From an uncultured Lachnospiraceae bacterium (GTDB taxonomy: Bacteria > Bacillota > Clostridia > Lachnospirales > Lachnospiraceae): 64,000 bases of DNA. Positions 1-64,000 of this stretch are shown here, in pieces. The position numbers were made by a program, and so were the translations under genes. Every line of letters begins with the position of its first letter. Within the stretch, counting starts at the first letter, position 1. The stretch is from positions 18,269 to 82,268 of the forward strand of contig CASCGD010000002.1 in assembly GCA_949132985.1 (NCBI GenBank), read 5' to 3'. The notes beneath the pieces were generated by a model that was given only the letters and a program-made list of their open reading frames with translations, was not told the origin of the DNA and made no database searches.

Positions 1-610
1 AAATTTTGTGACCGCTGGCGGAGAGCATGTCAATGTTCATCTCATCCACATTCAGCGGGATATGCGTGAAGGCCTGCACCGCATCCGTATGGAAAAAGAC
101 ACCGTGTTTCCTTGCCAGCTCACCGATCTCCTTCAATGGCTGAATCGTGCCGATTTCATTATTTGCAGCCATAACCGAGATGAGAACCGTGTCCGGACGG
201 ATCGCCTGCTCCAGCTCATCCATACGAATCATACCATTCTCGTCCACGCCCACGTAAGTAACCTCATAGCCCTGCTTCTCCAGATATTCGCACGTATGCA
301 GGATGGCATGATGCTCGATGGCGGAAGTGATGATATGCTTTCCCTTGTTCACATAGGCCTCCGCTGTTGCCTTTAACGCCCAATTGTCCGACTCGCTGCC
401 GCCGCCGGTAAAATAGATCTCCTCCGGCTTTGCCCCGATCATCCCGGCAATCGCAGCGCGCGCCTCCTCCACCGCATCCCGGCCTTTTCCTGCAAAGGAA
501 TAGATGCTGGAAGGATTTCCATAGTATTCGCAAAAATAAGGCGTCATCGCCGTCAGCACCTCCGGTGCGACACGGGTGGTAGCTGCGTTGTCTAAATAAA
601 TATATTTCAT
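1..610 (-). CDS. nifS: Cysteine desulfurase, NifS/IscS family (3' end cut by window)
   Basis: PLP-dependent enzyme that removes sulfur from cysteine for Fe-S cluster or thiocofactor assembly. Reading down from an ATG at 610, the protein begins [18 protein letters not shown], the usual NifS start, and contains [21 protein letters not shown], the [13 protein letters not shown] block and HTDAVQAF (cofactor-binding Asp). The window ends inside SASGHKI, whose lysine is the expected PLP Schiff-base residue, so about half of a roughly 380-residue protein is visible. The ribosome site is AAGAGGTAACAGATC before the ATG. A promoter lies about 290 bases upstream, leaving a long leader. NifS versus IscS cannot be decided from the N-terminal half. 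Confidence 0.93.
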
Positions 611-892
611 GATCTGTTACCTCTTTTCAATGATGTTATATCCACGACCCATAACATCCGCCGTGCATATTGCGCCAGCCGCTGGCGATAGATATACCCG
701 CTAACCAAATGATTTGCCAGAATATTTCCGTTATTTCAGGGAGTATCACAAATCGTCCGGCAAATAAGTATGCCCGTGAGTATCACAAATTTCCTTACGC
801 GGCTTTACGCATCCTGCTACATCGAACGGCAGGTCAGTCTGCCATTCCGTATAACATCGCTGCCCGGGTCAACAGCCCGGTTTCGCATAGAT
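611..892 (-). other. Long 5' leader of the nifS-like gene with repeats and hairpins
   Basis: No gene is evident between the nifS start and its promoter. The stretch holds a 13-base direct repeat, GAGTATCACAAAT, at 741-753 and 778-790; a near-perfect palindrome, CGCCAGCCGCTGGCG, near 674-688; and a CCGGG/CCCGG hairpin near 866-882. A leader of about 280 nt is long enough for post-transcriptional control, but I cannot match it to a known riboswitch or T-box. Confidence 0.35.
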
Positions 893-898
893 ACGAAT

Positions 899-926
899 AT
901 TATACCGCTTTTCCGCTTAATGTCAA
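899..926 (-). promoter_or_regulatory. Sigma-A promoter of nifS
   Basis: On the minus strand, TTGACA (921-926) is followed after 16 bases by TATAAT (899-904). Both hexamers match consensus exactly. The nearest downstream gene is nifS. Confidence 0.75.
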
Positions 927-1090
927 GTTATGCACCGCTAACTTCACAACCTGACTTCACGGCAAACGCCGACAGCAGATTGCCAGAAGCGTTACCACGG
1001 CGTTGCTGTGTGTTCTGCGGTTTTTTATTTCTTGTATGCCATCCCTTTTTGTGCTATGATTAAGAAAAATATTTTGATTCCGAACGAAAT

Positions 1091-1333
1091 ATGAAAGCTG
1101 CAAAAGGAGACAAAACGCTGCGGTGCCGCAGTGCCGAGCCGTCTTCGGGAGAATACCTAAGCGGCTTCTGCAAAACCGACCGGCTGCTCCCCGTCATCAC
1201 ACTGACAATCTTCTGGGGCGCTGATAAATGCAAAGAGGTCGGGCTTCCATTCAGGGAGATACTCCCCCGCATCGCCCGTAAATTTGATTTTCTTCTGCAC
1301 GAATCCGAAGCGCTGGTCAAAAAATACTGGTGA
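1091..1333 (+). pseudogene. Possible remnant of an Rpn/PD-(D/E)XK transposase-like ORF
   Basis: An 80-codon open frame without a convincing ribosome site contains GEYLSGFCKTD followed by LLPVITLTIFWGADK. From memory, this resembles the central strand of Rpn-family recombination-promoting nucleases, where it is normally followed by a WD-x-P-x-SLHEM motif. Here the sequence after GADK no longer fits, so a decayed fragment is more likely than a working gene. The remaining intergenic DNA (927-1090) shows nothing I can interpret. This is an inference from a short match. Confidence 0.3.
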
Positions 1334-1352
1334 TACAGGCACACAAATGTGG

Positions 1353-1358
1353 TATAAT
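1353..1358 (+). promoter_or_regulatory. Extended -10 promoter of the S1-domain gene
   Basis: TGGTATAAT supplies an extended -10 (TATAAT at 1353-1358) 40 bases before the start of the S1-domain gene. No good -35 is visible, which is typical of extended -10 promoters. Confidence 0.6.
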
Positions 1359-1398
1359 ATGACCACTTGGCGAATATTTAAACAAAGGAGAGATAATT

Positions 1399-2313
1399 AT
1401 GTCAGAAACAATGAAAGATTACGAAGCAGAAATCAACGCTTCCTTCCGCAAGATCGATGCAGGCGATATCGTGACCGGAACCGTAATCGCTGTGACCGAG
1501 GAAGATGTCACGGTGGATCTTCGCTACTACGCGCCCGGCATTATCAAGGCGGCGGATTACTCCGACGACCCTGACTGCATCCTGAAAGAGGCCGTACAAA
1601 TCGGCGAGACCATCGAGGCAACCGTGGTGCGCACCGACGACGGCCATGGAAACATCCTCTTGTCAAAGAAAGAGGCAAACCATGTGCTGGCATGGGACGT
1701 GTTGAAAGGATATCTCGAGGATGAAAGCGTTCATCAGGTCCGTGTAAAGGGCATCGTTCCCAGCGGAGTGGTTGCCTGGCTTGAGGGCATCCGCGGCTTT
1801 ATTCCCGCAAGCCAGTTAAGTCTCGATTATGTGGAAGATTGCAACCCGTGGCTCGGCAAGGATCTCTCCGTTCAGGTCATCACCGTTGACAAGGATAAAG
1901 AGAAGCTGGTGCTCTCCGCAAAAACCGTATTGCGCAGGCAGCAGGAGGAGGCGCGCAACCATCGGATTTCTATGCTTGTTCCCGGCTCTGTTGTGGAGGG
2001 AACCGTGGAAAGCCTTATGCCCTACGGCGCATTCGTAAACCTCGGCGACGGGTTAAGCGGCCTTGTACACATCTCACAGATCTGCCAGAAGCGCATCAAA
2101 CATCCGGGGGAGATCTTAAAAGAAGGCCAGAAAGTGAAAGCAAAGATTTTAAACACCAACGACCACAAGATCAGCCTTTCCATGAAAGCGCTCGAGGAGG
2201 AAATGGTCGATACCGAGGCACAGGAGGCCAGTGCCGCCGCTGTAGAATACAGCTCCAACGAGCAGGTAACCACAAGCCTCGGAAGCCTGCTGGCTGGAAT
2301 TAAATTGCAATAG
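1399..2313 (+). CDS. S1 RNA-binding domain protein (short RpsA-like)
   Basis: A 304-residue protein with three S1-type OB folds at roughly residues 17-85, 103-175 and 191-262. The last is the most canonical (GSVVEGTVESLMPYGAFVNLGDGLSGLVHISQI). Short multi-S1 proteins like this are annotated in Firmicutes as ribosomal protein S1 homologs that bind mRNA or ribosomes. It lacks the four to six repeats of proteobacterial S1, so a full bS1 role should not be assumed. The start has AAAGGAGAGATAATT before the ATG. It is a single gene behind its own promoter. The C-terminal 35 residues are acidic and low complexity. Confidence 0.85.
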   Translation: MSETMKDYEAEINASFRKIDAGDIVTGTVIAVTEEDVTVDLRYYAPGIIKAADYSDDPDCILKEAVQIGETIEATVVRTDDGHGNILLSKKEANHVLAWDVLKGYLEDESVHQVRVKGIVPSGVVAWLEGIRGFIPASQLSLDYVEDCNPWLGKDLSVQVITVDKDKEKLVLSAKTVLRRQQEEARNHRISMLVPGSVVEGTVESLMPYGAFVNLGDGLSGLVHISQICQKRIKHPGEILKEGQKVKAKILNTNDHKISLSMKALEEEMVDTEAQEASAAAVEYSSNEQVTTSLGSLLAGIKLQ

Positions 2314-2426
2314 CGCACCATAATTCCCGGCATGGAAGATGTAAAAACATGATACTCACGTCCAAAATAAAACTGCCGGGACGCGCCATAATTTCAGCAC
2401 GCGAATAGCGCGGAGAAAAGACCAGG

Positions 2427-3080
2427 TTACTTCCCCCGTTTTTTCTTCGCGTTTTTTGTGCGCTTTTTCACGCTGAATCCAAATGTCCCAAGTTTTTTTC
2501 CGAGCTGAAAGTACGTCCCATGGGAATATGCAGCCAATCCTGCATCATTCAGATGGAATGACCCGTTTTCATCCAGATACCGCTCATCTGCGGTCACACT
2601 GACAATCTCTGCCAGAAACATATCGTGACTGCCCAGAGGAATGACCTGCGTTACCTTACAGGCAAGGCTTAGGGGGCTCTCTGCAATGGCCGGCGCCCGG
2701 ACGCCTTCCACCGGCACCGCAGTCAGCTTCATCTGTTCAAACTTGTCCACATCCCTGCCGGAACGCACGCCGCAATAATCGCAGGCGCGCACAAGAGGCG
2801 CGTGTACCAGATTCACCACAAACTCACCCGTATCGCTGATGATTCCGTGGGAATAGCGCTCCTTTCGTACGGAAACGGAAAGCATGGGCGGATCGGAGTT
2901 TACCGTGCCCGCCCATGCCACCGTGATAATATTCGGTTTTTCATCCGCGCGGGCAGCACTCACCATCACCGCCGGAACGGGATAGAGCATATTGCCGCCC
3001 CTCCATGTCTGTCTGCCGCCGCTTTCGCTGTGTCCTGTTGCCGTCCCGCGGAAAGTGCAAGGTTTATTTTGCGGTTTCAT
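2427..3080 (-). CDS. Flavin reductase-like FMN-binding split-barrel protein
   Basis: About 217 residues, matching the flavoredoxin/DIM6-NTAB family that binds FMN and reduces flavin or acts with flavoenzymes. Family features seen are NMLYPVPAVMVSA, NIITVAWAGTVNSDPPMLSVSVR, FVVNLVHAPLVRACDYCG and HDMFLAEIVSV. I chose the ATG at 3080 over a GTG at 3089: the AGGAGG inside the end of the upstream gene is only 1 base from the GTG but 10 from the ATG. It starts 5 bases after the pyrophosphatase stop, so translation is likely coupled. The C-terminus is very basic (KKRTKNAKKKRGK), perhaps for nucleic acid or membrane contact. The physiological substrate is unknown. Confidence 0.85.
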   Translation of the reverse strand: MKPQNKPCTFRGTATGHSESGGRQTWRGGNMLYPVPAVMVSAARADEKPNIITVAWAGTVNSDPPMLSVSVRKERYSHGIISDTGEFVVNLVHAPLVRACDYCGVRSGRDVDKFEQMKLTAVPVEGVRAPAIAESPLSLACKVTQVIPLGSHDMFLAEIVSVTADERYLDENGSFHLNDAGLAAYSHGTYFQLGKKLGTFGFSVKKRTKNAKKKRGK

Positions 3081-3085
3081 CTCTG

Positions 3086-4747
3086 TCACGCCTCCTGCAG
3101 GGCACTCATCAGCCCTGGTATAAACTGTTTTTTCCGTGAGACCACGCCCCTGAGAACTACCCTTGCGTGCTCATCCTCCTCACCTCGGAAAGCCCGTGAG
3201 AGTACCCGCGCCGCGCCCTCACCGGCACATAAAATCTCGGACTGCTCCATGACGATATTCGTCAGCATCACAAATACCATGTCCAGCTTCCGCACCGCAA
3301 GCATCTCCCCTATGTACTCCTGCAGTCGGTCTCTGACCTCCTCCAGGTCCAGATCGCTCATGGAGCTGATCTGGCTGACCCCGAAGGTGCGCTTCTCGGC
3401 GGTAAATGTCTTGAAGTCCAGATAACAGATTTCCTCAATCGTCTTTTTATGGAAATTACTGCCTGCGCGGAACATATTGCTGGCAAAGGTCTCAATCTCG
3501 ATCCCTGCAAGCTCCGCCAGCTCCTCCGCTGCCTCCTTGTCCCAGGGGGTACAGGTAGGCGAACGGAACATCAGCGTATCTGAAATGATCGCCGCACACA
3601 AAAGTCCCGCGATCTTCTCGTCCACCTCGGCACCCCGCTCCTGATATATTTTCCAGACGATGGAAGCGGTGGAGCCAAGGGGCTGATTGCGGAAAAATAC
3701 CGGCGACATCGTCTCCAGGCTTCCAAGTCTGTGATGGTCGATGATCTCCAGAATATCAGCTCCCGCAATGCCGTCCACCGCCTGGGTCCGCTCGTTATGA
3801 TCTACGAGAATGACCTGTTTCTTCTGCATATTCAGCAAATTTCTGCGGGACATCATGCCCACGTAATCCCCGTTCTCGTCAAGTATCGGAAAATCCCGAT
3901 GCCGCTCCTTGGACATGACCTCACGGATATCCTCCACATAGTCCTCCAGCTCAAAGGTCACCAGATTCTTCTTTGTCATAATGGATTTGATCGGCATACT
4001 CTGGTTTATGAGGCGCGCCGCAGTAAATGTATCGTAGGGTGTCGAGATCAGCACACAATCCCTGCGCTTTGCCATCTTTAGTATCTCTGTGGAAACCTGT
4101 GCGCCCCCACAGATAATCATACAGCTCACGTCCAGCTCCAGCAGCAGCCGCTGCATCTCCTCCCGGTCGGCAAGTATCGCCAGATCATCCCGTTCCAGAT
4201 ATTCGTCGATGCGGTCTTTATTACCCGCCGCCACCCCAACCTTGCCGCGACTGAAAATACCGTGCTCGTTTCCGGTCAAAAGCGTCCCGTTCAGCGTCTC
4301 GATGATGTTGCGGTAGCTGGTGCGCGCCTTGGAAAGCTTGCTCTCCTGATTGAACACCTCCATGTAGGACATGGCAATATCGTTGTTGCCGATGAGTCCG
4401 ATGAGCTTGCGCTCCTCATCCACAATCGGAAGGGTCACGACCCGCTCCGTCTGCATCAGCTCCCACGCTTTTTTCAGCGTAATGCTCTCACGCACACCGG
4501 CAGTGCGGCGGAAGGTGATATCCTTCACCTGCGCGCCCACATCGCTTACAAGCTCCGGCTCCTCCACGCCAAAATAATCCAGCACGAAAGCGGTCTCACC
4601 GCTCACCGCCCCGGCACGCTTTGCCACAAAATGCTCTCCCTCTGTCTGATTTTTCAAAGCTGCATATGCAATCGCCGAACAGATCGAATCCGTGTCCGGA
4701 TTTTTATGACCGATCACCCACACGCTTCCCGATGTATAATGCCCCAT
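3086..4747 (-). CDS. ppaC: Manganese-dependent inorganic pyrophosphatase with CBS-DRTGG insert
   Basis: A 553-residue family II inorganic diphosphatase of the regulated, nucleotide-sensing type. Order: N-terminal DHH half (VIGHKNPDTDSICSA), first CBS motif, DRTGG domain, second CBS motif, then the DHH core (VDHNERTQAVDG ... ILEIIDHHRLG) and DHHA2 (GSTASIVWKIYQE, LLCAAIISDTLMFRSPTCT). Mn ligands H and D are present in the GHKNPDTD, VDHNE and DHH motifs. The CBS/DRTGG insert binds adenine nucleotides or diadenosine polyphosphates in characterised relatives. The enzyme hydrolyses PPi in the cytosol. The start has AAGGGGTGTTTT before the ATG. A flavin reductase follows, coupled. Confidence 0.93.
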   Translation of the reverse strand: MGHYTSGSVWVIGHKNPDTDSICSAIAYAALKNQTEGEHFVAKRAGAVSGETAFVLDYFGVEEPELVSDVGAQVKDITFRRTAGVRESITLKKAWELMQTERVVTLPIVDEERKLIGLIGNNDIAMSYMEVFNQESKLSKARTSYRNIIETLNGTLLTGNEHGIFSRGKVGVAAGNKDRIDEYLERDDLAILADREEMQRLLLELDVSCMIICGGAQVSTEILKMAKRRDCVLISTPYDTFTAARLINQSMPIKSIMTKKNLVTFELEDYVEDIREVMSKERHRDFPILDENGDYVGMMSRRNLLNMQKKQVILVDHNERTQAVDGIAGADILEIIDHHRLGSLETMSPVFFRNQPLGSTASIVWKIYQERGAEVDEKIAGLLCAAIISDTLMFRSPTCTPWDKEAAEELAELAGIEIETFASNMFRAGSNFHKKTIEEICYLDFKTFTAEKRTFGVSQISSMSDLDLEEVRDRLQEYIGEMLAVRKLDMVFVMLTNIVMEQSEILCAGEGAARVLSRAFRGEEDEHARVVLRGVVSRKKQFIPGLMSALQEA

Positions 4748-4799
4748 AAAACACCCCTTTTTCAGCCGTTTCCGGCATTGTATTATATGTTCTTTTATA

Positions 4800-4844
4800 A
4801 AAACAGGGCTGTGTCCATGATCATCATCGCCACTACCCTGTTTT
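4800..4844 (-). terminator. Terminator downstream of the coiled-coil gene
   Basis: AAAACAGGG and CCCTGTTTT arms frame a 27-base loop. Read on the minus strand the hairpin is followed by TTTTTATAAAAG. It sits 30 bases past the stop of the coiled-coil gene and upstream of ppaC. Confidence 0.6.
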
Positions 4845-4873
4845 CACACAACAAAATCTGTTTTTTTCTTTAA

Positions 4874-5965
4874 CTATATGAACATCAGCCATGCAAGTAT
4901 ACCGGCCGCCCCCAGAAAGCTGAGAACCGAAAATACAAACGTCGCCGCCAAAAGCTTCCCCTGGGACGCCATGCGCTCCTGCAAGTTATCCATCTGCTCC
5001 TGAATATGCTGACGAGTCTTTTCATCCGCGTCGGAAAGCATTTTGCTCTGCTCATTCATCGATGCCTGAATATTGCGGTAGCACTTCACATCCTCGGCAT
5101 GTATCTTTTCCGCAATATCCGATTTCAATGTGGTGATCTGGCTGCTCATCTCCGTGGACAGCTCATTAATCTGCTCCAACTGTTCCAACTGCTCCAGCTG
5201 CTCCTTCAAGCCCTCCAGGCTGCGGGTATTCTGGTCAATCACATTCTGCGCCGCAGATACAACTGCCTGCCTCGTACTCTCGGTGGACAAGCCGATCTCA
5301 TGCGTCAGATTCTGAGACAGCCCGGAGACTTCCCGGCTCATCGCGTCGGAGAGTCCGGATACCTCACGGTTCATCACATCGGAAAGCCCGGATACCTCAC
5401 GGTTCATCGCATCGGAGAGTCCGGATACCTCGCGGCTCACCGCATCAGACAGTCCGCTCATCTCCTGCCGGACATCCTCAGACATGGCATTAATCCGCTC
5501 CGATACACTGCCCATGATCTTATCCGCCTCATTTTGACGCAGCTCAATCAGATCATCCAGCTCGGATGCCTGTGCTTCCTTCTCCCCCAGATCATTTTCC
5601 AGTTTCTCCGCCGCACTCTGCCGCGTTGCCATCATCTGCTGCAGCTGTCTGGCCTTCTCCCGAAACTCGTCAATCTGCTTGAGCAGGAAATCCTCTTTTT
5701 CCAGATCAATCAAATCTGCCACATCCAGCCCGATCCGTTCATTGATCTGTTCGATCTCTTCCGTTTCCGCCATGGATTCGGAAAGCGATATTGCTTCCTC
5801 CGGTGCCAATGACACCGCCTGCGGCGCTTTGTGCACTGCCGCATCAGCGGGCGCCGCCACACGTTTTTCCTCCGGTTTGTCTCCTGTGGACACAGGCCTC
5901 TGGGGCCGTTCTCTTTTGTCTGTTTTACTCTGTGGCCTGCGAAACCACTCTTCTATCTGAAGCAT
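4874..5965 (-). CDS. Tail-anchored coiled-coil membrane protein with 11-residue repeats
   Basis: I do not recognise a family for this 363-residue protein. Residues 1-55 are basic, proline-rich and probably disordered. Residues 66-160 and 235-335 are charged heptad-like coiled coil. Residues 164-218 are five tandem 11-residue units of the type SREVSGLSDAM, encoded by matching 33-base repeats. One hydrophobic segment (about 339-362) ends the protein, so it is probably anchored by its C-terminus with the bulk in the cytosol. Hendecad repeats favour a slightly right-handed coil, as in bacterial scaffolding and chemoreceptor-like rods, but no signalling tip or HAMP domain is visible. The ribosome site GGGAGGGAAAGGAT is strong. 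It is transcribed alone. Confidence 0.8.
   Translation of the reverse strand: MLQIEEWFRRPQSKTDKRERPQRPVSTGDKPEEKRVAAPADAAVHKAPQAVSLAPEEAISLSESMAETEEIEQINERIGLDVADLIDLEKEDFLLKQIDEFREKARQLQQMMATRQSAAEKLENDLGEKEAQASELDDLIELRQNEADKIMGSVSERINAMSEDVRQEMSGLSDAVSREVSGLSDAMNREVSGLSDVMNREVSGLSDAMSREVSGLSQNLTHEIGLSTESTRQAVVSAAQNVIDQNTRSLEGLKEQLEQLEQLEQINELSTEMSSQITTLKSDIAEKIHAEDVKCYRNIQASMNEQSKMLSDADEKTRQHIQEQMDNLQERMASQGKLLAATFVFSVLSFLGAAGILAWLMFI
5312..5476. repeat. Five 33-bp in-frame repeats inside the coiled-coil gene
   Basis: Tandem 33-base units encode the 11-residue SGLSD repeat at residues 164-218. The central three are nearly identical in DNA (cggatacctc, cggttcat, cgga blocks recur at 33-base steps), pointing to recent copy-number change by slippage or unequal recombination. 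Confidence 0.8.
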
Positions 5966-6158
5966 ATCCTTTCCCTCCCGGTAAAAGCCTCAACATCTCT
6001 ACATGCCCTCATACCGAACCTCCCATCCGCCACACAACAGGGATGTAAATACAGCATGATACCTTCACTATTTTACCATCAAATGCCGGATTTGTAAATG
6101 ACGCATTTTCCTGTTTTTCGAGCGCATTTCCATACCGGCAGCGGCTCCGACATGCCGC

Positions 6159-6187
6159 CTGACAGCCGCCGGAAAATATGCTATACT
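6159..6187 (+). promoter_or_regulatory. Promoter of the sigma factor operon
   Basis: CTGACA (6159-6164), a 17-base spacer and TATACT (6182-6187), with TGC before the -10. It lies 200 bases upstream of the sigma factor start. Confidence 0.6.
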
Positions 6188-6386
6188 TTTTTTAATAACT
6201 TTCACATTCACCGTAGTTTTTACCGGTCAAAGCGTAGTTATAAAGTAAAGGGGAAGGAAGGTAAAATGCGAAGCATTTTTTTGCATGACTTCCGACAACG
6301 TCCCGCGGGCAAAGAAAACGGATGCTGTAACAGCGAAGCTGCAGACTAAACTCTTACCGGGCGCTACCTTGAAGGAGGTGATACAC

Positions 6387-6947
6387 TTGACCGATGATGA
6401 AAAAATCATAGCGCTGTTTTTCGAGCGCTCCGAGCAGGCGATCCGGGAACTGGATCTTGCATACGGAAAGCTCTGCCATCAGCTCGCCAACAACATCGTA
6501 AACAACCGTCAGGACGCAGAGGAATGCGTCAACGACGCGTATCTGGGCGCGTGGAACACGATTCCGCCGGCAAGGCCAAACCCGCTGCGGGCGTACATCT
6601 GCAAAATCGTCCGTAACATCTCCTTAAAGCTCTACCACAAAAAAAGAGCCGCCAAACGGGGCAGTATTTATGAGACTGCCATAGATGAACTCGAGGACTG
6701 TATATCCGCCCCGGATACGGTGGAATCGGAGATAGAGGCACGGGAGCTGGCGAACATTATTGAAGACTTTCTGGACACCTTAAACGAGGAAAACCATACC
6801 ATTTTTATACGAAGATACTGGTTCTTTGACAGCTATGCCGTGATCGCACAGCGTGTGGGCATTTCCGAAAAAAATGTATCAGTCCGTCTCACCCGCATGC
6901 GCCGTAAGCTGAAAACATATTTATCTGAAAGGGAGGTTGTCATATGA
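6387..6947 (+). CDS. Sigma-70 family (ECF-like) RNA polymerase sigma factor
   Basis: 186 residues from a TTG start at 6387, preceded by a perfect AGGAGG 8 bases upstream. An upstream ATG in the same frame at 6285 has no ribosome site. Region 2 is seen at about residues 18-75 (QDAEECVNDAYLGAWNTIPP, YICKIVRNISL) and region 4 at about 118-180 (FIRRYWFFDSYAVIAQRVGISEKNVSVRLTRMRRKL). There is no region 3, as in ECF factors. It overlaps the next gene by ATGA, and that partner has one membrane span, so a sigma/anti-sigma pair responding to an envelope signal is a reasonable inference. The target promoter is unknown. Confidence 0.88.
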   Translation: MTDDEKIIALFFERSEQAIRELDLAYGKLCHQLANNIVNNRQDAEECVNDAYLGAWNTIPPARPNPLRAYICKIVRNISLKLYHKKRAAKRGSIYETAIDELEDCISAPDTVESEIEARELANIIEDFLDTLNEENHTIFIRRYWFFDSYAVIAQRVGISEKNVSVRLTRMRRKLKTYLSEREVVI

Positions 6948-7603
6948 GTACAAAAATATTTTCCGAGGCGATAGGTCTCATTTCCCTCACCCATGTAGAG
7001 CGGGCGCTCACATACCGGCCCGGACGCAGACAACGACTGACCAGGTGGGCAGCTATGGCGGCCTGCATGGTTCTCATCGCCGCTGCAGGATTCACATTTG
7101 CGCAAAAAAGCATCACGCTTCGGCCCGGAAATTCAAAGGACGACGGAAGCATCACGCCCCCGCACGGAGATCCGGATAACGGGGAAAACATCACGCCCGG
7201 GTCCGAAGGCTCAGACAGCGAGGGTACACTTGAAACCACGGATTTAGACATTTACTATGTAACAAAAGACAATAAAATAAAGAGCCGGAGCATGGAAACA
7301 GCCTGCGCGCCAAACGATATTTTCGGGAAGTGGGCGGATCTCAACAACATCCCGGATGTCAGTCTGGTGGACAGTGTATACGACAGCGACGGAGAAGAGG
7401 AAACGCCAAAGCCCGGAAGCGGCACGAAGGAGGAACCGGTCACATATCACATCGGCACTCATTTCACCTTCACACTCACGCTCTCCTGCGAATTTTCCCG
7501 GTATACGGAGGGCAGACGGGGCAAGCTTCTAGTGAAATCGCTGGAAAAAACCTTTGCGGGCTACCTTGATTTTGACGAGTTTATTCTGGTTGTGGAAGAT
7601 TAA
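6944..7603 (+). CDS. Single-pass membrane protein, putative anti-sigma partner
   Basis: 219 residues. Residues 1-45 are cytosolic and basic towards the end (RPGRRQRLTRW), residues 47-66 form a hydrophobic span (AAMAACMVLIAAAGFTFA), and the rest is an acidic, Gly/Pro/Asp/Glu-rich stalk plus an extracellular region (about 95-219). The gene overlaps the sigma factor by 4 bases, an arrangement commonly seen for anti-sigma factors in Lachnospiraceae. The cytosolic part is too short for a zinc anti-sigma domain and has no HxxxCxxC motif, so the anti-sigma role rests on gene context. There is no other identifiable domain. Confidence 0.7.
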   Translation: MSTKIFSEAIGLISLTHVERALTYRPGRRQRLTRWAAMAACMVLIAAAGFTFAQKSITLRPGNSKDDGSITPPHGDPDNGENITPGSEGSDSEGTLETTDLDIYYVTKDNKIKSRSMETACAPNDIFGKWADLNNIPDVSLVDSVYDSDGEEETPKPGSGTKEEPVTYHIGTHFTFTLTLSCEFSRYTEGRRGKLLVKSLEKTFAGYLDFDEFILVVED

Positions 7604-7629
7604 TTTGTCTTCTTACAAATAACGGCAAA

Positions 7630-7662
7630 CGGCGGCCGGGCATCCTTATGGTCCGGCCGTCA
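7630..7662. terminator. GC-rich hairpin after the sigma operon
   Basis: GGCCGGGC and GTCCGGCC arms form an imperfect strong stem between the convergent sigma-partner gene and the PTS/PRD remnant. No U-tract follows, so terminator function is uncertain. Confidence 0.4.
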
Positions 7663-8288
7663 GGAATCTGCCGTATCCTCCATCTCGTCAATCGCTGCCC
7701 GCTCGATATGCATGGCGAGATAACCGATCTCTACCTCATCAAGCCTGCATTTCAAGCTTCTTCCGATCTCGTCACACACGGCGCCAGCCACCCGGAAGGC
7801 TTTGGGAAATTTGATCTCCATGTAGTCGTTCATATTCCGTTTCAGCTGCTCGCCGCTCATGGCCCGGCCACCATATAGCGTACATGGTTCATGAGCCGGT
7901 TATAAGCCAGCGACATTACATCCATCCTTTTATGCGTCTAGTGCTCCACGAGGGAGACGCACTCCCTCACCGCCTGCGCGATCTGCATCGCCTGCGGTCG
8001 GCAAGCTGTAATACCTCGAAGCCTGCTCCGTTCAGCTTTAACCGTATCGATACCCACATGAATCAGAAGGCTTACACCAAAATCTGTCACGAAGCCGATG
8101 GCATGCTTTGTATCAAACACAAACCCGATCTCTCCATCCTCAGGCGCGCGCACAATCGGATCCACGAGCGTTACCGCCGCTCCATCTCCCATCATACGCC
8201 CGGCAAACGCTTCATCCGGGGCTGTTCCAAGGTCCGCCGCCAGACCCCGAACGGGGCAGGGGTTCGTCAAATGATTTGAAAACACCAC
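7660..8288 (-). pseudogene. Decayed PTS glucose-type EIIA domain followed by a PRD antiterminator fragment
   Basis: Two recognisable pieces lie in different frames. The 5' piece (about 8288-8000) carries PDEAFAGRMMGDGAAV and TKHAIGFVTDFGVSLLIHVG, matching glucose-family EIIA including its phosphorylatable His region; just afterwards the frame slips (GAGFEVL is read in another frame). The 3' piece (about 7930-7660) reads YNRLMNHVRYMV in one frame and then KFPKAFRVAGAVCDEIG ... DEVEIGYLAMHIERA in another, the typical end of a BglG/LicT PRD domain. Several frameshifts and stops separate them. This is a remnant of a sugar PTS locus, probably joined by deletion. No intact PTS gene is nearby. Confidence 0.75.
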
Positions 8289-8348
8289 GCGTGTTATTAC
8301 ATTCCGGACAGATCGGCGCGTACACCTGTGCGGTAAAGAAAAACGCCG

Positions 8349-9071
8349 TCAGAGCACCTTCGACAAGAACTCCTGCGTCCGCTCATTCTGAGGATTACCG
8401 AAAATCTGCTCCGGTGTCCCCTGCTCACGTATGCGCCCCTCATCCATAAAGAGCACACGGGTCGCAACCTCTCTGGCAAAGCCCATCTCGTGAGTCACCA
8501 CCGCCATCGTCATGCCGTCCCGTGCCAGATCTTTCATGACGCCAAGCACCTCGCCCACCATCTCCGGGTCGAGCGCACTCGTCGGCTCGTCAAAAAGCAT
8601 CATCTTCGGCTTCAGCATGAGCGAGCGCACAATCGCAATACGCTGCTTCTGACCGCCCGAGAGCTGTCCCGGATAGGTGTCCGCCTTCTCCGAAAGGTTC
8701 ACGAGATTCAGAAGACGCAGCGCCTCTTCATTCGCCTGCTCCCTGCCCATAAGCTTCAGCTCAATCGGCGCAAGCGTCAGATTTTCCATGATCGTCAGAT
8801 GCGGAAACAGGTTGAAATGCTGGAACACCATCCCCATCTGCTGACGGATCTCATTGATATTCACGCCCTTTTCCGTGATATCCGTGCCGTCAAAAATGAC
8901 CTGTCCTTTTGTAGGCTGCTCCAGCAGGTTCATACAGCGCAGAAACGTGGATTTGCCCGAGCCGGAAGGACCGATGATGACGACCTTCTCCCCCGGCGCA
9001 ATGTGCTCGTTGATATCGATGAGCACCTCGTGCTCACCAAAGCTCTTACAAAGATTTTTAACGGTTATCAC
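8349..9071 (-). CDS. glnQ: Polar amino acid ABC transporter ATPase (GlnQ-like)
   Basis: 240 residues, the usual size. Walker [10 protein letters not shown] (35-43), Q-loop [11 protein letters not shown], signature LSGGQKQR, Walker [14 protein letters not shown] and switch VVTHEMGFA are all intact. It powers import of a polar amino acid with the permease and binding protein upstream. Its start overlaps the permease gene by 14 bases, so the subunits are translationally coupled. The exact substrate (Gln, Glu, Cys, His or other) cannot be read from the ATPase. Confidence 0.93.
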
Positions 9072-9786
9072 TTTCCCGAAGCCTCCTTTCCAGCCTGCCC
9101 ATCAGCCATGTAAAGAACATGACGATCACAAGGTAAATCGCCGCCACCGCAAGCAGCGGGGGAAGCGCGTCGAATGTGTTGCCGCGGATAATGTCGCCGC
9201 CGCGGGTCAGATCGTTCAGTCCGATGTAACCGCAGATGGACGTCTCCTTTAAGAGCGTAATCATCTCGTTGACGAGCGCAGGCAGGACATTTTTGACCGC
9301 CTGCGGCAAAATAATCTTCTGCATCGTCTTCCCGTAGCCGAGTCCCAGCGAGCGCCCCGCCTCCATCTGTCCCTTGTCGATGGACATGATGCCGGAGCGG
9401 AAAATCTCGGCAACGTACGCCCCGGAATTGATACCAAAGGTAAGCACCGCAACCAGCACCTTGTTTGTGCTGCTGGCAAGAAACACAAAGAACATCAGCA
9501 AAAGCTGTACCATCGCGGGCGTTCCGCGGATAACCGTCAGATAAACGCGGCAGAAAAAATTCAGTACGCTTAATACAAAGCCGCCGGCACCCTGACGCCC
9601 TTTTTCGCCGGTCTGATCGTGAGCGGTACGAATCACGGCGACAACGACACCGATCACCAGTCCCAGAACGAGTGCCAGCAGCGTTACAATCGCCGTTACC
9701 CTTAAACCCTTTAAGATGTAGAGATAGCGCTGCTTCTCAATAAAATCAAAAATCAGCCGTTCTTTTAATTCACCTAAAAACCCCAT
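9058..9786 (-). CDS. Polar amino acid ABC transporter permease (HisM/GlnP family)
   Basis: 242 residues with hydrophobic spans near 26-52, 68-100, 105-135 and 205-228. The family EAA-type loop is seen as [33 protein letters not shown]. It forms the membrane channel for the GlnQ-like ATPase. The gene stands 362 bases from the binding protein gene, unusually far for such an operon; the gap carries two hairpins that may set expression ratios. Confidence 0.92.
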
Positions 9787-10148
9787 AAATCACCTTTCTA
9801 ATCGAATCAGAATCAACATAACATATTGCAGAAATATCAGTTACCCTCCAAAGGCCTCCTGTAATCCGGCTTTGCCCTCCCCACGGAGCGCATGCTGCTT
9901 TCGCAGCCGGTTTCCATACGCGCCCTGTACATAATGTCAAGAAGGAAGCGGAAAGCCGCTTCCTTCTGCAACAGGTTTTTGGTATAACTCGATTTAGATA
10001 CCTTTCACCTTTGGTGAGGATGCTTTTTTCGAGAGCGCAAAGGAAAAAGCGAAGGCGTAGCGATGCCTCGTTTAGCATATTTCCTTTGTGCTGTCGGGAA
10101 AGCAGACCAGCAAAATGTAAGGTTATTAAAATCGTGTTATACGAGTGT
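9787..10148 (-). other. 362-bp glnH-glnP gap with two hairpins
   Basis: No coding sequence is apparent. A perfect 12-bp stem (AGAAGGAAGCGG with CCGCTTCCTTCT, 9940-9967) and a longer imperfect one (AAAGGAAA to TTTCCTTT, 10039-10087) lie between binding protein and permease. Neither has a clear U-tract in the operon direction. Stems here would be expected to protect the binding-protein mRNA or attenuate read-through. That role is inferred from position. Confidence 0.5.
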
Positions 10149-11006
10149 TTAATCTGCGGTAATATATTTGTCCATGATCTCCTGGAGCGTTCCGTCGTCT
10201 TTCAGCTCCTTGATCGCAGCGTTGATCTTTTCCAGAAGCGCATCGTTTTCTTTGTTGAGGCATGCTGCATAGTCCTCTACCGCATACTCCGTATCGAGAA
10301 TCTTTAAGCCCTCATTGTTCGCTACAAAATTCTTCGCAGGCTCGTTGTCGATAAGAACCGCGTCAACCTTTCCCTGTGTGAGCGCCATCACCGCATCCGC
10401 GCCCTTGTTGTACTGCTCAACCGCATCCTCGCCAAAGTCCTCGCATGCGAAGATATCACCGGTGGTCATGAGCTGTACGCCGATCTTCTTGCCCTCGAGA
10501 TCCTCAAGGCTCTTGATATCGGAATCCTCCTTTACAATGACAACCTGGATTCCGGTCGCATATGTATCGCTGAAATTCACCGATTCCTGACGGTCGGGAC
10601 GAACGGTCATACCTGCCAGGCCGATGTCCGCTTTTCCGCTCTGGACCGCAAGGATGATCGCCTCAAACTCCATATCCTCAATTTTCAGCTCCAGCCCCAG
10701 CTTGTCCGCAATCGCCTTTGCGATATCCGCATCAATACCTACGATCTCGTCGCCCTCATAGTATTCATAAGGCGGAAAATACGCATTGGTGGCCATCGTG
10801 AGCACGCCGTCGTTTACGGTTAAACCTGCCGCACTGTCTCCGTCAGCCGCATCGCCCTCGTCGGCAGCGTCACTCTCGCTGTCTGCGTCGCCCTCGTCAG
10901 CCACACCGCTTTCGTCAGCCGCATCATTTGAGCCTGTGCCGCATCCGCACAGCATGCTTGCCGCCATCGCTGTTACAAGTAACATTGACAATATTTTCTT
11001 TTTCAT
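10149..11006 (-). CDS. Amino acid ABC transporter substrate-binding lipoprotein
   Basis: 285 residues. It has a lipoprotein signal peptide with the box LCGC (Cys about 22), then a very acidic linker (residues about 27-60, repeated DAADEGDA-type blocks), then a family 3 solute-binding domain (LTVNDGVLTMATNAYFPPYEYY, DIGLAGMTVRPDRQESVNFSDTY, LEDLEGKKIGVQLMTTGD). It captures a polar amino acid outside the membrane for the permease and ATPase downstream. It is first in the operon behind a near-consensus promoter. The Asp/Glu-rich linker is longer than in textbook homologs and probably extends the domain through the wall. Confidence 0.93.
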   Translation of the reverse strand: MKKKILSMLLVTAMAASMLCGCGTGSNDAADESGVADEGDADSESDAADEGDAADGDSAAGLTVNDGVLTMATNAYFPPYEYYEGDEIVGIDADIAKAIADKLGLELKIEDMEFEAIILAVQSGKADIGLAGMTVRPDRQESVNFSDTYATGIQVVIVKEDSDIKSLEDLEGKKIGVQLMTTGDIFACEDFGEDAVEQYNKGADAVMALTQGKVDAVLIDNEPAKNFVANNEGLKILDTEYAVEDYAACLNKENDALLEKINAAIKELKDDGTLQEIMDKYITAD

Positions 11007-11065
11007 ACTTTCTTTTTCTCCTCCCTTTCGCCGCAGGACTGCGGCACACTTTTATTTCCCAAGGT

Positions 11066-11094
11066 ATTATACAGTAGGTTTACGCAAAATGCAA
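11066..11094 (-). promoter_or_regulatory. Promoter of the amino acid transporter operon
   Basis: On the minus strand TTGCAT (11089-11094), a 17-base spacer and TATAAT (11066-11071), 60 bases upstream of the binding protein start. Confidence 0.75.
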
Positions 11095-11135
11095 TGACAG
11101 AAATGAATATTTATTTGACAAAATGCATAAAAATA

Positions 11136-11182
11136 CTCCTTCCCGGCAAAAATCACATATCCTGACGATTGCCGAAAAGGAG
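11136..11182 (-). terminator. Terminator of the PreA-like catabolic operon
   Basis: On the minus strand CTCCTTTTCGGCAA pairs with TTGCCGGGAAGGAG, followed by TATTTTTATG. It lies 9 bases after the stop of the last operon gene. Confidence 0.75.
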
Positions 11183-11190
11183 CGATTGTA

Positions 11191-11982
11191 CTATTTTCTA
11201 TTGAAATTCAGCAGCTTTTCCAGGCAGCTTCTCCCCTCCAATGCCTCTGCATAAAAATTCCTGTACTGCGTTGCCTCAATCGTCAGAATGCCCTTGTAGC
11301 CGGAAGCGCCAAGCGCGCTGAGATAAGGCATATAATCATACCCGTCATGTGTCCTGGGGAAAAAACGCTGCTCTCCCTCCGGATAATCGATATGCGCATG
11401 GAGAATATCATCTTTGTACCGCAAAATTTCTCCAAAGGATTCCCCGCTTTTTACCATATGCCTCAAGTCACACATGATTTTGCAGTTTTTACGCCCGGTC
11501 CGCAAAGCAAGATCTTTCGCCTCGTCCAGCGTATTCAGATAGTTTGAATATGCCGGTCCAAGCGGCTCAATCACGAGCGTCATTCCGTAATCGCTGAAAA
11601 TATCACAGATCTGCCCCACAAAGCCTTCCAGCTTTTCTTCACAAGCCCTGCGGTTTTGACATCCCCCGAGAATGCTTCTGCTCTTGCCGGCTCCAAAAGG
11701 TATCAGCCTTGTCCCCAGCTCAACAGCCCGTTCGCATCCGCGCCGTATATGCAAAAGCCACCGGAGCGCGTCAAAGCATTCCTCATATATTCGGATATCC
11801 GGAGGCAAAAGCCCGGAAAGCACCTCGAACGTAAGGCTGCTTTTTTGTGCGAGGAGATAAAAGCGCCTCCACGCCTCTTCCGATAATGCCACAAGCTCAC
11901 AGAAATCCAGCTCTATTGCGTCAAAGCCTGCCCGTTCGACCGCCTCCATATGTGAAATTTTCCCAAAACATCCCAACTTCAT
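11191..11982 (-). CDS. Sugar phosphate isomerase/epimerase-like TIM barrel (operon end)
   Basis: 263 residues of the xylose isomerase-like/AP endonuclease 2 fold. Likely metal ligands sit in LVIEPLG, CDLRHM, HAHIDYP and LTIEATQ. The family covers inosose dehydratases, tagatose and hydroxypyruvate isomerases and related enzymes, and sequence alone does not say which. It is the last gene of a nine-gene LacI-led operon and overlaps the preceding paralog by 4 bases (ATGA). The two TIM barrels share little beyond the motifs, so they probably do different steps. Confidence 0.82.
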   Translation of the reverse strand: MKLGCFGKISHMEAVERAGFDAIELDFCELVALSEEAWRRFYLLAQKSSLTFEVLSGLLPPDIRIYEECFDALRWLLHIRRGCERAVELGTRLIPFGAGKSRSILGGCQNRRACEEKLEGFVGQICDIFSDYGMTLVIEPLGPAYSNYLNTLDEAKDLALRTGRKNCKIMCDLRHMVKSGESFGEILRYKDDILHAHIDYPEGEQRFFPRTHDGYDYMPYLSALGASGYKGILTIEATQYRNFYAEALEGRSCLEKLLNFNRK

Positions 11983-12866
11983 AATCTCTTCTCCAGGATT
12001 TTCCGCAGATAGTCCGCACCCGCCTTCATTCCTACAGATGCCTCAGGTATATCCATGGGATGCCATCTGCGTTCATATTCCAGTGATAAATAACCGTCAT
12101 ATCCCAGCTCGCGCAAGAGACCGATGATCTTAGGCCACGGAACAATGCCCTCGCCTACAATCTTCGTGATCACCGCCCGCTCATCCTCCTCGACATGCGT
12201 CACAGAACCCGCCTGAAACTTCATACCCGGAGCTTTAAATGCAAAGTCCTTCACATGTACATACTGTATTTTGTCGCCCTGAATCCGAATACACTCCTCG
12301 CACTCTTCCCCCGACAAGAAGCTGATATTTGCCTGATCGTATAAAATACCCACATTGGCACGCCCGATCTCCTTCACAATATCGTACGTAATTTCCGGTC
12401 CGGTCGTCATGGTATTAAAATGATTCTCCAAAACAAGGGAAACACCAGCCTCCCCCGCCTCGTCCGCAAGCAGCCGCATACTGTCCACGAGAATTTTTCG
12501 CTTTTGTTCAAATCCTTCGTCTCCTGCGAGAAACGTGCCGCCATAGATTCGAATATAGTGTGCATCCAAAAGCCCCGCCAGCTTTATGCACTGTCTGCAT
12601 TCATCGATGGCTTTCCCGCGCTTTTTTTCATCCGGCTGATTATAGTCACTCGCATAGGAGACAATACAGGAAACCTCCATGCCGAGCGCATCAAGCTTTT
12701 TCTTTAGCTGCACAAGCTCCGCCTCTGCAGCATCGCTGTGAATCGCACATTTATAGTCATCCTGATAAATAATCTCAATGGCATCCATCCCCGATTCCGC
12801 AAACAGTTTGGCCGCTTCCAACACCGTAAGCTCCGGGGTTCCCATTGTATGTCCTGCAATTTTCAT
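11979..12866 (-). CDS. Sugar phosphate isomerase/epimerase-like TIM barrel
   Basis: 295 residues, xylose isomerase-like fold. Metal-site motifs are SLVLENHFNT, ILYDQANI, YVHVKDFAF and LSLEYERRW. The N-terminus (HTMGTPELTVLEAAKLFAESGMDAIEI) is typical for IolE/hydroxypyruvate-isomerase relatives. It lies 4 bases after the oxidoreductase gene. It probably isomerises or dehydrates a keto-sugar-like intermediate within the LacI-controlled operon; the substrate is unknown. Confidence 0.85.
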   Translation of the reverse strand: MKIAGHTMGTPELTVLEAAKLFAESGMDAIEIIYQDDYKCAIHSDAAEAELVQLKKKLDALGMEVSCIVSYASDYNQPDEKKRGKAIDECRQCIKLAGLLDAHYIRIYGGTFLAGDEGFEQKRKILVDSMRLLADEAGEAGVSLVLENHFNTMTTGPEITYDIVKEIGRANVGILYDQANISFLSGEECEECIRIQGDKIQYVHVKDFAFKAPGMKFQAGSVTHVEEDERAVITKIVGEGIVPWPKIIGLLRELGYDGYLSLEYERRWHPMDIPEASVGMKAGADYLRKILEKRL

Positions 12867-12870
12867 CTTT

Positions 12871-13815
12871 TTACTCCAATCCCGGCAGGCCCGCCTTCAC
12901 TAAAATCTCATGCATCAGCTCATGCGTCTTATATGCGTCCCTTCCGTTTGTAATCGGCTGTCTATGTTCCCGCACACACTTGATAAAATGATGGACCTCC
13001 TGCGTAAATCCCATTTTGTCCTCCACTCTCGCCCATCCCAGCGCAAGCGGCGTCATAACCGTCTTTACCTCCGTATTCTCATCGACATCCGTAAAGCTGT
13101 CCGGTGCGTTTACAAATGCGGAATGATAGCCCCCGTAACAGTCAACCTTTTCCACCCATTGCCCGGCTCTTCTCGATGCAGTCAGAATTCCTATACTCCC
13201 GCTGTCAAATACAATCTGCGCAGTCACCAGATCTTCATATTCCGGATCAGAAAACAGGCTATGGGCCTCTGTCGAAACGGCCTCCCCACAGAAATAGCGC
13301 ATCAGGTCAACCATATGAATCGCATTTTCCAATGTAGCCCTGTATTCCGATCCATTTCGGTTTTTCTGCGCAATCACTACGTCCGGCGGTGCATTTTTAT
13401 ATAACTCCTTCACCTTTGCATAGACAGGTGCATATCTTCTGTTAAAACCAACCATCAGAATTCGATCGTACTGTTCCGCCGTATCTGCCATCTCCTTACT
13501 TTCCTGCAGGGTAAGCGCCAGCGGCTTTTCGCAGAACACGTCCAGTCCCCTTTTAAGGAGCGGGATCACATATTCGTAATGTGCCGTCTTCGGTGTCAGC
13601 ACAAACGCGCAGTCCATCTCGGTTTCCATAAACTCCTCAAAGGTCCGGCACCCTTTCCTGATTTTATACTTCGCCATAGCCGCATCTACCGTCTCCTGGG
13701 AACGGCTGCAGGCAGCTACGATCTCTATATCCTTCATCTCCGCAAGCACCGGAAGCTCTGCGATATGCGCAATATGTCCCAGACCGATGACCCCCACCCT
13801 TATGATCTTACTCAT
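12871..13815 (-). CDS. Gfo/Idh/MocA family oxidoreductase
   Basis: 314 residues. The N-terminal Rossmann fold begins IIRVGVIGLGHIAHIAELP (NAD(P) motif GxGxxA variant), and the family dipeptide EKP is seen in VFCEKPLALTL, followed by GFNRRYAP. Members oxidise or reduce hydroxyls of sugars, inositols and related polyols. It has AAAGGAGATTGCAGG before the ATG. Together with the lyase upstream and isomerases downstream it suggests catabolism of a polyhydroxylated or carboxylated compound. The specific substrate cannot be assigned. Confidence 0.88.
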   Translation of the reverse strand: MSKIIRVGVIGLGHIAHIAELPVLAEMKDIEIVAACSRSQETVDAAMAKYKIRKGCRTFEEFMETEMDCAFVLTPKTAHYEYVIPLLKRGLDVFCEKPLALTLQESKEMADTAEQYDRILMVGFNRRYAPVYAKVKELYKNAPPDVVIAQKNRNGSEYRATLENAIHMVDLMRYFCGEAVSTEAHSLFSDPEYEDLVTAQIVFDSGSIGILTASRRAGQWVEKVDCYGGYHSAFVNAPDSFTDVDENTEVKTVMTPLALGWARVEDKMGFTQEVHHFIKCVREHRQPITNGRDAYKTHELMHEILVKAGLPGLE

Positions 13816-13833
13816 CCTGCAATCTCCTTTCTG

Positions 13834-14751
13834 TCATGAAGCCTTATAGCCCTCTTTATCAAACTGCTTTTTCATCTCCCCAATAACGGAGAGCACCTCC
13901 TCCCTCTCCCTTTCACCGACACTGTAAAAGGGAATCCTGCACACATCAGACCCGATAATCCCTTTTGCCTTCAGATAATGCTTAATCATCGGGATTTCCT
14001 GGTATTTTGAAAGCCGCTCCGCGTTTTTTTGAATCTGGTATTGGAGCCTTAAAGCCGCCTTGTCGTTTCCCGTCCGGGCAAACTCCCAAAGGCTGGTAAA
14101 AATCTCCGGAAAGATTGCAGCCGGCCCTGTGACCGTCCCCACCGCACCGCTTTTATACGCCGGGTAAATCAGCCTGTCACATCCGATCAGCGTATCCAGG
14201 CCCCCGTCCCTTGTCCTGACATATTCACAAATTCTGGCAATATCCGGATAACTGAATTTTACACCGCACAGGTTTTTATATTTCCGGCCCAGCCTTTTCA
14301 CAATCTCGGCACTCACATCATTGTTCGTATTGGTGGGTATATTATAAATGTAGATCGGGAAATCTCCCGCCGCTTCTAAAACCTCCGAATAATATTCGAT
14401 CAACGCCTCATCCGACTGGTGAAAGAAAAACGGCGATAGAACGCCCGCCGCATCCGCCCCCGCATCCTTCGCATGCCTGACAAGCTCAAGCGTATTCTCC
14501 AGCGTCTGGGTTCCGCACTGTACCACCACAGAAATCTTATGGTTGATTTCTTCTACCATCACCTCCGCTATTTTTTTTCGCTCCTCGACGGACAGAGCAA
14601 TTCCCTCCCCATTCGTTCCCAGGGGATAAACCGCCTGGATGCCGCTGTCCGCCAGATACCTGGCCAATTTCCTTACCCCTTTATAATCAACCTTCCTACT
14701 CTCATCAAAAGGTGTTATATTCGCACATACAATACCCTGTAAAGCAGCCAT
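13834..14751 (-). CDS. DapA/N-acetylneuraminate lyase family aldolase
   Basis: 305 residues from the ATG at 14751, whose AGGAGG lies 6 bases upstream; an ATG at 14757 touches the ribosome site. Class I aldolase family marks: PLGTNGEG (carboxylate-binding loop, GTNGE rather than the GTTGE of DapA), YIYNIPT (catalytic Tyr) and CGVKFS (Schiff-base Lys). The Asn form is common in neuraminate lyase, 2-keto-3-deoxy-acid aldolase and related branches, so it probably cleaves or forms a 2-keto acid, not dihydrodipicolinate. Its place in the operon supports a catabolic role yielding pyruvate. Confidence 0.88.
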   Translation of the reverse strand: MAALQGIVCANITPFDESRKVDYKGVRKLARYLADSGIQAVYPLGTNGEGIALSVEERKKIAEVMVEEINHKISVVVQCGTQTLENTLELVRHAKDAGADAAGVLSPFFFHQSDEALIEYYSEVLEAAGDFPIYIYNIPTNTNNDVSAEIVKRLGRKYKNLCGVKFSYPDIARICEYVRTRDGGLDTLIGCDRLIYPAYKSGAVGTVTGPAAIFPEIFTSLWEFARTGNDKAALRLQYQIQKNAERLSKYQEIPMIKHYLKAKGIIGSDVCRIPFYSVGEREREEVLSVIGEMKKQFDKEGYKAS

Positions 14752-14766
14752 TTGCATCCTCCTCTT

Positions 14767-15915
14767 TCATCTCACCCTCATCGTTATCGCGCGATTGCAT
14801 ACCTGCGCGCACAGGCCGCACCCGTCGCACTTTTCCTGACGAATGACAGGTTTCTCACTCCCGCCGTCTATTGCATCGTAAATGCATACCGGATAGCATT
14901 TTTTACAGCCCACACATTTCTCATAGTCAACATCCGCGTAATACCGTTTGCTTCGGTCCGCCTTTTCAAGCGGCAGCACCTTTTTTGCCGCCACACCAAC
15001 GATGTCCTCCAGCGCTGCCACTCCCTGCCGTTCCATGTACGCCTCAAGCTGCTCCAAAATAGCCCGGATGCTGTCATATCCTTTCAAATATACCAGTGTT
15101 GCGATCTGGACATTGCCTGCCCCTGCCAGAAGATAACGGACCACATCCTCATAGTTCGTCACGCCTCCCGTGGCGCTGATGGGGCAGCTTATATGCGGAT
15201 AGCACGCGGCGATCCAGCGCATTACGGACTGCATGACCCACGGCCCTCCGTGCCCGCAAAATCCCTTATGCATGACAGGCTCCATCGTCTCGATATCGAT
15301 CTGCAGTCCCGAGGAGCGGTTAAACATCGTAAGCCAGTCTGCGCCGTCCCTCTCAAGATCCATCGCACACACAATCGGATTTGACATCTGCTGCGTCATC
15401 TTAAGTCCCACCGGAATGCCCACCGCTTTCCTGACTTCCCGAAGCGCGTTTCCCGCAACCGGATAAAATTCCACCGCTTCCCGCACAAATGCCCCTACCG
15501 GACAGGACGGAACAACTTCGATGCCATCCGCCCCTGCTTCTTCGCATTTTCCTGCATACCAGGCCCATGTATCCTCACCGGCGCAATTCAGGCTTGCTAT
15601 CACCGGAATATCCAACAGATCCTTGGCTCTCTTAATCTCGCTGCAATAGTCCTCTATGTCCCCCTCAAAAGCCTGCTCATAGGTCATAAACGTCGTTGAC
15701 TGATAACCCGGCACACCACTTCTGATGACCGACATCCTCGGAAACGGATTGTACCTGTTTACCATTTCTTCCTGAATTGATTTCAAAATAACCGCGCTAA
15801 AGCCGGCGTCCTGTGCCCGCTTACAGTGCAGGGCATCCTTCGTAGTCCCGGCAGATGCCGCGATTAAAGGATTCTTCAGCTCCATCCCCATAAAATGGGT
15901 AACCAGTTTATCCAT
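14767..15915 (-). CDS. PreA/dihydroorotate dehydrogenase-like flavoprotein with 2x[4Fe-4S]
   Basis: 382 residues. Residues 1-300 form an FMN TIM barrel of the dihydroorotate/dihydropyrimidine dehydrogenase family (VTHFMGMELKNPLIAASAG, IPVIASLNC, SCPVGAF with a candidate active-site Cys at 138, ATGGVTNYEDVVRYLLAGA). Residues 331-375 are a two-cluster ferredoxin: C334, C337, C340, C344 and C363, C366, C369, C373. I use the ATG at 15915, 5 bases after GGAGGGTGTAT. PreA normally pairs with the FAD subunit PreT, but no PreT is encoded here. The substrate is unlikely to be plain uracil given the neighbouring genes. Confidence 0.85.
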   Translation of the reverse strand: MDKLVTHFMGMELKNPLIAASAGTTKDALHCKRAQDAGFSAVILKSIQEEMVNRYNPFPRMSVIRSGVPGYQSTTFMTYEQAFEGDIEDYCSEIKRAKDLLDIPVIASLNCAGEDTWAWYAGKCEEAGADGIEVVPSCPVGAFVREAVEFYPVAGNALREVRKAVGIPVGLKMTQQMSNPIVCAMDLERDGADWLTMFNRSSGLQIDIETMEPVMHKGFCGHGGPWVMQSVMRWIAACYPHISCPISATGGVTNYEDVVRYLLAGAGNVQIATLVYLKGYDSIRAILEQLEAYMERQGVAALEDIVGVAAKKVLPLEKADRSKRYYADVDYEKCVGCKKCYPVCIYDAIDGGSEKPVIRQEKCDGCGLCAQVCNRAITMRVR

Positions 15916-15927
15916 ATACACCCTCCG

Positions 15928-16695
15928 CTAATCCTCATTCAAAATTCCCATTTCCGTAAAAATTTCCGTAATCCGTTTTCTTAAGGCCAGAAACTCCCCC
16001 GATTCCTTCACCGCCATATTCCTTGGCCTTGGCAGATCAACCGGCACGATCTCCTTCACACGTCCGGGCCTCGGCGTAAGAATCACAACCTTATCCGCCA
16101 AAAGAATCGCTTCATCTATGTCATGGGTAACAAAAAGAATTGTATTTTTCTTCTGCATCCACATTTTTTCCAAATCCACCCTCATCTGTTCCCTTGTGAG
16201 CGCATCCAACGCCCCATAGGGCTCATCCATCATAAGCAGCTGCGGCTCATGTACAAGAGCCCTGCAGATAGACACTCTCTGCTGCATTCCTCCTGACAGC
16301 TCCCAGGGATATTTATTTTCAAAGCCCTCCAGCCCCACCTGCCGGATCAGCTCCATCGCCTTTACTTTTGTAATATTTTTATCCAGATTCCGGAACTCGC
16401 CCTGAATCATGATATTGTTGAGTACCGTTCTCCACTCTAACAACAGATGATCCTGAAATACAAAGCCAACCTCCTTTACCGGCTTTGTAATCTCTTTTCC
16501 ATCCAGAAGCACTTTCCCGGAGGTTGGCTGCGTCAGTCCGGTTCCGATAAAGAGGAATGTGCTTTTCCCGCATCCCGAGGGGCCAAGCACGGTGACAAAT
16601 TCCCCGTCATTGATATCAAAATTCACATCAATCAAGGCTTCCGTATACCCGGTGAGTGTCTTATATTTCATTCCGATATGTTCAAATCTCAGCAT
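15928..16695 (-). CDS. ABC transporter ATPase, nitrate/sulfonate/pyrimidine type (SsuB/ThiZ-like)
   Basis: 255 residues. Walker A GPSGCGKST, Q-loop VFQDHLLLEWRTVLNN, signature LSGGMQQR, Walker B LLMMDEPYGALDA and THDIDEAILLAD are all present. The QQR/DEPYGALD pattern and H-region are those of the TauB/SsuB/NMT1-type importers. It energises uptake with the permease and binding protein upstream; a 63-base gap with a stem-loop separates it from the binding protein gene. Confidence 0.93.
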   Translation of the reverse strand: MLRFEHIGMKYKTLTGYTEALIDVNFDINDGEFVTVLGPSGCGKSTFLFIGTGLTQPTSGKVLLDGKEITKPVKEVGFVFQDHLLLEWRTVLNNIMIQGEFRNLDKNITKVKAMELIRQVGLEGFENKYPWELSGGMQQRVSICRALVHEPQLLMMDEPYGALDALTREQMRVDLEKMWMQKKNTILFVTHDIDEAILLADKVVILTPRPGRVKEIVPVDLPRPRNMAVKESGEFLALRKRITEIFTEMGILNED

Positions 16696-16721
16696 ATATC
16701 ACAACTCGCTTTCTTCAAGAA

Positions 16722-16745
16722 GGGCCTGCCCGTAAAAGCAGGCCC
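16722..16745 (-). promoter_or_regulatory. Intercistronic stem-loop after the binding-protein gene
   Basis: GGGCCTGC pairs with GCAGGCCC around an 8-base loop, just past the binding-protein stop. With no U-tract, it probably protects the upstream mRNA from 3' decay or lowers read-through. Confidence 0.55.
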
Positions 16746-16758
16746 GCTTTCAATCAGA

Positions 16759-17877
16759 TTATTTTGCAGGCAGTTCAGACGGAAGGCAATCGTAGGTGTA
16801 GATGTCTTCCGGCTGTATACTCTCATCCACTCCCAGGTAATGAACCAGCATATCCCGGCAGCTTTTCCAGTCATCTTCCGACACATCGCCCAAGGTCTGT
16901 GAATCCTTCGCAAATAAGCTCTCCAGCGCGACTCCAAGACTTCCCTCCGCGTTTGACCGGTCCAGGGTCGGATAGCTTTCCATAAAAATGTCAATTGCTT
17001 CCCCGGAGTCTGCCCGGCACTCATCCCACGCTTTCATGGAGGCCGCAATAAATTTCTCGATTACATCCGAATGCTCTGCGATCATCTTGTCGCTCGCCAC
17101 AATCGACAGGCCCACCGTCGCAGCGCCAAAATCCGAGTAACGCATAACATTTACTTCATGCCCCATATTCTGCAGGGTGATTGCCTGGTCATCCGCACCC
17201 GCCAGAATCACATCCACATCACCGTTCACCAGAGACGTAACCTTTGCGCCGGCATCCATCGTGACATAATTGAGGGTGTCATCATCAATATCATTTGCCG
17301 CTTCGAGGGCCGCAAACAAATTCGAGGGCGCATCTCCTGTCGTAATGCCGATTTTCTTTCCCTCCAGGTCCTTAGGCTCCTCAATGCCCGAATCCTTCAT
17401 GCTGATCGCCGCAAAACCATTGACTGCATAGATCGGGCATACGATCTTAAGCGGAATTTCATTTGCAACCGCTGAGGCCACAGAGGCTGAATCCACCAAT
17501 CCCAGCTCATCGTCCCCTGTTCCCACAAGCTTGGCTGTTGTCCCGGAGCCTGTACCCTCGCCAATCGTCACATCCAGGCCGGCCTCCCTGTAATAGCCCT
17601 TTTCCAGAGCATAGTAAAAGGGCGCATGCAGGCCTGCAGCCGTATAGTTCAGCCGAAAACTTATGGGAACCAGCTCCTTTGCTTCGCTTTCCTCCCCGCT
17701 CTCTGCTCCCGCATCAGCTTTTACTTCCGGTTCTTCTCCCTTTTCATCTTCTCCTGCCTCGCTTTGTGCTCCCGTGTCCGTCTTTTCTGCCGTATCCTCC
17801 TTCCCGGAGCCCGCGCACCCTATCAAAGACATCATCATCACAGTTACAAGTGCTGCCGCCAAAACCTTTCTCTTCAT
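16759..17877 (-). CDS. NMT1/THI5-like substrate-binding lipoprotein
   Basis: 372 residues with a lipoprotein signal (SLIGC, Cys about 21) and an acidic, Glu/Ala/Gly-rich spacer (22-70). The binding domain begins LVPISFRLNYTAAGLHAPFYYALEKGYYREAGLDVTIGEGTGSG, closely the NMT1/THI5/SsuA fold pattern used for thiamine-pyrimidine precursors, riboflavin, pyrimidines, sulfonates and aromatic acids. LNYTAAGLHAPFYYA is nearest the pyrimidine/riboflavin (ThiY/RibY) branch in my memory, which fits a heterocyclic ligand, but this is inference. It binds the substrate outside the cell for the permease. Confidence 0.88.
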   Translation of the reverse strand: MKRKVLAAALVTVMMMSLIGCAGSGKEDTAEKTDTGAQSEAGEDEKGEEPEVKADAGAESGEESEAKELVPISFRLNYTAAGLHAPFYYALEKGYYREAGLDVTIGEGTGSGTTAKLVGTGDDELGLVDSASVASAVANEIPLKIVCPIYAVNGFAAISMKDSGIEEPKDLEGKKIGITTGDAPSNLFAALEAANDIDDDTLNYVTMDAGAKVTSLVNGDVDVILAGADDQAITLQNMGHEVNVMRYSDFGAATVGLSIVASDKMIAEHSDVIEKFIAASMKAWDECRADSGEAIDIFMESYPTLDRSNAEGSLGVALESLFAKDSQTLGDVSEDDWKSCRDMLVHYLGVDESIQPEDIYTYDCLPSELPAK

Positions 17878-17909
17878 ATCCTGTTTCCTCCTTCATTGTT
17901 TTTATTAAA

Positions 17910-17926
17910 CTGCCCGGTAAGGGCAG
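17910..17926 (-). promoter_or_regulatory. Stem-loop between permease and binding-protein genes
   Basis: CTGCCC and GGGCAG arms with a 5-base loop, followed on the minus strand by TTTAATAAAAAC. It is weak as a terminator; it may be an attenuator or mRNA processing site. Confidence 0.45.
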
Positions 17927-17948
17927 CAAGAAACCTGCCGCATCTCCC

Positions 17949-18791
17949 TTATCTTGCTTTTTTATCCGTCACCCGCTGGCTTACATGCCATGGAATCAGT
18001 TTCCGCTCTGCCAGCTCCACAATCTCGAAAAATACCATTCCCATCAAACACAGTACAATCAAAATTGCAAAAAGCAGTTTCGTATTGATATCTCCGTTCG
18101 CCCGCAAAAGCAAATACCCCAGCCCGCTGTCAGATCCGAGAAATTCCGCAACCACGGCTCCCACCGTCGCCATGGAAATCGAGGTTTTAAGCCCCGAAAA
18201 GATACTCGGCAGCGCGTTTGGCAGTTTTATTTTCCAGTAAAATTTCCATTCAGATTCACTCATCGTCCTTGCCATATAATAAAGCCTGCCATTTAATGAT
18301 TTCAGCCCGGCAACCGTATCCATGAGCAGCGGGAAAAACGACAGCAGAAAGACCATCAGGATCTTTGGCATAGAACCAAACCCGAACCACACAACGAACA
18401 ACGGCCCGATCGCGACCTTCGGAATCAGCTGCAAAAATACCATAAATGGATATAACGTTTTCTCAAATACCCTGGAATAGGAAATCAGCGTAGCAATCGG
18501 TATACTGATAATAACTGTCGCCCCAAATCCAACACCAATTTCGTACAAAGTTGTCAACATATTTGATTTAATTGCGCTCCAATATTGTACAATTGCCAAA
18601 ACCGACTCGCTCGGCGATGGGAGAATATAACTTGGAATTTCAAAAAACCTTACCAGAATTTCCCAGAAAACGATTACTCCACCGACGCTAAAAATGCTCG
18701 GCATGGATTCCTTTAAACTGTTCAGAAATTTCAGCCATCTGATCTGCCGGGATTTTTGTCCGCCATCCGCCCGTGCCTTTTCATTTTTCAT
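17949..18791 (-). CDS. ABC transporter permease (SsuC/TauC family)
   Basis: 280 residues with about six hydrophobic spans (residues about 33-50, 83-110, 118-150, 165-180, 215-235, 245-265). The conserved cytoplasmic loop is seen as YYMARTMSESEWKFYWKIKLPNALPSIFSGLK. It pairs with the SsuB-like ATPase and NMT1-like binding protein. Its start lies inside the end of the lacI gene (11-base overlap), so regulator and transporter are co-transcribed. Confidence 0.92.
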   Translation of the reverse strand: MKNEKARADGGQKSRQIRWLKFLNSLKESMPSIFSVGGVIVFWEILVRFFEIPSYILPSPSESVLAIVQYWSAIKSNMLTTLYEIGVGFGATVIISIPIATLISYSRVFEKTLYPFMVFLQLIPKVAIGPLFVVWFGFGSMPKILMVFLLSFFPLLMDTVAGLKSLNGRLYYMARTMSESEWKFYWKIKLPNALPSIFSGLKTSISMATVGAVVAEFLGSDSGLGYLLLRANGDINTKLLFAILIVLCLMGMVFFEIVELAERKLIPWHVSQRVTDKKAR

Positions 18792-19803
18792 AATGATCCT
18801 CCTTCGAATAAACAGATTTTACCGAATTTCCTTCTATCACCGCACTTTTTAAAACGCGCAGCCTGGGCCTCATTTCCCTGTCCTTTAAACGCGACAGCAT
18901 CATCTCTCCGATGCAGTTTCCGATCTCCTCCTGCATTTCCTTGGCATGCGTGATCTGAGGCTCGATCAGGCCCTGAAAATCAAGCGTGCCAAAGCCAATG
19001 AGCGAAACATCCTCCGAAATACGGATTTTCATTTCCTTCGCCTTATTCAAAATGCCCTGCGTAATGGTCGCACTTCCGCTCACAACGGCAGTCGGCGGAT
19101 GATCCCTTTTCATCAGAAGCTCAAATGCCTCCTGTCCGAATTGCTTTGAAAAGGTACCATACATAATGTTCCCGTTTATCGCCATTTTATCATGGTCAAA
19201 AAACGCGCGCATGTAACCGTTATATCGGTCAAAGTTCGTGCTGAGCTTCTTCTCGCCGCTGATCATGGCAATATTCGTGTGACCCCTCTCGATCAGATAA
19301 ACGACCGCATCGTACATGGATTTTTCCTTATCCACATAAACCGTGTCATATACGTGATTTAAAGTACTCCGGTCAAACGCCACCACTGCGCAGTCCACGC
19401 GCTCAAGCAGCTCCTCTATGTTCGTGGATACCGGGCTGATAATCAAACCGTCCACGCATTTTGATGTCATCATCTCGATACATTCTTTTTCCTTTTTCTC
19501 ATCGTTGTCTGTGCTTGCCATCAAAAGTATATAGCCCTCGGCACGGATCATTTTTTCCACGATTCTTGTCACTCCGATCACAAAGGGATCCGAAATATCC
19601 GAAGCGATCAGGCCTATGGTTTTCGTCACGCTGTTTTTCAATCCCTTTGCAAGCTGATTCGGCTTATAGCCCAGCTTCTTAATCGCCGCCCTCACCCGCA
19701 GCTTCATCTCGTCATTAATATTCGGCATACCGTTTACAACACGTGAAACCGTTGCCACGGAGACATCCGCCTCTCTTGCCACATCTTTAATCGTTACACT
19801 CAT
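18781..19803 (-). CDS. LacI-family regulator of the PreA-like operon
   Basis: 340 residues. Helix-turn-helix at 4-25 (TIKDVAREADVSVATVSRVV) and hinge NQLAKGLKNSVT, then a periplasmic-binding-like sensor domain (TIGLIASDISDPFVIGVTRIV, VDGLIISPVS, SLIGFGTLDFQGLIEPQITH). It is the first gene of its own operon behind a consensus promoter. A matching palindrome lies between promoter and start, so auto-repression and repression of the downstream pathway are likely. The effector is expected to be the transported compound or a metabolite. Confidence 0.92.
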   Translation of the reverse strand: MSVTIKDVAREADVSVATVSRVVNGMPNINDEMKLRVRAAIKKLGYKPNQLAKGLKNSVTKTIGLIASDISDPFVIGVTRIVEKMIRAEGYILLMASTDNDEKKEKECIEMMTSKCVDGLIISPVSTNIEELLERVDCAVVAFDRSTLNHVYDTVYVDKEKSMYDAVVYLIERGHTNIAMISGEKKLSTNFDRYNGYMRAFFDHDKMAINGNIMYGTFSKQFGQEAFELLMKRDHPPTAVVSGSATITQGILNKAKEMKIRISEDVSLIGFGTLDFQGLIEPQITHAKEMQEEIGNCIGEMMLSRLKDREMRPRLRVLKSAVIEGNSVKSVYSKEDHYEK

Positions 19804-19815
19804 AATCCCTCTTTC

Positions 19816-19829
19816 AGAAAACGTTTTCT
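19816..19829. promoter_or_regulatory. LacI-type operator
   Basis: AGAAAACGTTTTCT is a perfect palindrome with the central CG of LacI-family operators, 13 bases upstream of the lacI start and downstream of its promoter. A weaker relative (GATAA/TTATC flanking AACG) lies at 19961-19974. Because catabolite-control sites are also of this form, CcpA could bind too. Confidence 0.7.
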
Positions 19830-19858
19830 CAATGATTAAAAAAATATGTACTGAAATG

Positions 19859-19887
19859 ACTATACCATCTCAGCACATACTTGTCAA
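19859..19887 (-). promoter_or_regulatory. Promoter of the lacI/PreA-like operon
   Basis: On the minus strand TTGACA (19882-19887), a 17-base spacer and TATAGT (19859-19864). Confidence 0.8.
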
Positions 19888-20039
19888 TAATAATGTGTTT
19901 CACATTCTCTTTTTGTGCAATATGCACATTTCTCCTCACAGTATTTTGTGATCTATTTCCGATAAAACGTTATCTGTATCCGTCACCCTCGCATTTGCCG
20001 CCGCTTTGGCCCAATCCCCCGCAGCGCAAATCCTCCCTT

Positions 20040-21116
20040 TCACTCATTTCCATTCATCGTCGCCAGCTTTTTCGCCTGATCCGCCGCGATACAAGCGTCG
20101 ATGATCTCCTGGATATCCCCGTTCATGATCTTGTCCAGCTTGTAGAGCGTCAGATTGATGCGGTGGTCTGTCACACGCCCCTGCGGGAAATTGTAGGTGC
20201 GGATCTTCTCGGAGCGGTCTCCGGTTCCGATCTGGCTGCGGCGCTCCGCGGCCTCCGCGTCCTGCTGCTTTTGCAGCTCCAGGTCATAGAGTTTCGCGCG
20301 CAGAAGCGCAAATGCCTTTTCCTTATTCTGAAGCTGCGACTTCTCGGTCTGGCTGTAGATGACGATGCCGGTGGGATAATGGGTGAGACGCACCGCCGAG
20401 TCCGTGGTATTGACGCACTGGCCGCCGTTTCCGGAGGCACGCATCACGTCGATACGGATATCCTTCTCATCGATCTGGATGTCCACATCTTCCGCCTCAG
20501 GCATGACCGCCACGGAACAGGTGGATGTCTGGATACGCCCCTGAGACTCAGTCTCAGGCACACGCTGTACCCGATGTACACCGGATTCATATTTTAATAC
20601 GGAATAAGCGCCTGCACCCGTCACCATAAAATTCACCGACTTCATGCCGCCTATGCCCGTCTCGTCCGCCTCCAGCGTCTCCACCTTCCAGCGGCGCCCC
20701 TCCGCATAGTGCACGTACATGCGATAGATCTCCGCCGCAAACAAAGCGGCCTCCTCGCCGCCTGCACCCGCCCGGATCTCCACGATCACGTTCTTGTCGT
20801 CGTTGGGATCCTTCGGGAGAAGCAAAATCTTAAGCTCTCCTTCCAGGCGCGCCACACCCTCTTTCGCCTCGGAAAGCTCCTCCTTGGCAAGCTCCTTCAT
20901 CTCCTCGTCACTCTCCTCGTCCAGAATCGCCAGAGAGTCCTCAATGGCCTGCCTGTATTTTTTATATTCGCGAAAAGCCTCCACAATGGGAGTTAGATCG
21001 CTCTGCTCCTTCATCAGCCTGCGGAAGCGGTTCGAGTCATTCGCCACATCCGGCTCGGAGAGCTCGCTCATGATCTCCTCGTAGCGAACCAGTAAATCCT
21101 CTAATTTATCAAACAT
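20040..21116 (-). CDS. prfA: Peptide chain release factor 1
   Basis: 358 residues, full length. It recognises UAA/UAG stop codons and triggers peptide release. The catalytic GGQ is in [16 protein letters not shown] (Cys replaces the His common after GGQ). The leader before its ATG contains two 94-bp tandem repeats. It follows prmC, which methylates the GGQ glutamine, a conserved pairing. Confidence 0.96.
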
Positions 21117-21148
21117 GTCTTTCTCTCCTCATATATATGCTTACACGT

Positions 21149-21336
21149 AAAATGCTCCGTAGCAGATGCACGCATTTCGTCCTCGCGGCAGTCGCCAAAT
21201 ATCCGTGCGAGCACGGCTACTTGGCTCGTTGCCCGCGGGAATGAAATGCTCCGTAGCAGATGCACGCATTTCATCCTCGCGGCAGTCGCCAAATATCCGT
21301 GCGAGCACGGCTACTTGGCTCGTTGCCCGCGGGAAT
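21149..21336. repeat. Two tandem 94-bp hairpin repeats between prmC and prfA
   Basis: Two nearly identical 94-base units (offset 94; AATGCTCCGTAGCAGATGCA recurs at 21151 and 21245). Each holds a perfect CCGTGCGAGCACGG palindrome nested in CCAA/TTGG and CGCGGCA/TGCCCGCG arms, plus a GAAATGC/GCATTTC stem. In the prmC-prfA mRNA each unit would fold into two strong hairpins just ahead of prfA. Confidence 0.9.
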
Positions 21337-21356
21337 CAACGGCCGCCCTGTTCGGA

Positions 21357-22199
21357 CTACGGCTCCTCCGGCTTCAGTCGGCCCCGCACCACCCGGTCAA
21401 GCCCTGCCAGATCCTTTACCACGGAAAGCTCTGCAAAGCCCTGCTCCTCCATGATGCGCTCTACATCCTCTGCCTGGTCGCAGCCGATCTCAAAAAAGAG
21501 CAGTCCGCCCTCTTTTAAATAATCCGGTGCCAGCGCCGCAATTTTCCGGTAGAAATCCAGGCCGTCCTCACCGCCGTCCAGCGCCTGCAGCGGCTCAAAG
21601 AGCTGCACCTCCGGCATCAGCGCAGGTATCTGCCCCTGAGGGATATAAGGCGGGTTTGACACGATCACGTCAAAACATCCGCTCACATTGTCAAACAGAT
21701 TTCCCCGCACCCATTCAGCCTCCAGCCCGTGAAGCTTTGCATTTTCCTTGGCGACGAGAACCGCCTGCTTGCTCACATCGCTGCCCGTACCGCGCACCGC
21801 AGGCGCATTTTTCAGAATACTGAGCAAAATGCAGCCGCTTCCGGTACACAGGTCCAGCACCTCCATATCCGGCTCCAGCTCCTTTAAAACCTCCTCCACC
21901 AACACCTCGGTATCCTGCCGGGGGATGAGCACATTGGAATTGACCTTGAATTTCATGCCCATAAACTCCTGCTCGCCTGTAATGTACTGAAGCGGTATGT
22001 GCTCGGCGCGCTTTTCCAGCACGCGGTCGTACTCGGTAAGTATCTCCGGCTCCACCTCAACATTCATATGTGTAAAGTAAAAGCTTCGATCAATTTTTGC
22101 AACCATCTCCAGGAGAAGCCACGCATCGATCCTCGCATCCGCCACACCGGCGGACTCCAAAAGCCTTTCACCCCTTTGCTCTGCCTGCTTAAATGTCAT
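21357..22199 (-). CDS. prmC: Release factor glutamine N5-methyltransferase
   Basis: 280 residues. SAM-binding motif DLCTGSGCILLSI and catalytic NPPY in DVIVSNPPYIP. The N-terminal helical domain (residues 1-80) binds release factors. It methylates the Gln of the GGQ loop in RF1/RF2. Its start overlaps the DUF1385 gene by ATGA. Confidence 0.95.
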   Translation of the reverse strand: MTFKQAEQRGERLLESAGVADARIDAWLLLEMVAKIDRSFYFTHMNVEVEPEILTEYDRVLEKRAEHIPLQYITGEQEFMGMKFKVNSNVLIPRQDTEVLVEEVLKELEPDMEVLDLCTGSGCILLSILKNAPAVRGTGSDVSKQAVLVAKENAKLHGLEAEWVRGNLFDNVSGCFDVIVSNPPYIPQGQIPALMPEVQLFEPLQALDGGEDGLDFYRKIAALAPDYLKEGGLLFFEIGCDQAEDVERIMEEQGFAELSVVKDLAGLDRVVRGRLKPEEP

Positions 22200-23191
22200 C
22201 TGCCAGCCTCCTGTTCGGTGGTCTTCTCCCGCAGATTTTTCACATAGCCCTTCCAGTCAAACACTGCCTCCACGGAAGCGATGCCCACCTCGATCATATC
22301 CTCGTCCGGCTCCCTGGTGGTCAGCTTCTGCAGCATCATACCGGGCTTGCTCAACAAGTCGACGGCCTTTCCCTCTCTGCGCCCCGCCAGACGGATCAGC
22401 TCAAAGGAAATGCCCGCGATCACAGGAATGAGCAGAATGCGCAGCCCCAGACGCAGAAGCGGCGAATCCACCCGCACAAAGAAAAACAAAACCACGCTGA
22501 CGATGATGACAAAAAACAGAAAGCTTGTCCCGCAGCGTTTATGCAGACGCGAGCTTTTCCTTACGTTTTCCACCGTCAGATCCAGTCCGTGCTCAATGCA
22601 GTTGATGCATTTGTGCTCCGCACCGTGATACATATAAACCCGCTGTATGTCTTTCATCATGGAAATTCCAATGACATAGGCAAAAAAGATCGCTATACGA
22701 AGCAGTCCTTCTGCCAGAGCAACCCCGCCCTCCGAAAAGCCCCACCGCCTGAAAAGCGTTGAGAGCCAGTACGGGAGCACCATGAAAATCGCCACCGCAA
22801 GAACGATGGAGAGCGCAACGGTACCTCCCATCAGCATATCCTCTTTTTTACTGCCGCCTGATTCACGGTCGGTGACAGAGGGCCTGCGCCGCGTTTCCTG
22901 TCCTTCCTCCGCCGCATTGCCATCCGCGTCCCTCGTCTCCTCTTCCTCCTCAAAAAAGGAGGCGGAAAAGGTAAGACTGCTCATACCCAGTATAAGCGAA
23001 TCCACAAAACTCACCACGCCCCGCAGCAGCGGAATCTTCTTTACCGAAGGACTCTTTAAGATGCCTTTATATTCTTTTTTCTCAACGATGATCTCACCGT
23101 CGCTCTTGCGAACTGCTACCGCGTAGATGTCCTCATTCTTCATCATGACACCCTCCATGACAGCCTGTCCGCCGATTCCTGAATATCCCAT
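22196..23191 (-). CDS. DUF1385 family membrane protein (YqhQ-like)
   Basis: 331 residues from the ATG at 23191 (AAAGGGAAAATA before it); a longer frame upstream lacks family sequence. It begins GYSGIGGQAVMEGVMMKN, the DUF1385 signature, followed by an acidic insert (EEEEETRDADGNAAEEGQE) and hydrophobic spans around 148-175, 185-205 and 225-275. YHGAEHKCINCIEHG is the conserved polar motif. Function is unknown. Its place beside prmC-prfA is conserved in clostridia. Confidence 0.9.
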   Translation of the reverse strand: MGYSGIGGQAVMEGVMMKNEDIYAVAVRKSDGEIIVEKKEYKGILKSPSVKKIPLLRGVVSFVDSLILGMSSLTFSASFFEEEEETRDADGNAAEEGQETRRRPSVTDRESGGSKKEDMLMGGTVALSIVLAVAIFMVLPYWLSTLFRRWGFSEGGVALAEGLLRIAIFFAYVIGISMMKDIQRVYMYHGAEHKCINCIEHGLDLTVENVRKSSRLHKRCGTSFLFFVIIVSVVLFFFVRVDSPLLRLGLRILLIPVIAGISFELIRLAGRREGKAVDLLSKPGMMLQKLTTREPDEDMIEVGIASVEAVFDWKGYVKNLREKTTEQEAGR

Positions 23192-23347
23192 TATTTTCCC
23201 TTTTGACCGTTCAAAGCACAGCCCGTAAATCCTGCGGATTCCAGGACTGCGGCGTATCCGCCCGGAAACTTTCAAAAATACCGTCATTCTTACAAGAACG
23301 ATGCCTGCATTTTGCAGATTTCCCGGCTCAAAGCGGTTACAAAAAAA

Positions 23348-23372
23348 GGCTGAAGTTCCGGCAACTTCAACC
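23348..23372 (-). terminator. Terminator of rpmE
   Basis: GGTTGAAGTT and AACTTCAGCC arms around a short GCCGG loop, followed on the minus strand by seven T. A strong intrinsic terminator 15 bases after the rpmE stop. Confidence 0.85.
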
Positions 23373-23387
23373 TTTGTTTCCATGTTC

Positions 23388-23588
23388 TTATTTCATGCCA
23401 TATTTCTTGTTGAACTGCTCAATACGTCCGCGTGCCTGGCTGGCCTTCTGCTGTCCGGTGTAGAACGGATGGCACTTCGAACAAATCTCAACATGGAGTT
23501 CCTTCTTTGTTGAACCTGTGACAAATGTGTTACCGCAGTTGCAGGTAACGGTTGCCTCATAGTATTCAGGCTGAATCTCTGTCTGCAT
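23388..23588 (-). CDS. rpmE: Ribosomal protein bL31, zinc-binding form
   Basis: 66 residues from the ATG at 23588 (GAGGTG six bases upstream; a GTG at 23597 lies within the ribosome site). Zinc ligands are CNC and CSKC, the C+ form. [22 protein letters not shown] is the family core. Own promoter and terminator. Confidence 0.97.
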
Positions 23589-23712
23589 TTTTTTCACCTC
23601 ACCTACTCATTTATTATCTATAGTAACTATTCAGTATCCGTATAGTTACGGGTGATACCCCGCCGGTCTCTTAAGCGCGGCACCGCCTGCCATGTCTCAC
23701 AACAGCTTCTTC

Positions 23713-23741
23713 ATTGTAGCATAACGGTTTTCGTTTGACAA
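23713..23741 (-). promoter_or_regulatory. Promoter of rpmE
   Basis: On the minus strand TTGTCA (23736-23741), 17 bases, TACAAT (23713-23718). It leaves a leader of about 120 nt. Confidence 0.7.
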
Positions 23742-23756
23742 GAAGTTTTTCAAACT

Positions 23757-25403
23757 TTATAAAAACTTTCTTTTCCGCACCTGCTGTACGTAATCATAAT
23801 TGTTGCGTGTGTGGGCAAACATGTTCAGAATATTCTCCACCGCATCGTCGGTCTTCATGCCGTTGATGGCGCGGCGCATGATGTGCACCGCCTCCCGCTC
23901 CTCATCATTTAGAAGAAGATCCTCCCGTCTGGTGCTGGATTTTACGATATCGAGAGCCGGGAACACACGCTTTTCCGAGAGCTTGCGGTCCAGCACAAGC
24001 TCCATGTTTCCGGTTCCCTTGAACTCCTCGTAGACCACGTCGTCCATCTTGCTGCCGGTATCCACCAGCGCAGTCGCCAGAATGGTAAGGCTTCCTCCCT
24101 CTCGCATGTTGCGGGCCGCGCCGAAAAAGCGCTTGGGCATGTACAACGCCGCCGGGTCAAGTCCGCCGGAGAGCGTGCGCCCGCTGGGCGGAACCGTCAG
24201 GTTATAGGCTCTTGCAAGACGGGTGATGCTGTCTAAAAGGATCATGACATCCTTTCCGTGCTCCACCAGACGCTTTGCACGCTCCACCACCATCTCGGAG
24301 ACACGCTTGTGACGCTCCGGCTGCTCGTCAAAGGTGGAGTAGATCACCTCCACATTATGCCCCTCGATGGCCTCCTTGATGTCCGTCACCTCCTCGGGGC
24401 GCTCGTCAATGAGCAGGATGATCAGGTGCATTTCCGGATTGTTCTGCTTGATCGAACGCGCCACTTCCTTTAAAAGCGTGGTCTTTCCGGCCTTTGGCGG
24501 CGAGACGATCATGCCGCGCTGTCCCTTTCCGATGGGCGATACAAGATCGACAATTCTCATGGCAAGGCCGCTGCGGTTTGTCTCCAGGTGCAGCCGTTCA
24601 TTCGGGAAAATCGGCGTCAGATCCTCAAAATTTTTCCTTCGGGCCGCCACCGAGGGGGGATAGCCGTTGATCGTCGTGATGTAGAGAAGCGCGGAAAATT
24701 TCTCGCTCTGGGTTTTGACCCTCGTGTTGCCGCAGACGATATCCCCTGTTTTCAGGCGGAAACGGCGAATCTGGGACGGTGACACGTAAACGTCGTTTTC
24801 GCCGGGCAGGTAATTTTCACAGCGGATAAACCCGTAGCCGTCCGGCATGACCTCCAGAATACCGTCCGCCGTCACGCCACTGTCCAGACTGGAATTCACC
24901 TGATCGGACTGATCAAAATCCTCTTCCTCCGCAGCCGCATTTGCCCGCGCCGCCTGTGCGCGGGTGTCCCTGCTCTCCCGGTGCATCATGCGCTGCGGAC
25001 GTTCGGTGCGTTCCGTACGCTCGATGCGCTCCGGGCGTTCACCCCGCTCGCTGCGTTCTGTCGGCTCCGCGCGTTCACCGTGCTCGGAGCGTTCCATCCG
25101 TTCCGCACGTTCACCGCGCTCGGGTCGTTCCATGCGCTCTACCCGATTCATCCGGCGCGCACGTTCGGTGCGCTCGCTCCCCGGCGTACGCCCCGGCTCC
25201 TGCGTCTTTTCCTGAGCCGGCTCCGCCTTTACCGCCTCCTCCTGCTGCCTCTTGATCTGCTCCAGGCGTCGGTCCTCGGCAATCATCGCATCTACAACCT
25301 CCGCTTTTTTGAGCGCGGACATGTTCCGCAGCCCCCTGGCCTTTGCCAAATCCTTGAGCGCGGCAACGCTTAAAGATTCATACTTCTCTCGCATATCTGC
25401 CAT
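23757..25403 (-). CDS. rho: Transcription termination factor Rho with Arg/Glu-rich insert
   Basis: 548 residues, longer than the usual 420. Rho N-domain at 1-45 ([25 protein letters not shown]); insert at about 78-143 of repeated ER/RMER/RGER units; cold-shock-like RNA-binding domain at about 180-250 ([21 protein letters not shown]); RecA-like ATPase from about 280 with Walker [23 protein letters not shown] and the Q/R-loops. Hexameric ATP-driven RNA translocase that ends transcription. The insert is low complexity and probably disordered. Confidence 0.95.
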
Positions 25404-25799
25404 ACTTTATACTCTCCTTCATAAAACTCAATAATAAAATTAAAATTAGATTCTATGTAGCAACTCTATCAGTTTATAATTGGGAAAACGATGATTTGTA
25501 CGAAAAATCCTGATACCCCTCAGGGTAATTGTAATATGCTTATTTGTCCATTTTACCCGGACGCTAAATGCTGCGCTTCACTTTCATCCGCCCGGAGACT
25601 GGATATTTTTATATTCTATCACATCTTTCCGGGAATAGGAAGCCTGTTTTTTTGAAATATCAGAGTGAAATATTTTTGTCCGGTGTCCTTTTGTAATTCC
25701 GCGGGTACAGAACCGCCGCAAAAAAAACAAACCGCCCTTCCCGCAGAAATTTTCCGCGGGAAGGGCGGTTTTTATTGACTAAGAAATGCATTTCGCGTT
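25404..25799. other. Rho leader and intergenic region
   Basis: 396 bases without a gene. The first 30 bases hold the rho ribosome site (AAGGAGAG). An AT-rich stretch follows with no promoter I can fix confidently. The strong terminator at 25729-25773 ends the GH32 operon. A GATACCCC/CAGGGTAA palindrome lies near 25511-25530. Confidence 0.5.
25729..25773. terminator. Strong bidirectional terminator after the GH32 gene
   Basis: AACCGCCCTTCCCGC pairs with GCGGGAAGGGCGGTT. A T-rich tract lies on the minus-strand exit (TTTGTTTTTTTTG) and TTTTTA on the other. Confidence 0.9.
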
Positions 25800-27275
25800 T
25801 CACTTTGTGAGTGCGATATCATAAAATTCCACCCGGGCATCCTGAGCGATCACGCCCAGCTCATACTCCGGCTTCGCATAGATGCGGTAGGTGAAGGCCA
25901 CCTGGTCACCGATAAACGCCTCCACCATATCATGATCCACCACGATCTTGACGTCAATTGGCGTTCCCTCCTCTATGGGGAAGGTCTTCTCGCAGACCCT
26001 CACCCCGTCCGGCCCCGGCACCGTCGCATCCGGCACCGCCTGGCAGGACTGCTCCCAGAACGGGTCCACGCCCATCGGAAGGCTAAGCAAAGATGCACGC
26101 TGCATCGCCACGTCAAATTCCAGAAGCAGGCAGCCGCTGGCTTCTTTGTCTGATTTCAGAAGGATTCCGAAGTGGTCAAAAATTTCCCGCGGCATGATCT
26201 TGCAGCGGAACAAAAAGCGCTCCTCCTGATGGTCCAGAAAGCCGTAGGTGCAGGTACCCACCGAGTCAAGCTCGATGCTCCTTCCGCCAAAGCGCGATGC
26301 CTTTCCCAGCACCGGCACGTAATCCCAGTCCACCGGCTCACAAAATTCTTTTACATATTCCTCCGGCAGACGCACATCCAGCTCTCCGTCCGCTGTCGCC
26401 ACCACCTCATGGGGGATGCAGAATGTCCCGCCCCAGTACCACTCTCCGGTATCGCAGGATTCTGCCCGATCGTGTGCCCATCCGAAATAAAACCGCCGCC
26501 CTTTATCATCCTTCATGGACTTCGCCGCGTAAAACCGTCTGCCACCGATGCCGTCCTTTTTCGGCTTGCGCCACGGCCCGAAGGGAGATTTGGACACCCG
26601 GTAAATCGTATTTACAAACTCCGAAAACCGTGAGTAGGACAGATACCAGTTATCGCCCTCCTTGTACATTTCCGGGCATTCCGGGCAGTTTGTATGCCCC
26701 GGCGCGTAGACCGGTCCGTAATATTCCCAGCTCCCCAGATCCTTCGAGCGGTATAAGACCACGCACCCTCTCCGCGTAACCGGCATATCCAGCTTTCTGG
26801 CCGAAATCAGAATCCAGTAGCACGCGTCCTCTTCATTATAAAATACATACGGATCTCTCCAGTCCAGCGACTCATAAAGCTCCGTCATCGGAAGAATCAC
26901 CGGATTTGCCGGGTCCTTCGTCCACGTAATCCCATCATCGCTGGTAGCATGGCAGATGGTCTGCTGATATTTCGCCGGCAGGCAGTAGCCAGTATAAAAA
27001 ATATGATACCGCCCCTCTCCGTAGATCACAGAGCCGGTCCACACGCCGGAGGCATCCGGCTCCTCCCCCTCTCCGGGATAAAGCGCCGTAGGCAGCTCCG
27101 TCCAATGCACCAGATCCTCCGATACGCAATGGCTCCATGTAGTCCGGAGCCTTGCCGGATACACCGTCGTCCCAGGCGGCGACGTCAATGAAAAAATATG
27201 ATACTTCCCGTCATGATAAAATGGAATCGCGTCTCCGGTAGAGTCCGCATAAGACATTTTTCGAAAGATATCCAT
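25800..27275 (-). CDS. GH32-like (clan GH-J) glycosidase, cytosolic
   Basis: 491 residues, no signal peptide. Five-blade propeller motifs: GDAIPFYHDGKYHIF (candidate nucleophile Asp 15 in place of the usual NDPNG), GVWTGSVI, WRDPYVF (RDP motif, 140-142), and CPECPEMY with the expected acid/base Glu at 199; a C-terminal beta-sandwich follows (about 340-490). Such enzymes cleave beta-fructosides or related sugars. It follows an RbsABC-type importer, so it probably acts on an imported short oligosaccharide or glycoside. The altered nucleophile motif makes sucrose or inulin specificity uncertain. Confidence 0.8.
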   Translation of the reverse strand: MDIFRKMSYADSTGDAIPFYHDGKYHIFSLTSPPGTTVYPARLRTTWSHCVSEDLVHWTELPTALYPGEGEEPDASGVWTGSVIYGEGRYHIFYTGYCLPAKYQQTICHATSDDGITWTKDPANPVILPMTELYESLDWRDPYVFYNEEDACYWILISARKLDMPVTRRGCVVLYRSKDLGSWEYYGPVYAPGHTNCPECPEMYKEGDNWYLSYSRFSEFVNTIYRVSKSPFGPWRKPKKDGIGGRRFYAAKSMKDDKGRRFYFGWAHDRAESCDTGEWYWGGTFCIPHEVVATADGELDVRLPEEYVKEFCEPVDWDYVPVLGKASRFGGRSIELDSVGTCTYGFLDHQEERFLFRCKIMPREIFDHFGILLKSDKEASGCLLLEFDVAMQRASLLSLPMGVDPFWEQSCQAVPDATVPGPDGVRVCEKTFPIEEGTPIDVKIVVDHDMVEAFIGDQVAFTYRIYAKPEYELGVIAQDARVEFYDIALTK

Positions 27276-27349
27276 ACTCTTTTTTACTCCTTCACTTTCT
27301 ATTCATTCTAAATTCATACTCGCAATCACTTAAATTTACCGATTTGCAG

Positions 27350-27403
27350 ACTCACGAGCGCTTAAATGCTATATAGCAACGGTAAAATTTGTCGCTCGTG
27401 AGT
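27350..27403. promoter_or_regulatory. Stem-loop between rbsC and the GH32 gene
   Basis: ACTCACGAGCG (27350-27360) pairs with CGCTCGTGAGT (27393-27403); an inner TGCTATATAGCA palindrome sits in the loop. There is no U-tract. Likely an mRNA stabiliser or attenuator between transporter and hydrolase. Confidence 0.55.
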
Positions 27404-27416
27404 ATAAATTCCAATT

Positions 27417-28412
27417 TCAGCGCTTCTTTTTCAGCAGCGCGAGTCTGTCTTTCTGGCTGTCCAGCAAGACCGCGCATGCGATGATCAGTCCCTTCACAAT
27501 TGACTGCCAGTAAGAGCTGACGCCGATCAGGTTCAGTCCGTTGGAAATCACACCGATAACCATCGCTCCGATGACCGTTCCGCTGATTCGGCCCTTTCCT
27601 CCCGACATGGAGGTTCCGCCGAGCACGCACGCCGCAATCGCATCCAGCTCATAACCGTCTCCCACAGAGGGCTGCCCGGAATACATGCGCGAGCAGAGCA
27701 CCAGCCCCGCAAAGGCAGACAGGAGGCCGCAGAGCGTAAATACAATGATCTCGATCTTTTTGATGGGCACGCCCGAGAGCCTTGCCGCCTCCCGGTTTCC
27801 GCCGATCGCGTACACATAGGTGCCGAATTTTGTCCGGCCCAGCACAAAGCTGATCAAAAGAATCAAAATGACCATATACACCACCGGAAGCGGAATCACA
27901 TTAAACAGATATCCCATACCGATCGCCGCGAAAAAATCATCGTTGATTCTGGTGGACTGTCCCCCTGTATACACATAGGCGATTCCGTTACAGATGTTCA
28001 TCATGGCCATTGTAATAATGAAGGCAGGCACCCGGAAGGTGGATACGATAAATCCGTCGATGAAGCCCGCCAGAACGCCGAGCACCAGGCCGCCCACAAT
28101 CGCCACGCCCATGGGCATGCCCTGATTTACGATAAATCCAACGGTCAGCGTGCCGCTCATGGCCACAATCGCGCCCACGGACAGATCGATGTGTCCCAGA
28201 ATGATGATCAGCGTCATGCCCAGGGCTATGTAGGTGTTGATGGAAATCTGACGCAGAACAGAGATGATATTGCTCGCCGTCAGAAATTTATCCGTGGAAA
28301 ACGTCACAACCGCACATATGATGACAAGCACGCCTAAGATGCCTATATTATTTTTGAACACCGCCACAAACGGATTGGCCGTGCCCACTGCTTTACTGTT
28401 TTTCTGATTCAT
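27417..28412 (-). CDS. Ribose-type ABC sugar permease (RbsC family)
   Basis: 331 residues, about nine hydrophobic spans. Family blocks: LGMTLIIILGHIDLSVGAIVAMSG, DGFIVSTFRVPAFIITMAMMNI, YAIGGNREAARLSGVPIKKI, AACVLGGTSMSGGKGRISGT. Forms the membrane channel of a monosaccharide or small glycoside importer. It overlaps the ATPase gene by 4 bases (ATGA). Confidence 0.93.
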   Translation of the reverse strand: MNQKNSKAVGTANPFVAVFKNNIGILGVLVIICAVVTFSTDKFLTASNIISVLRQISINTYIALGMTLIIILGHIDLSVGAIVAMSGTLTVGFIVNQGMPMGVAIVGGLVLGVLAGFIDGFIVSTFRVPAFIITMAMMNICNGIAYVYTGGQSTRINDDFFAAIGMGYLFNVIPLPVVYMVILILLISFVLGRTKFGTYVYAIGGNREAARLSGVPIKKIEIIVFTLCGLLSAFAGLVLCSRMYSGQPSVGDGYELDAIAACVLGGTSMSGGKGRISGTVIGAMVIGVISNGLNLIGVSSYWQSIVKGLIIACAVLLDSQKDRLALLKKKR

Positions 28413-29908
28413 GCTTCCACTCCTCCTGCCGCATATTTCATAATCTCCTCCTGGCTTAGCTCATCCTTTGAGAGAAATCCCGTCAGCCTGCCCTCACGGA
28501 CCACGCAGACGTTATCGCACATATTGATAATTTCCGGAAGCTCGCTGGATACCATGATAATTGCAATTCCTTCCTTCGCAAGCTCATTGATGACTGAATA
28601 AAGCTCAAACTTTGCATTTACGTCCACACCTCTGGTCGGCTCATCTAAAATCAGCACGTCCGGCTTCGTCGCCAGCCATTTCCCTAAAACCACCTTCTGC
28701 TGGTTTCCTCCGGAAAGGCTTCCCGCCTCTATTTCCGAGGACGCCGCCTTTATGCGCAGCTTTTCAAAATATGAATCGATCACCGTTTTTTTCTTCTTCT
28801 CGCTGATCGCGATTCCGTTCATATAAAACCGAAGCGACGCCAGTGTCAGGTTAAATGCCACGCTGTTTCCAAGCACAAGCCCCTGCTTCTTCCGGTCCTC
28901 CGGAACGAGGGCAATGCCTGCTTTGATCGCCTGCATCGGATTTTCAAACGATACCTTTTTCCCGTTTAAAACCACCTCGCCGGACTGGTACGGCCTTGCC
29001 CCGAAAATACTTTCCATGATCTCGCTGCGGCCTGCGCCCACGAGTCCCGCAAAGCCGAGGATTTCACCCTTGCGCACACAAAAGCTGATATGCTCAAATG
29101 TCCCTTCACACGTGAGGTCCTTCACCTCCATCGCGGTTTCTGCCTCCGAGAGATCCTTGAAATCCCTCGCGTAAAAGCTCTCTAAGTCACGGCCCACCAT
29201 CATGGCAACCAGCTCGTTCGCATTCGTCTCGGACGTTTTGCGTGTACCTACATATGCGCCGTCACGGATCACCGTAACACGGTCCGAAATGCAAAACAGC
29301 TCCTCCATCCGGTGCGAAATATAGATGATGCTGACCTTCTTCTCCTTTAACCGGGCAATGATCTCAAACAGCTGCTCCACCTCCTCGTTTGAAAGCGAGG
29401 AAGTCGGCTCATCCATCACGATGATCCTGCCGTCAAAGGACACCGCTTTTACGATCTCCACCATCTGCTGCTGCGCAATGGTCAGATCCTCCACCATGGC
29501 ATCCGCCCGGATGTTCACACCGAGAGAAGCGATCATTTCTGTCGCCCTCCGGTTTGTCTCCGCCATATCCACCGTCCCGTGCTTTATGATCTCCCTTCCG
29601 AGAAAAAGATTCTGCGCCACGGTCAGATACGGGACAAGAACGATTTCCTGATGGATGATACCGATCCCGTTTCCCCTCGCCTCCGTGACGTTTCGCACCT
29701 TTACTTCTCTGCCTTCTATGCGGATCGTTCCGCAGTCAGGCTGATAAATACCTCCCAACACTTTAATCAGCGTGGACTTCCCGGCGCCGTTTTCTCCCAA
29801 CAGCGCATGGACCTCCCCCAATTCCAGTGAAAAATCAATTCCGTCCAGGGCATAAAAGCCGGAGAAGCTCTTTTTGATTCCTGTCATTTCCAGAACTGTC
29901 TGTCCCAT
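28409..29908 (-). CDS. Ribose-type ABC sugar importer, double ATPase (RbsA family)
   Basis: 499 residues with two ABC cassettes. The first has GENGAGKST, a modified signature (LTIAQQQMVEI) and IIVMDEPTSSLS; the second has GLVGAGRSE, LSGGNQQK and VLILDEPTRGVD. This is the standard RbsA/MglA layout. It energises uptake by RbsC-like and RbsB-like partners on either side. Confidence 0.95.
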   Translation of the reverse strand: MGQTVLEMTGIKKSFSGFYALDGIDFSLELGEVHALLGENGAGKSTLIKVLGGIYQPDCGTIRIEGREVKVRNVTEARGNGIGIIHQEIVLVPYLTVAQNLFLGREIIKHGTVDMAETNRRATEMIASLGVNIRADAMVEDLTIAQQQMVEIVKAVSFDGRIIVMDEPTSSLSNEEVEQLFEIIARLKEKKVSIIYISHRMEELFCISDRVTVIRDGAYVGTRKTSETNANELVAMMVGRDLESFYARDFKDLSEAETAMEVKDLTCEGTFEHISFCVRKGEILGFAGLVGAGRSEIMESIFGARPYQSGEVVLNGKKVSFENPMQAIKAGIALVPEDRKKQGLVLGNSVAFNLTLASLRFYMNGIAISEKKKKTVIDSYFEKLRIKAASSEIEAGSLSGGNQQKVVLGKWLATKPDVLILDEPTRGVDVNAKFELYSVINELAKEGIAIIMVSSELPEIINMCDNVCVVREGRLTGFLSKDELSQEEIMKYAAGGVEA

Positions 29909-29966
29909 ATCCGTCCTCCAATCAGCAAATGCGGCGGTAAATTACCACCGCATTGCCACCTTGTTT

Positions 29967-31037
29967 TTACTGCCAGTCATTGATGGTTTCTTCTGCCTCA
30001 TCCGCAAGTACCAGATGAGAATCCAGATACACCTTCTTTTCTCCATCTAAAGCCTCTTGGCCATTTAAAAATTTCACAGCCGCATTGTATGCATATTCCG
30101 CAATCTGCAGAGGAACCTGTGCCGCAACCGCCGAGAACTCTCCGTCAAGCAGCGCCTGCTTTCCGTCCGGGGAAGCATCGATACTGTACACGCCGATCTC
30201 ACCTGTCTTGTTTGCCGCCTTGACTGCTGCCGCAGCGCCCAATGCGGACGGGTCGTTGATGCAGAAAAATGCCTGCAGATCCGGATTCGCAATGATGATA
30301 TCCTCCGCCAGTCCGAGGGAAGCATCTAAAGCCGCTTCGCCGTCCTGCTGTGCAACGATCTCAAATTTGTCTTTATTGTCTCCAAGTCCTTCCATGAAGC
30401 CGTTGACACGATCCACGCAGCTCTCGTTGGACGGGAAATCCAAAACCGCAATCTGTGCGCCATCCGGATAATCCTTTGCCATCTGCTCACCCACAAGCTG
30501 TCCGGCCATGTATGCGTTGGTTCCTACGAACTGTGTCACAAAGCTCTCAATATCCTCCTCGATGACCGCCGTATCCACGTTAAAAATCGGAATGCCCGCT
30601 TCCTTGATCTCTGCAAGTCCGGCAGTAATTCCCGCGGAATCAACCGGGATAATGAAAACCGCATCATATCCGCTGTTTGCCACGTCTGAGAGCTGACTTA
30701 ACTGGGTGTTCAGATCGTAGTCCGGGTCCAGACAGGTATAGGAAATACCGTTTGCCTCACACAGCTCACTGAATTTGGAATCCATAGAGCTCTGGAACGT
30801 ATTGTTCAGCGTGTTCGTGCAGAATGCAAAAGACAGATCGGAAGCAGCCGCGTCGCCTTCACCTTCCTCTTCACCTGCTTCCTCTTTCGGCTCCTCCTGT
30901 GCATCATCCGTCTTTTTGTCATCCGTCGCTTCCGTCTCCGGAGTCTCTGCGCCTGTGTCGCTGCTGTCAGATCCGCATCCAACCAGCATTCCTGCCGTCA
31001 TACAAAAACAAATTGCTAATGCCAATAACTTTTTCAT
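29967..31037 (-). CDS. Sugar-binding lipoprotein (RbsB family)
   Basis: 356 residues from the ATG at 31037. Lipobox LVGC, a long Glu/Asp/Thr-rich linker to about residue 75, then a Peripla_BP_4 domain (LSFAFCTNTLNNTFQSSMDSKF, YDAVFIIPVDSAGITAG, IPIFNVDTAV, AFFCINDPSALGAAAAVKA, IGVYSIDASPDGKQALLDGEF). Captures the sugar at the cell surface. It is first gene of the transporter operon, behind a promoter overlapped by a TTACGTAA palindrome. Confidence 0.93.
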   Translation of the reverse strand: MKKLLALAICFCMTAGMLVGCGSDSSDTGAETPETEATDDKKTDDAQEEPKEEAGEEEGEGDAAASDLSFAFCTNTLNNTFQSSMDSKFSELCEANGISYTCLDPDYDLNTQLSQLSDVANSGYDAVFIIPVDSAGITAGLAEIKEAGIPIFNVDTAVIEEDIESFVTQFVGTNAYMAGQLVGEQMAKDYPDGAQIAVLDFPSNESCVDRVNGFMEGLGDNKDKFEIVAQQDGEAALDASLGLAEDIIIANPDLQAFFCINDPSALGAAAAVKAANKTGEIGVYSIDASPDGKQALLDGEFSAVAAQVPLQIAEYAYNAAVKFLNGQEALDGEKKVYLDSHLVLADEAEETINDWQ

Positions 31038-31103
31038 GATGTACCTCCACATATTATTTAATTAACAAATCAGTAACGGATGTCTGCGGCAAATAAACCG
31101 GCT

Positions 31104-31280
31104 TTTACGTAAATTTACAAATTCTGCCAGCGCATCTGTTTCTTTGTTACGTAAATATTAATATTTCTTTCCGATTTTGTCAATATGGCAGACTGAATTT
31201 CCAGTTTTTCATCATTTTTCACAATCTTTTCTTCCGGTTTTTTATCAAATTAACAGCTTATTTCCACATTTTACGTAAAA
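31104..31280. promoter_or_regulatory. Three TTACGTAA operator candidates at the rbsB promoter
   Basis: Palindromes at 31104-31113 (TTTACGTAAA), 31147-31154 (TTACGTAA) and 31269-31280 (TTTTACGTAAAA). The same motif stands at 33571-33582, before the two-sensor lacI gene. The central CG and position over the promoter fit a LacI-family repressor. Confidence 0.7.
31155..31183 (-). promoter_or_regulatory. Promoter of the rbsB-rbsA-rbsC-GH32 operon
   Basis: On the minus strand TTGACA (31178-31183), 17 bases, TAATAT (31155-31160). The palindrome at 31147-31154 abuts the -10 on its downstream side. Confidence 0.75.
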
Positions 31281-31356
31281 AAATATTCGCTTGCAGTGCG
31301 GTCAGATGTTTTTCGCACCACACAGCCGCGGGAAATTCCGGTATAAATATAAAAAG

Positions 31357-31490
31357 GAATGCGCTCTGCGCATTCTTCGCGCCCGAGCGGTGCCGTTCAC
31401 GGCTAATTTCACCTCCGCGAGGTGCGCATCCTGCCCGGAGGGCTTTTTGTGATATAGGAAATCCGAAGGAATTTCCTATATCACAAAAAA
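31357..31490. repeat. Run of five hairpins between the two-sensor lacI gene and rbsB
   Basis: In order: GAATGCGC/GCGCATTC (31357-31375), GCCG/CGGC (31392-31403), CACCTC/GAGGTG (31410-31424), GCCC/GGGC followed by TTTTT (31433-31443), and a long stem at 31444-31490 (TTGTGATATAGGAAAT with its complement). No coding sequence is visible. The rest of 31281-31356 is AT-rich DNA without a clear feature. Confidence 0.7.
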
Positions 31491-31512
31491 AGAATCCTGT
31501 TTCCAGGATTCT
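31491..31512 (-). terminator. Terminator of the two-sensor lacI gene
   Basis: AGAATCCTG pairs with CAGGATTCT around a GAAA loop, followed on the minus strand by seven T. Confidence 0.9.
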
Positions 31513-31534
31513 TCATCGCGTCTCATAAATCTGT

Positions 31535-33556
31535 TCAACGTATACCCAATTTATCCGGCGTTCCGTATAAATTCCCGGGCATGGATTCATGAAAAATCTC
31601 CTTCCATGCACGCCGAAGCTCCTTGGCCTCCACGATATACGGCTGGACGCCCACATATTTTGGAACCGCATCGCCCACCAGCGACTTTGCCGCCACCAGC
31701 GCCGCCGCCTGTCCCTGCTCATAGGGGCGCTGGGTGCTCATGCCCTTCACGATTCCCGCCTCCATATAACCGGCAATCTCATGGTCCAGATCCGTCGTAA
31801 AAACCGCGATATCCTCCCGCCCCAGCGCTTTTAACGCCTGGATGGCCAGCAGTGCCGGACGGTCCCAGCTCACATAGAGCGCCTGTATTTCGGGGTGCGA
31901 AAGAATCATATCCCGGCACACCTGACCGGCGTTCTCGATCTGGCCGAAACCGCGGCTGGTCACGATCTCCACATTGGGATAATTGTCCTTCAAAATTTTT
32001 TCCGCTGCCATATCCCTTGCCCGGGTTCCGTAAAAGGTCGCCCCGTGAATGATAAAGCCCACCTCCCCCTTTTCACATCCCTGAAAATATTCACCGATCA
32101 TGCGCCCCGCATTCGTCCCGTTCTCCCACTCGTTCACGGACACGCAGGCCACGTAGCTGTTCTTTCCGATATTTTCCGGGACGTTGCTGATAAATACGAG
32201 CTTTGACACCTTTGAGAGCTCCTGAAACTTTTCCGCCGTCTTCGCGTCGTCTGTCGGGACCGCGATCACCGCATCCGGCTTCTGGAGCAGAATGCCTTCC
32301 AGCTGAGCGTTTTGCAGCGCAGAGTCAAAATGCGCGTCCGTCACCGAAATGACGTCGATTCCATAGCGCTCCAGCTCGTCCCGGATACCCTTTTCGTGCA
32401 GCTCCGCCCAGGCAGTCCCCGTGTAGTGAAAGGAGATCGCCACACGGTAATGTCCGTTGCGCAGGCGCTTTCTTTCCTCCCGGCTAAGCACAATCCAGTC
32501 AGGCGGAACCGCCGTGTCTCCAAACGGGCCGTTATCCAGCATCTTCACCGACTTTCGTATGTTCAGACGGATCTCCGCATAGCCGTTTGCTGTCACAACT
32601 CTGCCTGTCTGCATCTTCTCGAACAGCATTCTTGCCGCCCGCACACTTAAGTCCTCCACATCCCGCTCCAGCGTCGTGAGCGGCGGATCCATCAGCTCCA
32701 TCCATTTTTCATCGCCGAATCCCACCACGGACAGATCATCCGGGCAGCGGACTCCCATGTTTCGCATCGCCTTCAAAAGGTGCAGCGTCAGACGGTTCCC
32801 GCCGGCGATCACTGCCGTGGGCATCACTCTTTTTAATGCCCTCTGAATGCATTGCTGGCATCCGTCCTCCTCCATGCTCAGATCCACATCCACGATGCTG
32901 GCGTCATTTTCATTGATATTGATTTTTTTCAGCGCCTCCAGATACCCTCTGGTACGCTCCTCCTTTGTGGTGCTCTCTGATTTTTCCCGGAGAAAAAGCA
33001 GGTTCTTATGCCCGCACTCCAGCAGATAAGACGTTCCTTTATAAAGCGCTGTCCGGTCCTCAAATACTACCGAGTCGATCCCTTTCCCCAAAATATTTCT
33101 TTCCATACACACGAAAGGCATCCCCGACGCGATCAGATTTTTATAATTTTCCGCCACATCGCTCACCGGAACATAGAGTATCCCGGCAACAGTCTTATCG
33201 ATCAGAAAGCTGTCCAGCAGCTGCTTTTCCTCCTGCAGATTATCTTCCGTAGTCGCGACTACAAACTGATAGCCATACTGATTGATTCTCCGTTTCAGCA
33301 CGGCAATGATATCGCAGAACAATGCACTGGCAAGATTTGGAAAGACGCCGACAACCGTAGAATTCCTTCCAATCTTCAGCTTTTTCTCTTTCCTGGCCAC
33401 CTTCTCACTGTAGCCGGTTTCCTCGATAATGTCCCTGACCTTTTTCTCCAGCTCCGGACTCACATACCTGGTTCGGTTGATGACATGGGAAACCGTGGCA
33501 ATCGACACGCCCGCCCGTTTCGCAATGTCTTTGATCGTTACTTTTTCCTTTCCCAT
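31535..33556 (-). CDS. Two-sensor LacI-family regulator (HTH + two periplasmic-binding domains)
   Basis: 673 residues, twice the usual LacI length. HTH at 5-30 (VTIKDIAKRAGVSIATVSHVINR). A first sensor domain spans about 66-338 (STVVGVFPNLASALFCDIIAVLKRR, SVVGFGDEKWMELMDPPLTTLERDV, the normal LacI ending). A second, RbsB-like domain spans about 369-642 (YRVAISFHYTGTAWAELHEKGIRDEL, PDAVIAVPTDDAKTAEKF, GFIIHGATFYGTRARDMAAEK, IAVFTTDLDHEIAGYMEAG). It probably controls the downstream rbsB-GH32 operon and itself through TTACGTAA sites, integrating two ligands. Confidence 0.9.
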   Translation of the reverse strand: MGKEKVTIKDIAKRAGVSIATVSHVINRTRYVSPELEKKVRDIIEETGYSEKVARKEKKLKIGRNSTVVGVFPNLASALFCDIIAVLKRRINQYGYQFVVATTEDNLQEEKQLLDSFLIDKTVAGILYVPVSDVAENYKNLIASGMPFVCMERNILGKGIDSVVFEDRTALYKGTSYLLECGHKNLLFLREKSESTTKEERTRGYLEALKKININENDASIVDVDLSMEEDGCQQCIQRALKRVMPTAVIAGGNRLTLHLLKAMRNMGVRCPDDLSVVGFGDEKWMELMDPPLTTLERDVEDLSVRAARMLFEKMQTGRVVTANGYAEIRLNIRKSVKMLDNGPFGDTAVPPDWIVLSREERKRLRNGHYRVAISFHYTGTAWAELHEKGIRDELERYGIDVISVTDAHFDSALQNAQLEGILLQKPDAVIAVPTDDAKTAEKFQELSKVSKLVFISNVPENIGKNSYVACVSVNEWENGTNAGRMIGEYFQGCEKGEVGFIIHGATFYGTRARDMAAEKILKDNYPNVEIVTSRGFGQIENAGQVCRDMILSHPEIQALYVSWDRPALLAIQALKALGREDIAVFTTDLDHEIAGYMEAGIVKGMSTQRPYEQGQAAALVAAKSLVGDAVPKYVGVQPYIVEAKELRRAWKEIFHESMPGNLYGTPDKLGIR

Positions 33557-33570
33557 TCCGACATACTCTC

Positions 33571-33582
33571 TTTTACGTAAAT
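33571..33582. promoter_or_regulatory. TTTTACGTAAAT operator before the two-sensor lacI gene
   Basis: Palindrome 15 bases upstream of the start codon, the same motif as at the rbsB promoter, implying autoregulation. Confidence 0.65.
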
Positions 33583-33657
33583 TTTAATAATACGTTATCA
33601 TATTTTTCGTAAAAAAGCAATCAGATCGGTCATTGCAAAAAAAAGCGCTCAAAACCC

Positions 33658-33804
33658 CTAATCATCCTCTAATCCATCCTGTGCATCCTTTAAAAGCTCG
33701 TCTATGATTCTTTTAACTTCTTCTTTATTTCCTTCCGAATCCGCTTTTTTAAGAGCTTTTAGCTGTCTTATAAGCTGCCGTAAATAACTTTTGAATACTG
33801 ACAT
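33658..33804 (-). CDS. Small 48-residue protein, unknown
   Basis: The protein begins MSVFKSYLRQLIRQLKALKK and ends DAQDGLEDD. It has GGAGG followed by 8 bases and an ATG at 33804. Residues 1-20 would form a basic amphipathic helix, and the remainder (KEEVKRIIDELLKDAQDGLEDD) an acidic helix. There is no signal or membrane segment. The strong ribosome site, sensible composition and position between two regulators support a real gene. I do not recognise a family. Confidence 0.65.
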   Translation of the reverse strand: MSVFKSYLRQLIRQLKALKKADSEGNKEEVKRIIDELLKDAQDGLEDD

Positions 33805-33932
33805 ATGAAAAACCTCCGTTCCTTTCTTTTTGATATCTTCATTATACCTGATTTCACGGCATTTTCAACACCTGCTATACTTTAAACCCCACAAGAACTG
33901 CAGCCGCGCAATCCGCACCATCCGCAAAGCGA

Positions 33933-34916
33933 TTACAGCTGCATCTGCATCACCCCAAACGCCTCCAGTGCCGCGTGATGGCAGCTGTTCAGGTCGATGC
34001 TCTCCCCCAGCCTCCGGTTCATACGCTCCAGCAGGCCGCCGTCCTTCCCCGTCAGATCGTCGTATAAATATCTGCAGATTTTGTGTATATTCTCCCTGTA
34101 CTTTGCGAAAAACGGCGAGATCTGGGAGATAATGTCCTGCTCCGCGGAGGAATCATAGATGCGCATGGTGGGCAGATAAAAGGACTGGTAATTTTGCTTC
34201 CACTGTCTGACGAGCCGTTCGTTTTTCAGGTTTTCCTCAATGTTGTTTCTCAGCTTATCCACATAGGCACGGCAGCCCGCGTCGTCCAGGGAGACCACAA
34301 ATGAAAGGTGCAGCCCCCGCCCCCGGTAAAAGACCTCGATCTCCCTCGGGCCTAAGGAGTTCAAATACCGCAGAAGCGTCCCGTAATCCTCGTTGCTGCT
34401 CTCGGAGACGAGCCGGTTTATTTTTGACCACAAAAATTCCTGATAATCGCTGGTGATATCATCCGGGATAAAAGGACTCCAGAGATAGCGGTTCAATATC
34501 GTCAAATCCCCGCTGCCGCAAAACTCTTCCTCGTCGATGGCCGCCGGAATCCGGGCTTTATGCATCGTCTCGTACAGGGAGTCGAGGCTGATCTGAAGCG
34601 GAAGCTTGTCCAGAACGTAACTGATGCTGTCAATGATTTTCTCCAGATGCTCCTTCTGTTTCTTCATGGCGGACACATAGTTGCTCAGATAATAGGCGGC
34701 GGTAGCCGGCTCCTTCATAACGGAGCGGATCATGGAAATCGGGAAGCCTGCATTGCGAAACTCGGCAATCAGCATCAGCCTCCGCACATCCTCCTCCCGG
34801 AACTCGTAGTATCCGTTTGCCTCGTTCACCGGCGGGGCTAAAAGCTCCTCCTTCATATAAAAATAGATGGTCCGCTTTTTTATTCCTGTTTTTTTGCTGA
34901 CTTCATGAATCTTCAT
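33933..34916 (-). CDS. MerR-family transcription regulator
   Basis: 327 residues from the ATG at 34916. N-terminal winged HTH (MKIHEVSKKTGIKKRTIYFYMKEELLAPP ... YYEFREEDVRRL, 1-70), a coiled-coil linker (KKQKEHLEKIIDSISYVLDKL, about 85-110) and a long C-terminal region of about 215 residues with no metal-binding cysteines, so it probably senses an organic ligand. It is divergent from the OYE-SDR fusion, whose promoter has the 19-bp spacer and central dyad typical of MerR targets. Alternative start: an ATG 18 bases upstream; neither has a good ribosome site. Confidence 0.88.
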   Translation of the reverse strand: MKIHEVSKKTGIKKRTIYFYMKEELLAPPVNEANGYYEFREEDVRRLMLIAEFRNAGFPISMIRSVMKEPATAAYYLSNYVSAMKKQKEHLEKIIDSISYVLDKLPLQISLDSLYETMHKARIPAAIDEEEFCGSGDLTILNRYLWSPFIPDDITSDYQEFLWSKINRLVSESSNEDYGTLLRYLNSLGPREIEVFYRGRGLHLSFVVSLDDAGCRAYVDKLRNNIEENLKNERLVRQWKQNYQSFYLPTMRIYDSSAEQDIISQISPFFAKYRENIHKICRYLYDDLTGKDGGLLERMNRRLGESIDLNSCHHAALEAFGVMQMQL

Positions 34917-35027
34917 AGTAGAAGTATACACCATACTGTAAGGTTTTAAAAGTAAAAAAGTGAATAATGTTCGAATATTCTCGCATATTGTCAGTTTATT
35001 CTCATAATAATGTCAATTTTCCGCTTA

Positions 35028-35058
35028 TTGACACTACACCAGATGTAGATGGTATACT
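35028..35058 (+). promoter_or_regulatory. MerR-type promoter of the OYE-SDR fusion gene
   Basis: TTGACA (35028-35033), a 19-base spacer, TATACT (35053-35058). The spacer holds the dyad CTACA-CCAGA-TGTAG (35034-35048). An over-long spacer with a centred dyad is the standard site for MerR activation by DNA untwisting. Confidence 0.88.
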
Positions 35059-35119
35059 GGTAGCAGCAGGAAAAAACAGGCAGCCGTCAGGCATTGTGCG
35101 GCATGCCTTCTGGCAGCAT

Positions 35120-35143
35120 GCCCGCGAGCGAAAGCGAACGGGC
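35120..35143. repeat. 24-nt palindromic block shared with the GH1 leader
   Basis: GCCCGCGAGCG...CGAACGGGC, an imperfect hairpin in the leader of the OYE-SDR gene. The same block occurs twice, in the same orientation relative to the downstream gene, in the GH1 leader repeats. A neighbouring GCATGCC/GGCAGCATGC hairpin lies at 35101-35121. Confidence 0.75.
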
Positions 35144-35170
35144 GGCACATGAAAAAGGGAGGGTTCTTTT

Positions 35171-38100
35171 ATGTACGAAAAAATGTTTGAGCCAATTAAA
35201 ATCCGTGGTCTGGAAATGAAAAACCGGGTCGTCTATTCCGCAGCGGGCACAAAATTTTCCGGGAAACAGGGAAGCTTTGTGACGGACAAGCTGATCGATT
35301 ATCACGTAGCCAGGGTAAAGGGCGGCAGCGGACTGAACATCGTTGAGGTATCCAGTGTACATACGCCCAGCGCGCCGCGGAATTTCCTGTCCATCTCCGA
35401 GGACATGTATGTGCCGGGCTTAAAAAAGCTGGTGGACGCTATCCATGAAGCGGGCGGCAAAGCAGCCATCCAGCTCTGGCAGGGCGGCATGGCGGTGGGC
35501 AGCGACCGCACGGCGCAGATTCTGGTGTCAAGCGACACACCCGTCAGCGCCGAGATGACGCTTCCGGCGATCACCCTTGATCAGATGAAGGAGGTCGTGG
35601 ACTGCTTCGGAAAGGCCGCAAAACGGGCAAGCGACTGCGGCTTTGACGCCGTGGAGTTCCACTGCGCGCACAATTATCTCCCTCACTCCTTCTTAAGCGG
35701 CGGCATGAACCGCAGAACGGACGAGTACGGCGGGAGCCTTGAGAACCGGGCGAAGTTCCCGCTGGAATGCATCCGGGCGATCCGCGCGAATCTGCGGGAG
35801 GACATGCCGCTGTTCATGCGCATCGACGCTCAGGATGATTACCTCGAAAACGGCATGACCATCGACGACACCATCACCTTCTGCAACTGGGCGAAGGAGG
35901 CGGGTGTGGACGTGCTCGATGTCTCCAGAGGAAACTTCATCTCCGCAGCGATCAAATATGAGGTTCCCTCCATCGATACACCCCAGGGCTTCAACATCGA
36001 CAATGCCGCAAAAATCCGCCAGGGCACAGGCATGCTCACCATCGGCGTGGGCCGCATCAACACCCCCGACATCGCGGAAAAGGCTCTGGCGGAGGACAAG
36101 GTGGACATGGTGGTCATGTGCAGGGCACAGTACGTTGACCCCGAGTTCTTAAACAAGGTAAAGGACGGCCGTCTGGATGAGATCACCTACTGTATCGGCT
36201 GTGACCAGGGCTGCTACGACGGCTTTGAAAATATGGACGTGCCCCATGTCACCTGTCTGTTAAACCCCGCCATCGGAAGGGAAAAGGAGTGCGCGCTCAT
36301 TCCGGCCAAAAAGTCTGAGACGGTTCTGATCGCCGGAGGCGGCATCGCAGGTCTGAAAGCTGCAATCACTTTAAAGCAGCGGGGACACAATCCTGTGATA
36401 ATGGAAGCAAAGGACACCCTCGGCGGCCAGTTCGTGCTGGCCGGAAAGGCGCCGCGCAAGAAGGAAATGGAGGACGCGGTTGTTCTGATGGCAAAGCAGG
36501 CGAAGAAGCTTGGCGTGGACATCCGTCTGAACACAAAGGTTACCGCAGAAACAATTCAGCAGATGAAGCCGCACACCTTCATAAACGCCATCGGCGCGGC
36601 TCCCCTTATTCCCGACATTCCGGGAACGGATCTGGCGTGCGTCGTCAACTCCCATGAAGTGCTCGCGGGCACAAAGGAGCTTACCGGAAACATTGTCGTC
36701 ATCGGCGGCGGCCTGGTGGGCACGGAGACGGCAGAATTTGCGGCTGCAAGGGGATGTAAGGTAACGATTCTCGAAATGCTCCCGCAAATCGCATCGGATC
36801 TTGGCTCCGTCCGCAAAACCTGCGTGCTGGAAAATGTCTACGCGGCAGGCATTACCCCGGTATGCGAGGCAACGGTTAAGGAGATACAGCCGGGAAAGGT
36901 CATCGCCGAAAAGGGCGGAGAAACCCTCACCTTTGACTGTGATTTCGCAGTGCTTGCCATCGGCTCGAAGGCGCGTTGCGGAAAAGAGCTGGAGGCGGCC
37001 TGCCGCGAAAACGGCGTCGCATACTTTTGCGTCGGCGATGCCTGCGGCGCAAGACGCGCGCTGGTCGCGGTCCGCGAGGCCTTCGACGTGGCGCTCACCT
37101 TTGACCGCGAGGACGTGCGAAGAGATGCCTTAAAGCCGAAAAAACGAGTATTTCTGACCGGAGCATCCGGCACTATGGGACAGGAGACGTTAACGCAGCT
37201 TCTGAACCGTTCCTCCCGCTTCAACGTGCGCGCCATCGTACGCGATTCCGAGAAGAACCGCGCGCTGATGAAAAAATTTGCCTGCCCGGCTCTTGAAATC
37301 GTCTGGGGCGACATGGCGGATTACGACACGATTTTGAGATGCGTCACCGGCTCCGACTATGTGCTCCACATCGGCGCGATGGTCTCCCCCATGGCGGACG
37401 ATTTTCCGAAAGAGACACTCTACACCAATATCGGCTCTACACTGAACATCATCAAGGCCATCAAGGAGCAGGAGGACCCGGACAAGGTGCACTTCGCCTA
37501 TGTAGGAACCGTGGCCATGACCGGACACCGGGCGGACCCGATTCAGTTCGGGCGTGTCGGCGACCCCATCTGCCCGTCGATCTTTGACTACTATGCGCTC
37601 AGCAAGGTATTCTCGGAGATGGCGCTGTTTGACAGCGGCTTAAAGTACTGGGTCAGCATCCGTCAGACCGGACAGCACCCCAGCAACCAGGCCGCGGCCA
37701 GTCTGCCGATTATCACGCACCAGCCGCCCAACAACGTGCTCGAGTGGGCGACCTCCATCGAATCCGGCATCTGCATGGCTAATCTGTGCGAGGACTGGGT
37801 ACCGAAAAGCTTTTGGAGAAAAGCGTACAATTTAAGCAGCGGCGAGGGCTACCGCCTGACGACGTGGGAGCTGATGGATATCAATCTGGGCGCATTCGGT
37901 ATCGGATTAAAGGATATTCAGGATCCGAAGCATATGGCAAAATACAACTTCCACGGCCAATATTATACAGATTCCAAAGCTCTGGACGATATACTCCACT
38001 TCCGCTGCATTCCGGCTGAGCAGTACTGGGAAGGTGTGCGCGAGGAGATGCGCAGAATGAAGAGAAATCCGATGATCGCCGCCATGTTCCCCACGGCTGA

Positions 38101-38641
38101 GCAGATGTTTGAAAACAACAAGCAGATCGGGCACAAACGCATGGGTACTTACTGGATGCTCGAGAACAACGAGGAGGACTGGATAAAAGCATTCTACGGC
38201 TCAAAGGAGCAGGCCGAATCCATCCCTGACTGGGATGCATATGAGCTGTACCACCCGAGTGAGGAAGAGACATTCCTGAATCACGGATACGACGAGTCAA
38301 AGGCTCTGGACGAGCTGACGCTGGAGGATTTGCAGGGCATCGCAAAATTCAGAGGCGGCGAATGTCTGGCGACGGACATCCCGGATATCTACACGCCCAT
38401 CCGCTGGAAGAGTGCAGAAGGCTACGAGTTTGACATGAGCGTCAACGCTGTTGTGCAAGGTGGACACTGGGCACCGGAATGCTTAAAGGAGGCGTGGACC
38501 TACGGCTCGCAGGCAAAGTACAACCCGTTCCTCGGGCAGGTTTGGTGGCCGATTCATCCCGAGACGGATGACTATTCCATCAAAATGGCGTACAGCGCCT
38601 ATGATATCTGCAACGAATTAAAGGAGAAGCTCGGGCTGTAA
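35171..38641 (+). CDS. Three-part fusion: old yellow enzyme, FAD/NAD(P) oxidoreductase, SDR/epimerase
   Basis: 1156 residues. Residues 1-335: FMN TIM barrel of the 2-enoate reductase/BaiCD group (AAIQLWQGGMAVG, VEFHCAHNYLPHSFLS, TDEYGGSLENRAKFPLE). C341, C344, C348 and C362 are the [4Fe-4S] ligands. Residues 383-650: FAD and NAD(P)H Rossmann domains (VLIAGGGIAGLKAA, VVIGGGLVGTETAE). Residues 657-1156: extended SDR (VFLTGASGTMGQ, catalytic Y808-x3-K812). The first two parts reduce activated C=C bonds in 2-enoates, bile-acid or steroid enones; the SDR should act on a hydroxyl/ketone of the same compound. GGGAGGG ribosome site. Substrate unknown; 'NADH' versus 'NADPH' unresolved. Confidence 0.93.
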   Translation: MYEKMFEPIKIRGLEMKNRVVYSAAGTKFSGKQGSFVTDKLIDYHVARVKGGSGLNIVEVSSVHTPSAPRNFLSISEDMYVPGLKKLVDAIHEAGGKAAIQLWQGGMAVGSDRTAQILVSSDTPVSAEMTLPAITLDQMKEVVDCFGKAAKRASDCGFDAVEFHCAHNYLPHSFLSGGMNRRTDEYGGSLENRAKFPLECIRAIRANLREDMPLFMRIDAQDDYLENGMTIDDTITFCNWAKEAGVDVLDVSRGNFISAAIKYEVPSIDTPQGFNIDNAAKIRQGTGMLTIGVGRINTPDIAEKALAEDKVDMVVMCRAQYVDPEFLNKVKDGRLDEITYCIGCDQGCYDGFENMDVPHVTCLLNPAIGREKECALIPAKKSETVLIAGGGIAGLKAAITLKQRGHNPVIMEAKDTLGGQFVLAGKAPRKKEMEDAVVLMAKQAKKLGVDIRLNTKVTAETIQQMKPHTFINAIGAAPLIPDIPGTDLACVVNSHEVLAGTKELTGNIVVIGGGLVGTETAEFAAARGCKVTILEMLPQIASDLGSVRKTCVLENVYAAGITPVCEATVKEIQPGKVIAEKGGETLTFDCDFAVLAIGSKARCGKELEAACRENGVAYFCVGDACGARRALVAVREAFDVALTFDREDVRRDALKPKKRVFLTGASGTMGQETLTQLLNRSSRFNVRAIVRDSEKNRALMKKFACPALEIVWGDMADYDTILRCVTGSDYVLHIGAMVSPMADDFPKETLYTNIGSTLNIIKAIKEQEDPDKVHFAYVGTVAMTGHRADPIQFGRVGDPICPSIFDYYALSKVFSEMALFDSGLKYWVSIRQTGQHPSNQAAASLPIITHQPPNNVLEWATSIESGICMANLCEDWVPKSFWRKAYNLSSGEGYRLTTWELMDINLGAFGIGLKDIQDPKHMAKYNFHGQYYTDSKALDDILHFRCIPAEQYWEGVREEMRRMKRNPMIAAMFPTAEQMFENNKQIGHKRMGTYWMLENNEEDWIKAFYGSKEQAESIPDWDAYELYHPSEEETFLNHGYDESKALDELTLEDLQGIAKFRGGECLATDIPDIYTPIRWKSAEGYEFDMSVNAVVQGGHWAPECLKEAWTYGSQAKYNPFLGQVWWPIHPETDDYSIKMAYSAYDICNELKEKLGL

Positions 38642-39163
38642 TCAAACACCCCGCGGCAAGCAACCGGGTATCAATCCTGCAGCGTTGCAGAGCGGCGGGG
38701 TATTTGACCCTCGCCGCAGTCGGCCTTTGTTTACTTTTCTCAGGTCAGGAATGCGCATTTTCTGCGCATTCCGTGAGAACATGATTCAGGTGTGCGGGGC
38801 GATTTTTGCGAAGCAAAATTTGCATATCGCCCCGCATCGTTACTATGAGCGGCTCTTAGGCCGCGAATCGTAACGGTCTTTGGTTAAATGTAAATCGGAT
38901 TCACCTTTTTTCCCTTGATTTCAAAAAAAACAAGTGCTATGGTATTGTTACGGCTGAGATGGACATTTGCATTCCGTGGAAATATATTACTGCAGCGGTT
39001 CAATATCAATGTTTTTACTTGTATAAATTTCTATCTGCTACGTTGTCATCAATCGCTGTGGCACTCGCTGCAGCTCAATCTTTTGCCTTGCAGAATAAAA
39101 ATTGATTCTGCGTAAAATTCATTGATATTTAACCGCCATAGTAATACATACAACACAAAGGCA
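38642..39163 (+). other. Intergenic hairpin array downstream of the fusion gene
   Basis: No gene seen. Hairpins: CCCCGC/GCGGGG around 38648-38701, GGAATGCGCA/TGCGCATTCC at 38748-38772 (the same core as at 31357), TGCGGGGCGAT/ATCGCCCCGCA at 38793-38836, enclosing TTTTGCGAAGCAAAA, and CGTTAC/GTAACG at 38838-38876. The first probably terminates the fusion gene, although no U-tract follows. From 38880 to 39163 the DNA is AT-rich leader of the malic enzyme gene; no promoter is certain (TTGATA at 39124 is a candidate). Confidence 0.6.
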
Positions 39164-39263
39164 GAAACACCCTGCGGGTATACCTGTTTGCCAAAAAGCA
39201 GGCTATTAAGGAGGAAACACCCTGCGGGTATACCTGTTTGCCAAAAAGCAGGCTATTAAGGAG
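39164..39263 (+). repeat. Two tandem 50-bp repeats carrying the Shine-Dalgarno of the malic enzyme gene
   Basis: Exact copies at 39164-39213 and 39214-39263. Each runs through ACCCTGCGGGTATACCTG, a GCC/GGC hairpin and TTAAGGAG. The second copy ends 6 bases before the ATG, so the last repeat supplies the ribosome site. The ACCCTGCGGGTATACCTG block also recurs before the cdaR-like gene. Confidence 0.93.
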
Positions 39264-39269
39264 GAAAAT

Positions 39270-40420
<1,151 letters not shown>

Positions 40421-40424
<4 letters not shown>

Positions 40425-41440
40425 GCGGGCAGGCAGGCCGCAGGGAGCAGGCACAAGACGCATTTCCCCTGCCAAAGCATCCGCCCTCAGGCGGGATCGG
40501 CAGGCAGGCACCGCGCTGGGGCGAAAAGCCCTACCACAGCCTGGATTTCCACCTAAAGCAGCACTTCGGGGAAAAAGTGTACCGACTCTCCCTAAACGGC
40601 GGCTTCTCCTGCCCGAACCGGGACGGCACACGCGGCACATCCGGCTGTCTCTTTTGCAGTGCAGGAGGCTCCGGCGACTTTGCGGCGGATCAGGGGCTTC
40701 CCATCCCTGCACAGCTTGTGCAGGCGCGGGAAAAAATTGCCGCCAAGACAAACGCCCGCCTCTTTATCGCCTACTTTCAGGCGTACACGAACACCTACGC
40801 AAATACCGGCTATCTGCGCCGTGTTTTTTCCGAGGCGCTTGCACCGCCCGATATCGCCGCGCTCTCCATTGCGACCCGGGCGGACTGCCTTGGCGACGAA
40901 GTGCTCGACCTGCTTAGCGCGCTGCGGGAAACCTTTCACAAGCCTATATGGGTGGAGCTGGGCGTTCAGAGCACCTTCGATGAGACCTTAAGCCGCATGG
41001 CCTGCGGCTTTTCCTATGCCGACTGCCGGCGGGCGATTATGCATTTGCATAACAGAGAAATTCCCGTTGTCGCACATCTGATTCTCGGACTGCCCGGTGA
41101 GACAAAGGAAATGATGCTCACATCACTCTCACGCGTCTGCCGGTTACCCGTCAACGGGTTAAAGCTGCAGCTGCTCCACGTGCTGGCAGGCACAGGACTG
41201 GCCAGAGAATATGAAAAATCTCCCTTCCCGGTGTTCAAAATGGAGGATTACTGCCAGTTTATCGTTTCCTGCATCGAACGTATTCCGCCTCAAATCGTAC
41301 TGCACCGCATCACCGGAGACGGGCCAAAGAGCCTGCTCATGGCACCTGCATGGAGCGGCGATAAAAAACGCGTGTTAAACCGCATCCATCAGATTTTTTC
41401 TGAGCGCAGCACCTGGCAGGGACGGCTGGCCGAAGACTGA
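40421..41440 (+). CDS. TIGR01212 family radical SAM protein (YhcC-like)
   Basis: 339 residues. Radical SAM cysteines C64, C76 and C79 in FSCPNRDGTRGTSGCLFCS, then YFQAYTNTYA, IATRADCLGDEVLDLL, VELGVQSTFDETLSRM and HLILGLPGETKEMM, the family blocks. Function is unproven in the family, possibly RNA modification by relation to Elp3. The start is uncertain: a GTG overlapping the malic enzyme stop is the only upstream start I see, without a Shine-Dalgarno, and family proteins usually begin near residue 30 here (RWGEKPYHSLDFHL). Confidence 0.88.
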
Positions 41441-41514
41441 GAAACCAAAGACTGCCCGCCTCACCGGAGGCTGCGGCATTTGAACCACTGTTAAAACGGA
41501 ACACGAGGTGAATC

Positions 41515-42030
41515 ATGACTGAACCGATCACGATCTATAAGCTGATGATCCTGGCGCTGCTACAGCGCTCGGACGCGCCCCTCTCCGGGACACAGCTCTC
41601 AGACTTTTTTTTAGAAAAGGAATACACAAACTATTTTACCGTACAGGAAGCCCTGCACGAGCTGGACGAAAGCGCCTTCATCAAAAAAGAGCCGACTCAC
41701 AGCAACACCCACTACTCTGTCACACCCGCAGGCAAGGAAACACTCTCCTTCTTTTCAGATAAGCTCTCTGCGGGAATTTACCAGGACATTGAGGAGTACC
41801 TTATCACAAACCGTCTGGCAATTCAGGAGACCGCCTCTCTTCTGGCCAATTACTATAAGGCCCCCGGCGAGCGCTATGCCGTCCGCTGCCAGCTGAAAGA
41901 GCGCGGCCATTCCCGCATCGACCTGACAGTCACCGTCCAGGATCGGGAGATTGCACAGGCCATCTGCGAAAACTGGAAAAAGCAGAGCACGGACGTCTAT
42001 GAATATCTGATGGATTTGCTTGTCAAATGA
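41515..42030 (+). CDS. DUF4364 family winged-helix protein
   Basis: 171 residues. PITIYKLMILALLQRSDAPLSGTQLSDFFLEKEYTNYFTVQEALHEL is the DUF4364 N-terminal winged helix, with a C-terminal alpha/beta region (residues 110-171). The family occurs in clostridia as a putative PadR-like regulator of unknown target. Start ATG after ACGAGGTGAATC. Confidence 0.88.
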   Translation: MTEPITIYKLMILALLQRSDAPLSGTQLSDFFLEKEYTNYFTVQEALHELDESAFIKKEPTHSNTHYSVTPAGKETLSFFSDKLSAGIYQDIEEYLITNRLAIQETASLLANYYKAPGERYAVRCQLKERGHSRIDLTVTVQDREIAQAICENWKKQSTDVYEYLMDLLVK

Positions 42031-42034
42031 AAAA

Positions 42035-42133
42035 GGGGCTGCCGCACGAAGCAAAGCATATACAAGATATCGTATAAAAGAATGGTTGAATCGAACGATA
42101 TCTTGTATCATGTTTCTTAGTGCGGCAGCTCCC
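42035..42133. terminator. 100-nt nested inverted repeat between convergent DUF4364 and sigH
   Basis: Outer arms GGGGCTGCCGCAC (42035-42047) and GTGCGGCAGCTCCC (42120-42133), inner arms ATACAAGATATCGT (42060-42073) and ACGATATCTTGTAT (42095-42108). It probably ends transcription from both sides. The length and nesting exceed an ordinary terminator and resemble a small palindromic repeat element. Confidence 0.7.
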
Positions 42134-42168
42134 GTAGCTTGAGACAATCCGTTTAAAAATCAAACGGA

Positions 42169-42780
42169 TTACAAGGCTTTTGGCCGTCCCACCTTCCCCC
42201 GAATGCGCTGCAGCGCGTTATCGATGGACTTCGGCGTTTTCCCCAGCTCCTGTGCAATCTGCCGATAGTCCATCCCCTGCAGATACAGATCGCACACCTG
42301 CTTTTCCATCGGGCTTAAAACTGCTGCCAGACGGGAGGAAAAATCCTCATAATTTTCCTGCCGGATCAAAAGGCGCTCAGGATTCTGCTCTCCGTCCGCC
42401 ACCAGCGTATCCCCCACTGTCAGGCCGTTTTCCTCCCCCGTCTCCTCCGAAAAGGAAATATACGAATTTAACGGCACATGCTTGAGACGCTGCGACGCCT
42501 CGATGGCATGATACATCTGACGCCGGATACACAGCCTTGCAAACGTGTAAAAGGACGACTCCTTTTCCGACGAAAAGTCACGGATTGCCTTGAACAGCCC
42601 GATCATTCCCTCCTGAATGAGGTCCTCCTTTTCCGCCCCGATCAGATAGAGGGCATTCGCCTCCCGCGTGACCAGATGCTTATATTTATTACACAGATAA
42701 TCCGTTATACTGTCGTTGCCGCCGGAGAGCTGCGCCAAAAGCTCCTCGTCGCCAACCCCCTCATAGCTATTCTCTTTCAT
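42169..42780 (-). CDS. sigH: RNA polymerase sporulation sigma factor SigH
   Basis: 203 residues. Region 2 (DYLCNKYKHLVTREANALYLIGAEKEDLIQEGMIGLFKAIRDF, about 27-75) and region 4 (LSPMEKQVCDLYLQGMDYRQIAQELGKTPKSIDNALQRIRGK) match SigH of spore formers. It directs early stationary-phase and sporulation genes. It overlaps rlmB by ATGA, the conserved clostridial order cysS-mrnC-rlmB-sigH. Confidence 0.94.
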   Translation of the reverse strand: MKENSYEGVGDEELLAQLSGGNDSITDYLCNKYKHLVTREANALYLIGAEKEDLIQEGMIGLFKAIRDFSSEKESSFYTFARLCIRRQMYHAIEASQRLKHVPLNSYISFSEETGEENGLTVGDTLVADGEQNPERLLIRQENYEDFSSRLAAVLSPMEKQVCDLYLQGMDYRQIAQELGKTPKSIDNALQRIRGKVGRPKAL

Positions 42781-43541
42781 TGATGATCTCCCAGCCGCTG
42801 CCGCACGATCTCATAGGAGAGCACGCCGCAGGCAACCGACGCGTTTAAAGAATCGATATCGCCCTTCATCGGAATCGCCGCTGTCATATCACAGCGCTCC
42901 CGCACCAGCTTGCCGACACCCTCTCCCTCGCTGCCGATCACAACACCGATTGGACCCGTCAGATTCAGGTCGTACATCGGCGTACCTCCCATGTCCGCGC
43001 AGACAAACCACATGCCCTCTTTTTTCAACTCCTCAATCGTTGCGGAAAGGTTCGTCACCTTTGCCACCGGTGTGTAGTTGATGGCTCCGGCGGAAGCCTT
43101 TGCGACGACTGCCGTAAGTCCTGCCGCACGCCGCTTCGGAATAACAACCCCGTGGGCACCTGCCAGATTGGCCGTTCGGATGATGGCACCCAGATTATGA
43201 GGATCCTCGATGCCGTCCAGCAGGATCAAAAAGGGCGCTTCCCCCTTCTGTCTCGCGCGCGCCAGAAGATCCTCCACCTGTGCATAGGCATAGACAGCGG
43301 TCCGGGCAATCACGCCCTGATGCCTTCCGGTTTCCGAGAGCTGGTCCAGGCGCTCCTTCGTCACAAAATCCAGGATCGTATCGTGCTTTCTCGCCTCGCG
43401 GATAATGGTGCGCACCGGCCCGTCCTGACAGCCGTCCAGAACATAGAGCTTGTCCACCGTCTTTCCCGAGCGCAACGCCTCCAAAACGGCGTTGCGCCCC
43501 TCGATCTTTGTCTCCGCTGTCTCGAATTTCATTTCTCCCAT
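42777..43541 (-). CDS. rlmB: 23S rRNA 2'-O-methyltransferase RlmB (SpoU family)
   Basis: 254 residues. N-terminal RNA-binding domain (IEGRNAVLEALRSG) and SPOUT knot motifs: DPHNLGAIIRTANLAGA, VIGSEGEGVG, IPMKGDIDSLNASVACGVLSYE. It methylates a guanosine of 23S rRNA in E. coli; the Gram-positive homolog is assumed similar. AGAGGAG lies 10 bases before the ATG. Confidence 0.92.
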   Translation of the reverse strand: MGEMKFETAETKIEGRNAVLEALRSGKTVDKLYVLDGCQDGPVRTIIREARKHDTILDFVTKERLDQLSETGRHQGVIARTAVYAYAQVEDLLARARQKGEAPFLILLDGIEDPHNLGAIIRTANLAGAHGVVIPKRRAAGLTAVVAKASAGAINYTPVAKVTNLSATIEELKKEGMWFVCADMGGTPMYDLNLTGPIGVVIGSEGEGVGKLVRERCDMTAAIPMKGDIDSLNASVACGVLSYEIVRQRLGDHQ

Positions 43542-43587
43542 GTCTCTTCTGCTCCTCTTATCACAAACATCCGGCCATAAAACCTAT

Positions 43588-43707
43588 TTCCCCGCAGCCG
43601 GGCATCTCCCACACTCTGTTTCACGGTTTTCCCGCAACCGGATAAATCCCGCGCGCTGTTTCACGTTTTTTCCTGCAGCCGGATAAATCCGGTGTGCATT
43701 TTCACGG
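43588..43707. repeat. Three degenerate 40-bp tandem repeats between mrnC and rlmB
   Basis: Units start with CCCGCAGCCGG (43591), CCCGCAACCGG (43631) and CCTGCAGCCGG (43672) and each ends with TTTCACG. The last unit includes the mrnC stop codon. They lie between mrnC and the rlmB ribosome site. Confidence 0.85.
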
Positions 43708-44244
43708 TTCCTGTTCCGGTGCCTCTTCATAAGTCTGCCGCTTCAGACACTGCCGTTTTTTTGCGGAAGGAAAACGCCCGCGCCGGTTGTGCGCCTCCGC
43801 AAACCGCTCCTCCTTTGGCGTATACGAATCCAGTGCCAGTTTCACAAGTTCCATCATGCGCGCCGTCTGGTCCGTCAGATAGAGGTAACCCATGAGCGCC
43901 TCAAACCCGGTAGCCCTGCGGTAATCGCCAACCGAAGCATTTTTTGCCATCGTCGGAGACTTCGCATTGCGCCCGCGCCGATAAACGCGCTCCTCCTCCC
44001 CGCTTAAGTTCGGCAAAAGAATGTCCATCATCTCCGACTGCGCCTCCGCTTTGACGAGCTGGCTCGTCTGGCGGTGCAAAAGCCTGGCCTTCGTGTTCAT
44101 CCGTGCCGTCATGACCGAGCGCACAATCAGCTCGTAAATACCGTCGCCGATGTAGGCCAGCGTCAGCGGATTCACCGTGCGGATATCAGCCTCCTGCGTG
44201 ATTCCGAATTGTTTCTTAATGTATGCATTTAAGCCCGTTTCCAT
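43702..44244 (-). CDS. mrnC: Mini-ribonuclease III
   Basis: 180 residues, RNase III fold without a dsRNA-binding domain. Catalytic-site motifs are [12 protein letters not shown] and [10 protein letters not shown]. It matures 23S rRNA in Bacillus. The C-terminal 35 residues are basic and extended ([17 protein letters not shown]), and the last two codons lie in a repeat. It overlaps cysS by 16 bases. Confidence 0.92.
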
Positions 44245-45644
44245 TTTACGCCTTCTCTGGTATCCTCCAGAATAATTCCACGGCTCTTTAACTCATCGCG
44301 AATCTCGTCCGCCCGGGCAAAATTTTTCGCTTTCTTCGCCGCAGTGCGCTCCGAGATCATAGCCTCGATCCAGCTTTCCGTCTCCGTGTCGATTTCCTCT
44401 TCCTGCTCCAGAATAATGCCCAGCACCCCACAGAGCGTCTGCAGCCGTTCATAGAGCTTCTCGAGATACTCCTTGCTGTTCGCCGCGCTGGCATTCGTGT
44501 TGACAAATTTTACCAGCTCAAACACGGCGGATACCGCATCTGCGGTATTTGCATCGTCGTCCATCGCCGCCTCAAATTTTTCCACATAAGCAGCGCTCTC
44601 CTCCCAGGAAGCTTTCTCCCCGTCAGTCATCGTCTGCGCGGAGGCTACCTCCATCTGTCGGCGCAGCGTATCCCCGGCGGTTTTGATGCGCGTGAGACCG
44701 TTTTTCGCCGCCTCCATCAGATCTGCCGAGAAATTCAGCGGACTCCGGTAATGCGCACTCAGCATAAAGAAACGAAGCACCTGCAGGTCATACTTTTCTG
44801 CGATATCCCGCACCGTGAAAAAGTTGCCAAGCGACTTTGACATTTTCTGATTGTTGATATTTAAAAATCCGTTGTGCATCCAGTATTTTGCGAAAGGAAC
44901 GCCGTTGGCCGCCTCCGACTGGGCAATCTCGTTCTCGTGATGAGGAAAGATCAAATCCTCGCCTCCCGCATGAATGTCTATCTCATCACCCAGATAGCGC
45001 TTTGACATGACCGAGCACTCGATGTGCCAGCCGGGCCTGCCTTCGCACCAGGGGGACTCCCAGTAAATCTCCCCCTCCTTTTTCGGCTTCCAGAGCACGA
45101 AATCCAGCGGATCCTCCTTCAGCTCGCCCGTCACCCGGATGTCCCGGTGCCCCGCCTGCAGATCGTCCAGATTTTTGTGGGAGAGCTTTCCGTACTCCGC
45201 AAATTTGCGCGTGCGGTAATATACCGTGCCGTCTGCCGCCGCGTAGGCATAGCCTTTCTCGATCAGCGTGGAAATCATATCGATCATGCCCGAAATCTCA
45301 TTCGTCGCCAGCGGATGGCTCGTCGCAGGCTTAACGTTCATGCCCTCCATATCCTTTTTGCACTCCTCGATATAGCGCTTTGAGATCACGGAAGCGTCCA
45401 CGCCCTCCTCGTTCGCCTTCTTAATAATCTTGTCGTCCACGTCGGTGAAATTAGAGACAAAATTCACCTTGTAGCCTTTGTACTCCAGATAACGCCGGAA
45501 GGTGTCAAAGACGATCATCGGACGCGCATTGCCAATGTGAATCAGATTGTACACGGTGGGGCCGCAGACGTACATACTCACCTTCCCCTCCTCCAAAGGC
45601 ACAAATTCCTCCTTTTGCCTTGTCATTGTATTGAAAATTTTCAT
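44229..45644 (-). CDS. cysS: Cysteinyl-tRNA synthetase
   Basis: 471 residues. HIGH-type motif in IHIGNARPM, zinc Cys in [29 protein letters not shown] and KMSKSLGN are intact. It charges tRNA-Cys. AGGAGGAGAG lies before the ATG. I see no T-box in the 133-base leader (45645-45777). Confidence 0.96.
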
Positions 45645-45777
45645 TGCTCTCTCCTCCTGATCTGCAATTCTTCTTAATTCTGATAACCCGCTCCTTTAAC
45701 GGTTGCGAATCCGAACATCCGATCGTCCGGAATATCCTTTCGTTCCCCCGATATGGAAGCACTGCCGCCACCGCAGC

Positions 45778-46314
45778 TCATTTTCGGGAACATCCCCCGC
45801 ACCCGCCGCAGCCGCTGCCCGCCACCGGTGCGCTGGCCTCATAGAGTCCCGTCAGCGTGCACACCGCCTGTGCCGCGATGCCCTCTTCCCTTCCGGTAAA
45901 GCCAAGTCTCTCCTCAGTGGTCGCCTTCACGCCCACCTGCCCGAGGGAAATCTGAAGAGTATCCGCTATATTTTCTCTCATCTTCTGAATGTGGGGCGAA
46001 AGCTTCGGCTTCTGGGCAATGACGGTGGCATCGATATTGTTAACGACATAGCCCTCATTCAGCAAAAGCTCCTGCACACGAGCTAAAAGCTGCAGGCTGT
46101 CCGCGCCCTCGTAAGCCGGGTCCGTATCCGGAAAATGCTGCCCGATATCCCCCAGCGCCGCCGCACCCAGCAGCGCGTCCATAATGGCGTGCACCAGCAC
46201 ATCCGCATCCGAATGCCCCAAAAGCCCAAGGCTGTGAGAAATCTCCACCCCGCCTATAATAAGCTTTCTGCCCTCTGTCAATCTATGAACATCATATCCG
46301 GTTCCTACACGCAT
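45778..46314 (-). CDS. ispF: 2-C-methyl-D-erythritol 2,4-cyclodiphosphate synthase with Gly/Cys tail
   Basis: 178 residues. Metal ligands in GYDVHRL and [12 protein letters not shown], then [12 protein letters not shown] and [28 protein letters not shown]-pathway isoprenoid enzyme. The core ends near residue 159; a tail containing GCGGCGGC follows, absent from the standard enzyme, with three closely spaced cysteines that could bind metal. Confidence 0.94.
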
Positions 46315-46334
46315 GTTATCCCTCCATATTATGC

Positions 46335-47444
46335 TTATTCTCCCGCAGAGCCAGATCCTGCGGCAGCTTTTTCTTTCTCCAGGTCACGGTAATGCGCCAG
46401 CACCATCATGGCAATCCGAAAGGTCATGGCATCGTCAAACCGGCGAATGTCCAGTCCGATCAGCTTTTCCAGCCGCTCCAGCCGGTAAACAAGCGTATTC
46501 CGATGTAAATAGAGTTGACGCGCCGTCTCGGAAATATTCAGGCTGTTTTCGAAAAACCGGCGGATCGTCAGCTTCATCTCTTCATCGATTTTCTGATCCG
46601 GCAGCTCCTTTCCAAAAATCTCCTGCAAAAACAGCTCGCACAGCTCCCAGGGAAGCTCGTAGATGAGCCGCGCAATGCCAAGCCTTGCGTAGGCCGCCAC
46701 CTCCCGCGGCTCCTGAAACAGACCCGCAATGCGAAGCGCCAGCGCCGCCTCGCTTCTCGCGTCAATAAGCTCCGGGAGCGTCTCTTTCGGCGTGCTGTAA
46801 CCCACACGAACCTTAAACATCAGCTCGGAGAGCATCGTGTCCACCGCCGAGAGCGCATCGTTTTTCGCCCGCTCCGCCGTCACGCCCTTCTCGTACGCCT
46901 TCACAAGCGCCAGATGCGTCTCGTCCTGCAAAAACAGCACATCCTGCTTTCCGTCTGCAAAAATACTGCCGAGCATCCGCAGCGTATTCGTATCCGCCAG
47001 CGGCTGCGACAATTCAAAAAGGTATACCACACGCGGCGCATCCTTCAGCTTCACCCGTCCAGCCAGCTTATACAGCTCCCCCGCAGGAATCTCCCCAGCA
47101 AGAAGCGCTGCCACGAAAGCATTTTTATCGATATCCTTTTTGACCGTGCTAAAAAAAAGCTGCAGCTCATTTGCCGCCATACGCCCGGGCACAAGCAAAG
47201 ATGCCTCTGCCCCCTCCGCCGCCAAAAGCAGGATATCCCCGCCCACACGGACCGGAAACACCGTAAAGCCATCCAGCCGCTGCTCAAGCGCCGGCTGCTC
47301 AAAGGCCCGCAAAAGCTGCTCCTTTGCCACCGCTCCCTCTTTTGCTGTACCCGCCACATACTCTCCGGGCGGCTCGAAGAGCGCAAAACGTACCCCTGAA
47401 ATCTCCGTCAGCTCCTCTAAAATCCGCCGTAATTTTTTATGCAT
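46335..47444 (-). CDS. CdaR/PucR-type helix-turn-helix regulator
   Basis: 369 residues from the ATG at 47444 (GGAGGAAAT upstream). C-terminal PucR/CdaR HTH about 300-360: [35 protein letters not shown]. The N-terminal 280 residues form an unassigned sensor/GGDEF-like region typical of this class. The target is unknown; it sits between aroG and ispF. Its whole leader consists of three 49-bp repeats. Confidence 0.85.
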
Positions 47445-47586
47445 ATTTCCTCCATATTGCCTGCCTTCTGGCATTCAGGTATACCCGCAGGGTATTTCCT
47501 CCATATTGCCCGCCTTCTGGCATTCAGGTATACCCGCAGGGTATTTCCTCCGTTTTGCCCGCCTTCTGGCATTCAGGTATACCCGC
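47445..47586. repeat. Three tandem 49-bp RBS-bearing repeats before the cdaR-like gene
   Basis: Units at 47445-47493, 47494-47542 and 47543-47586 (last one partial). On the minus strand each reads ACCCTGCGGGTATACCTG, a GCCAGAAGGC hairpin, then GGAGGAAAT. The copy next to the gene supplies its Shine-Dalgarno. They fill the entire gap between the aroG stop and the cdaR-like start. Confidence 0.93.
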
Positions 47587-48621
47587 CTACACGCACATCT
47601 CCGCAATCGTATCGATCAGGCGTCTCGTATCCTCCCATCCAAGGCACGGGTCCGTGATGGATTTGCCATAAATCATATGCTCGCCGATGGGCTGGCAGCC
47701 CTCCTCCAGATAGCTTTCGATCATAAGGCCCTTCACCATCCTGCGCATATCTTTGTTGTGCTGCCGGTTGTGCAGGATTTCCTTTGCAATGCGTATCTGC
47801 TCCCTGTACTGCTTGTTGGAGTTCGAGTGATTCGTGTCCACAATCACCGCCGGGTTCTCAAAGGAATCCGGGCGGTAATCCCGTATGAGCTGCATCATGT
47901 CCTCATAGTGATAGTTGGGATGGCACTCGCCCCTGCTGTTCACAAAACCGCGGAGAATACAGTGTGCCAGCGGATTACCGCTGGTGCTTACATTGTAGCC
48001 GCGATAGATAAATGAAGTGGGATTCTGCGCCGCCCGAACGGCATTGAGCATGACGGACATGTCGCCGCTGGTGGGGTTTTTCATGCCCACAGGGATATCC
48101 ATGCCGCTGGCAGTGAGCCGGTGCTGCTGGTTTTCCACCGAACGCGCGCCAATGGCCTCGTAAGACAAAATATCATCCAGATAACTTCTGTTCTCCGGGT
48201 AAAGCATCTCATCCGCCGCCGTCAGGCCGCTCTCGCCCATGGCACGAATGTGCATTTTTCGGATGGAGACAATCCCACGGTAGAGATCCGGCGCCCGGGT
48301 CGGATCCGGCTGGTGCAGCATCCCCTTGTAGCCCGCACCGGTAGTGCGTGGCTTGTTCGTGTAAATGCGCGGAATCAAAATCAGCCGGTCCCCTACCGCC
48401 TCACTGACCTTCGCCAGCCGGCTCACATACTCGCAGACCGAGTCCTCATTGTCCGCGGAGCACGGGCCGATAATCACAAGAAACTTATCGGACGCTCCGG
48501 TAAACACCTCTCTGATCTGCGCATCCCTCGCCCGCTTCATCTCCGCCAGATCGGGCGCGATCGGATATTCCATCTTTAAAATTTCCGGCTCCGGCAGCCG
48601 GTTATGAATCGTCATCGACAT
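47587..48621 (-). CDS. aroF: 3-deoxy-7-phosphoheptulonate synthase, class I
   Basis: 344 residues from the ATG at 48621 (GAGGTG 9 bases upstream). Family marks: FLVIIGPCSADNED, KPRTTGAGYKG, GESGLTAADEML, ARSVENQQHR, GMKNPTSGD, IVDTNHSNSNKQ. It condenses PEP and erythrose-4-phosphate at the entry to aromatic amino acid synthesis. It follows the DUF624 gene by 5 bases. The particular isozyme (AroF, AroG or AroH) cannot be told. Confidence 0.93.
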   Translation of the reverse strand: MSMTIHNRLPEPEILKMEYPIAPDLAEMKRARDAQIREVFTGASDKFLVIIGPCSADNEDSVCEYVSRLAKVSEAVGDRLILIPRIYTNKPRTTGAGYKGMLHQPDPTRAPDLYRGIVSIRKMHIRAMGESGLTAADEMLYPENRSYLDDILSYEAIGARSVENQQHRLTASGMDIPVGMKNPTSGDMSVMLNAVRAAQNPTSFIYRGYNVSTSGNPLAHCILRGFVNSRGECHPNYHYEDMMQLIRDYRPDSFENPAVIVDTNHSNSNKQYREQIRIAKEILHNRQHNKDMRRMVKGLMIESYLEEGCQPIGEHMIYGKSITDPCLGWEDTRRLIDTIAEMCV

Positions 48622-48626
48622 TTGTA

Positions 48627-49277
48627 TTAACACCTCATCTTGTCATTTTCCTCTTCTTCCAGAAGCTCCTCCGCCGACATGTACTTGCGGAATACCTGCT
48701 CCAGCACACGGTTGATGAGCACCATCGCAATCGCCGGCACAAACCACGTAAACGGCATCAAAAACCAGCACACATAGATGGCCGCAGCCAGAATCAGCAG
48801 CACAACCAGCGACCGTGGGAGATTGGCAATCGCCATGATCGCGGCATTTTTCAGCGTCGCCTTACAGCCATTCTCAAACCGCGCAAGATAGGCGAACACG
48901 TACATAAACCAAACCAGCGCCATCGCCGCAAGCGCGATAAAAAAATACGCCAGCATGCCGACAAAGGTTCCTGTTTTTAAATATGCCATACAAATCCTGA
49001 TATCGAAAGAAAATACCAAAAATATGACAAAAAACAACAGCCACAGCTTCGTCGCCTGCTTAAAGTTGCTGCGAAACGACGACCAGTATTCCTTCCAGAT
49101 TCCGCTTTTCTGATTGCGGATCACCTTGTGAGTGGTATAGTAAAAAGCCGTCGTTGCGGCCCCCACCGTAAAAAGCGGAATACAGCTGATCAGCCACATC
49201 AAATTCAAAAGAACCGCGTCCACCGCGGTGCTCAAGGCAGACCAGAGCTTATTATTCGGATTGAAAAATCCCGTCAT
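48627..49277 (-). CDS. DUF624 (YesL-like) membrane protein
   Basis: 216 residues from the ATG at 49277 (GGGGGTATTTTC before it). Begins MTGFFNPNNKLW, the DUF624 N-terminus, with spans at about 20-45, 75-95, 105-130, 145-165 and 170-195. The family is usually beside carbohydrate uptake genes; here it precedes the DAHP synthase gene, an odd partner. Function unknown. Confidence 0.88.
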   Translation of the reverse strand: MTGFFNPNNKLWSALSTAVDAVLLNLMWLISCIPLFTVGAATTAFYYTTHKVIRNQKSGIWKEYWSSFRSNFKQATKLWLLFFVIFLVFSFDIRICMAYLKTGTFVGMLAYFFIALAAMALVWFMYVFAYLARFENGCKATLKNAAIMAIANLPRSLVVLLILAAAIYVCWFLMPFTWFVPAIAMVLINRVLEQVFRKYMSAEELLEEEENDKMRC

Positions 49278-49716
49278 GAAAATACCCCCTTCGCACTGCA
49301 AATAGCTGCACATAATTCTAATAAGTATAGCACGGAGGAGGTGAAAGTGTCAAACAATAGAAAGAATGAGAATCGATGGGAAAAGAGCGTCCCACGCGCC
49401 GTGAATAGCAACGAGCAGCCATTTCTGACTGCCCGCAAAATTCAAACGCTACGCCTCCAGCGCTTTCTCGATGCGCTCATTATCCCTTTTCAGATATTCC
49501 GAAGCCTTTTCAGATGCTCCGTTGTTCATTGCCTCAATGACCAGATCATTTAAAAATCTGTCTATTCTGAGGCCGTCCTTATACTGCATATCAATCGGCA
49601 TATCATCGCACCCTTCCGCTATCTTGTCACCATAACCTTTGATATTGATATAACAGCCCTCGTAAAGTCAAAATCATAATCCGTATGATTCCAAGTAACA
49701 ATAACGGATGCCCGGC
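49278..49716. other. 439-bp region with gene remnants between DUF624 and fabT
   Basis: Two weak signals. On the plus strand an excellent GGAGGAGGTGAAA precedes a GTG at 49347 (VSNNRKNENRWEKS), but the frame soon turns to non-protein-like sequence, suggesting a truncated gene. On the minus strand 49449-49667 is open and ends LNDLVIEAMNNGASEKASEY...KALEA, a natural-looking helical peptide with an upstream frameshift (WNHTDYDFDF in another frame). Neither is intact. Confidence 0.4.
49449..49601 (-). pseudogene. Possible remnant or 50-residue small protein
   Basis: From ATG 49601 the peptide begins MPIDMQYKDGLRIDRFLNDL and ends RDNERIEKALEA. It is strongly helical and charged. The preceding frame (GCYINIKGYGDKIAEGCDD) is also protein-like, which favours the end of a larger, frameshifted gene over a genuine small one. 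Family not recognised. Confidence 0.35.
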
Positions 49717-50181
49717 TTAAGCATTTCTTTCCCCCAGATTCTGTCTGTAAATATGTTTAAAGTAATCATTCAGATGATTCAGCACCCGAAGTAAAATTCC
49801 AAGCTCCTCCTCCGTCAGGGTTTCCTTCGCCTTGTCGATCATATTCTCATGAAATTTTTTGTGATGCTCGAAGGCGGCCTTTCCGCGCTCTGTGAGGGTC
49901 AGATAGACGACCCGCTTATCCTGATCGCTTCGGGTGCGCATGACATATCCATGCTCCACCAGCCCGTCCACCGCACGGGTAAGGGTTCCGGTGGTCACGG
50001 ACATGAGCCGAGCAACCTGCGAGCTGCGCTTTGCCTCGCCAAGCCCGATCGCCTCTACAATGTGCATGTCGTTATTGGTCATATCAGAAAATTCATCGTT
50101 GATGAGATATTTCCCCTCAATGTCCATCAGGTCCTGAAACAGATGGACCAGCACTTCATTTAACATCTCGTCCGTATTCAT
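49717..50181 (-). CDS. fabT: MarR-family regulator, FabT type
   Basis: 154 residues. Winged HTH at about 35-110 (LGEAKRSSQVARLMSVTTGTLTRAVDGLVEHGYVMRTRSDQDKRVVYLTLTERGK). Its place at the end of the fatty acid operon and three FabT-like boxes at the operon promoter support a role as acyl-ACP-responsive repressor. In streptococci fabT precedes fabH; here it follows fabH, 13 bases downstream. Confidence 0.87.
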   Translation of the reverse strand: MNTDEMLNEVLVHLFQDLMDIEGKYLINDEFSDMTNNDMHIVEAIGLGEAKRSSQVARLMSVTTGTLTRAVDGLVEHGYVMRTRSDQDKRVVYLTLTERGKAAFEHHKKFHENMIDKAKETLTEEELGILLRVLNHLNDYFKHIYRQNLGERNA

Positions 50182-50194
50182 ACCTACCGCTCCT

Positions 50195-51283
50195 TTACCA
50201 TTGAATCACCGCCGCCGCCCAGGTCAGCCCCGCGCCAAATCCTGCCAGGACAATCCGCTGATTCTTATGTATTTTACCATCCTTGTTCAACGAATCCAGA
50301 AGGATCGGCACACTTGCCGCGGAAATATTTCCGCACTCCTGCAGATTTACCGGGAATTTCTCCAGGGGCTGCTTCAAACGCTTTGCCACAGACGCAATGA
50401 TACGAAGGTTCGCCTGATGCAGAACAAAATGATCGATATCGGAAAGCGTAAGTCCCGCCTTATCCACCGCCTCCATGATCACCTTCGGCACAGTACTCAC
50501 CGCAAATTTGTAGACCTCTTGGCCGTTCATCGTCACATAACTCATATTCTCCGGGGACAGTTCAGCCTGCATCTTCGGCTTTGCGCTGCAATGTTCCTTC
50601 TTTGCCCCGGCATCAGACACAAAAAGGCTGTCCGTCCGGTCGGCCAAAGCCGCGTCCCCACCTGCACTCTCCCGCAAAAGAAACGGATGCTTTAGGGTCC
50701 TCCCGCCGCAGGCGAGCACATCGCCGCTGGTACCGTCGGAATACTGCACAAAGGATTTCAGCCCCGCGCCGCTTTCATCCGGCAGCTCCCGCAATACGGC
50801 AGCTCCCGCACCGTCTCCGAAGAGCACGCAGGTGCCGCGGTCCCTCCAGTCCACCATTTTTGAGAGCGTCTCGGCACCGATAATGAGCGCATTTTTGTAG
50901 ACGCCGCCGTTTAAGTAGGCCGCCGCCGTATTCATTGAAAAAAGAAATCCCGAGCAGGCCGCATGCAGATCAAAGGCAACCGCTTTTTGGGCGCCCAGCG
51001 CCGCCTGAACCTCGCAGGAGAGCGTCGGCAGCACATGATCCGGCGACAGCGTCGCCGCGATAATCAAATCCAGCTCCCAAGCCTCCATGCCGGCCTGCGC
51101 AAGCGCCTGCCTTGCCGCCTCCACGGACATGCCCGTCGTCGTCTCCTCCACCGCCAGATGGCGTGCGCCGATGCCGGTGCGGCTTTTAATCCACTCATCC
51201 GAGGTGTCCATTATGTTACTCAAATCATCATTTGTAACCCTCAGCGCAGGAAGCGCGCTTCCGGTTCCGCATATCTTTACCAT
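50195..51283 (-). CDS. fabH: Beta-ketoacyl-ACP synthase III with inserted segment
   Basis: 362 residues versus about 320 usually. Catalytic C110 (DLHAACSGFLF), H289 (LHQANLRII) and N319 (GNISAAS, where GNTSAAS is usual). The Cys-His distance is about 47 residues longer than in E. coli, due to an insert around 197-246. It starts fatty acid synthesis by condensing acetyl-CoA or a branched acyl-CoA with malonyl-ACP. Whether the insert alters primer choice is unknown. Confidence 0.92.
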   Translation of the reverse strand: MVKICGTGSALPALRVTNDDLSNIMDTSDEWIKSRTGIGARHLAVEETTTGMSVEAARQALAQAGMEAWELDLIIAATLSPDHVLPTLSCEVQAALGAQKAVAFDLHAACSGFLFSMNTAAAYLNGGVYKNALIIGAETLSKMVDWRDRGTCVLFGDGAGAAVLRELPDESGAGLKSFVQYSDGTSGDVLACGGRTLKHPFLLRESAGGDAALADRTDSLFVSDAGAKKEHCSAKPKMQAELSPENMSYVTMNGQEVYKFAVSTVPKVIMEAVDKAGLTLSDIDHFVLHQANLRIIASVAKRLKQPLEKFPVNLQECGNISAASVPILLDSLNKDGKIHKNQRIVLAGFGAGLTWAAAVIQW

Positions 51284-51410
51284 TCCAGTCTCCTTACATA
51301 TTACCTTCGGGCGCTGTTTTTACCACGCTGCCCGCAAAGACGTCCTTACCCACACCGCGGCCCCACAGCACAGACAGCTCCTGCAGGTTCCCTTAGGACG
51401 ACTCCAAAAA

Positions 51411-53114
51411 TCAGAACTTCCGAAACCGCTTGTAGCGTCTCTCTGAAAGCTCCTCCCCGGTCTGATCCCTGCACTCCTTCAGGAAACGTTTCAGCTGCTC
51501 TTTCATGGCTCCTGCAATGGAGCCGAGAGCGGGGGCATCCGCGCCGCCGAATTCCGGTATAATGCCGTCGATCACCTCCAGGCGCAAAAGATCCTGCGCC
51601 GTAATCTGCATGACGCCTGCCGCCTCCTTCGCCCGCTTTCCGTCCTTCCACAAAATCGACGCAAAACCCTCCGGCGAGAGGATGGAGTAGACTGCATGCT
51701 CCAGCATCCAGACCTCGTTGCTCACCGCCAGCGCCAGTGCCCCGCCGCTGCCGCCCTCACCGATCATAAACGTAAAGATTGGCACGCGCAGAGCGCTCAT
51801 CTCAAACAGATTCCGGGCAATGGCCTCCCCCTGCCCGTTCTCTTCCGCTTCCATACCGGGATAAGCGCCTGAGGTGTTGACAAATGTGATCACCGGGCGT
51901 CCGAATTTCTCGGCCTGCTTCATAAGGCGGACCGCCTTGCGGTATCCTTCCGGTGAGGGCATGCCGTAATTGCGCGACGCGCACTCTGCAATGGAGCTTC
52001 CCTTCTGAATACCGATCACCGTTACCGGCTGGCCGTCCAGCCAGGCCAGGCCCCCGATGATCGCCGGATCGTCCTTAAAATACCGATCGCCGTGCATCTC
52101 CATGAAATGATCAAAAAGTGCCTCTATATAATCCTTTGTCTGCAGCCGCTCCATCTGCCTGGCCTCACGCACCTTTTCCCAGGCGCTTTTTGCCTTTTCC
52201 TTGCTGGCGCGCTCCCGCATCAGCTCTGTGGGCTCGTAGCTGTCATTCTCCCGCATCGGGTCAAAATTTGCAAACCCCTCACTGCTGTGCATTTTCAGGA
52301 ACTGGTAGAGCGTCAGCTTCAGATCTTTCCGCTCCACAATGCGATCCACAAAGCCGTGGGCCAGCTGGAATTCCGCCCGCTGGAATCCCTCGGGCAGACG
52401 CTCGCCGATGGTCTGCTCGATGACCCTCGGGCCTGCAAATCCAATCAAAGCTCCCGGCTCCGCCAGAATGATATCGCCGAGCATCGCAAAGCTGGCGGTC
52501 ATACCGCCGGTGGTGGGATCTGTGAGCACGGAAATGTAGAGCAGTCCCGCCTCGCTGTGCTTTTTCAGCGCCGCGGAGGTTTTCGCCATCTGCATCAGGG
52601 AGATGATGCCCTCCTGCATCCTCGCACCTCCAGAGCAACAGAACAAAATAACCGGAAGCCGCTCTGCAGTGGCCCGCTCCACCGCAGTGGCGATTTTCTC
52701 ACCCACCACATGACCCATGCTTCCCATCATGAAGCGGGAATCGCACACGCCGATCACCGCATCCAAGCCGTAGATCTTTCCCTTTCCAACGGTCACGCCC
52801 TCGGCCAGACCGGTCTTCTCCCTTGTCACGCTTACCTTTTCCTCATAATCCGGAAAGTCCAGGGGATTGACCGGCGCATCTTTGTCCAGGTCGGTGCACC
52901 AGGGCGTAAACGTGTCGTCATCTGCAACCATCCGAATACGGTTGTTCGTGCGCACGCGGAAATAGTAGCCGCATTTTTCGCAGATATATTTTTTCTCGAT
53001 GACCCGTGCTTTGCTTACCTTCCCGCCGCAGTTTTTACAGACGATTGTCTCATCCTCCGGCATCTCCATGGGAATAAATTTACTCTTCTGCTTTCTTTTC
53101 AATAATGCTGACAT
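51411..53114 (-). CDS. accDA: Fused acetyl-CoA carboxylase carboxyltransferase beta-alpha (AccD-AccA)
   Basis: 567 residues from the ATG at 53114. AccD part (about 1-285) has the zinc ribbon CKNC...CEKC and [29 protein letters not shown]. AccA part (about 305-567) has [52 protein letters not shown] and [16 protein letters not shown]. It transfers carboxyl from biotin to acetyl-CoA. The partners accB and accC, normally in this operon, are absent from the window. Confidence 0.95.
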
Positions 53115-53153
53115 GTTCACTCACACTTTCTAAACTGTTTTCAATTTTGGCTC

Positions 53154-53582
53154 TTACCCGATGGCAAAGGTCAACCGGGCCTGACACACCAGTTTCCCCT
53201 CCACATACGCCTCCGCTCTGCCCACGCCGATAGGTCCCTTGATCTTGACGATCTCTGTCTCAAGCGTCAAAACATCCCCCGGAAGCACCTTCTGCTTAAA
53301 TTTCGCACCGTCAATTCCCGCAAAATACGCGGTCTTCCCTTTATTTTCCTCTCTGGATAAAATGGCCACCGCGCCGGTCTGCGCCAGCGCCTCCACAATC
53401 AGCACCCCCGGCATCACCGGCTCCCCCGGAAAATGTCCCGCAAAATACGGCTCTGCGGCGCTCACACATTTTTTTGCAACTGCCCGGATGCCCGGCTCCA
53501 GCTCCTCCACCGTATCAATCAAAAGCATCGGCTGCCTGTGGGGAATGATCTCCATGATTTCCTTGTTTGTCAAAAGCGCCAT
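53154..53582 (-). CDS. fabZ: 3-hydroxyacyl-ACP dehydratase
   Basis: 142 residues, hot-dog fold. Active-site H50 and E64 in [19 protein letters not shown]; start [30 protein letters not shown] precedes the ATG. Removes water in the elongation cycle. No fabA, fabN or second fabZ is in the window to account for unsaturated fatty acids. Confidence 0.95.
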
Positions 53583-53585
53583 TTC

Positions 53586-54818
53586 CTACTCCTCCCATTT
53601 TCTAAACAGCAGACTTGCGTTGTGCCCGCCAAAACCCAGGGAATTGCTCAATGCATATGTGATGCTTTCCGTGTAAGGCTCCCGGCAGTAGTTCAAATCC
53701 AGCTCCTCGTCCGGTGTCTCGTAGCCCACCGTCGCGTGAATATAACCCTCCTGAAGCTCCTTGACACAAGCGATGGCCTCCACCGCACCCGCCGCGCCCA
53801 GAAGATGGCCGATCATGGATTTGGTAGAATTGATTTTCATCTCGTATGCGTGATCGCCAAACACCTTCTTGATCGCCCTGGTCTCAAACAGATCGTTGTG
53901 GTGTGTTGCCGTGCCGTGGGCGTTGATATAGGTCACATCCCCCGGCTTAACTCCCGCATCCCCAAGCGCATTTTCCATCGCCCGGGCCGCGCCTGCCCCG
54001 TCCTCCGCCGGGGAGGTAATATGATATGCGTCGGATGTACAGCCGTAACCCGCAAGCTCCGCATAAATGTGCGCGCCGCGCGCCTGTGCATGGGAAAGCT
54101 CCTCCAAAACGAGCACGCCCGCGCCCTCTCCCATGACAAAGCCGCTGCGGTTTTTGTCGAAGGGCAGGGAACAGCGCTTCGGGTCATCTGAGTCGGAAAG
54201 CGCGGTCAGCGCCGTAAAGCCCGCAACCCCCACAGGTGTGATGCTGCTCTCGGTGCCGCCTGCGAGCATCACGTCCGCATCGCCGTACTGGATCGCGCGC
54301 ATCGCCTCACCGATACTGTTTGTTCCGGTGGCGCACGCCGTGACCACGTTGATGCTCTTTCCCTTTAAGCCGAACTGGATGGCCACATTGCCCGCCGCCA
54401 TGTTGGAGATCATGAGCGGCACAAACAGCGGATTGATTTTTCCCGGTCCTCTTTCCAGAAGCTTCCGATGCTCCCGCTCCATCGCCTGCAGGCTGCCGAT
54501 ACCGCTGCCGATAGCGGTTCCCACCATGTAGGGATCTTCCTTTTCCACATCAAGTCCGCTGTCCGCAAGAGCCTCCTTGGACGCCGCCACCGCATACTGG
54601 GAAAACAGCTCCATGCGCTTGGCCGCCTTGAAATCCATATAATTTTTTCCCACAAAGTCCTTGACCTGTGCGGCAATGCGGCACTTGAATCCCTCTGTGT
54701 CAAAACAGCTGATCGGCGCAAACCCGATCTCCTTATTTTTAACCGCCTCCCAAAAGCCATCCACACTCAATCCGATCGGGGTAATCGCCCCCATACCGGT
54801 CACTACAACTCGTCTCAT
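53586..54818 (-). CDS. fabF: Beta-ketoacyl-ACP synthase II
   Basis: 410 residues from the ATG at 54818 (family start RRVVVTGMGAITPIG). Catalytic triad C162 (ACATGTNSIGEA), H301 (NAHGTATHHND) and H338 (MIGHLLGAAGAVE). Elongates acyl-ACP with malonyl-ACP. Separated from fabG by a 313-bp gap that carries a long palindrome. Confidence 0.95.
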   Translation of the reverse strand: MRRVVVTGMGAITPIGLSVDGFWEAVKNKEIGFAPISCFDTEGFKCRIAAQVKDFVGKNYMDFKAAKRMELFSQYAVAASKEALADSGLDVEKEDPYMVGTAIGSGIGSLQAMEREHRKLLERGPGKINPLFVPLMISNMAAGNVAIQFGLKGKSINVVTACATGTNSIGEAMRAIQYGDADVMLAGGTESSITPVGVAGFTALTALSDSDDPKRCSLPFDKNRSGFVMGEGAGVLVLEELSHAQARGAHIYAELAGYGCTSDAYHITSPAEDGAGAARAMENALGDAGVKPGDVTYINAHGTATHHNDLFETRAIKKVFGDHAYEMKINSTKSMIGHLLGAAGAVEAIACVKELQEGYIHATVGYETPDEELDLNYCREPYTESITYALSNSLGFGGHNASLLFRKWEE

Positions 54819-55131
54819 ACTTTCTACCCTTACCTCTCTTACCTGACCTCTCCTGTCATAATCATAGTAGACACCATAACCATTCTTACCTTGCCCGGAA
54901 ACAACAACCACAGCCATCCTCAATAATAAATCCTTAAAGCCGTTTTCTATCATACCGGCTGAAATGCCCAGCCGTCGGAAGTCAGGTTGTTTCTGAATAA
55001 AGACCGTCATAAAAACGCCGGTGCTTAGCGAGGTCTTTTTAAGCTTAGCATCCGCTACGTTTTTATCTGAGCGAAAGCGTGTCTTTATCAGAAACATCCT
55101 GGCTTCTGACGGCGTGCCTATGCTGCACGGA
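54819..55131. other. fabG-fabF gap
   Basis: The only large gap in an otherwise tightly packed fatty acid operon. It has no gene. 54971-55113 is a long imperfect palindrome (separate entry). The 150 bases next to fabF contain no clear promoter. Confidence 0.5.
54971..55113. repeat. 143-bp imperfect palindrome inside the fab operon
   Basis: Left arm 54971-55004 and right arm 55081-55113 match at about 30 of 33 positions as inverted copies (GCCGTCGGAAGTCAGG against GCCGTCAGAAGCCAGG, then TGTTTCTGA and TAAAGAC). Inner arms ATAAAAACGCCGGTGCTTAGC and the complement of GCTAAGC...CGTTTTTAT also pair. It looks like a small non-coding mobile (MITE-like) or repeat element. A GAGCGAAAGCG block inside it recalls the GH1 and OYE leader repeats. 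Confidence 0.8.
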
Positions 55132-55878
55132 TTAACACCCGATACTCATACCGCCGTCCACCGCGATCACCTGCCCCGTCACAAAGCGCGCCGCATCCGA
55201 AGCCAGAAACGCCACCACATCCGCGACCTCCTCCGGCTCGCCGACCCGCCCGAAGGGAATCATGCCTGTCATCGCCTCTTTTGCCTGATCGGTCATGGAC
55301 GCGATCATCTCCGTCGCCACGAATCCCGGTGCCACCGCGTTCACCGTGATCTGACGGGAGGCAAGCTCTCTCGCGACACTCCTTGTCAGGCCGATAACCC
55401 CCGCCTTGCTGGCCGCGTAGTTCGTCTGCCCAGCATTTCCAAGCAGCCCCGACACGGAGGAAATATTGATGATGCGCCCGCCCTTTTGCTTTAAAAACTG
55501 TCTGGACGCATGGCGGATCGTGTTGAAGGCGCCCTTTAAGTTCGTCGCCAGCACCGCGTCAAAATCCTCCTCGCTCATCCGCATAAGCAGGCCGTCCCGG
55601 GTAATGCCGGCATTGTTCACGAGAATGTCCAGATGCCCGTAAGTCTTTACGATCTGTGTGAGCAACGCCCCGCACGCCTCAAAATCACTGACGTCGCATC
55701 CCAGCACCGCGCCATCGCCGCCTGCCGCCTGAATCTCTGAGAGCACCGCCTTTGCGCGCTCCTTGGAACCGTTATAATTTACGATGACAAAAGCACCCTT
55801 TGCGGCAAGCTTTTTTGCAACCGCCGCACCGATGCCCCGGGAAGCCCCTGTCACAAGCGCAATCTTATTCGCCAACAT
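55132..55878 (-). CDS. fabG: 3-oxoacyl-ACP reductase
   Basis: 248 residues from ATG 55878. NAD(P) motif TGASRGIG, NNAG, catalytic Ser (INISSVSG), Y154 and K158 (YAASKAG). Reduces ketoacyl-ACP. A longer frame upstream is fabD overlap; the chosen start overlaps fabD by 14 bases. Confidence 0.96.
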   Translation of the reverse strand: MLANKIALVTGASRGIGAAVAKKLAAKGAFVIVNYNGSKERAKAVLSEIQAAGGDGAVLGCDVSDFEACGALLTQIVKTYGHLDILVNNAGITRDGLLMRMSEEDFDAVLATNLKGAFNTIRHASRQFLKQKGGRIINISSVSGLLGNAGQTNYAASKAGVIGLTRSVARELASRQITVNAVAPGFVATEMIASMTDQAKEAMTGMIPFGRVGEPEEVADVVAFLASDAARFVTGQVIAVDGGMSIGC

Positions 55879-56779
55879 ATGCCTTGAAATCCTCCAGTTT
55901 ATCGATATTCGCACACTTGATTCCGCGGTCGATCTTGCGCAGGAAACCGGAGAGTGTCCTGCCCGGCCCGATCTCCACGAACTCGTCCGCTCCGTCTGCA
56001 ATGAGCCGCTCCACGGTCTGCTGCCAGCACACCGGATGACATACCTGCAGCGCCAGCAGTGACCGGATCTTCTCCGGCTCCGTCACGTAATCCGCAGTCA
56101 CGTTGGAGAGATAATCGATCTTCGGCTCTGAAATTTTTACTTTTCCCAGCGCCACGGTAAGCCTCTGGCCCGCATCCTGCAAAAGCGGCGAGTGGAACGG
56201 CCCGCTGACCTTCAGCGGAAGCACGCGCTTTGCCCCGGCCTCCTTGCAGCCCGCCGACGCACGGTCAACAGCCCGCGCCTCACCGGTAATAACGATCTGT
56301 CCGGGACAGTTGTAATTTGCCACATACACCTGCCCATAGCCCATCTGGCACACCTCCTCGACCGTCTGTGCGTCAAGACCCAGCACTGCCGCCATTGCGC
56401 CTCCGGTGGGCACTGCATTCTGCATGTATTTTCCGCGCTTCCTGATCAGGGCGAAGGCGTCCTGCTGTTCCATGACCTCCGCCGCAAGGATCGCGCCGTA
56501 CTCCCCAAGGCTTAAACCCGCCGCCGCATCCGCGGTGACACCTGCCTCCTGCAAAACCGCAAGGATCGCCGCCTCCACGGTCAGCATCCCGATCTGCGTG
56601 TACTCGGTTTTGCCGATCTTATCCTCCTCCTCAAAGCAGAGCTTCGCCACATCCAGCTTCGCCGCCTCGCTGGCCAGCTCAAAGACCTCCTTTGCCACCG
56701 GGAAGGACTCGTAAAAATCCTTTCCCATTCCAATGTACTGTGACCCCTGTCCGGGGAACATGAATACTCTTTTACCCAT
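55865..56779 (-). CDS. fabD: Malonyl-CoA:ACP transacylase
   Basis: 304 residues from ATG 56779 (AGGAG 7 bases upstream). FPGQGSQY, active-site S90 in GLSLGEYGA, H196 in GPFHSPLL. Loads malonyl onto ACP. Confidence 0.96.
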   Translation of the reverse strand: MGKRVFMFPGQGSQYIGMGKDFYESFPVAKEVFELASEAAKLDVAKLCFEEEDKIGKTEYTQIGMLTVEAAILAVLQEAGVTADAAAGLSLGEYGAILAAEVMEQQDAFALIRKRGKYMQNAVPTGGAMAAVLGLDAQTVEEVCQMGYGQVYVANYNCPGQIVITGEARAVDRASAGCKEAGAKRVLPLKVSGPFHSPLLQDAGQRLTVALGKVKISEPKIDYLSNVTADYVTEPEKIRSLLALQVCHPVCWQQTVERLIADGADEFVEIGPGRTLSGFLRKIDRGIKCANIDKLEDFKAYVGE

Positions 56780-56887
56780 AAGATACTCCTGTTCTGCAAC
56801 AGATTCGTTACCATAACAGTTCTGCCAAAGGCTCACTGTTACCGGATACCCGCACTGTTACCCTCTTCGAAACCCTCCCTGCTGCCG

Positions 56888-57817
56888 TCACCTTGCGGAC
56901 GAAAACAGCTGCTTTGCTCCCGACACAATCTCCTCGATAATTTCGGCGCAGGTTTTTTCCTCTTTTACAAGTCCGGCGATCTGGCCCGCCATTACGCTTC
57001 CATATACCACGTCGCCCTCCACCACTGCCTTGCGCAGTGCGCCAAGGGTCAGCCGCTCCAGCTCATCCAGCCCCGCACCCTCCTTTTCCATGCGCAGATA
57101 CTCCCGCGTCATTTTGTTGCGGAGCACACGGATGGGATGCCCGTTGGCAAGTCCCGTCACCTCGGAATCTATGTCCTTTGCGCGTATGATCTTTTCCTTA
57201 TATTTTTCATGTACGATACATTCCTTCGATGCCACAAAGCGCGTGCCGATCTGCACGCCGCTGGCGCCCAGCATCAGCGCCGCCGCAAATCCTCTCGCAT
57301 CCGCGATACCGCCTGCCGCGATGACCGGAATGTGAACCATATCCACAACCTGAGGCACCAGCGTCATGGTTGTCGCCGCCCCGATATGTCCGCCGGACTC
57401 GGTTCCCTCGGCAATCACCGCATCCGCACCGGCCTTTTCCATCATCCGCGCCAGCGCGACGCTCGCCACCACCGGTATCACCTTTGCGCCGGCTTCCTTC
57501 CAGCGCGCCATGTACCTTCCGGGGTTGCCCGCTCCGGTGGTAATCACGGGAATCTGTTCTTCCGCCAAAAGCTCGGCGATCTCGTCCGCCTGCGGATTCA
57601 TGAGCATCAGATTTACACCGAAGGGACGGTCCGTATGCGCCTTCATCTGCCGGATCTGTTCCGCGACCCAGTCTGTATCCGCGCCGCCTACTCCGATGAT
57701 GCCGAGTCCTCCGGCATTGGATACGGCACTTGAGAGCTCCCAGGTCGCCACCCAGGCCATACCGCCCTGGATGACGGGATAGCGGATGCCCAGCAATTCG
57801 TTTATCAGCCCTGTCAT
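56888..57817 (-). CDS. fabK: Enoyl-ACP reductase II (flavoprotein)
   Basis: 309 residues from ATG 57817, one base after the acpP stop. NPD/FabK family: YPVIQGGMAWVA, VITTGAGNP, AEGTESGGHIGA, IPVIAAGGIADARG, GVQIGTRFVAS. FMN-dependent, triclosan-resistant alternative to FabI. No fabI or fabL is seen nearby. Confidence 0.95.
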   Translation of the reverse strand: MTGLINELLGIRYPVIQGGMAWVATWELSSAVSNAGGLGIIGVGGADTDWVAEQIRQMKAHTDRPFGVNLMLMNPQADEIAELLAEEQIPVITTGAGNPGRYMARWKEAGAKVIPVVASVALARMMEKAGADAVIAEGTESGGHIGAATTMTLVPQVVDMVHIPVIAAGGIADARGFAAALMLGASGVQIGTRFVASKECIVHEKYKEKIIRAKDIDSEVTGLANGHPIRVLRNKMTREYLRMEKEGAGLDELERLTLGALRKAVVEGDVVYGSVMAGQIAGLVKEEKTCAEIIEEIVSGAKQLFSSAR

Positions 57818-57818
57818 C

Positions 57819-58052
57819 TTAATCTTCCACACCTTTATTCTTTAAGTAATCCATCACGTCTCCAACCGTATGCAGCTGCTCCAGATCATCGGAGGGAATC
57901 TCTACTCCGAACTCCTCCTCCATCGCCATGATCATTTCAAATAAATCCAGAGAATCCGCATTCAAATCGTCCTTGAAATTTGACTCGGCAGACACGTCTC
58001 CTGCCTCGATTCCCAACTGCTCCGCAATAATTACCTGTAATTTCTCTAACAT
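57819..58052 (-). CDS. acpP: Acyl carrier protein
   Basis: 77 residues, acidic, four-helix ACP. Phosphopantetheine site S34 in LNADSLDLFEM. First gene of the operon. Confidence 0.97.
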   Translation of the reverse strand: MLEKLQVIIAEQLGIEAGDVSAESNFKDDLNADSLDLFEMIMAMEEEFGVEIPSDDLEQLHTVGDVMDYLKNKGVED

Positions 58053-58088
58053 GATTTTTTCCTCACTTTCCTTATTTTCTGTTTATAG

Positions 58089-58133
58089 TTTGATCGTCAA
58101 GTATTTTGATTATCAAATCATTTGATTGCCAAA
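58089..58133. promoter_or_regulatory. Three tandem FabT-like boxes before acpP
   Basis: TTTGATCGTCAA (58089-58100), TTTGATTATCAAA (58105-58117) and TTTGATTGCCAAA (58121-58133), at 16-base steps. The middle one matches the streptococcal FabT palindrome TTTGATTATCAAA exactly. They start at the predicted transcription start and would block it. Confidence 0.88.
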
Positions 58134-58142
58134 CTATCGCAT

Positions 58143-58171
58143 AGTATAGTGCTGGTGGAAGGATTTGTCAA
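58143..58171 (-). promoter_or_regulatory. Promoter of the fatty acid synthesis operon
   Basis: On the minus strand TTGACA (58166-58171), 17 bases, TATACT (58143-58148), just upstream of the FabT boxes. Confidence 0.85.
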
Positions 58172-58265
58172 CAGATTTTTTATAAATTTTCATAGATGGA
58201 AATCAGAAAATAACCTGTAAAGTTCTGCGATACCGGCCGGTGGATATTCCTGAGTATGTTATTGA

Positions 58266-58544
58266 CTAAGAATGAGAATTAGGATGAGAATAGAAATCGC
58301 CATGACGGGAACATTTCACAAGCATCAGAAAGGTGTTAAGCCCCTCGTACCCCTCATAAGCCACCATTCCATAACAGTCTCCACCGCTTCCGGGAATACT
58401 TAAAAATACCATCTCCTCCGCCTCTTTGTCACGTGTTCCGATCAGATCCATGTCCCCGAATTTCTCCCATGGCTTCTTTTCCTTAATATGTGTCGCAGCT
58501 TCATACAAAGCTCCCCATTGCTCCGATGTCGCCTCTTTTCTCAT
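58266..58544 (-). pseudogene. Truncated uncharacterised protein (N-terminal part only)
   Basis: 92 codons from ATG 58544 (GGAG 6 bases upstream). WGALYEAATHIKEKKPWEKFGDMDLIG and GDCYGMVAYEGYEGLNTFLML resemble the start of a clostridial family of about 250 residues (DUF6930/DUF7309-like, from memory). After VKC the sequence turns to low complexity (YSHPNSHS) and stops, suggesting deletion of the rest. The DNA from 58584 to 58756 contains a weak plus-strand remnant (SLRSLRDAYGVSSLYEELRR) but no intact gene. Confidence 0.5.
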
Positions 58545-58756
58545 CCTGTTCTCCGTTCCGCCGCCTTTGCATGCAGCCTTCATGCCTTTTGATTTCTATT
58601 GCATACCTGCCGACGCTCCTATGCAATGCTGCTTTTCTTTTTCAGCTGCTTCATCGAATATTTTTCCGCTGCAACGACACCGGACGGGAAAGCTTTTCCC
58701 TGCGCTCCCTGCGGGACGCATATGGTGTCAGCAGCTTGTATGAAGAGCTGCGCCGT

Positions 58757-59641
58757 TCATCCGGAAGAGCTAAAAGTGCAATCTTCCAGCAGCCGCTCAA
58801 TGGCGTACGCTACGCCCGCCTCCTGATTCGACTTTGTCACGTACTTTGCCATCTCCTTTACCTCGGGCATGGCGTTCTCCATCGCAACCGTCGCCCCGAA
58901 ATCCATCGAGAGCATGGAAGCGTCGTTCGTGCTGTCGCCAAATACCATCACCTCGTCCATCCCATAACCGAGGGATTCGATGTAAGCCTTTAAAACCGGC
59001 CCTTTCTGCGCCCGGACATCGGTAATCTCCAGATTCGTCTCAAAGGAAGCCGCCACCGCAATCCTCCTGTCTTTGGAGAGCACCGCGCTTAATCGCTTCA
59101 GCATCACAACATCGCAGGAGAAGAGAAAAATTTTGTAGACGACAGGGTTCGCGTTTTTTAACTCCTCAAAGCTCGCACTCGCCCTTGTATTCTGACTCAT
59201 GCGCAAAAACAGCGGATCCGCCCGGATCTCCTCCTCCGACATATCTACATGAAAATTCTGCGCCTGCAAAATGAGGCTTCGTTCCACCTCCTGTGGCGTT
59301 CCGATCCGGTAATCATAAGTATCCGTGGAGAAAACAACGGATACCGGCCATTTCTCAAGCTCTCCGCAAATTTCCTCACAAACCCCCATATCCATCGTGA
59401 CCCTGCTTACAAGCCTCCGCCGTTCATCCCGCACCTCCGCGCCGCTTGCAAGAACAAAATCACAGGTAATATCAAAGCCCTCGAGCTGTTCCATTGTCTG
59501 TGTAAAGTTTCGTCCTGTTACAACGATAAAACGAATTCCCCTCTCCTGTGCGCTCCTGATGGCCTCCACCGTCCGCTGATCCAGCGCATGCCCGTCATTT
59601 AACAGCGTACCGTCCAGATCACTCGCAATCACCTTTATCAT
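58757..59641 (-). CDS. Cof-type HAD hydrolase
   Basis: 294 residues from ATG 59641 (AAGGAGGAAAAG upstream). HAD motif I ASDLDGTLL, motif II VTGRN, Lys in the C2 cap region, motif IV VFGDSTNDASML. Dephosphorylates sugar phosphates or cofactors in the cytosol. It is the last gene after the GH1 gene, so a sugar phosphate substrate is plausible. Confidence 0.9.
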   Translation of the reverse strand: MIKVIASDLDGTLLNDGHALDQRTVEAIRSAQERGIRFIVVTGRNFTQTMEQLEGFDITCDFVLASGAEVRDERRRLVSRVTMDMGVCEEICGELEKWPVSVVFSTDTYDYRIGTPQEVERSLILQAQNFHVDMSEEEIRADPLFLRMSQNTRASASFEELKNANPVVYKIFLFSCDVVMLKRLSAVLSKDRRIAVAASFETNLEITDVRAQKGPVLKAYIESLGYGMDEVMVFGDSTNDASMLSMDFGATVAMENAMPEVKEMAKYVTKSNQEAGVAYAIERLLEDCTFSSSG

Positions 59642-59669
59642 CTTTTCCTCCTTGTGTGATGGCGCCCGC

Positions 59670-59704
59670 GAAAGAGGCTGCCGCAATCTGCGGCAACCTC
59701 TTTC
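59670..59704 (-). terminator. Hairpin between GH1 and the HAD gene
   Basis: GAAAGAGGCTGCCGC pairs with GCGGCAACCTCTTTC. Stem of 15 bp with a 5-base loop, no U-tract; a partial terminator or processing site. Confidence 0.6.
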
Positions 59705-59712
59705 CGTCTCCT

Positions 59713-61346
<1,634 letters not shown>

Positions 61347-61389
61347 TATGAAGCCGCGCGTACTTCGATTGGCGCAGAAAGTGAACCAG

Positions 61390-61421
61390 CCGCCGGGAAT
61401 TGCCGGTTTGCCGGCGGCGCG
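61390..61421. terminator. GC-rich hairpin after the DUF4038 gene
   Basis: CCGCCGG and CCGGCGG arms around a 14-base loop with an inner GCCGG, 9 bases past the stop. No U-tract. Confidence 0.45.
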
Positions 61422-61429
61422 GCACGTAT

Positions 61430-62686
61430 TTACCTCTTTCTCGCCACGATCAGCGCATCCTCCTCAAAGGGATGCATCCCGACCACGGTCTTTCCCTCTT
61501 TGATCTCCACATCCACGTAAGCCGCGAAGCGCTCCGCCAGGCCCAGTGCCCGGATATCCCAGCCGCTTAAATCCGAAGCCAGCCGCACCTTCGTATTCGA
61601 CGGCACATACACCAGAAGCAGATGTTCCCCGGCCTGCCCCACACGGATATCCCCTGTGCCGTTTTCGAGAAGCTCCTGCTTTGGTACAAGCGCATATGCG
61701 TTCAGCTCTTCCAAAAGCATTTTCAGATACCCGTAATCCCATGCGCCCGGAAACGCCATGGCCTCCTCCCAGGACTTTGGCATGTCAAAGCCCTCGCCCA
61801 GCAGCGTGTGGAAGCCCTTCTTCACCTTGTGCCAGCTGTAGATACCCGCCGCGCCGTAGGTAATGCCAGCGCAGGCGCCGGACAAAACGCTCACCCAGGC
61901 CGCGCGGCGCACATCCCGGCGCGCCCAGCGCCCGTACATATTCCCCGAATAGCCCATCTGCTCATAGCAGGGCTCGGAGTTGATGAGCGGCTTCCCGGGA
62001 TATTTCTCCTGCATCGTCTCGCTGAGCGCATAGGGCATGGAGAGATCCTTCGCATTGTGTCCGCTCTGGTAAAAGCACAAATCCAGCATTGTGTACAGCT
62101 CTTTTGGGATCTCCGAATAGCGTCCCTTGATGTGGGTCGTAAACAGGCAGTCTGGTGCAAACTCCCTTAAAATTTGCCCCACGTGCACATAATAGCGTGT
62201 CGTCTCCTCCTCCGGAAAATCCGTATCGCCGCTGATGATATAGAGCGGCTCCAGATCGGTGAACGTCTCATGCACCTTTCTCACGTAATTTTCCAGACAG
62301 TCAAACGGTAAAATCCCGCCCGGAAACATCTTGGATGCCCAGGTACCAGGCACATAGTTGCTCCACAAAACAACAAGCGCCAACTCAAAGCCCTCCCGCT
62401 TCGCCGTCTCGCACATGTTTCTCGCATGGGCAAAATAAGCGTCGTTCAGGCGGTGCGGATCGTTTTCCACAAACGGCTTATAATCCAGATCTGTCACGGA
62501 CGCGTCCCACTGGGGAAGAATGTTGATCTGGATCGTGTTAAAACCCTGCGCCTTCCGCTTGTACAGATAAAAATCCCACTCCTCGTCGGTGATGTTCGTA
62601 AACGCCGACCAGCATGTGTCCGCCAGATAAAAGAACGGCGCTCCATCCTTTAAAATATTTTTTTTATTGTCCGAAATCTGCAGCAT
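61430..62686 (-). CDS. DUF4038 glycoside hydrolase-like protein
   Basis: 418 residues from ATG 62686 (GGAGG 6 bases upstream). (beta/alpha)8 barrel: PFFYLADTCWSAF, GFNTIQINILPQWD, YIISGDTDFP, PLINSEPCYE (candidate nucleophile Glu), then a C-terminal beta domain. Related to the GH140 apiosidase-like group. No signal peptide, so cytosolic. It overlaps the paralog upstream by 23 bases. Confidence 0.83.
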   Translation of the reverse strand: MLQISDNKKNILKDGAPFFYLADTCWSAFTNITDEEWDFYLYKRKAQGFNTIQINILPQWDASVTDLDYKPFVENDPHRLNDAYFAHARNMCETAKREGFELALVVLWSNYVPGTWASKMFPGGILPFDCLENYVRKVHETFTDLEPLYIISGDTDFPEEETTRYYVHVGQILREFAPDCLFTTHIKGRYSEIPKELYTMLDLCFYQSGHNAKDLSMPYALSETMQEKYPGKPLINSEPCYEQMGYSGNMYGRWARRDVRRAAWVSVLSGACAGITYGAAGIYSWHKVKKGFHTLLGEGFDMPKSWEEAMAFPGAWDYGYLKMLLEELNAYALVPKQELLENGTGDIRVGQAGEHLLLVYVPSNTKVRLASDLSGWDIRALGLAERFAAYVDVEIKEGKTVVGMHPFEEDALIVARKR

Positions 62687-64000
62687 TGCTTTCCTCCTCT
62701 TTGTCATGTTTTTGACATTCCGGTGTCCCCAAAGGGTGCTTCCTCCTGATAACCAGACACCAGTCGTTTTGATCCGGCTTCGCCGGAAGCTTCCACGTAT
62801 CGCCAAAAACCTCAAACTCCTGCGCATCCTTCCCATATTCACCGCTTCGGGGATTAAACCACCGCATCACATAGGTGCCCGCACAAAAACCGTGAAGCTC
62901 GCCGCTTTTTCGCGTAGACGCAGGGTAATAGAGCACGAAACGCCCACGGTCCTTTGTCACCGTGACAAGCGGCAGCTTTTTCCCAAACGGGTCTCCGAGA
63001 TCATCCGATCCGGTACGGTACGGATACAGCTCCCAAAACCTCTGCTCCTCATAAAACGTCCGAAAATATCCCATCTGCGTCCCGCCGGGGCCATCGATGG
63101 CCTGCGCCCAGGTCACGTCAAACCGGTTAAACAGGGACATGGCATTTTCCTGCCCCTTTTCCCAGACGACATCCCAGATTCCCTGAGCGCCGTAGGTATA
63201 GCCGCAGCCGCCCGCCTGTATCGTCAGATACGCCACGCGGCGCAGCATCGCATCCGTACAAAGCCGCGTGCCGTTTTCCTCCAGCGTCGAGCAGTACTCG
63301 TAAAATGCCTCGCCCTCCACAAAGGGTTTATCTCCGTGTTCTCTCAAAAATACTCTGTAGTCGTCCGCACTCACCACAAAGTCGCCGTGCCCCGCCTGAT
63401 TCAAGGTGAAATCCAGCCATTCCTCGTCCTGATAGTAGGACGCAAACGGCCGCTCGTTCGTATAATGGGCAGTCATCAGATGATGGTAGCCGTCCAGCCC
63501 GCGCATGTATAAGGCAACCTTTCGCCACTCATCCACGTAGAAGAGCCGACGCGCCTTATCGTAACCGCCCACCTCCCCCGCCAGCGTCCACACCACAGGC
63601 AACGCACCGTAGCGGGCGATGATGTAGCGCGCCAGGTTCTGGTATGTCTCCACATGATTCTCAATGGACATAAACCAGGCAAGCCCTATCGCATTGACAA
63701 TACCAAAATCCGCCAGATACTGCATCCTGCGGTCAAGCTCCCTCTGATAAAACTCCACGTTGGGAAGCCCCGGACTTTTCCAGTAATAAGCGTCGCCGCC
63801 CATCAGCGCATCGCTCCGCAGATTCGTCTGATAGACAGTATACCCCTGCTCCCGTCTCCGGTCAATCATCCCCCTGAACATGCTCTCCATTCCCGGGTGG
63901 TTCGACTCGTCCCAGCGCTCCCGGTAAGAAAACTCCCAGTGCGTGTCCCCGAGCCAGAAAAACGGCGTTCCGTCCGCATAAGTAAAATAGCGTTTGTCCG
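62664..64000 (-). CDS. DUF4038 glycoside hydrolase-like protein (5' end cut by window)
   Basis: At least 445 residues; the start lies beyond the window. The visible part begins DKRYFTYADGTPFFWLGDTHWE, the DUF4038 strand, then NVEFYQRELDRRMQYLADFGI, VVWTLAGEVGGYDKA, PFVEGEAFYEY (candidate catalytic Glu) and YGAQGIWDV, with a C-terminal beta-sandwich (VTVTKDRGRFVLYYP). The second paralog of the family in tandem with GH1. Confidence 0.85.
   Translation of the reverse strand, partial: DKRYFTYADGTPFFWLGDTHWEFSYRERWDESNHPGMESMFRGMIDRRREQGYTVYQTNLRSDALMGGDAYYWKSPGLPNVEFYQRELDRRMQYLADFGIVNAIGLAWFMSIENHVETYQNLARYIIARYGALPVVWTLAGEVGGYDKARRLFYVDEWRKVALYMRGLDGYHHLMTAHYTNERPFASYYQDEEWLDFTLNQAGHGDFVVSADDYRVFLREHGDKPFVEGEAFYEYCSTLEENGTRLCTDAMLRRVAYLTIQAGGCGYTYGAQGIWDVVWEKGQENAMSLFNRFDVTWAQAIDGPGGTQMGYFRTFYEEQRFWELYPYRTGSDDLGDPFGKKLPLVTVTKDRGRFVLYYPASTRKSGELHGFCAGTYVMRWFNPRSGEYGKDAQEFEVFGDTWKLPAKPDQNDWCLVIRRKHPLGTPECQKHDKEEESNAADFGQ

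Follow-up and report, generated by a model that had tools for sequence, protein, structure and literature searches.

A LacI-type regulator fused to an RbsB-type binding domain beside an ABC transporter/GH32 operon in an uncultured Lachnospiraceae bacterium

Results

The window analyzed here, the whole 64,000-nucleotide stretch of DNA, comes from a host described as a gut-type bacterium and contains, at positions 31535-33556 of the minus strand, an open reading frame with an ATG start that encodes a regulator of 673 amino acids (aa). The adjacent operon lies on the same strand and encodes an RbsB-like substrate-binding lipoprotein (29967-31052, with 31037 the more likely start; PF13407, 155 bits) whose nearest structures are ribose-type, an RbsA-type ABC ATPase (28409-29908) and an RbsC-type ABC permease (27417-28412), both recognized by Pfam and NCBIfam, and a GH32-type, beta-fructosidase-like enzyme with no apparent signal peptide (25800-27275; PF00251, 143 bits). 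The last of these matched the Thermotoga maritima beta-fructosidase 1uyp (E value of 4.6e-29), with the RDP and EC motifs aligned. A promoter-like TTGACA-17-TAATAT sequence for the transporter operon is present on the minus strand at 31155-31183, recognized by consensus match only, and a terminator-like hairpin with a T run lies 3' of the regulator gene (31489-31514, minus strand), also a consensus match of a kind that was no commoner in the region than in shuffled sequence.

Several other features of the window were noted. A short minus-strand open reading frame of about 48 aa (33659-33805; MSVFKSYLRQLIRQLKALKKADSEGN...), with a ribosome-binding-like GGAGG, sits between a good promoter-like sequence at 33868-33841 and the regulator gene. 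Adjoining the regulator on the plus strand, positions 35171-38641 encode an unusual fusion of 1156 aa in which residues 2-643 pass the NCBIfam cutoff for BaiCD, a bile acid Fe-S flavoenzyme (1029 bits, above the cutoff of 825), and residues 660-822 form an NAD-dependent epimerase/dehydratase-type domain. Farther away, an operon-like minus-strand run at 10149-19803 carries TIM-barrel isomerase, Gfo/Idh/MocA, DHDPS-type, DHO-dehydrogenase/ferredoxin, and NMT1/SBP genes and adjoins an ordinary single-sensor LacI regulator (18781-19803).

The 673-aa protein opens with a LacI-type helix-turn-helix at aa 7-50 (33407-33538, minus strand; PF00356, 60.3 bits against a cutoff of 27), in which I19, A20, and H24 occupy the recognition positions of LacI Y17, Q18, and R22. 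Directly C-terminal to it is a core that itself resembles a binding protein (aa 68-337 by PF13377/PF00532 and by Foldseek matches to PurR and CcpA), with Peripla_BP_3 (PF13377) at aa 176-337 (123 bits) and Peripla_BP_1 (PF00532) at aa 68-322; we delimit this LacI-type sensor and dimer core, in which the canonical sugar-pocket residues are substituted, at aa 64-337 (32546-33367, minus strand). A junction at aa 338-368 (32453-32545, minus strand), where the blastp alignment to stand-alone lgd-type binding proteins begins, leads into a complete RbsB-type (Peripla_BP_4) domain at aa 369-645 (31622-32452, minus strand), hereafter the C-domain, which we propose to be the main sensor. Its Pfam match (PF13407, aa 372-628) scored 150 bits against a cutoff of 35 and covered positions 1-256 of the 258-position profile, indicating a complete two-lobe fold.

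The initial annotation had described this protein as a complete LacI repressor followed by a second full binding domain of RbsB type at aa 369-642, and Pfam, AlphaFold2, and Foldseek concur on that architecture: HTH_LacI, Peripla_BP_3, and Peripla_BP_4 were all recovered in the Pfam search, and NCBIfam similarity of RbsB type (aa 390-642) falls inside the boundaries first proposed. An AlphaFold2 model built with 10 orthologues reached a mean pLDDT of 82.8, with values across aa 370-640 that mostly exceed 85 and in many blocks exceed 90, although the overall pTM of 0.54 leaves the relative placement of the domains uncertain. Foldseek matched the regulator both to full-length LacI, PurR, CcpA, and RbsR chains and to complete binding proteins, with a TM score of 0.84 to 5hsg (normalised by its 285 residues; rmsd of 2.9) and of 0.85 to 6sw4, such that the C-terminal fold is complete. 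An incomplete or decayed C-domain is ruled out by these two analyses together with the conservation of its pocket. The domain carries no signal peptide or lipobox for export and sits inside a cytosolic DNA-binding protein; this RbsB-type domain very probably binds a ligand.

Approximately 20 full-length relatives with 33 to 70% identity were found in Lachnospiraceae and other Clostridia, and nine GTDB contigs encode the same architecture at 55 to 70% identity; one of these relatives (L017) lacks its N terminus because the contig starts inside the gene. A search of 299 Lachnospiraceae genomes recovered fused relatives in five more genomes, of which one carries a tandem pair and another has two copies lying apart, and four clostridial genomes of further families and orders (G406, G369, G775, and G964) encode them as well. 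Across 399 phylum-wide genomes, only stand-alone binding proteins were recovered besides the fusion in the window itself. A frameshift or assembly artefact is excluded by the ~20 relatives in other genomes, which include independent GTDB contigs and further genera and families. In the tandem pair (L049, 8246-10228 and 10474-12549), two fused regulators share a cluster, and downstream of them are a binding protein related to the lgd type and a Zn-dehydrogenase.

We also searched 26 genomes for other fusions of this kind, considering long frames with strong PF13407 matches, and identified no other LacI and Peripla_BP_4 fusion among the matches listed, of which three candidates were checked. One of these is an MCP-like protein from a different genus, in which a methyl-accepting-chemotaxis-like signalling region is followed by a C-terminal Peripla_BP_4 domain (L099, 1256-3295, minus strand), and the other two are lipoproteins that each consist of a tandem pair of binding-protein domains (L100, 608-2482, and L101, 918-3014), the two halves of the former being almost identical. 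Both component families of the fused regulator are already known, as is the reuse of RbsB-type domains in regulators, and the open-access literature yielded no description of two-sensor LacI proteins or of fusions between substrate-binding proteins and LacI.

The fused regulators occur in two kinds of gene neighbourhood. In the window and in most close relatives, the regulator adjoins genes for an RbsB-like lipoprotein, RbsA, RbsC, and a GH32-type enzyme, in many cases joined by a PfkB kinase whose fructokinase match falls below the cutoff. At four other loci (L051, L052, L085, and L087) it lies among Gfo/Idh/MocA dehydrogenases, TIM-barrel epimerase-like enzymes, and a different binding protein; one of the dehydrogenases, in L052, scored above the NCBIfam cutoff for levoglucosan dehydrogenase (NF052479, 727 bits against a cutoff of 650). 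Similar genes make up the lgd locus of Bacillus smithii, in which four enzymes convert levoglucosan to glucose and which has the same neighbours, namely a LacI regulator, a substrate-binding protein, an ATPase, permeases, and lgdA-C (PMC7676230). In one genome (L083 and L084) the regulator and an lgd-type cluster are on different contigs. The genome that the window comes from contains no levoglucosan dehydrogenase scoring above the cutoff, so the C-domain ligand in the GH32 operon may differ from levoglucosan. The same genome encodes a stand-alone binding protein with 25% identity to the C-domain (L056, 6695-7912, contig C56), accompanied by ABC genes and an FGGY (xylulokinase-type) kinase.

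By comparing palindromes across the intergenic regions we identified a candidate operator, TTTACGTAAA, which is palindromic with a central CG and is predicted to be an operator from its sequence and its phylogenetic footprint. One exact copy lies just upstream of the regulator start codon (33572-33581), consistent with autoregulation, with an operator-like site bearing one mismatch, TTTTCGTAAA, at 33604-33613. Two further exact copies flank the transporter promoter, one upstream (31270-31279) and one in the transporter leader (31104-31113), at about 120 bp upstream and 40 bp downstream of the expected transcript start, and between them a one-mismatch candidate at 31146-31155, GTTACGTAAA on the plus strand, abuts the -10 box of the best promoter-like sequence preceding the binding-protein gene. 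Shuffled sequence predicts 0.02 exact copies in the window, where there are 3; these are also the only copies in the 3.17-Mb assembly, in which a reversed control pattern has ten occurrences. In the GH32-type subclade, each of the 15 loci examined (the window included) has 1 to 4 copies near the regulator or transporter promoter, and no copy was found in the lgd-subclade and control loci. Over 13 genomes, 34 of 56 copies were at the locus (31 of 53 in the twelve genomes other than the window's own). Open-access literature mentioning TTTACGTAAA together with LacI concerned unrelated matter only.

A different palindrome, TTTGCGCAAA, marks the lgd subclade and occurs at lgd promoters or the regulator at three loci (L051, L052, and L082), while a fourth (L084) has half-and-half sites, TTTGCGTAAA; none was found at L087. 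The individual TTTGCGCAAA and hybrid sites are at 2282 and 2442 in L051, 3873, 4151, and 13860 in L052, 199 in L082, and 6092 and 6215 in L084. These sites lie at lgd-type genes in genomes with a fused regulator of the other subclade than the window's, and they point to control of levoglucosan-type operons by the fused regulators.

The candidate operators are separated by 157-168, 124-126, 82-83, or 30-34 bp, and adjacent spacings are in phase at a helical repeat of 10.4-10.5 bp (R = 0.70; p of ~0.0004 versus jittered spacings), although this statistic draws on related loci, making the helical phase suggestive only. Such phased sites would suit DNA looping, and one could imagine that the C-domain serves mainly as an oligomerisation module in place of the LacI tetramer helix, with ligand binding secondary or absent. 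We regard this as very unlikely, as cooperative dimers would be served by phased sites just as well, and the ligand pocket, for which such a module would have no need, is among the most conserved parts of the C-domain.

A phylogenetic analysis of 52 sequences, including the C-domains of 21 fused regulators, placed these 21 C-domains in one clade (support of 100/100) joined to binding proteins of lgd type, a label that the stand-alone proteins receive from gene neighbourhood only. C-domains and lgd-type proteins together were separated from the binding proteins of their own operons with support of 100/99, and the binding proteins of the GH32 operons formed a distinct clade. Whether the C-domains are sister to the lgd-type proteins or nested within them made no significant difference (p-AU of 0.21). 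Regulator aa 338-660 aligned by blastp at 38% with the stand-alone lgd-type binding protein of L052 (5041-6201), and because the alignment to the lgd protein starts at residue 338, the N-terminal segment of the mature protein was part of what was captured. The C-domain could also have been a copy of the transporter's own binding protein (29967-31052). That origin does not hold: the two fall in different clades, their grouping was rejected (p-AU of 0.001), and their pocket residues differ.

Descent from a transporter partner protein could also suggest that the C-domain couples regulation to transport, either by docking on the transporter from the cytosolic side or by sequestering sugar that has been imported. 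This we consider highly improbable, as binding proteins are generally known to engage the permease from outside the cell, the binding protein of this operon is not the ancestor of the C-domain, and no observation supports docking.

At two loci (L089 and L090), a normal single-sensor LacI gene is followed directly, on the same strand, by a gene for an lgd-type binding protein, and in the B. smithii lgd locus the LacI regulator and binding protein are consecutive (b and c) in the figure legend (PMC7676230). This unfused gene order is an arrangement that could give rise to the fusion. A single origin would fit the LacI halves of the fused regulators, and the simplest history that the sequences suggest would be one fusion with a captured transporter protein followed by redeployment to the GH32 operon.

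To assess which pocket senses, we compared both halves of the protein with ligand contacts of RbsB and LacI, whose contact lists and reference sequences we took from general knowledge. The RbsB contacts correspond in the regulator to T381, W383, A384, S457, N458, R514, F537/G538, W564, T588, D589, and Q609. W383, R514, W564, and Q609 are retained in 21 of 21 fused proteins, and a single one of them lacks D589; the changes from RbsB F15 to W383, R141 to R514, D215 to D589, and Q235 to Q609 are identities or conservative, and RbsB N13, D89, and N190 are replaced in the window by T, S, and W. Among GH32-type proteins, conservation of this pocket was 0.91 versus a domain mean of 0.65, a level reached by 0.08% of random position sets. 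Positions 381, 384, and 457 differ between GH32-type and lgd-type neighbourhoods, which would fit a changed specificity.

The pocket of the LacI-type half differs from the canonical one, of which the contacts (R197, N246, D274, and an aromatic residue at 220) are common though not universal in the LacI/GalR family. In the window the R at R197 is kept, but N246, D274, and W220 have become G253, G281, and L226. An aromatic residue at the W220 position was found in 0 of 20 fused proteins versus 19 of 25 single-domain LacI proteins, D at the D274 position in 1 of 20 versus 20 of 25, and N or S at the N246 position in 5 of 20 (all lgd-type) versus 22 of 25. The loss of these canonical contacts favours one working sensor. 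Alternatively, the protein may be a two-input repressor whose LacI-type and C-terminal pockets bind different ligands with AND or OR logic, such as an oligosaccharide brought in by import and a metabolite from inside the cell. Both folds are complete by Foldseek, R201 is mostly kept, E152 and W285 are invariant in the ten closest orthologues, and the LacI pocket positions are slightly more conserved than the LacI-sensor mean in GH32-type proteins (0.62 versus 0.45), such that an altered pocket rather than decay only is possible, and it may still work. Against this, the N246, D274, and W220 contacts are replaced, the R197 position accepts R, K, C, or W, and the LacI sensor has changed more quickly than the C-domain (mean pairwise identity of 57 versus 71%). 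We therefore think two inputs unlikely, if less so than the other alternatives, and a single transplanted sensor appears likelier than the integration of two sugars.

Discussion

Our analysis describes a regulator that probably acts as an autoregulated local repressor of the adjacent ABC transporter/GH32 operon, consisting of a LacI protein fused to a leaderless lgd-type binding protein and sensing through its C-domain. The LacI part would provide DNA binding and, as knowledge of the family suggests, the dimer core, and it would occupy the TTTACGTAAA palindromes, both those near the transporter promoter and the one at the start codon of its own gene. The cytosolic C-domain may then close on a sugar that has been imported, or on the first product of its breakdown, and the closed state would be relayed to the LacI core, most likely freeing the DNA and thereby inducing the operon. 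A ligand resembling an anhydrosugar is suggested by the descent from lgd-type proteins, and a fructoside by the GH32 enzyme in the operon. More tentatively, the LacI core may be a sugar-blind chassis for DNA binding and dimerisation while the captured binding protein senses, and sensor and operator may have moved together as a cassette between unrelated catabolic operons.

Known systems resemble this regulator in part. Like LacI/GalR members (PurR, CcpA, RbsR, and LacI), with which its HTH and core align end to end (E value of ~1e-35 for PurR), it has a palindromic candidate operator with a central CG at its own promoter and at the target operon; unlike these proteins, which stop after the sensor at about 340 aa, it adds a complete binding-protein domain and lacks the canonical inducer contacts. 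With lgd binding proteins of RbsB type the C-domain shares the core pocket (W/N/R/W/D/Q) and the N-terminal extension, but it is cytosolic, lacks a signal peptide, and is fused to a regulator, and at the position of RbsB D89 the fused proteins have S, T, N, or G, where the secreted proteins mostly have D or E. In Bacteroides BT1754, an RbsB-type domain is reused as the sensor of a regulator of fructan use. We take PDB entry 2x7x, a "sensor protein" listed as a weak match (E value of 8e-5), to be this hybrid two-component sensor; BT1754 is a membrane histidine kinase with a periplasmic sensor, whereas the window protein would be a cytosolic one-component repressor. The LacI regulator and binding protein of B. 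smithii are encoded by two genes (PMC7676230), whereas in the window they form one fused protein at a GH32 operon.

A common ancestry of LacI cores and ABC binding proteins has long been supposed. In the fused regulators, a modern binding protein appears to have been joined again to a LacI regulator after the two had diverged, with the usual contacts of the old pocket apparently lost. If this is true, the fused regulators would represent a natural experiment in sensor replacement and a direct route to chimeric biosensors, and for a sugar system of Clostridia the ligand, the operator, and the regulon would become testable from sequence. Should the cassette interpretation also be true, the same receptor fold would sense sugars both outside the cell, for transport, and inside it, for transcription.
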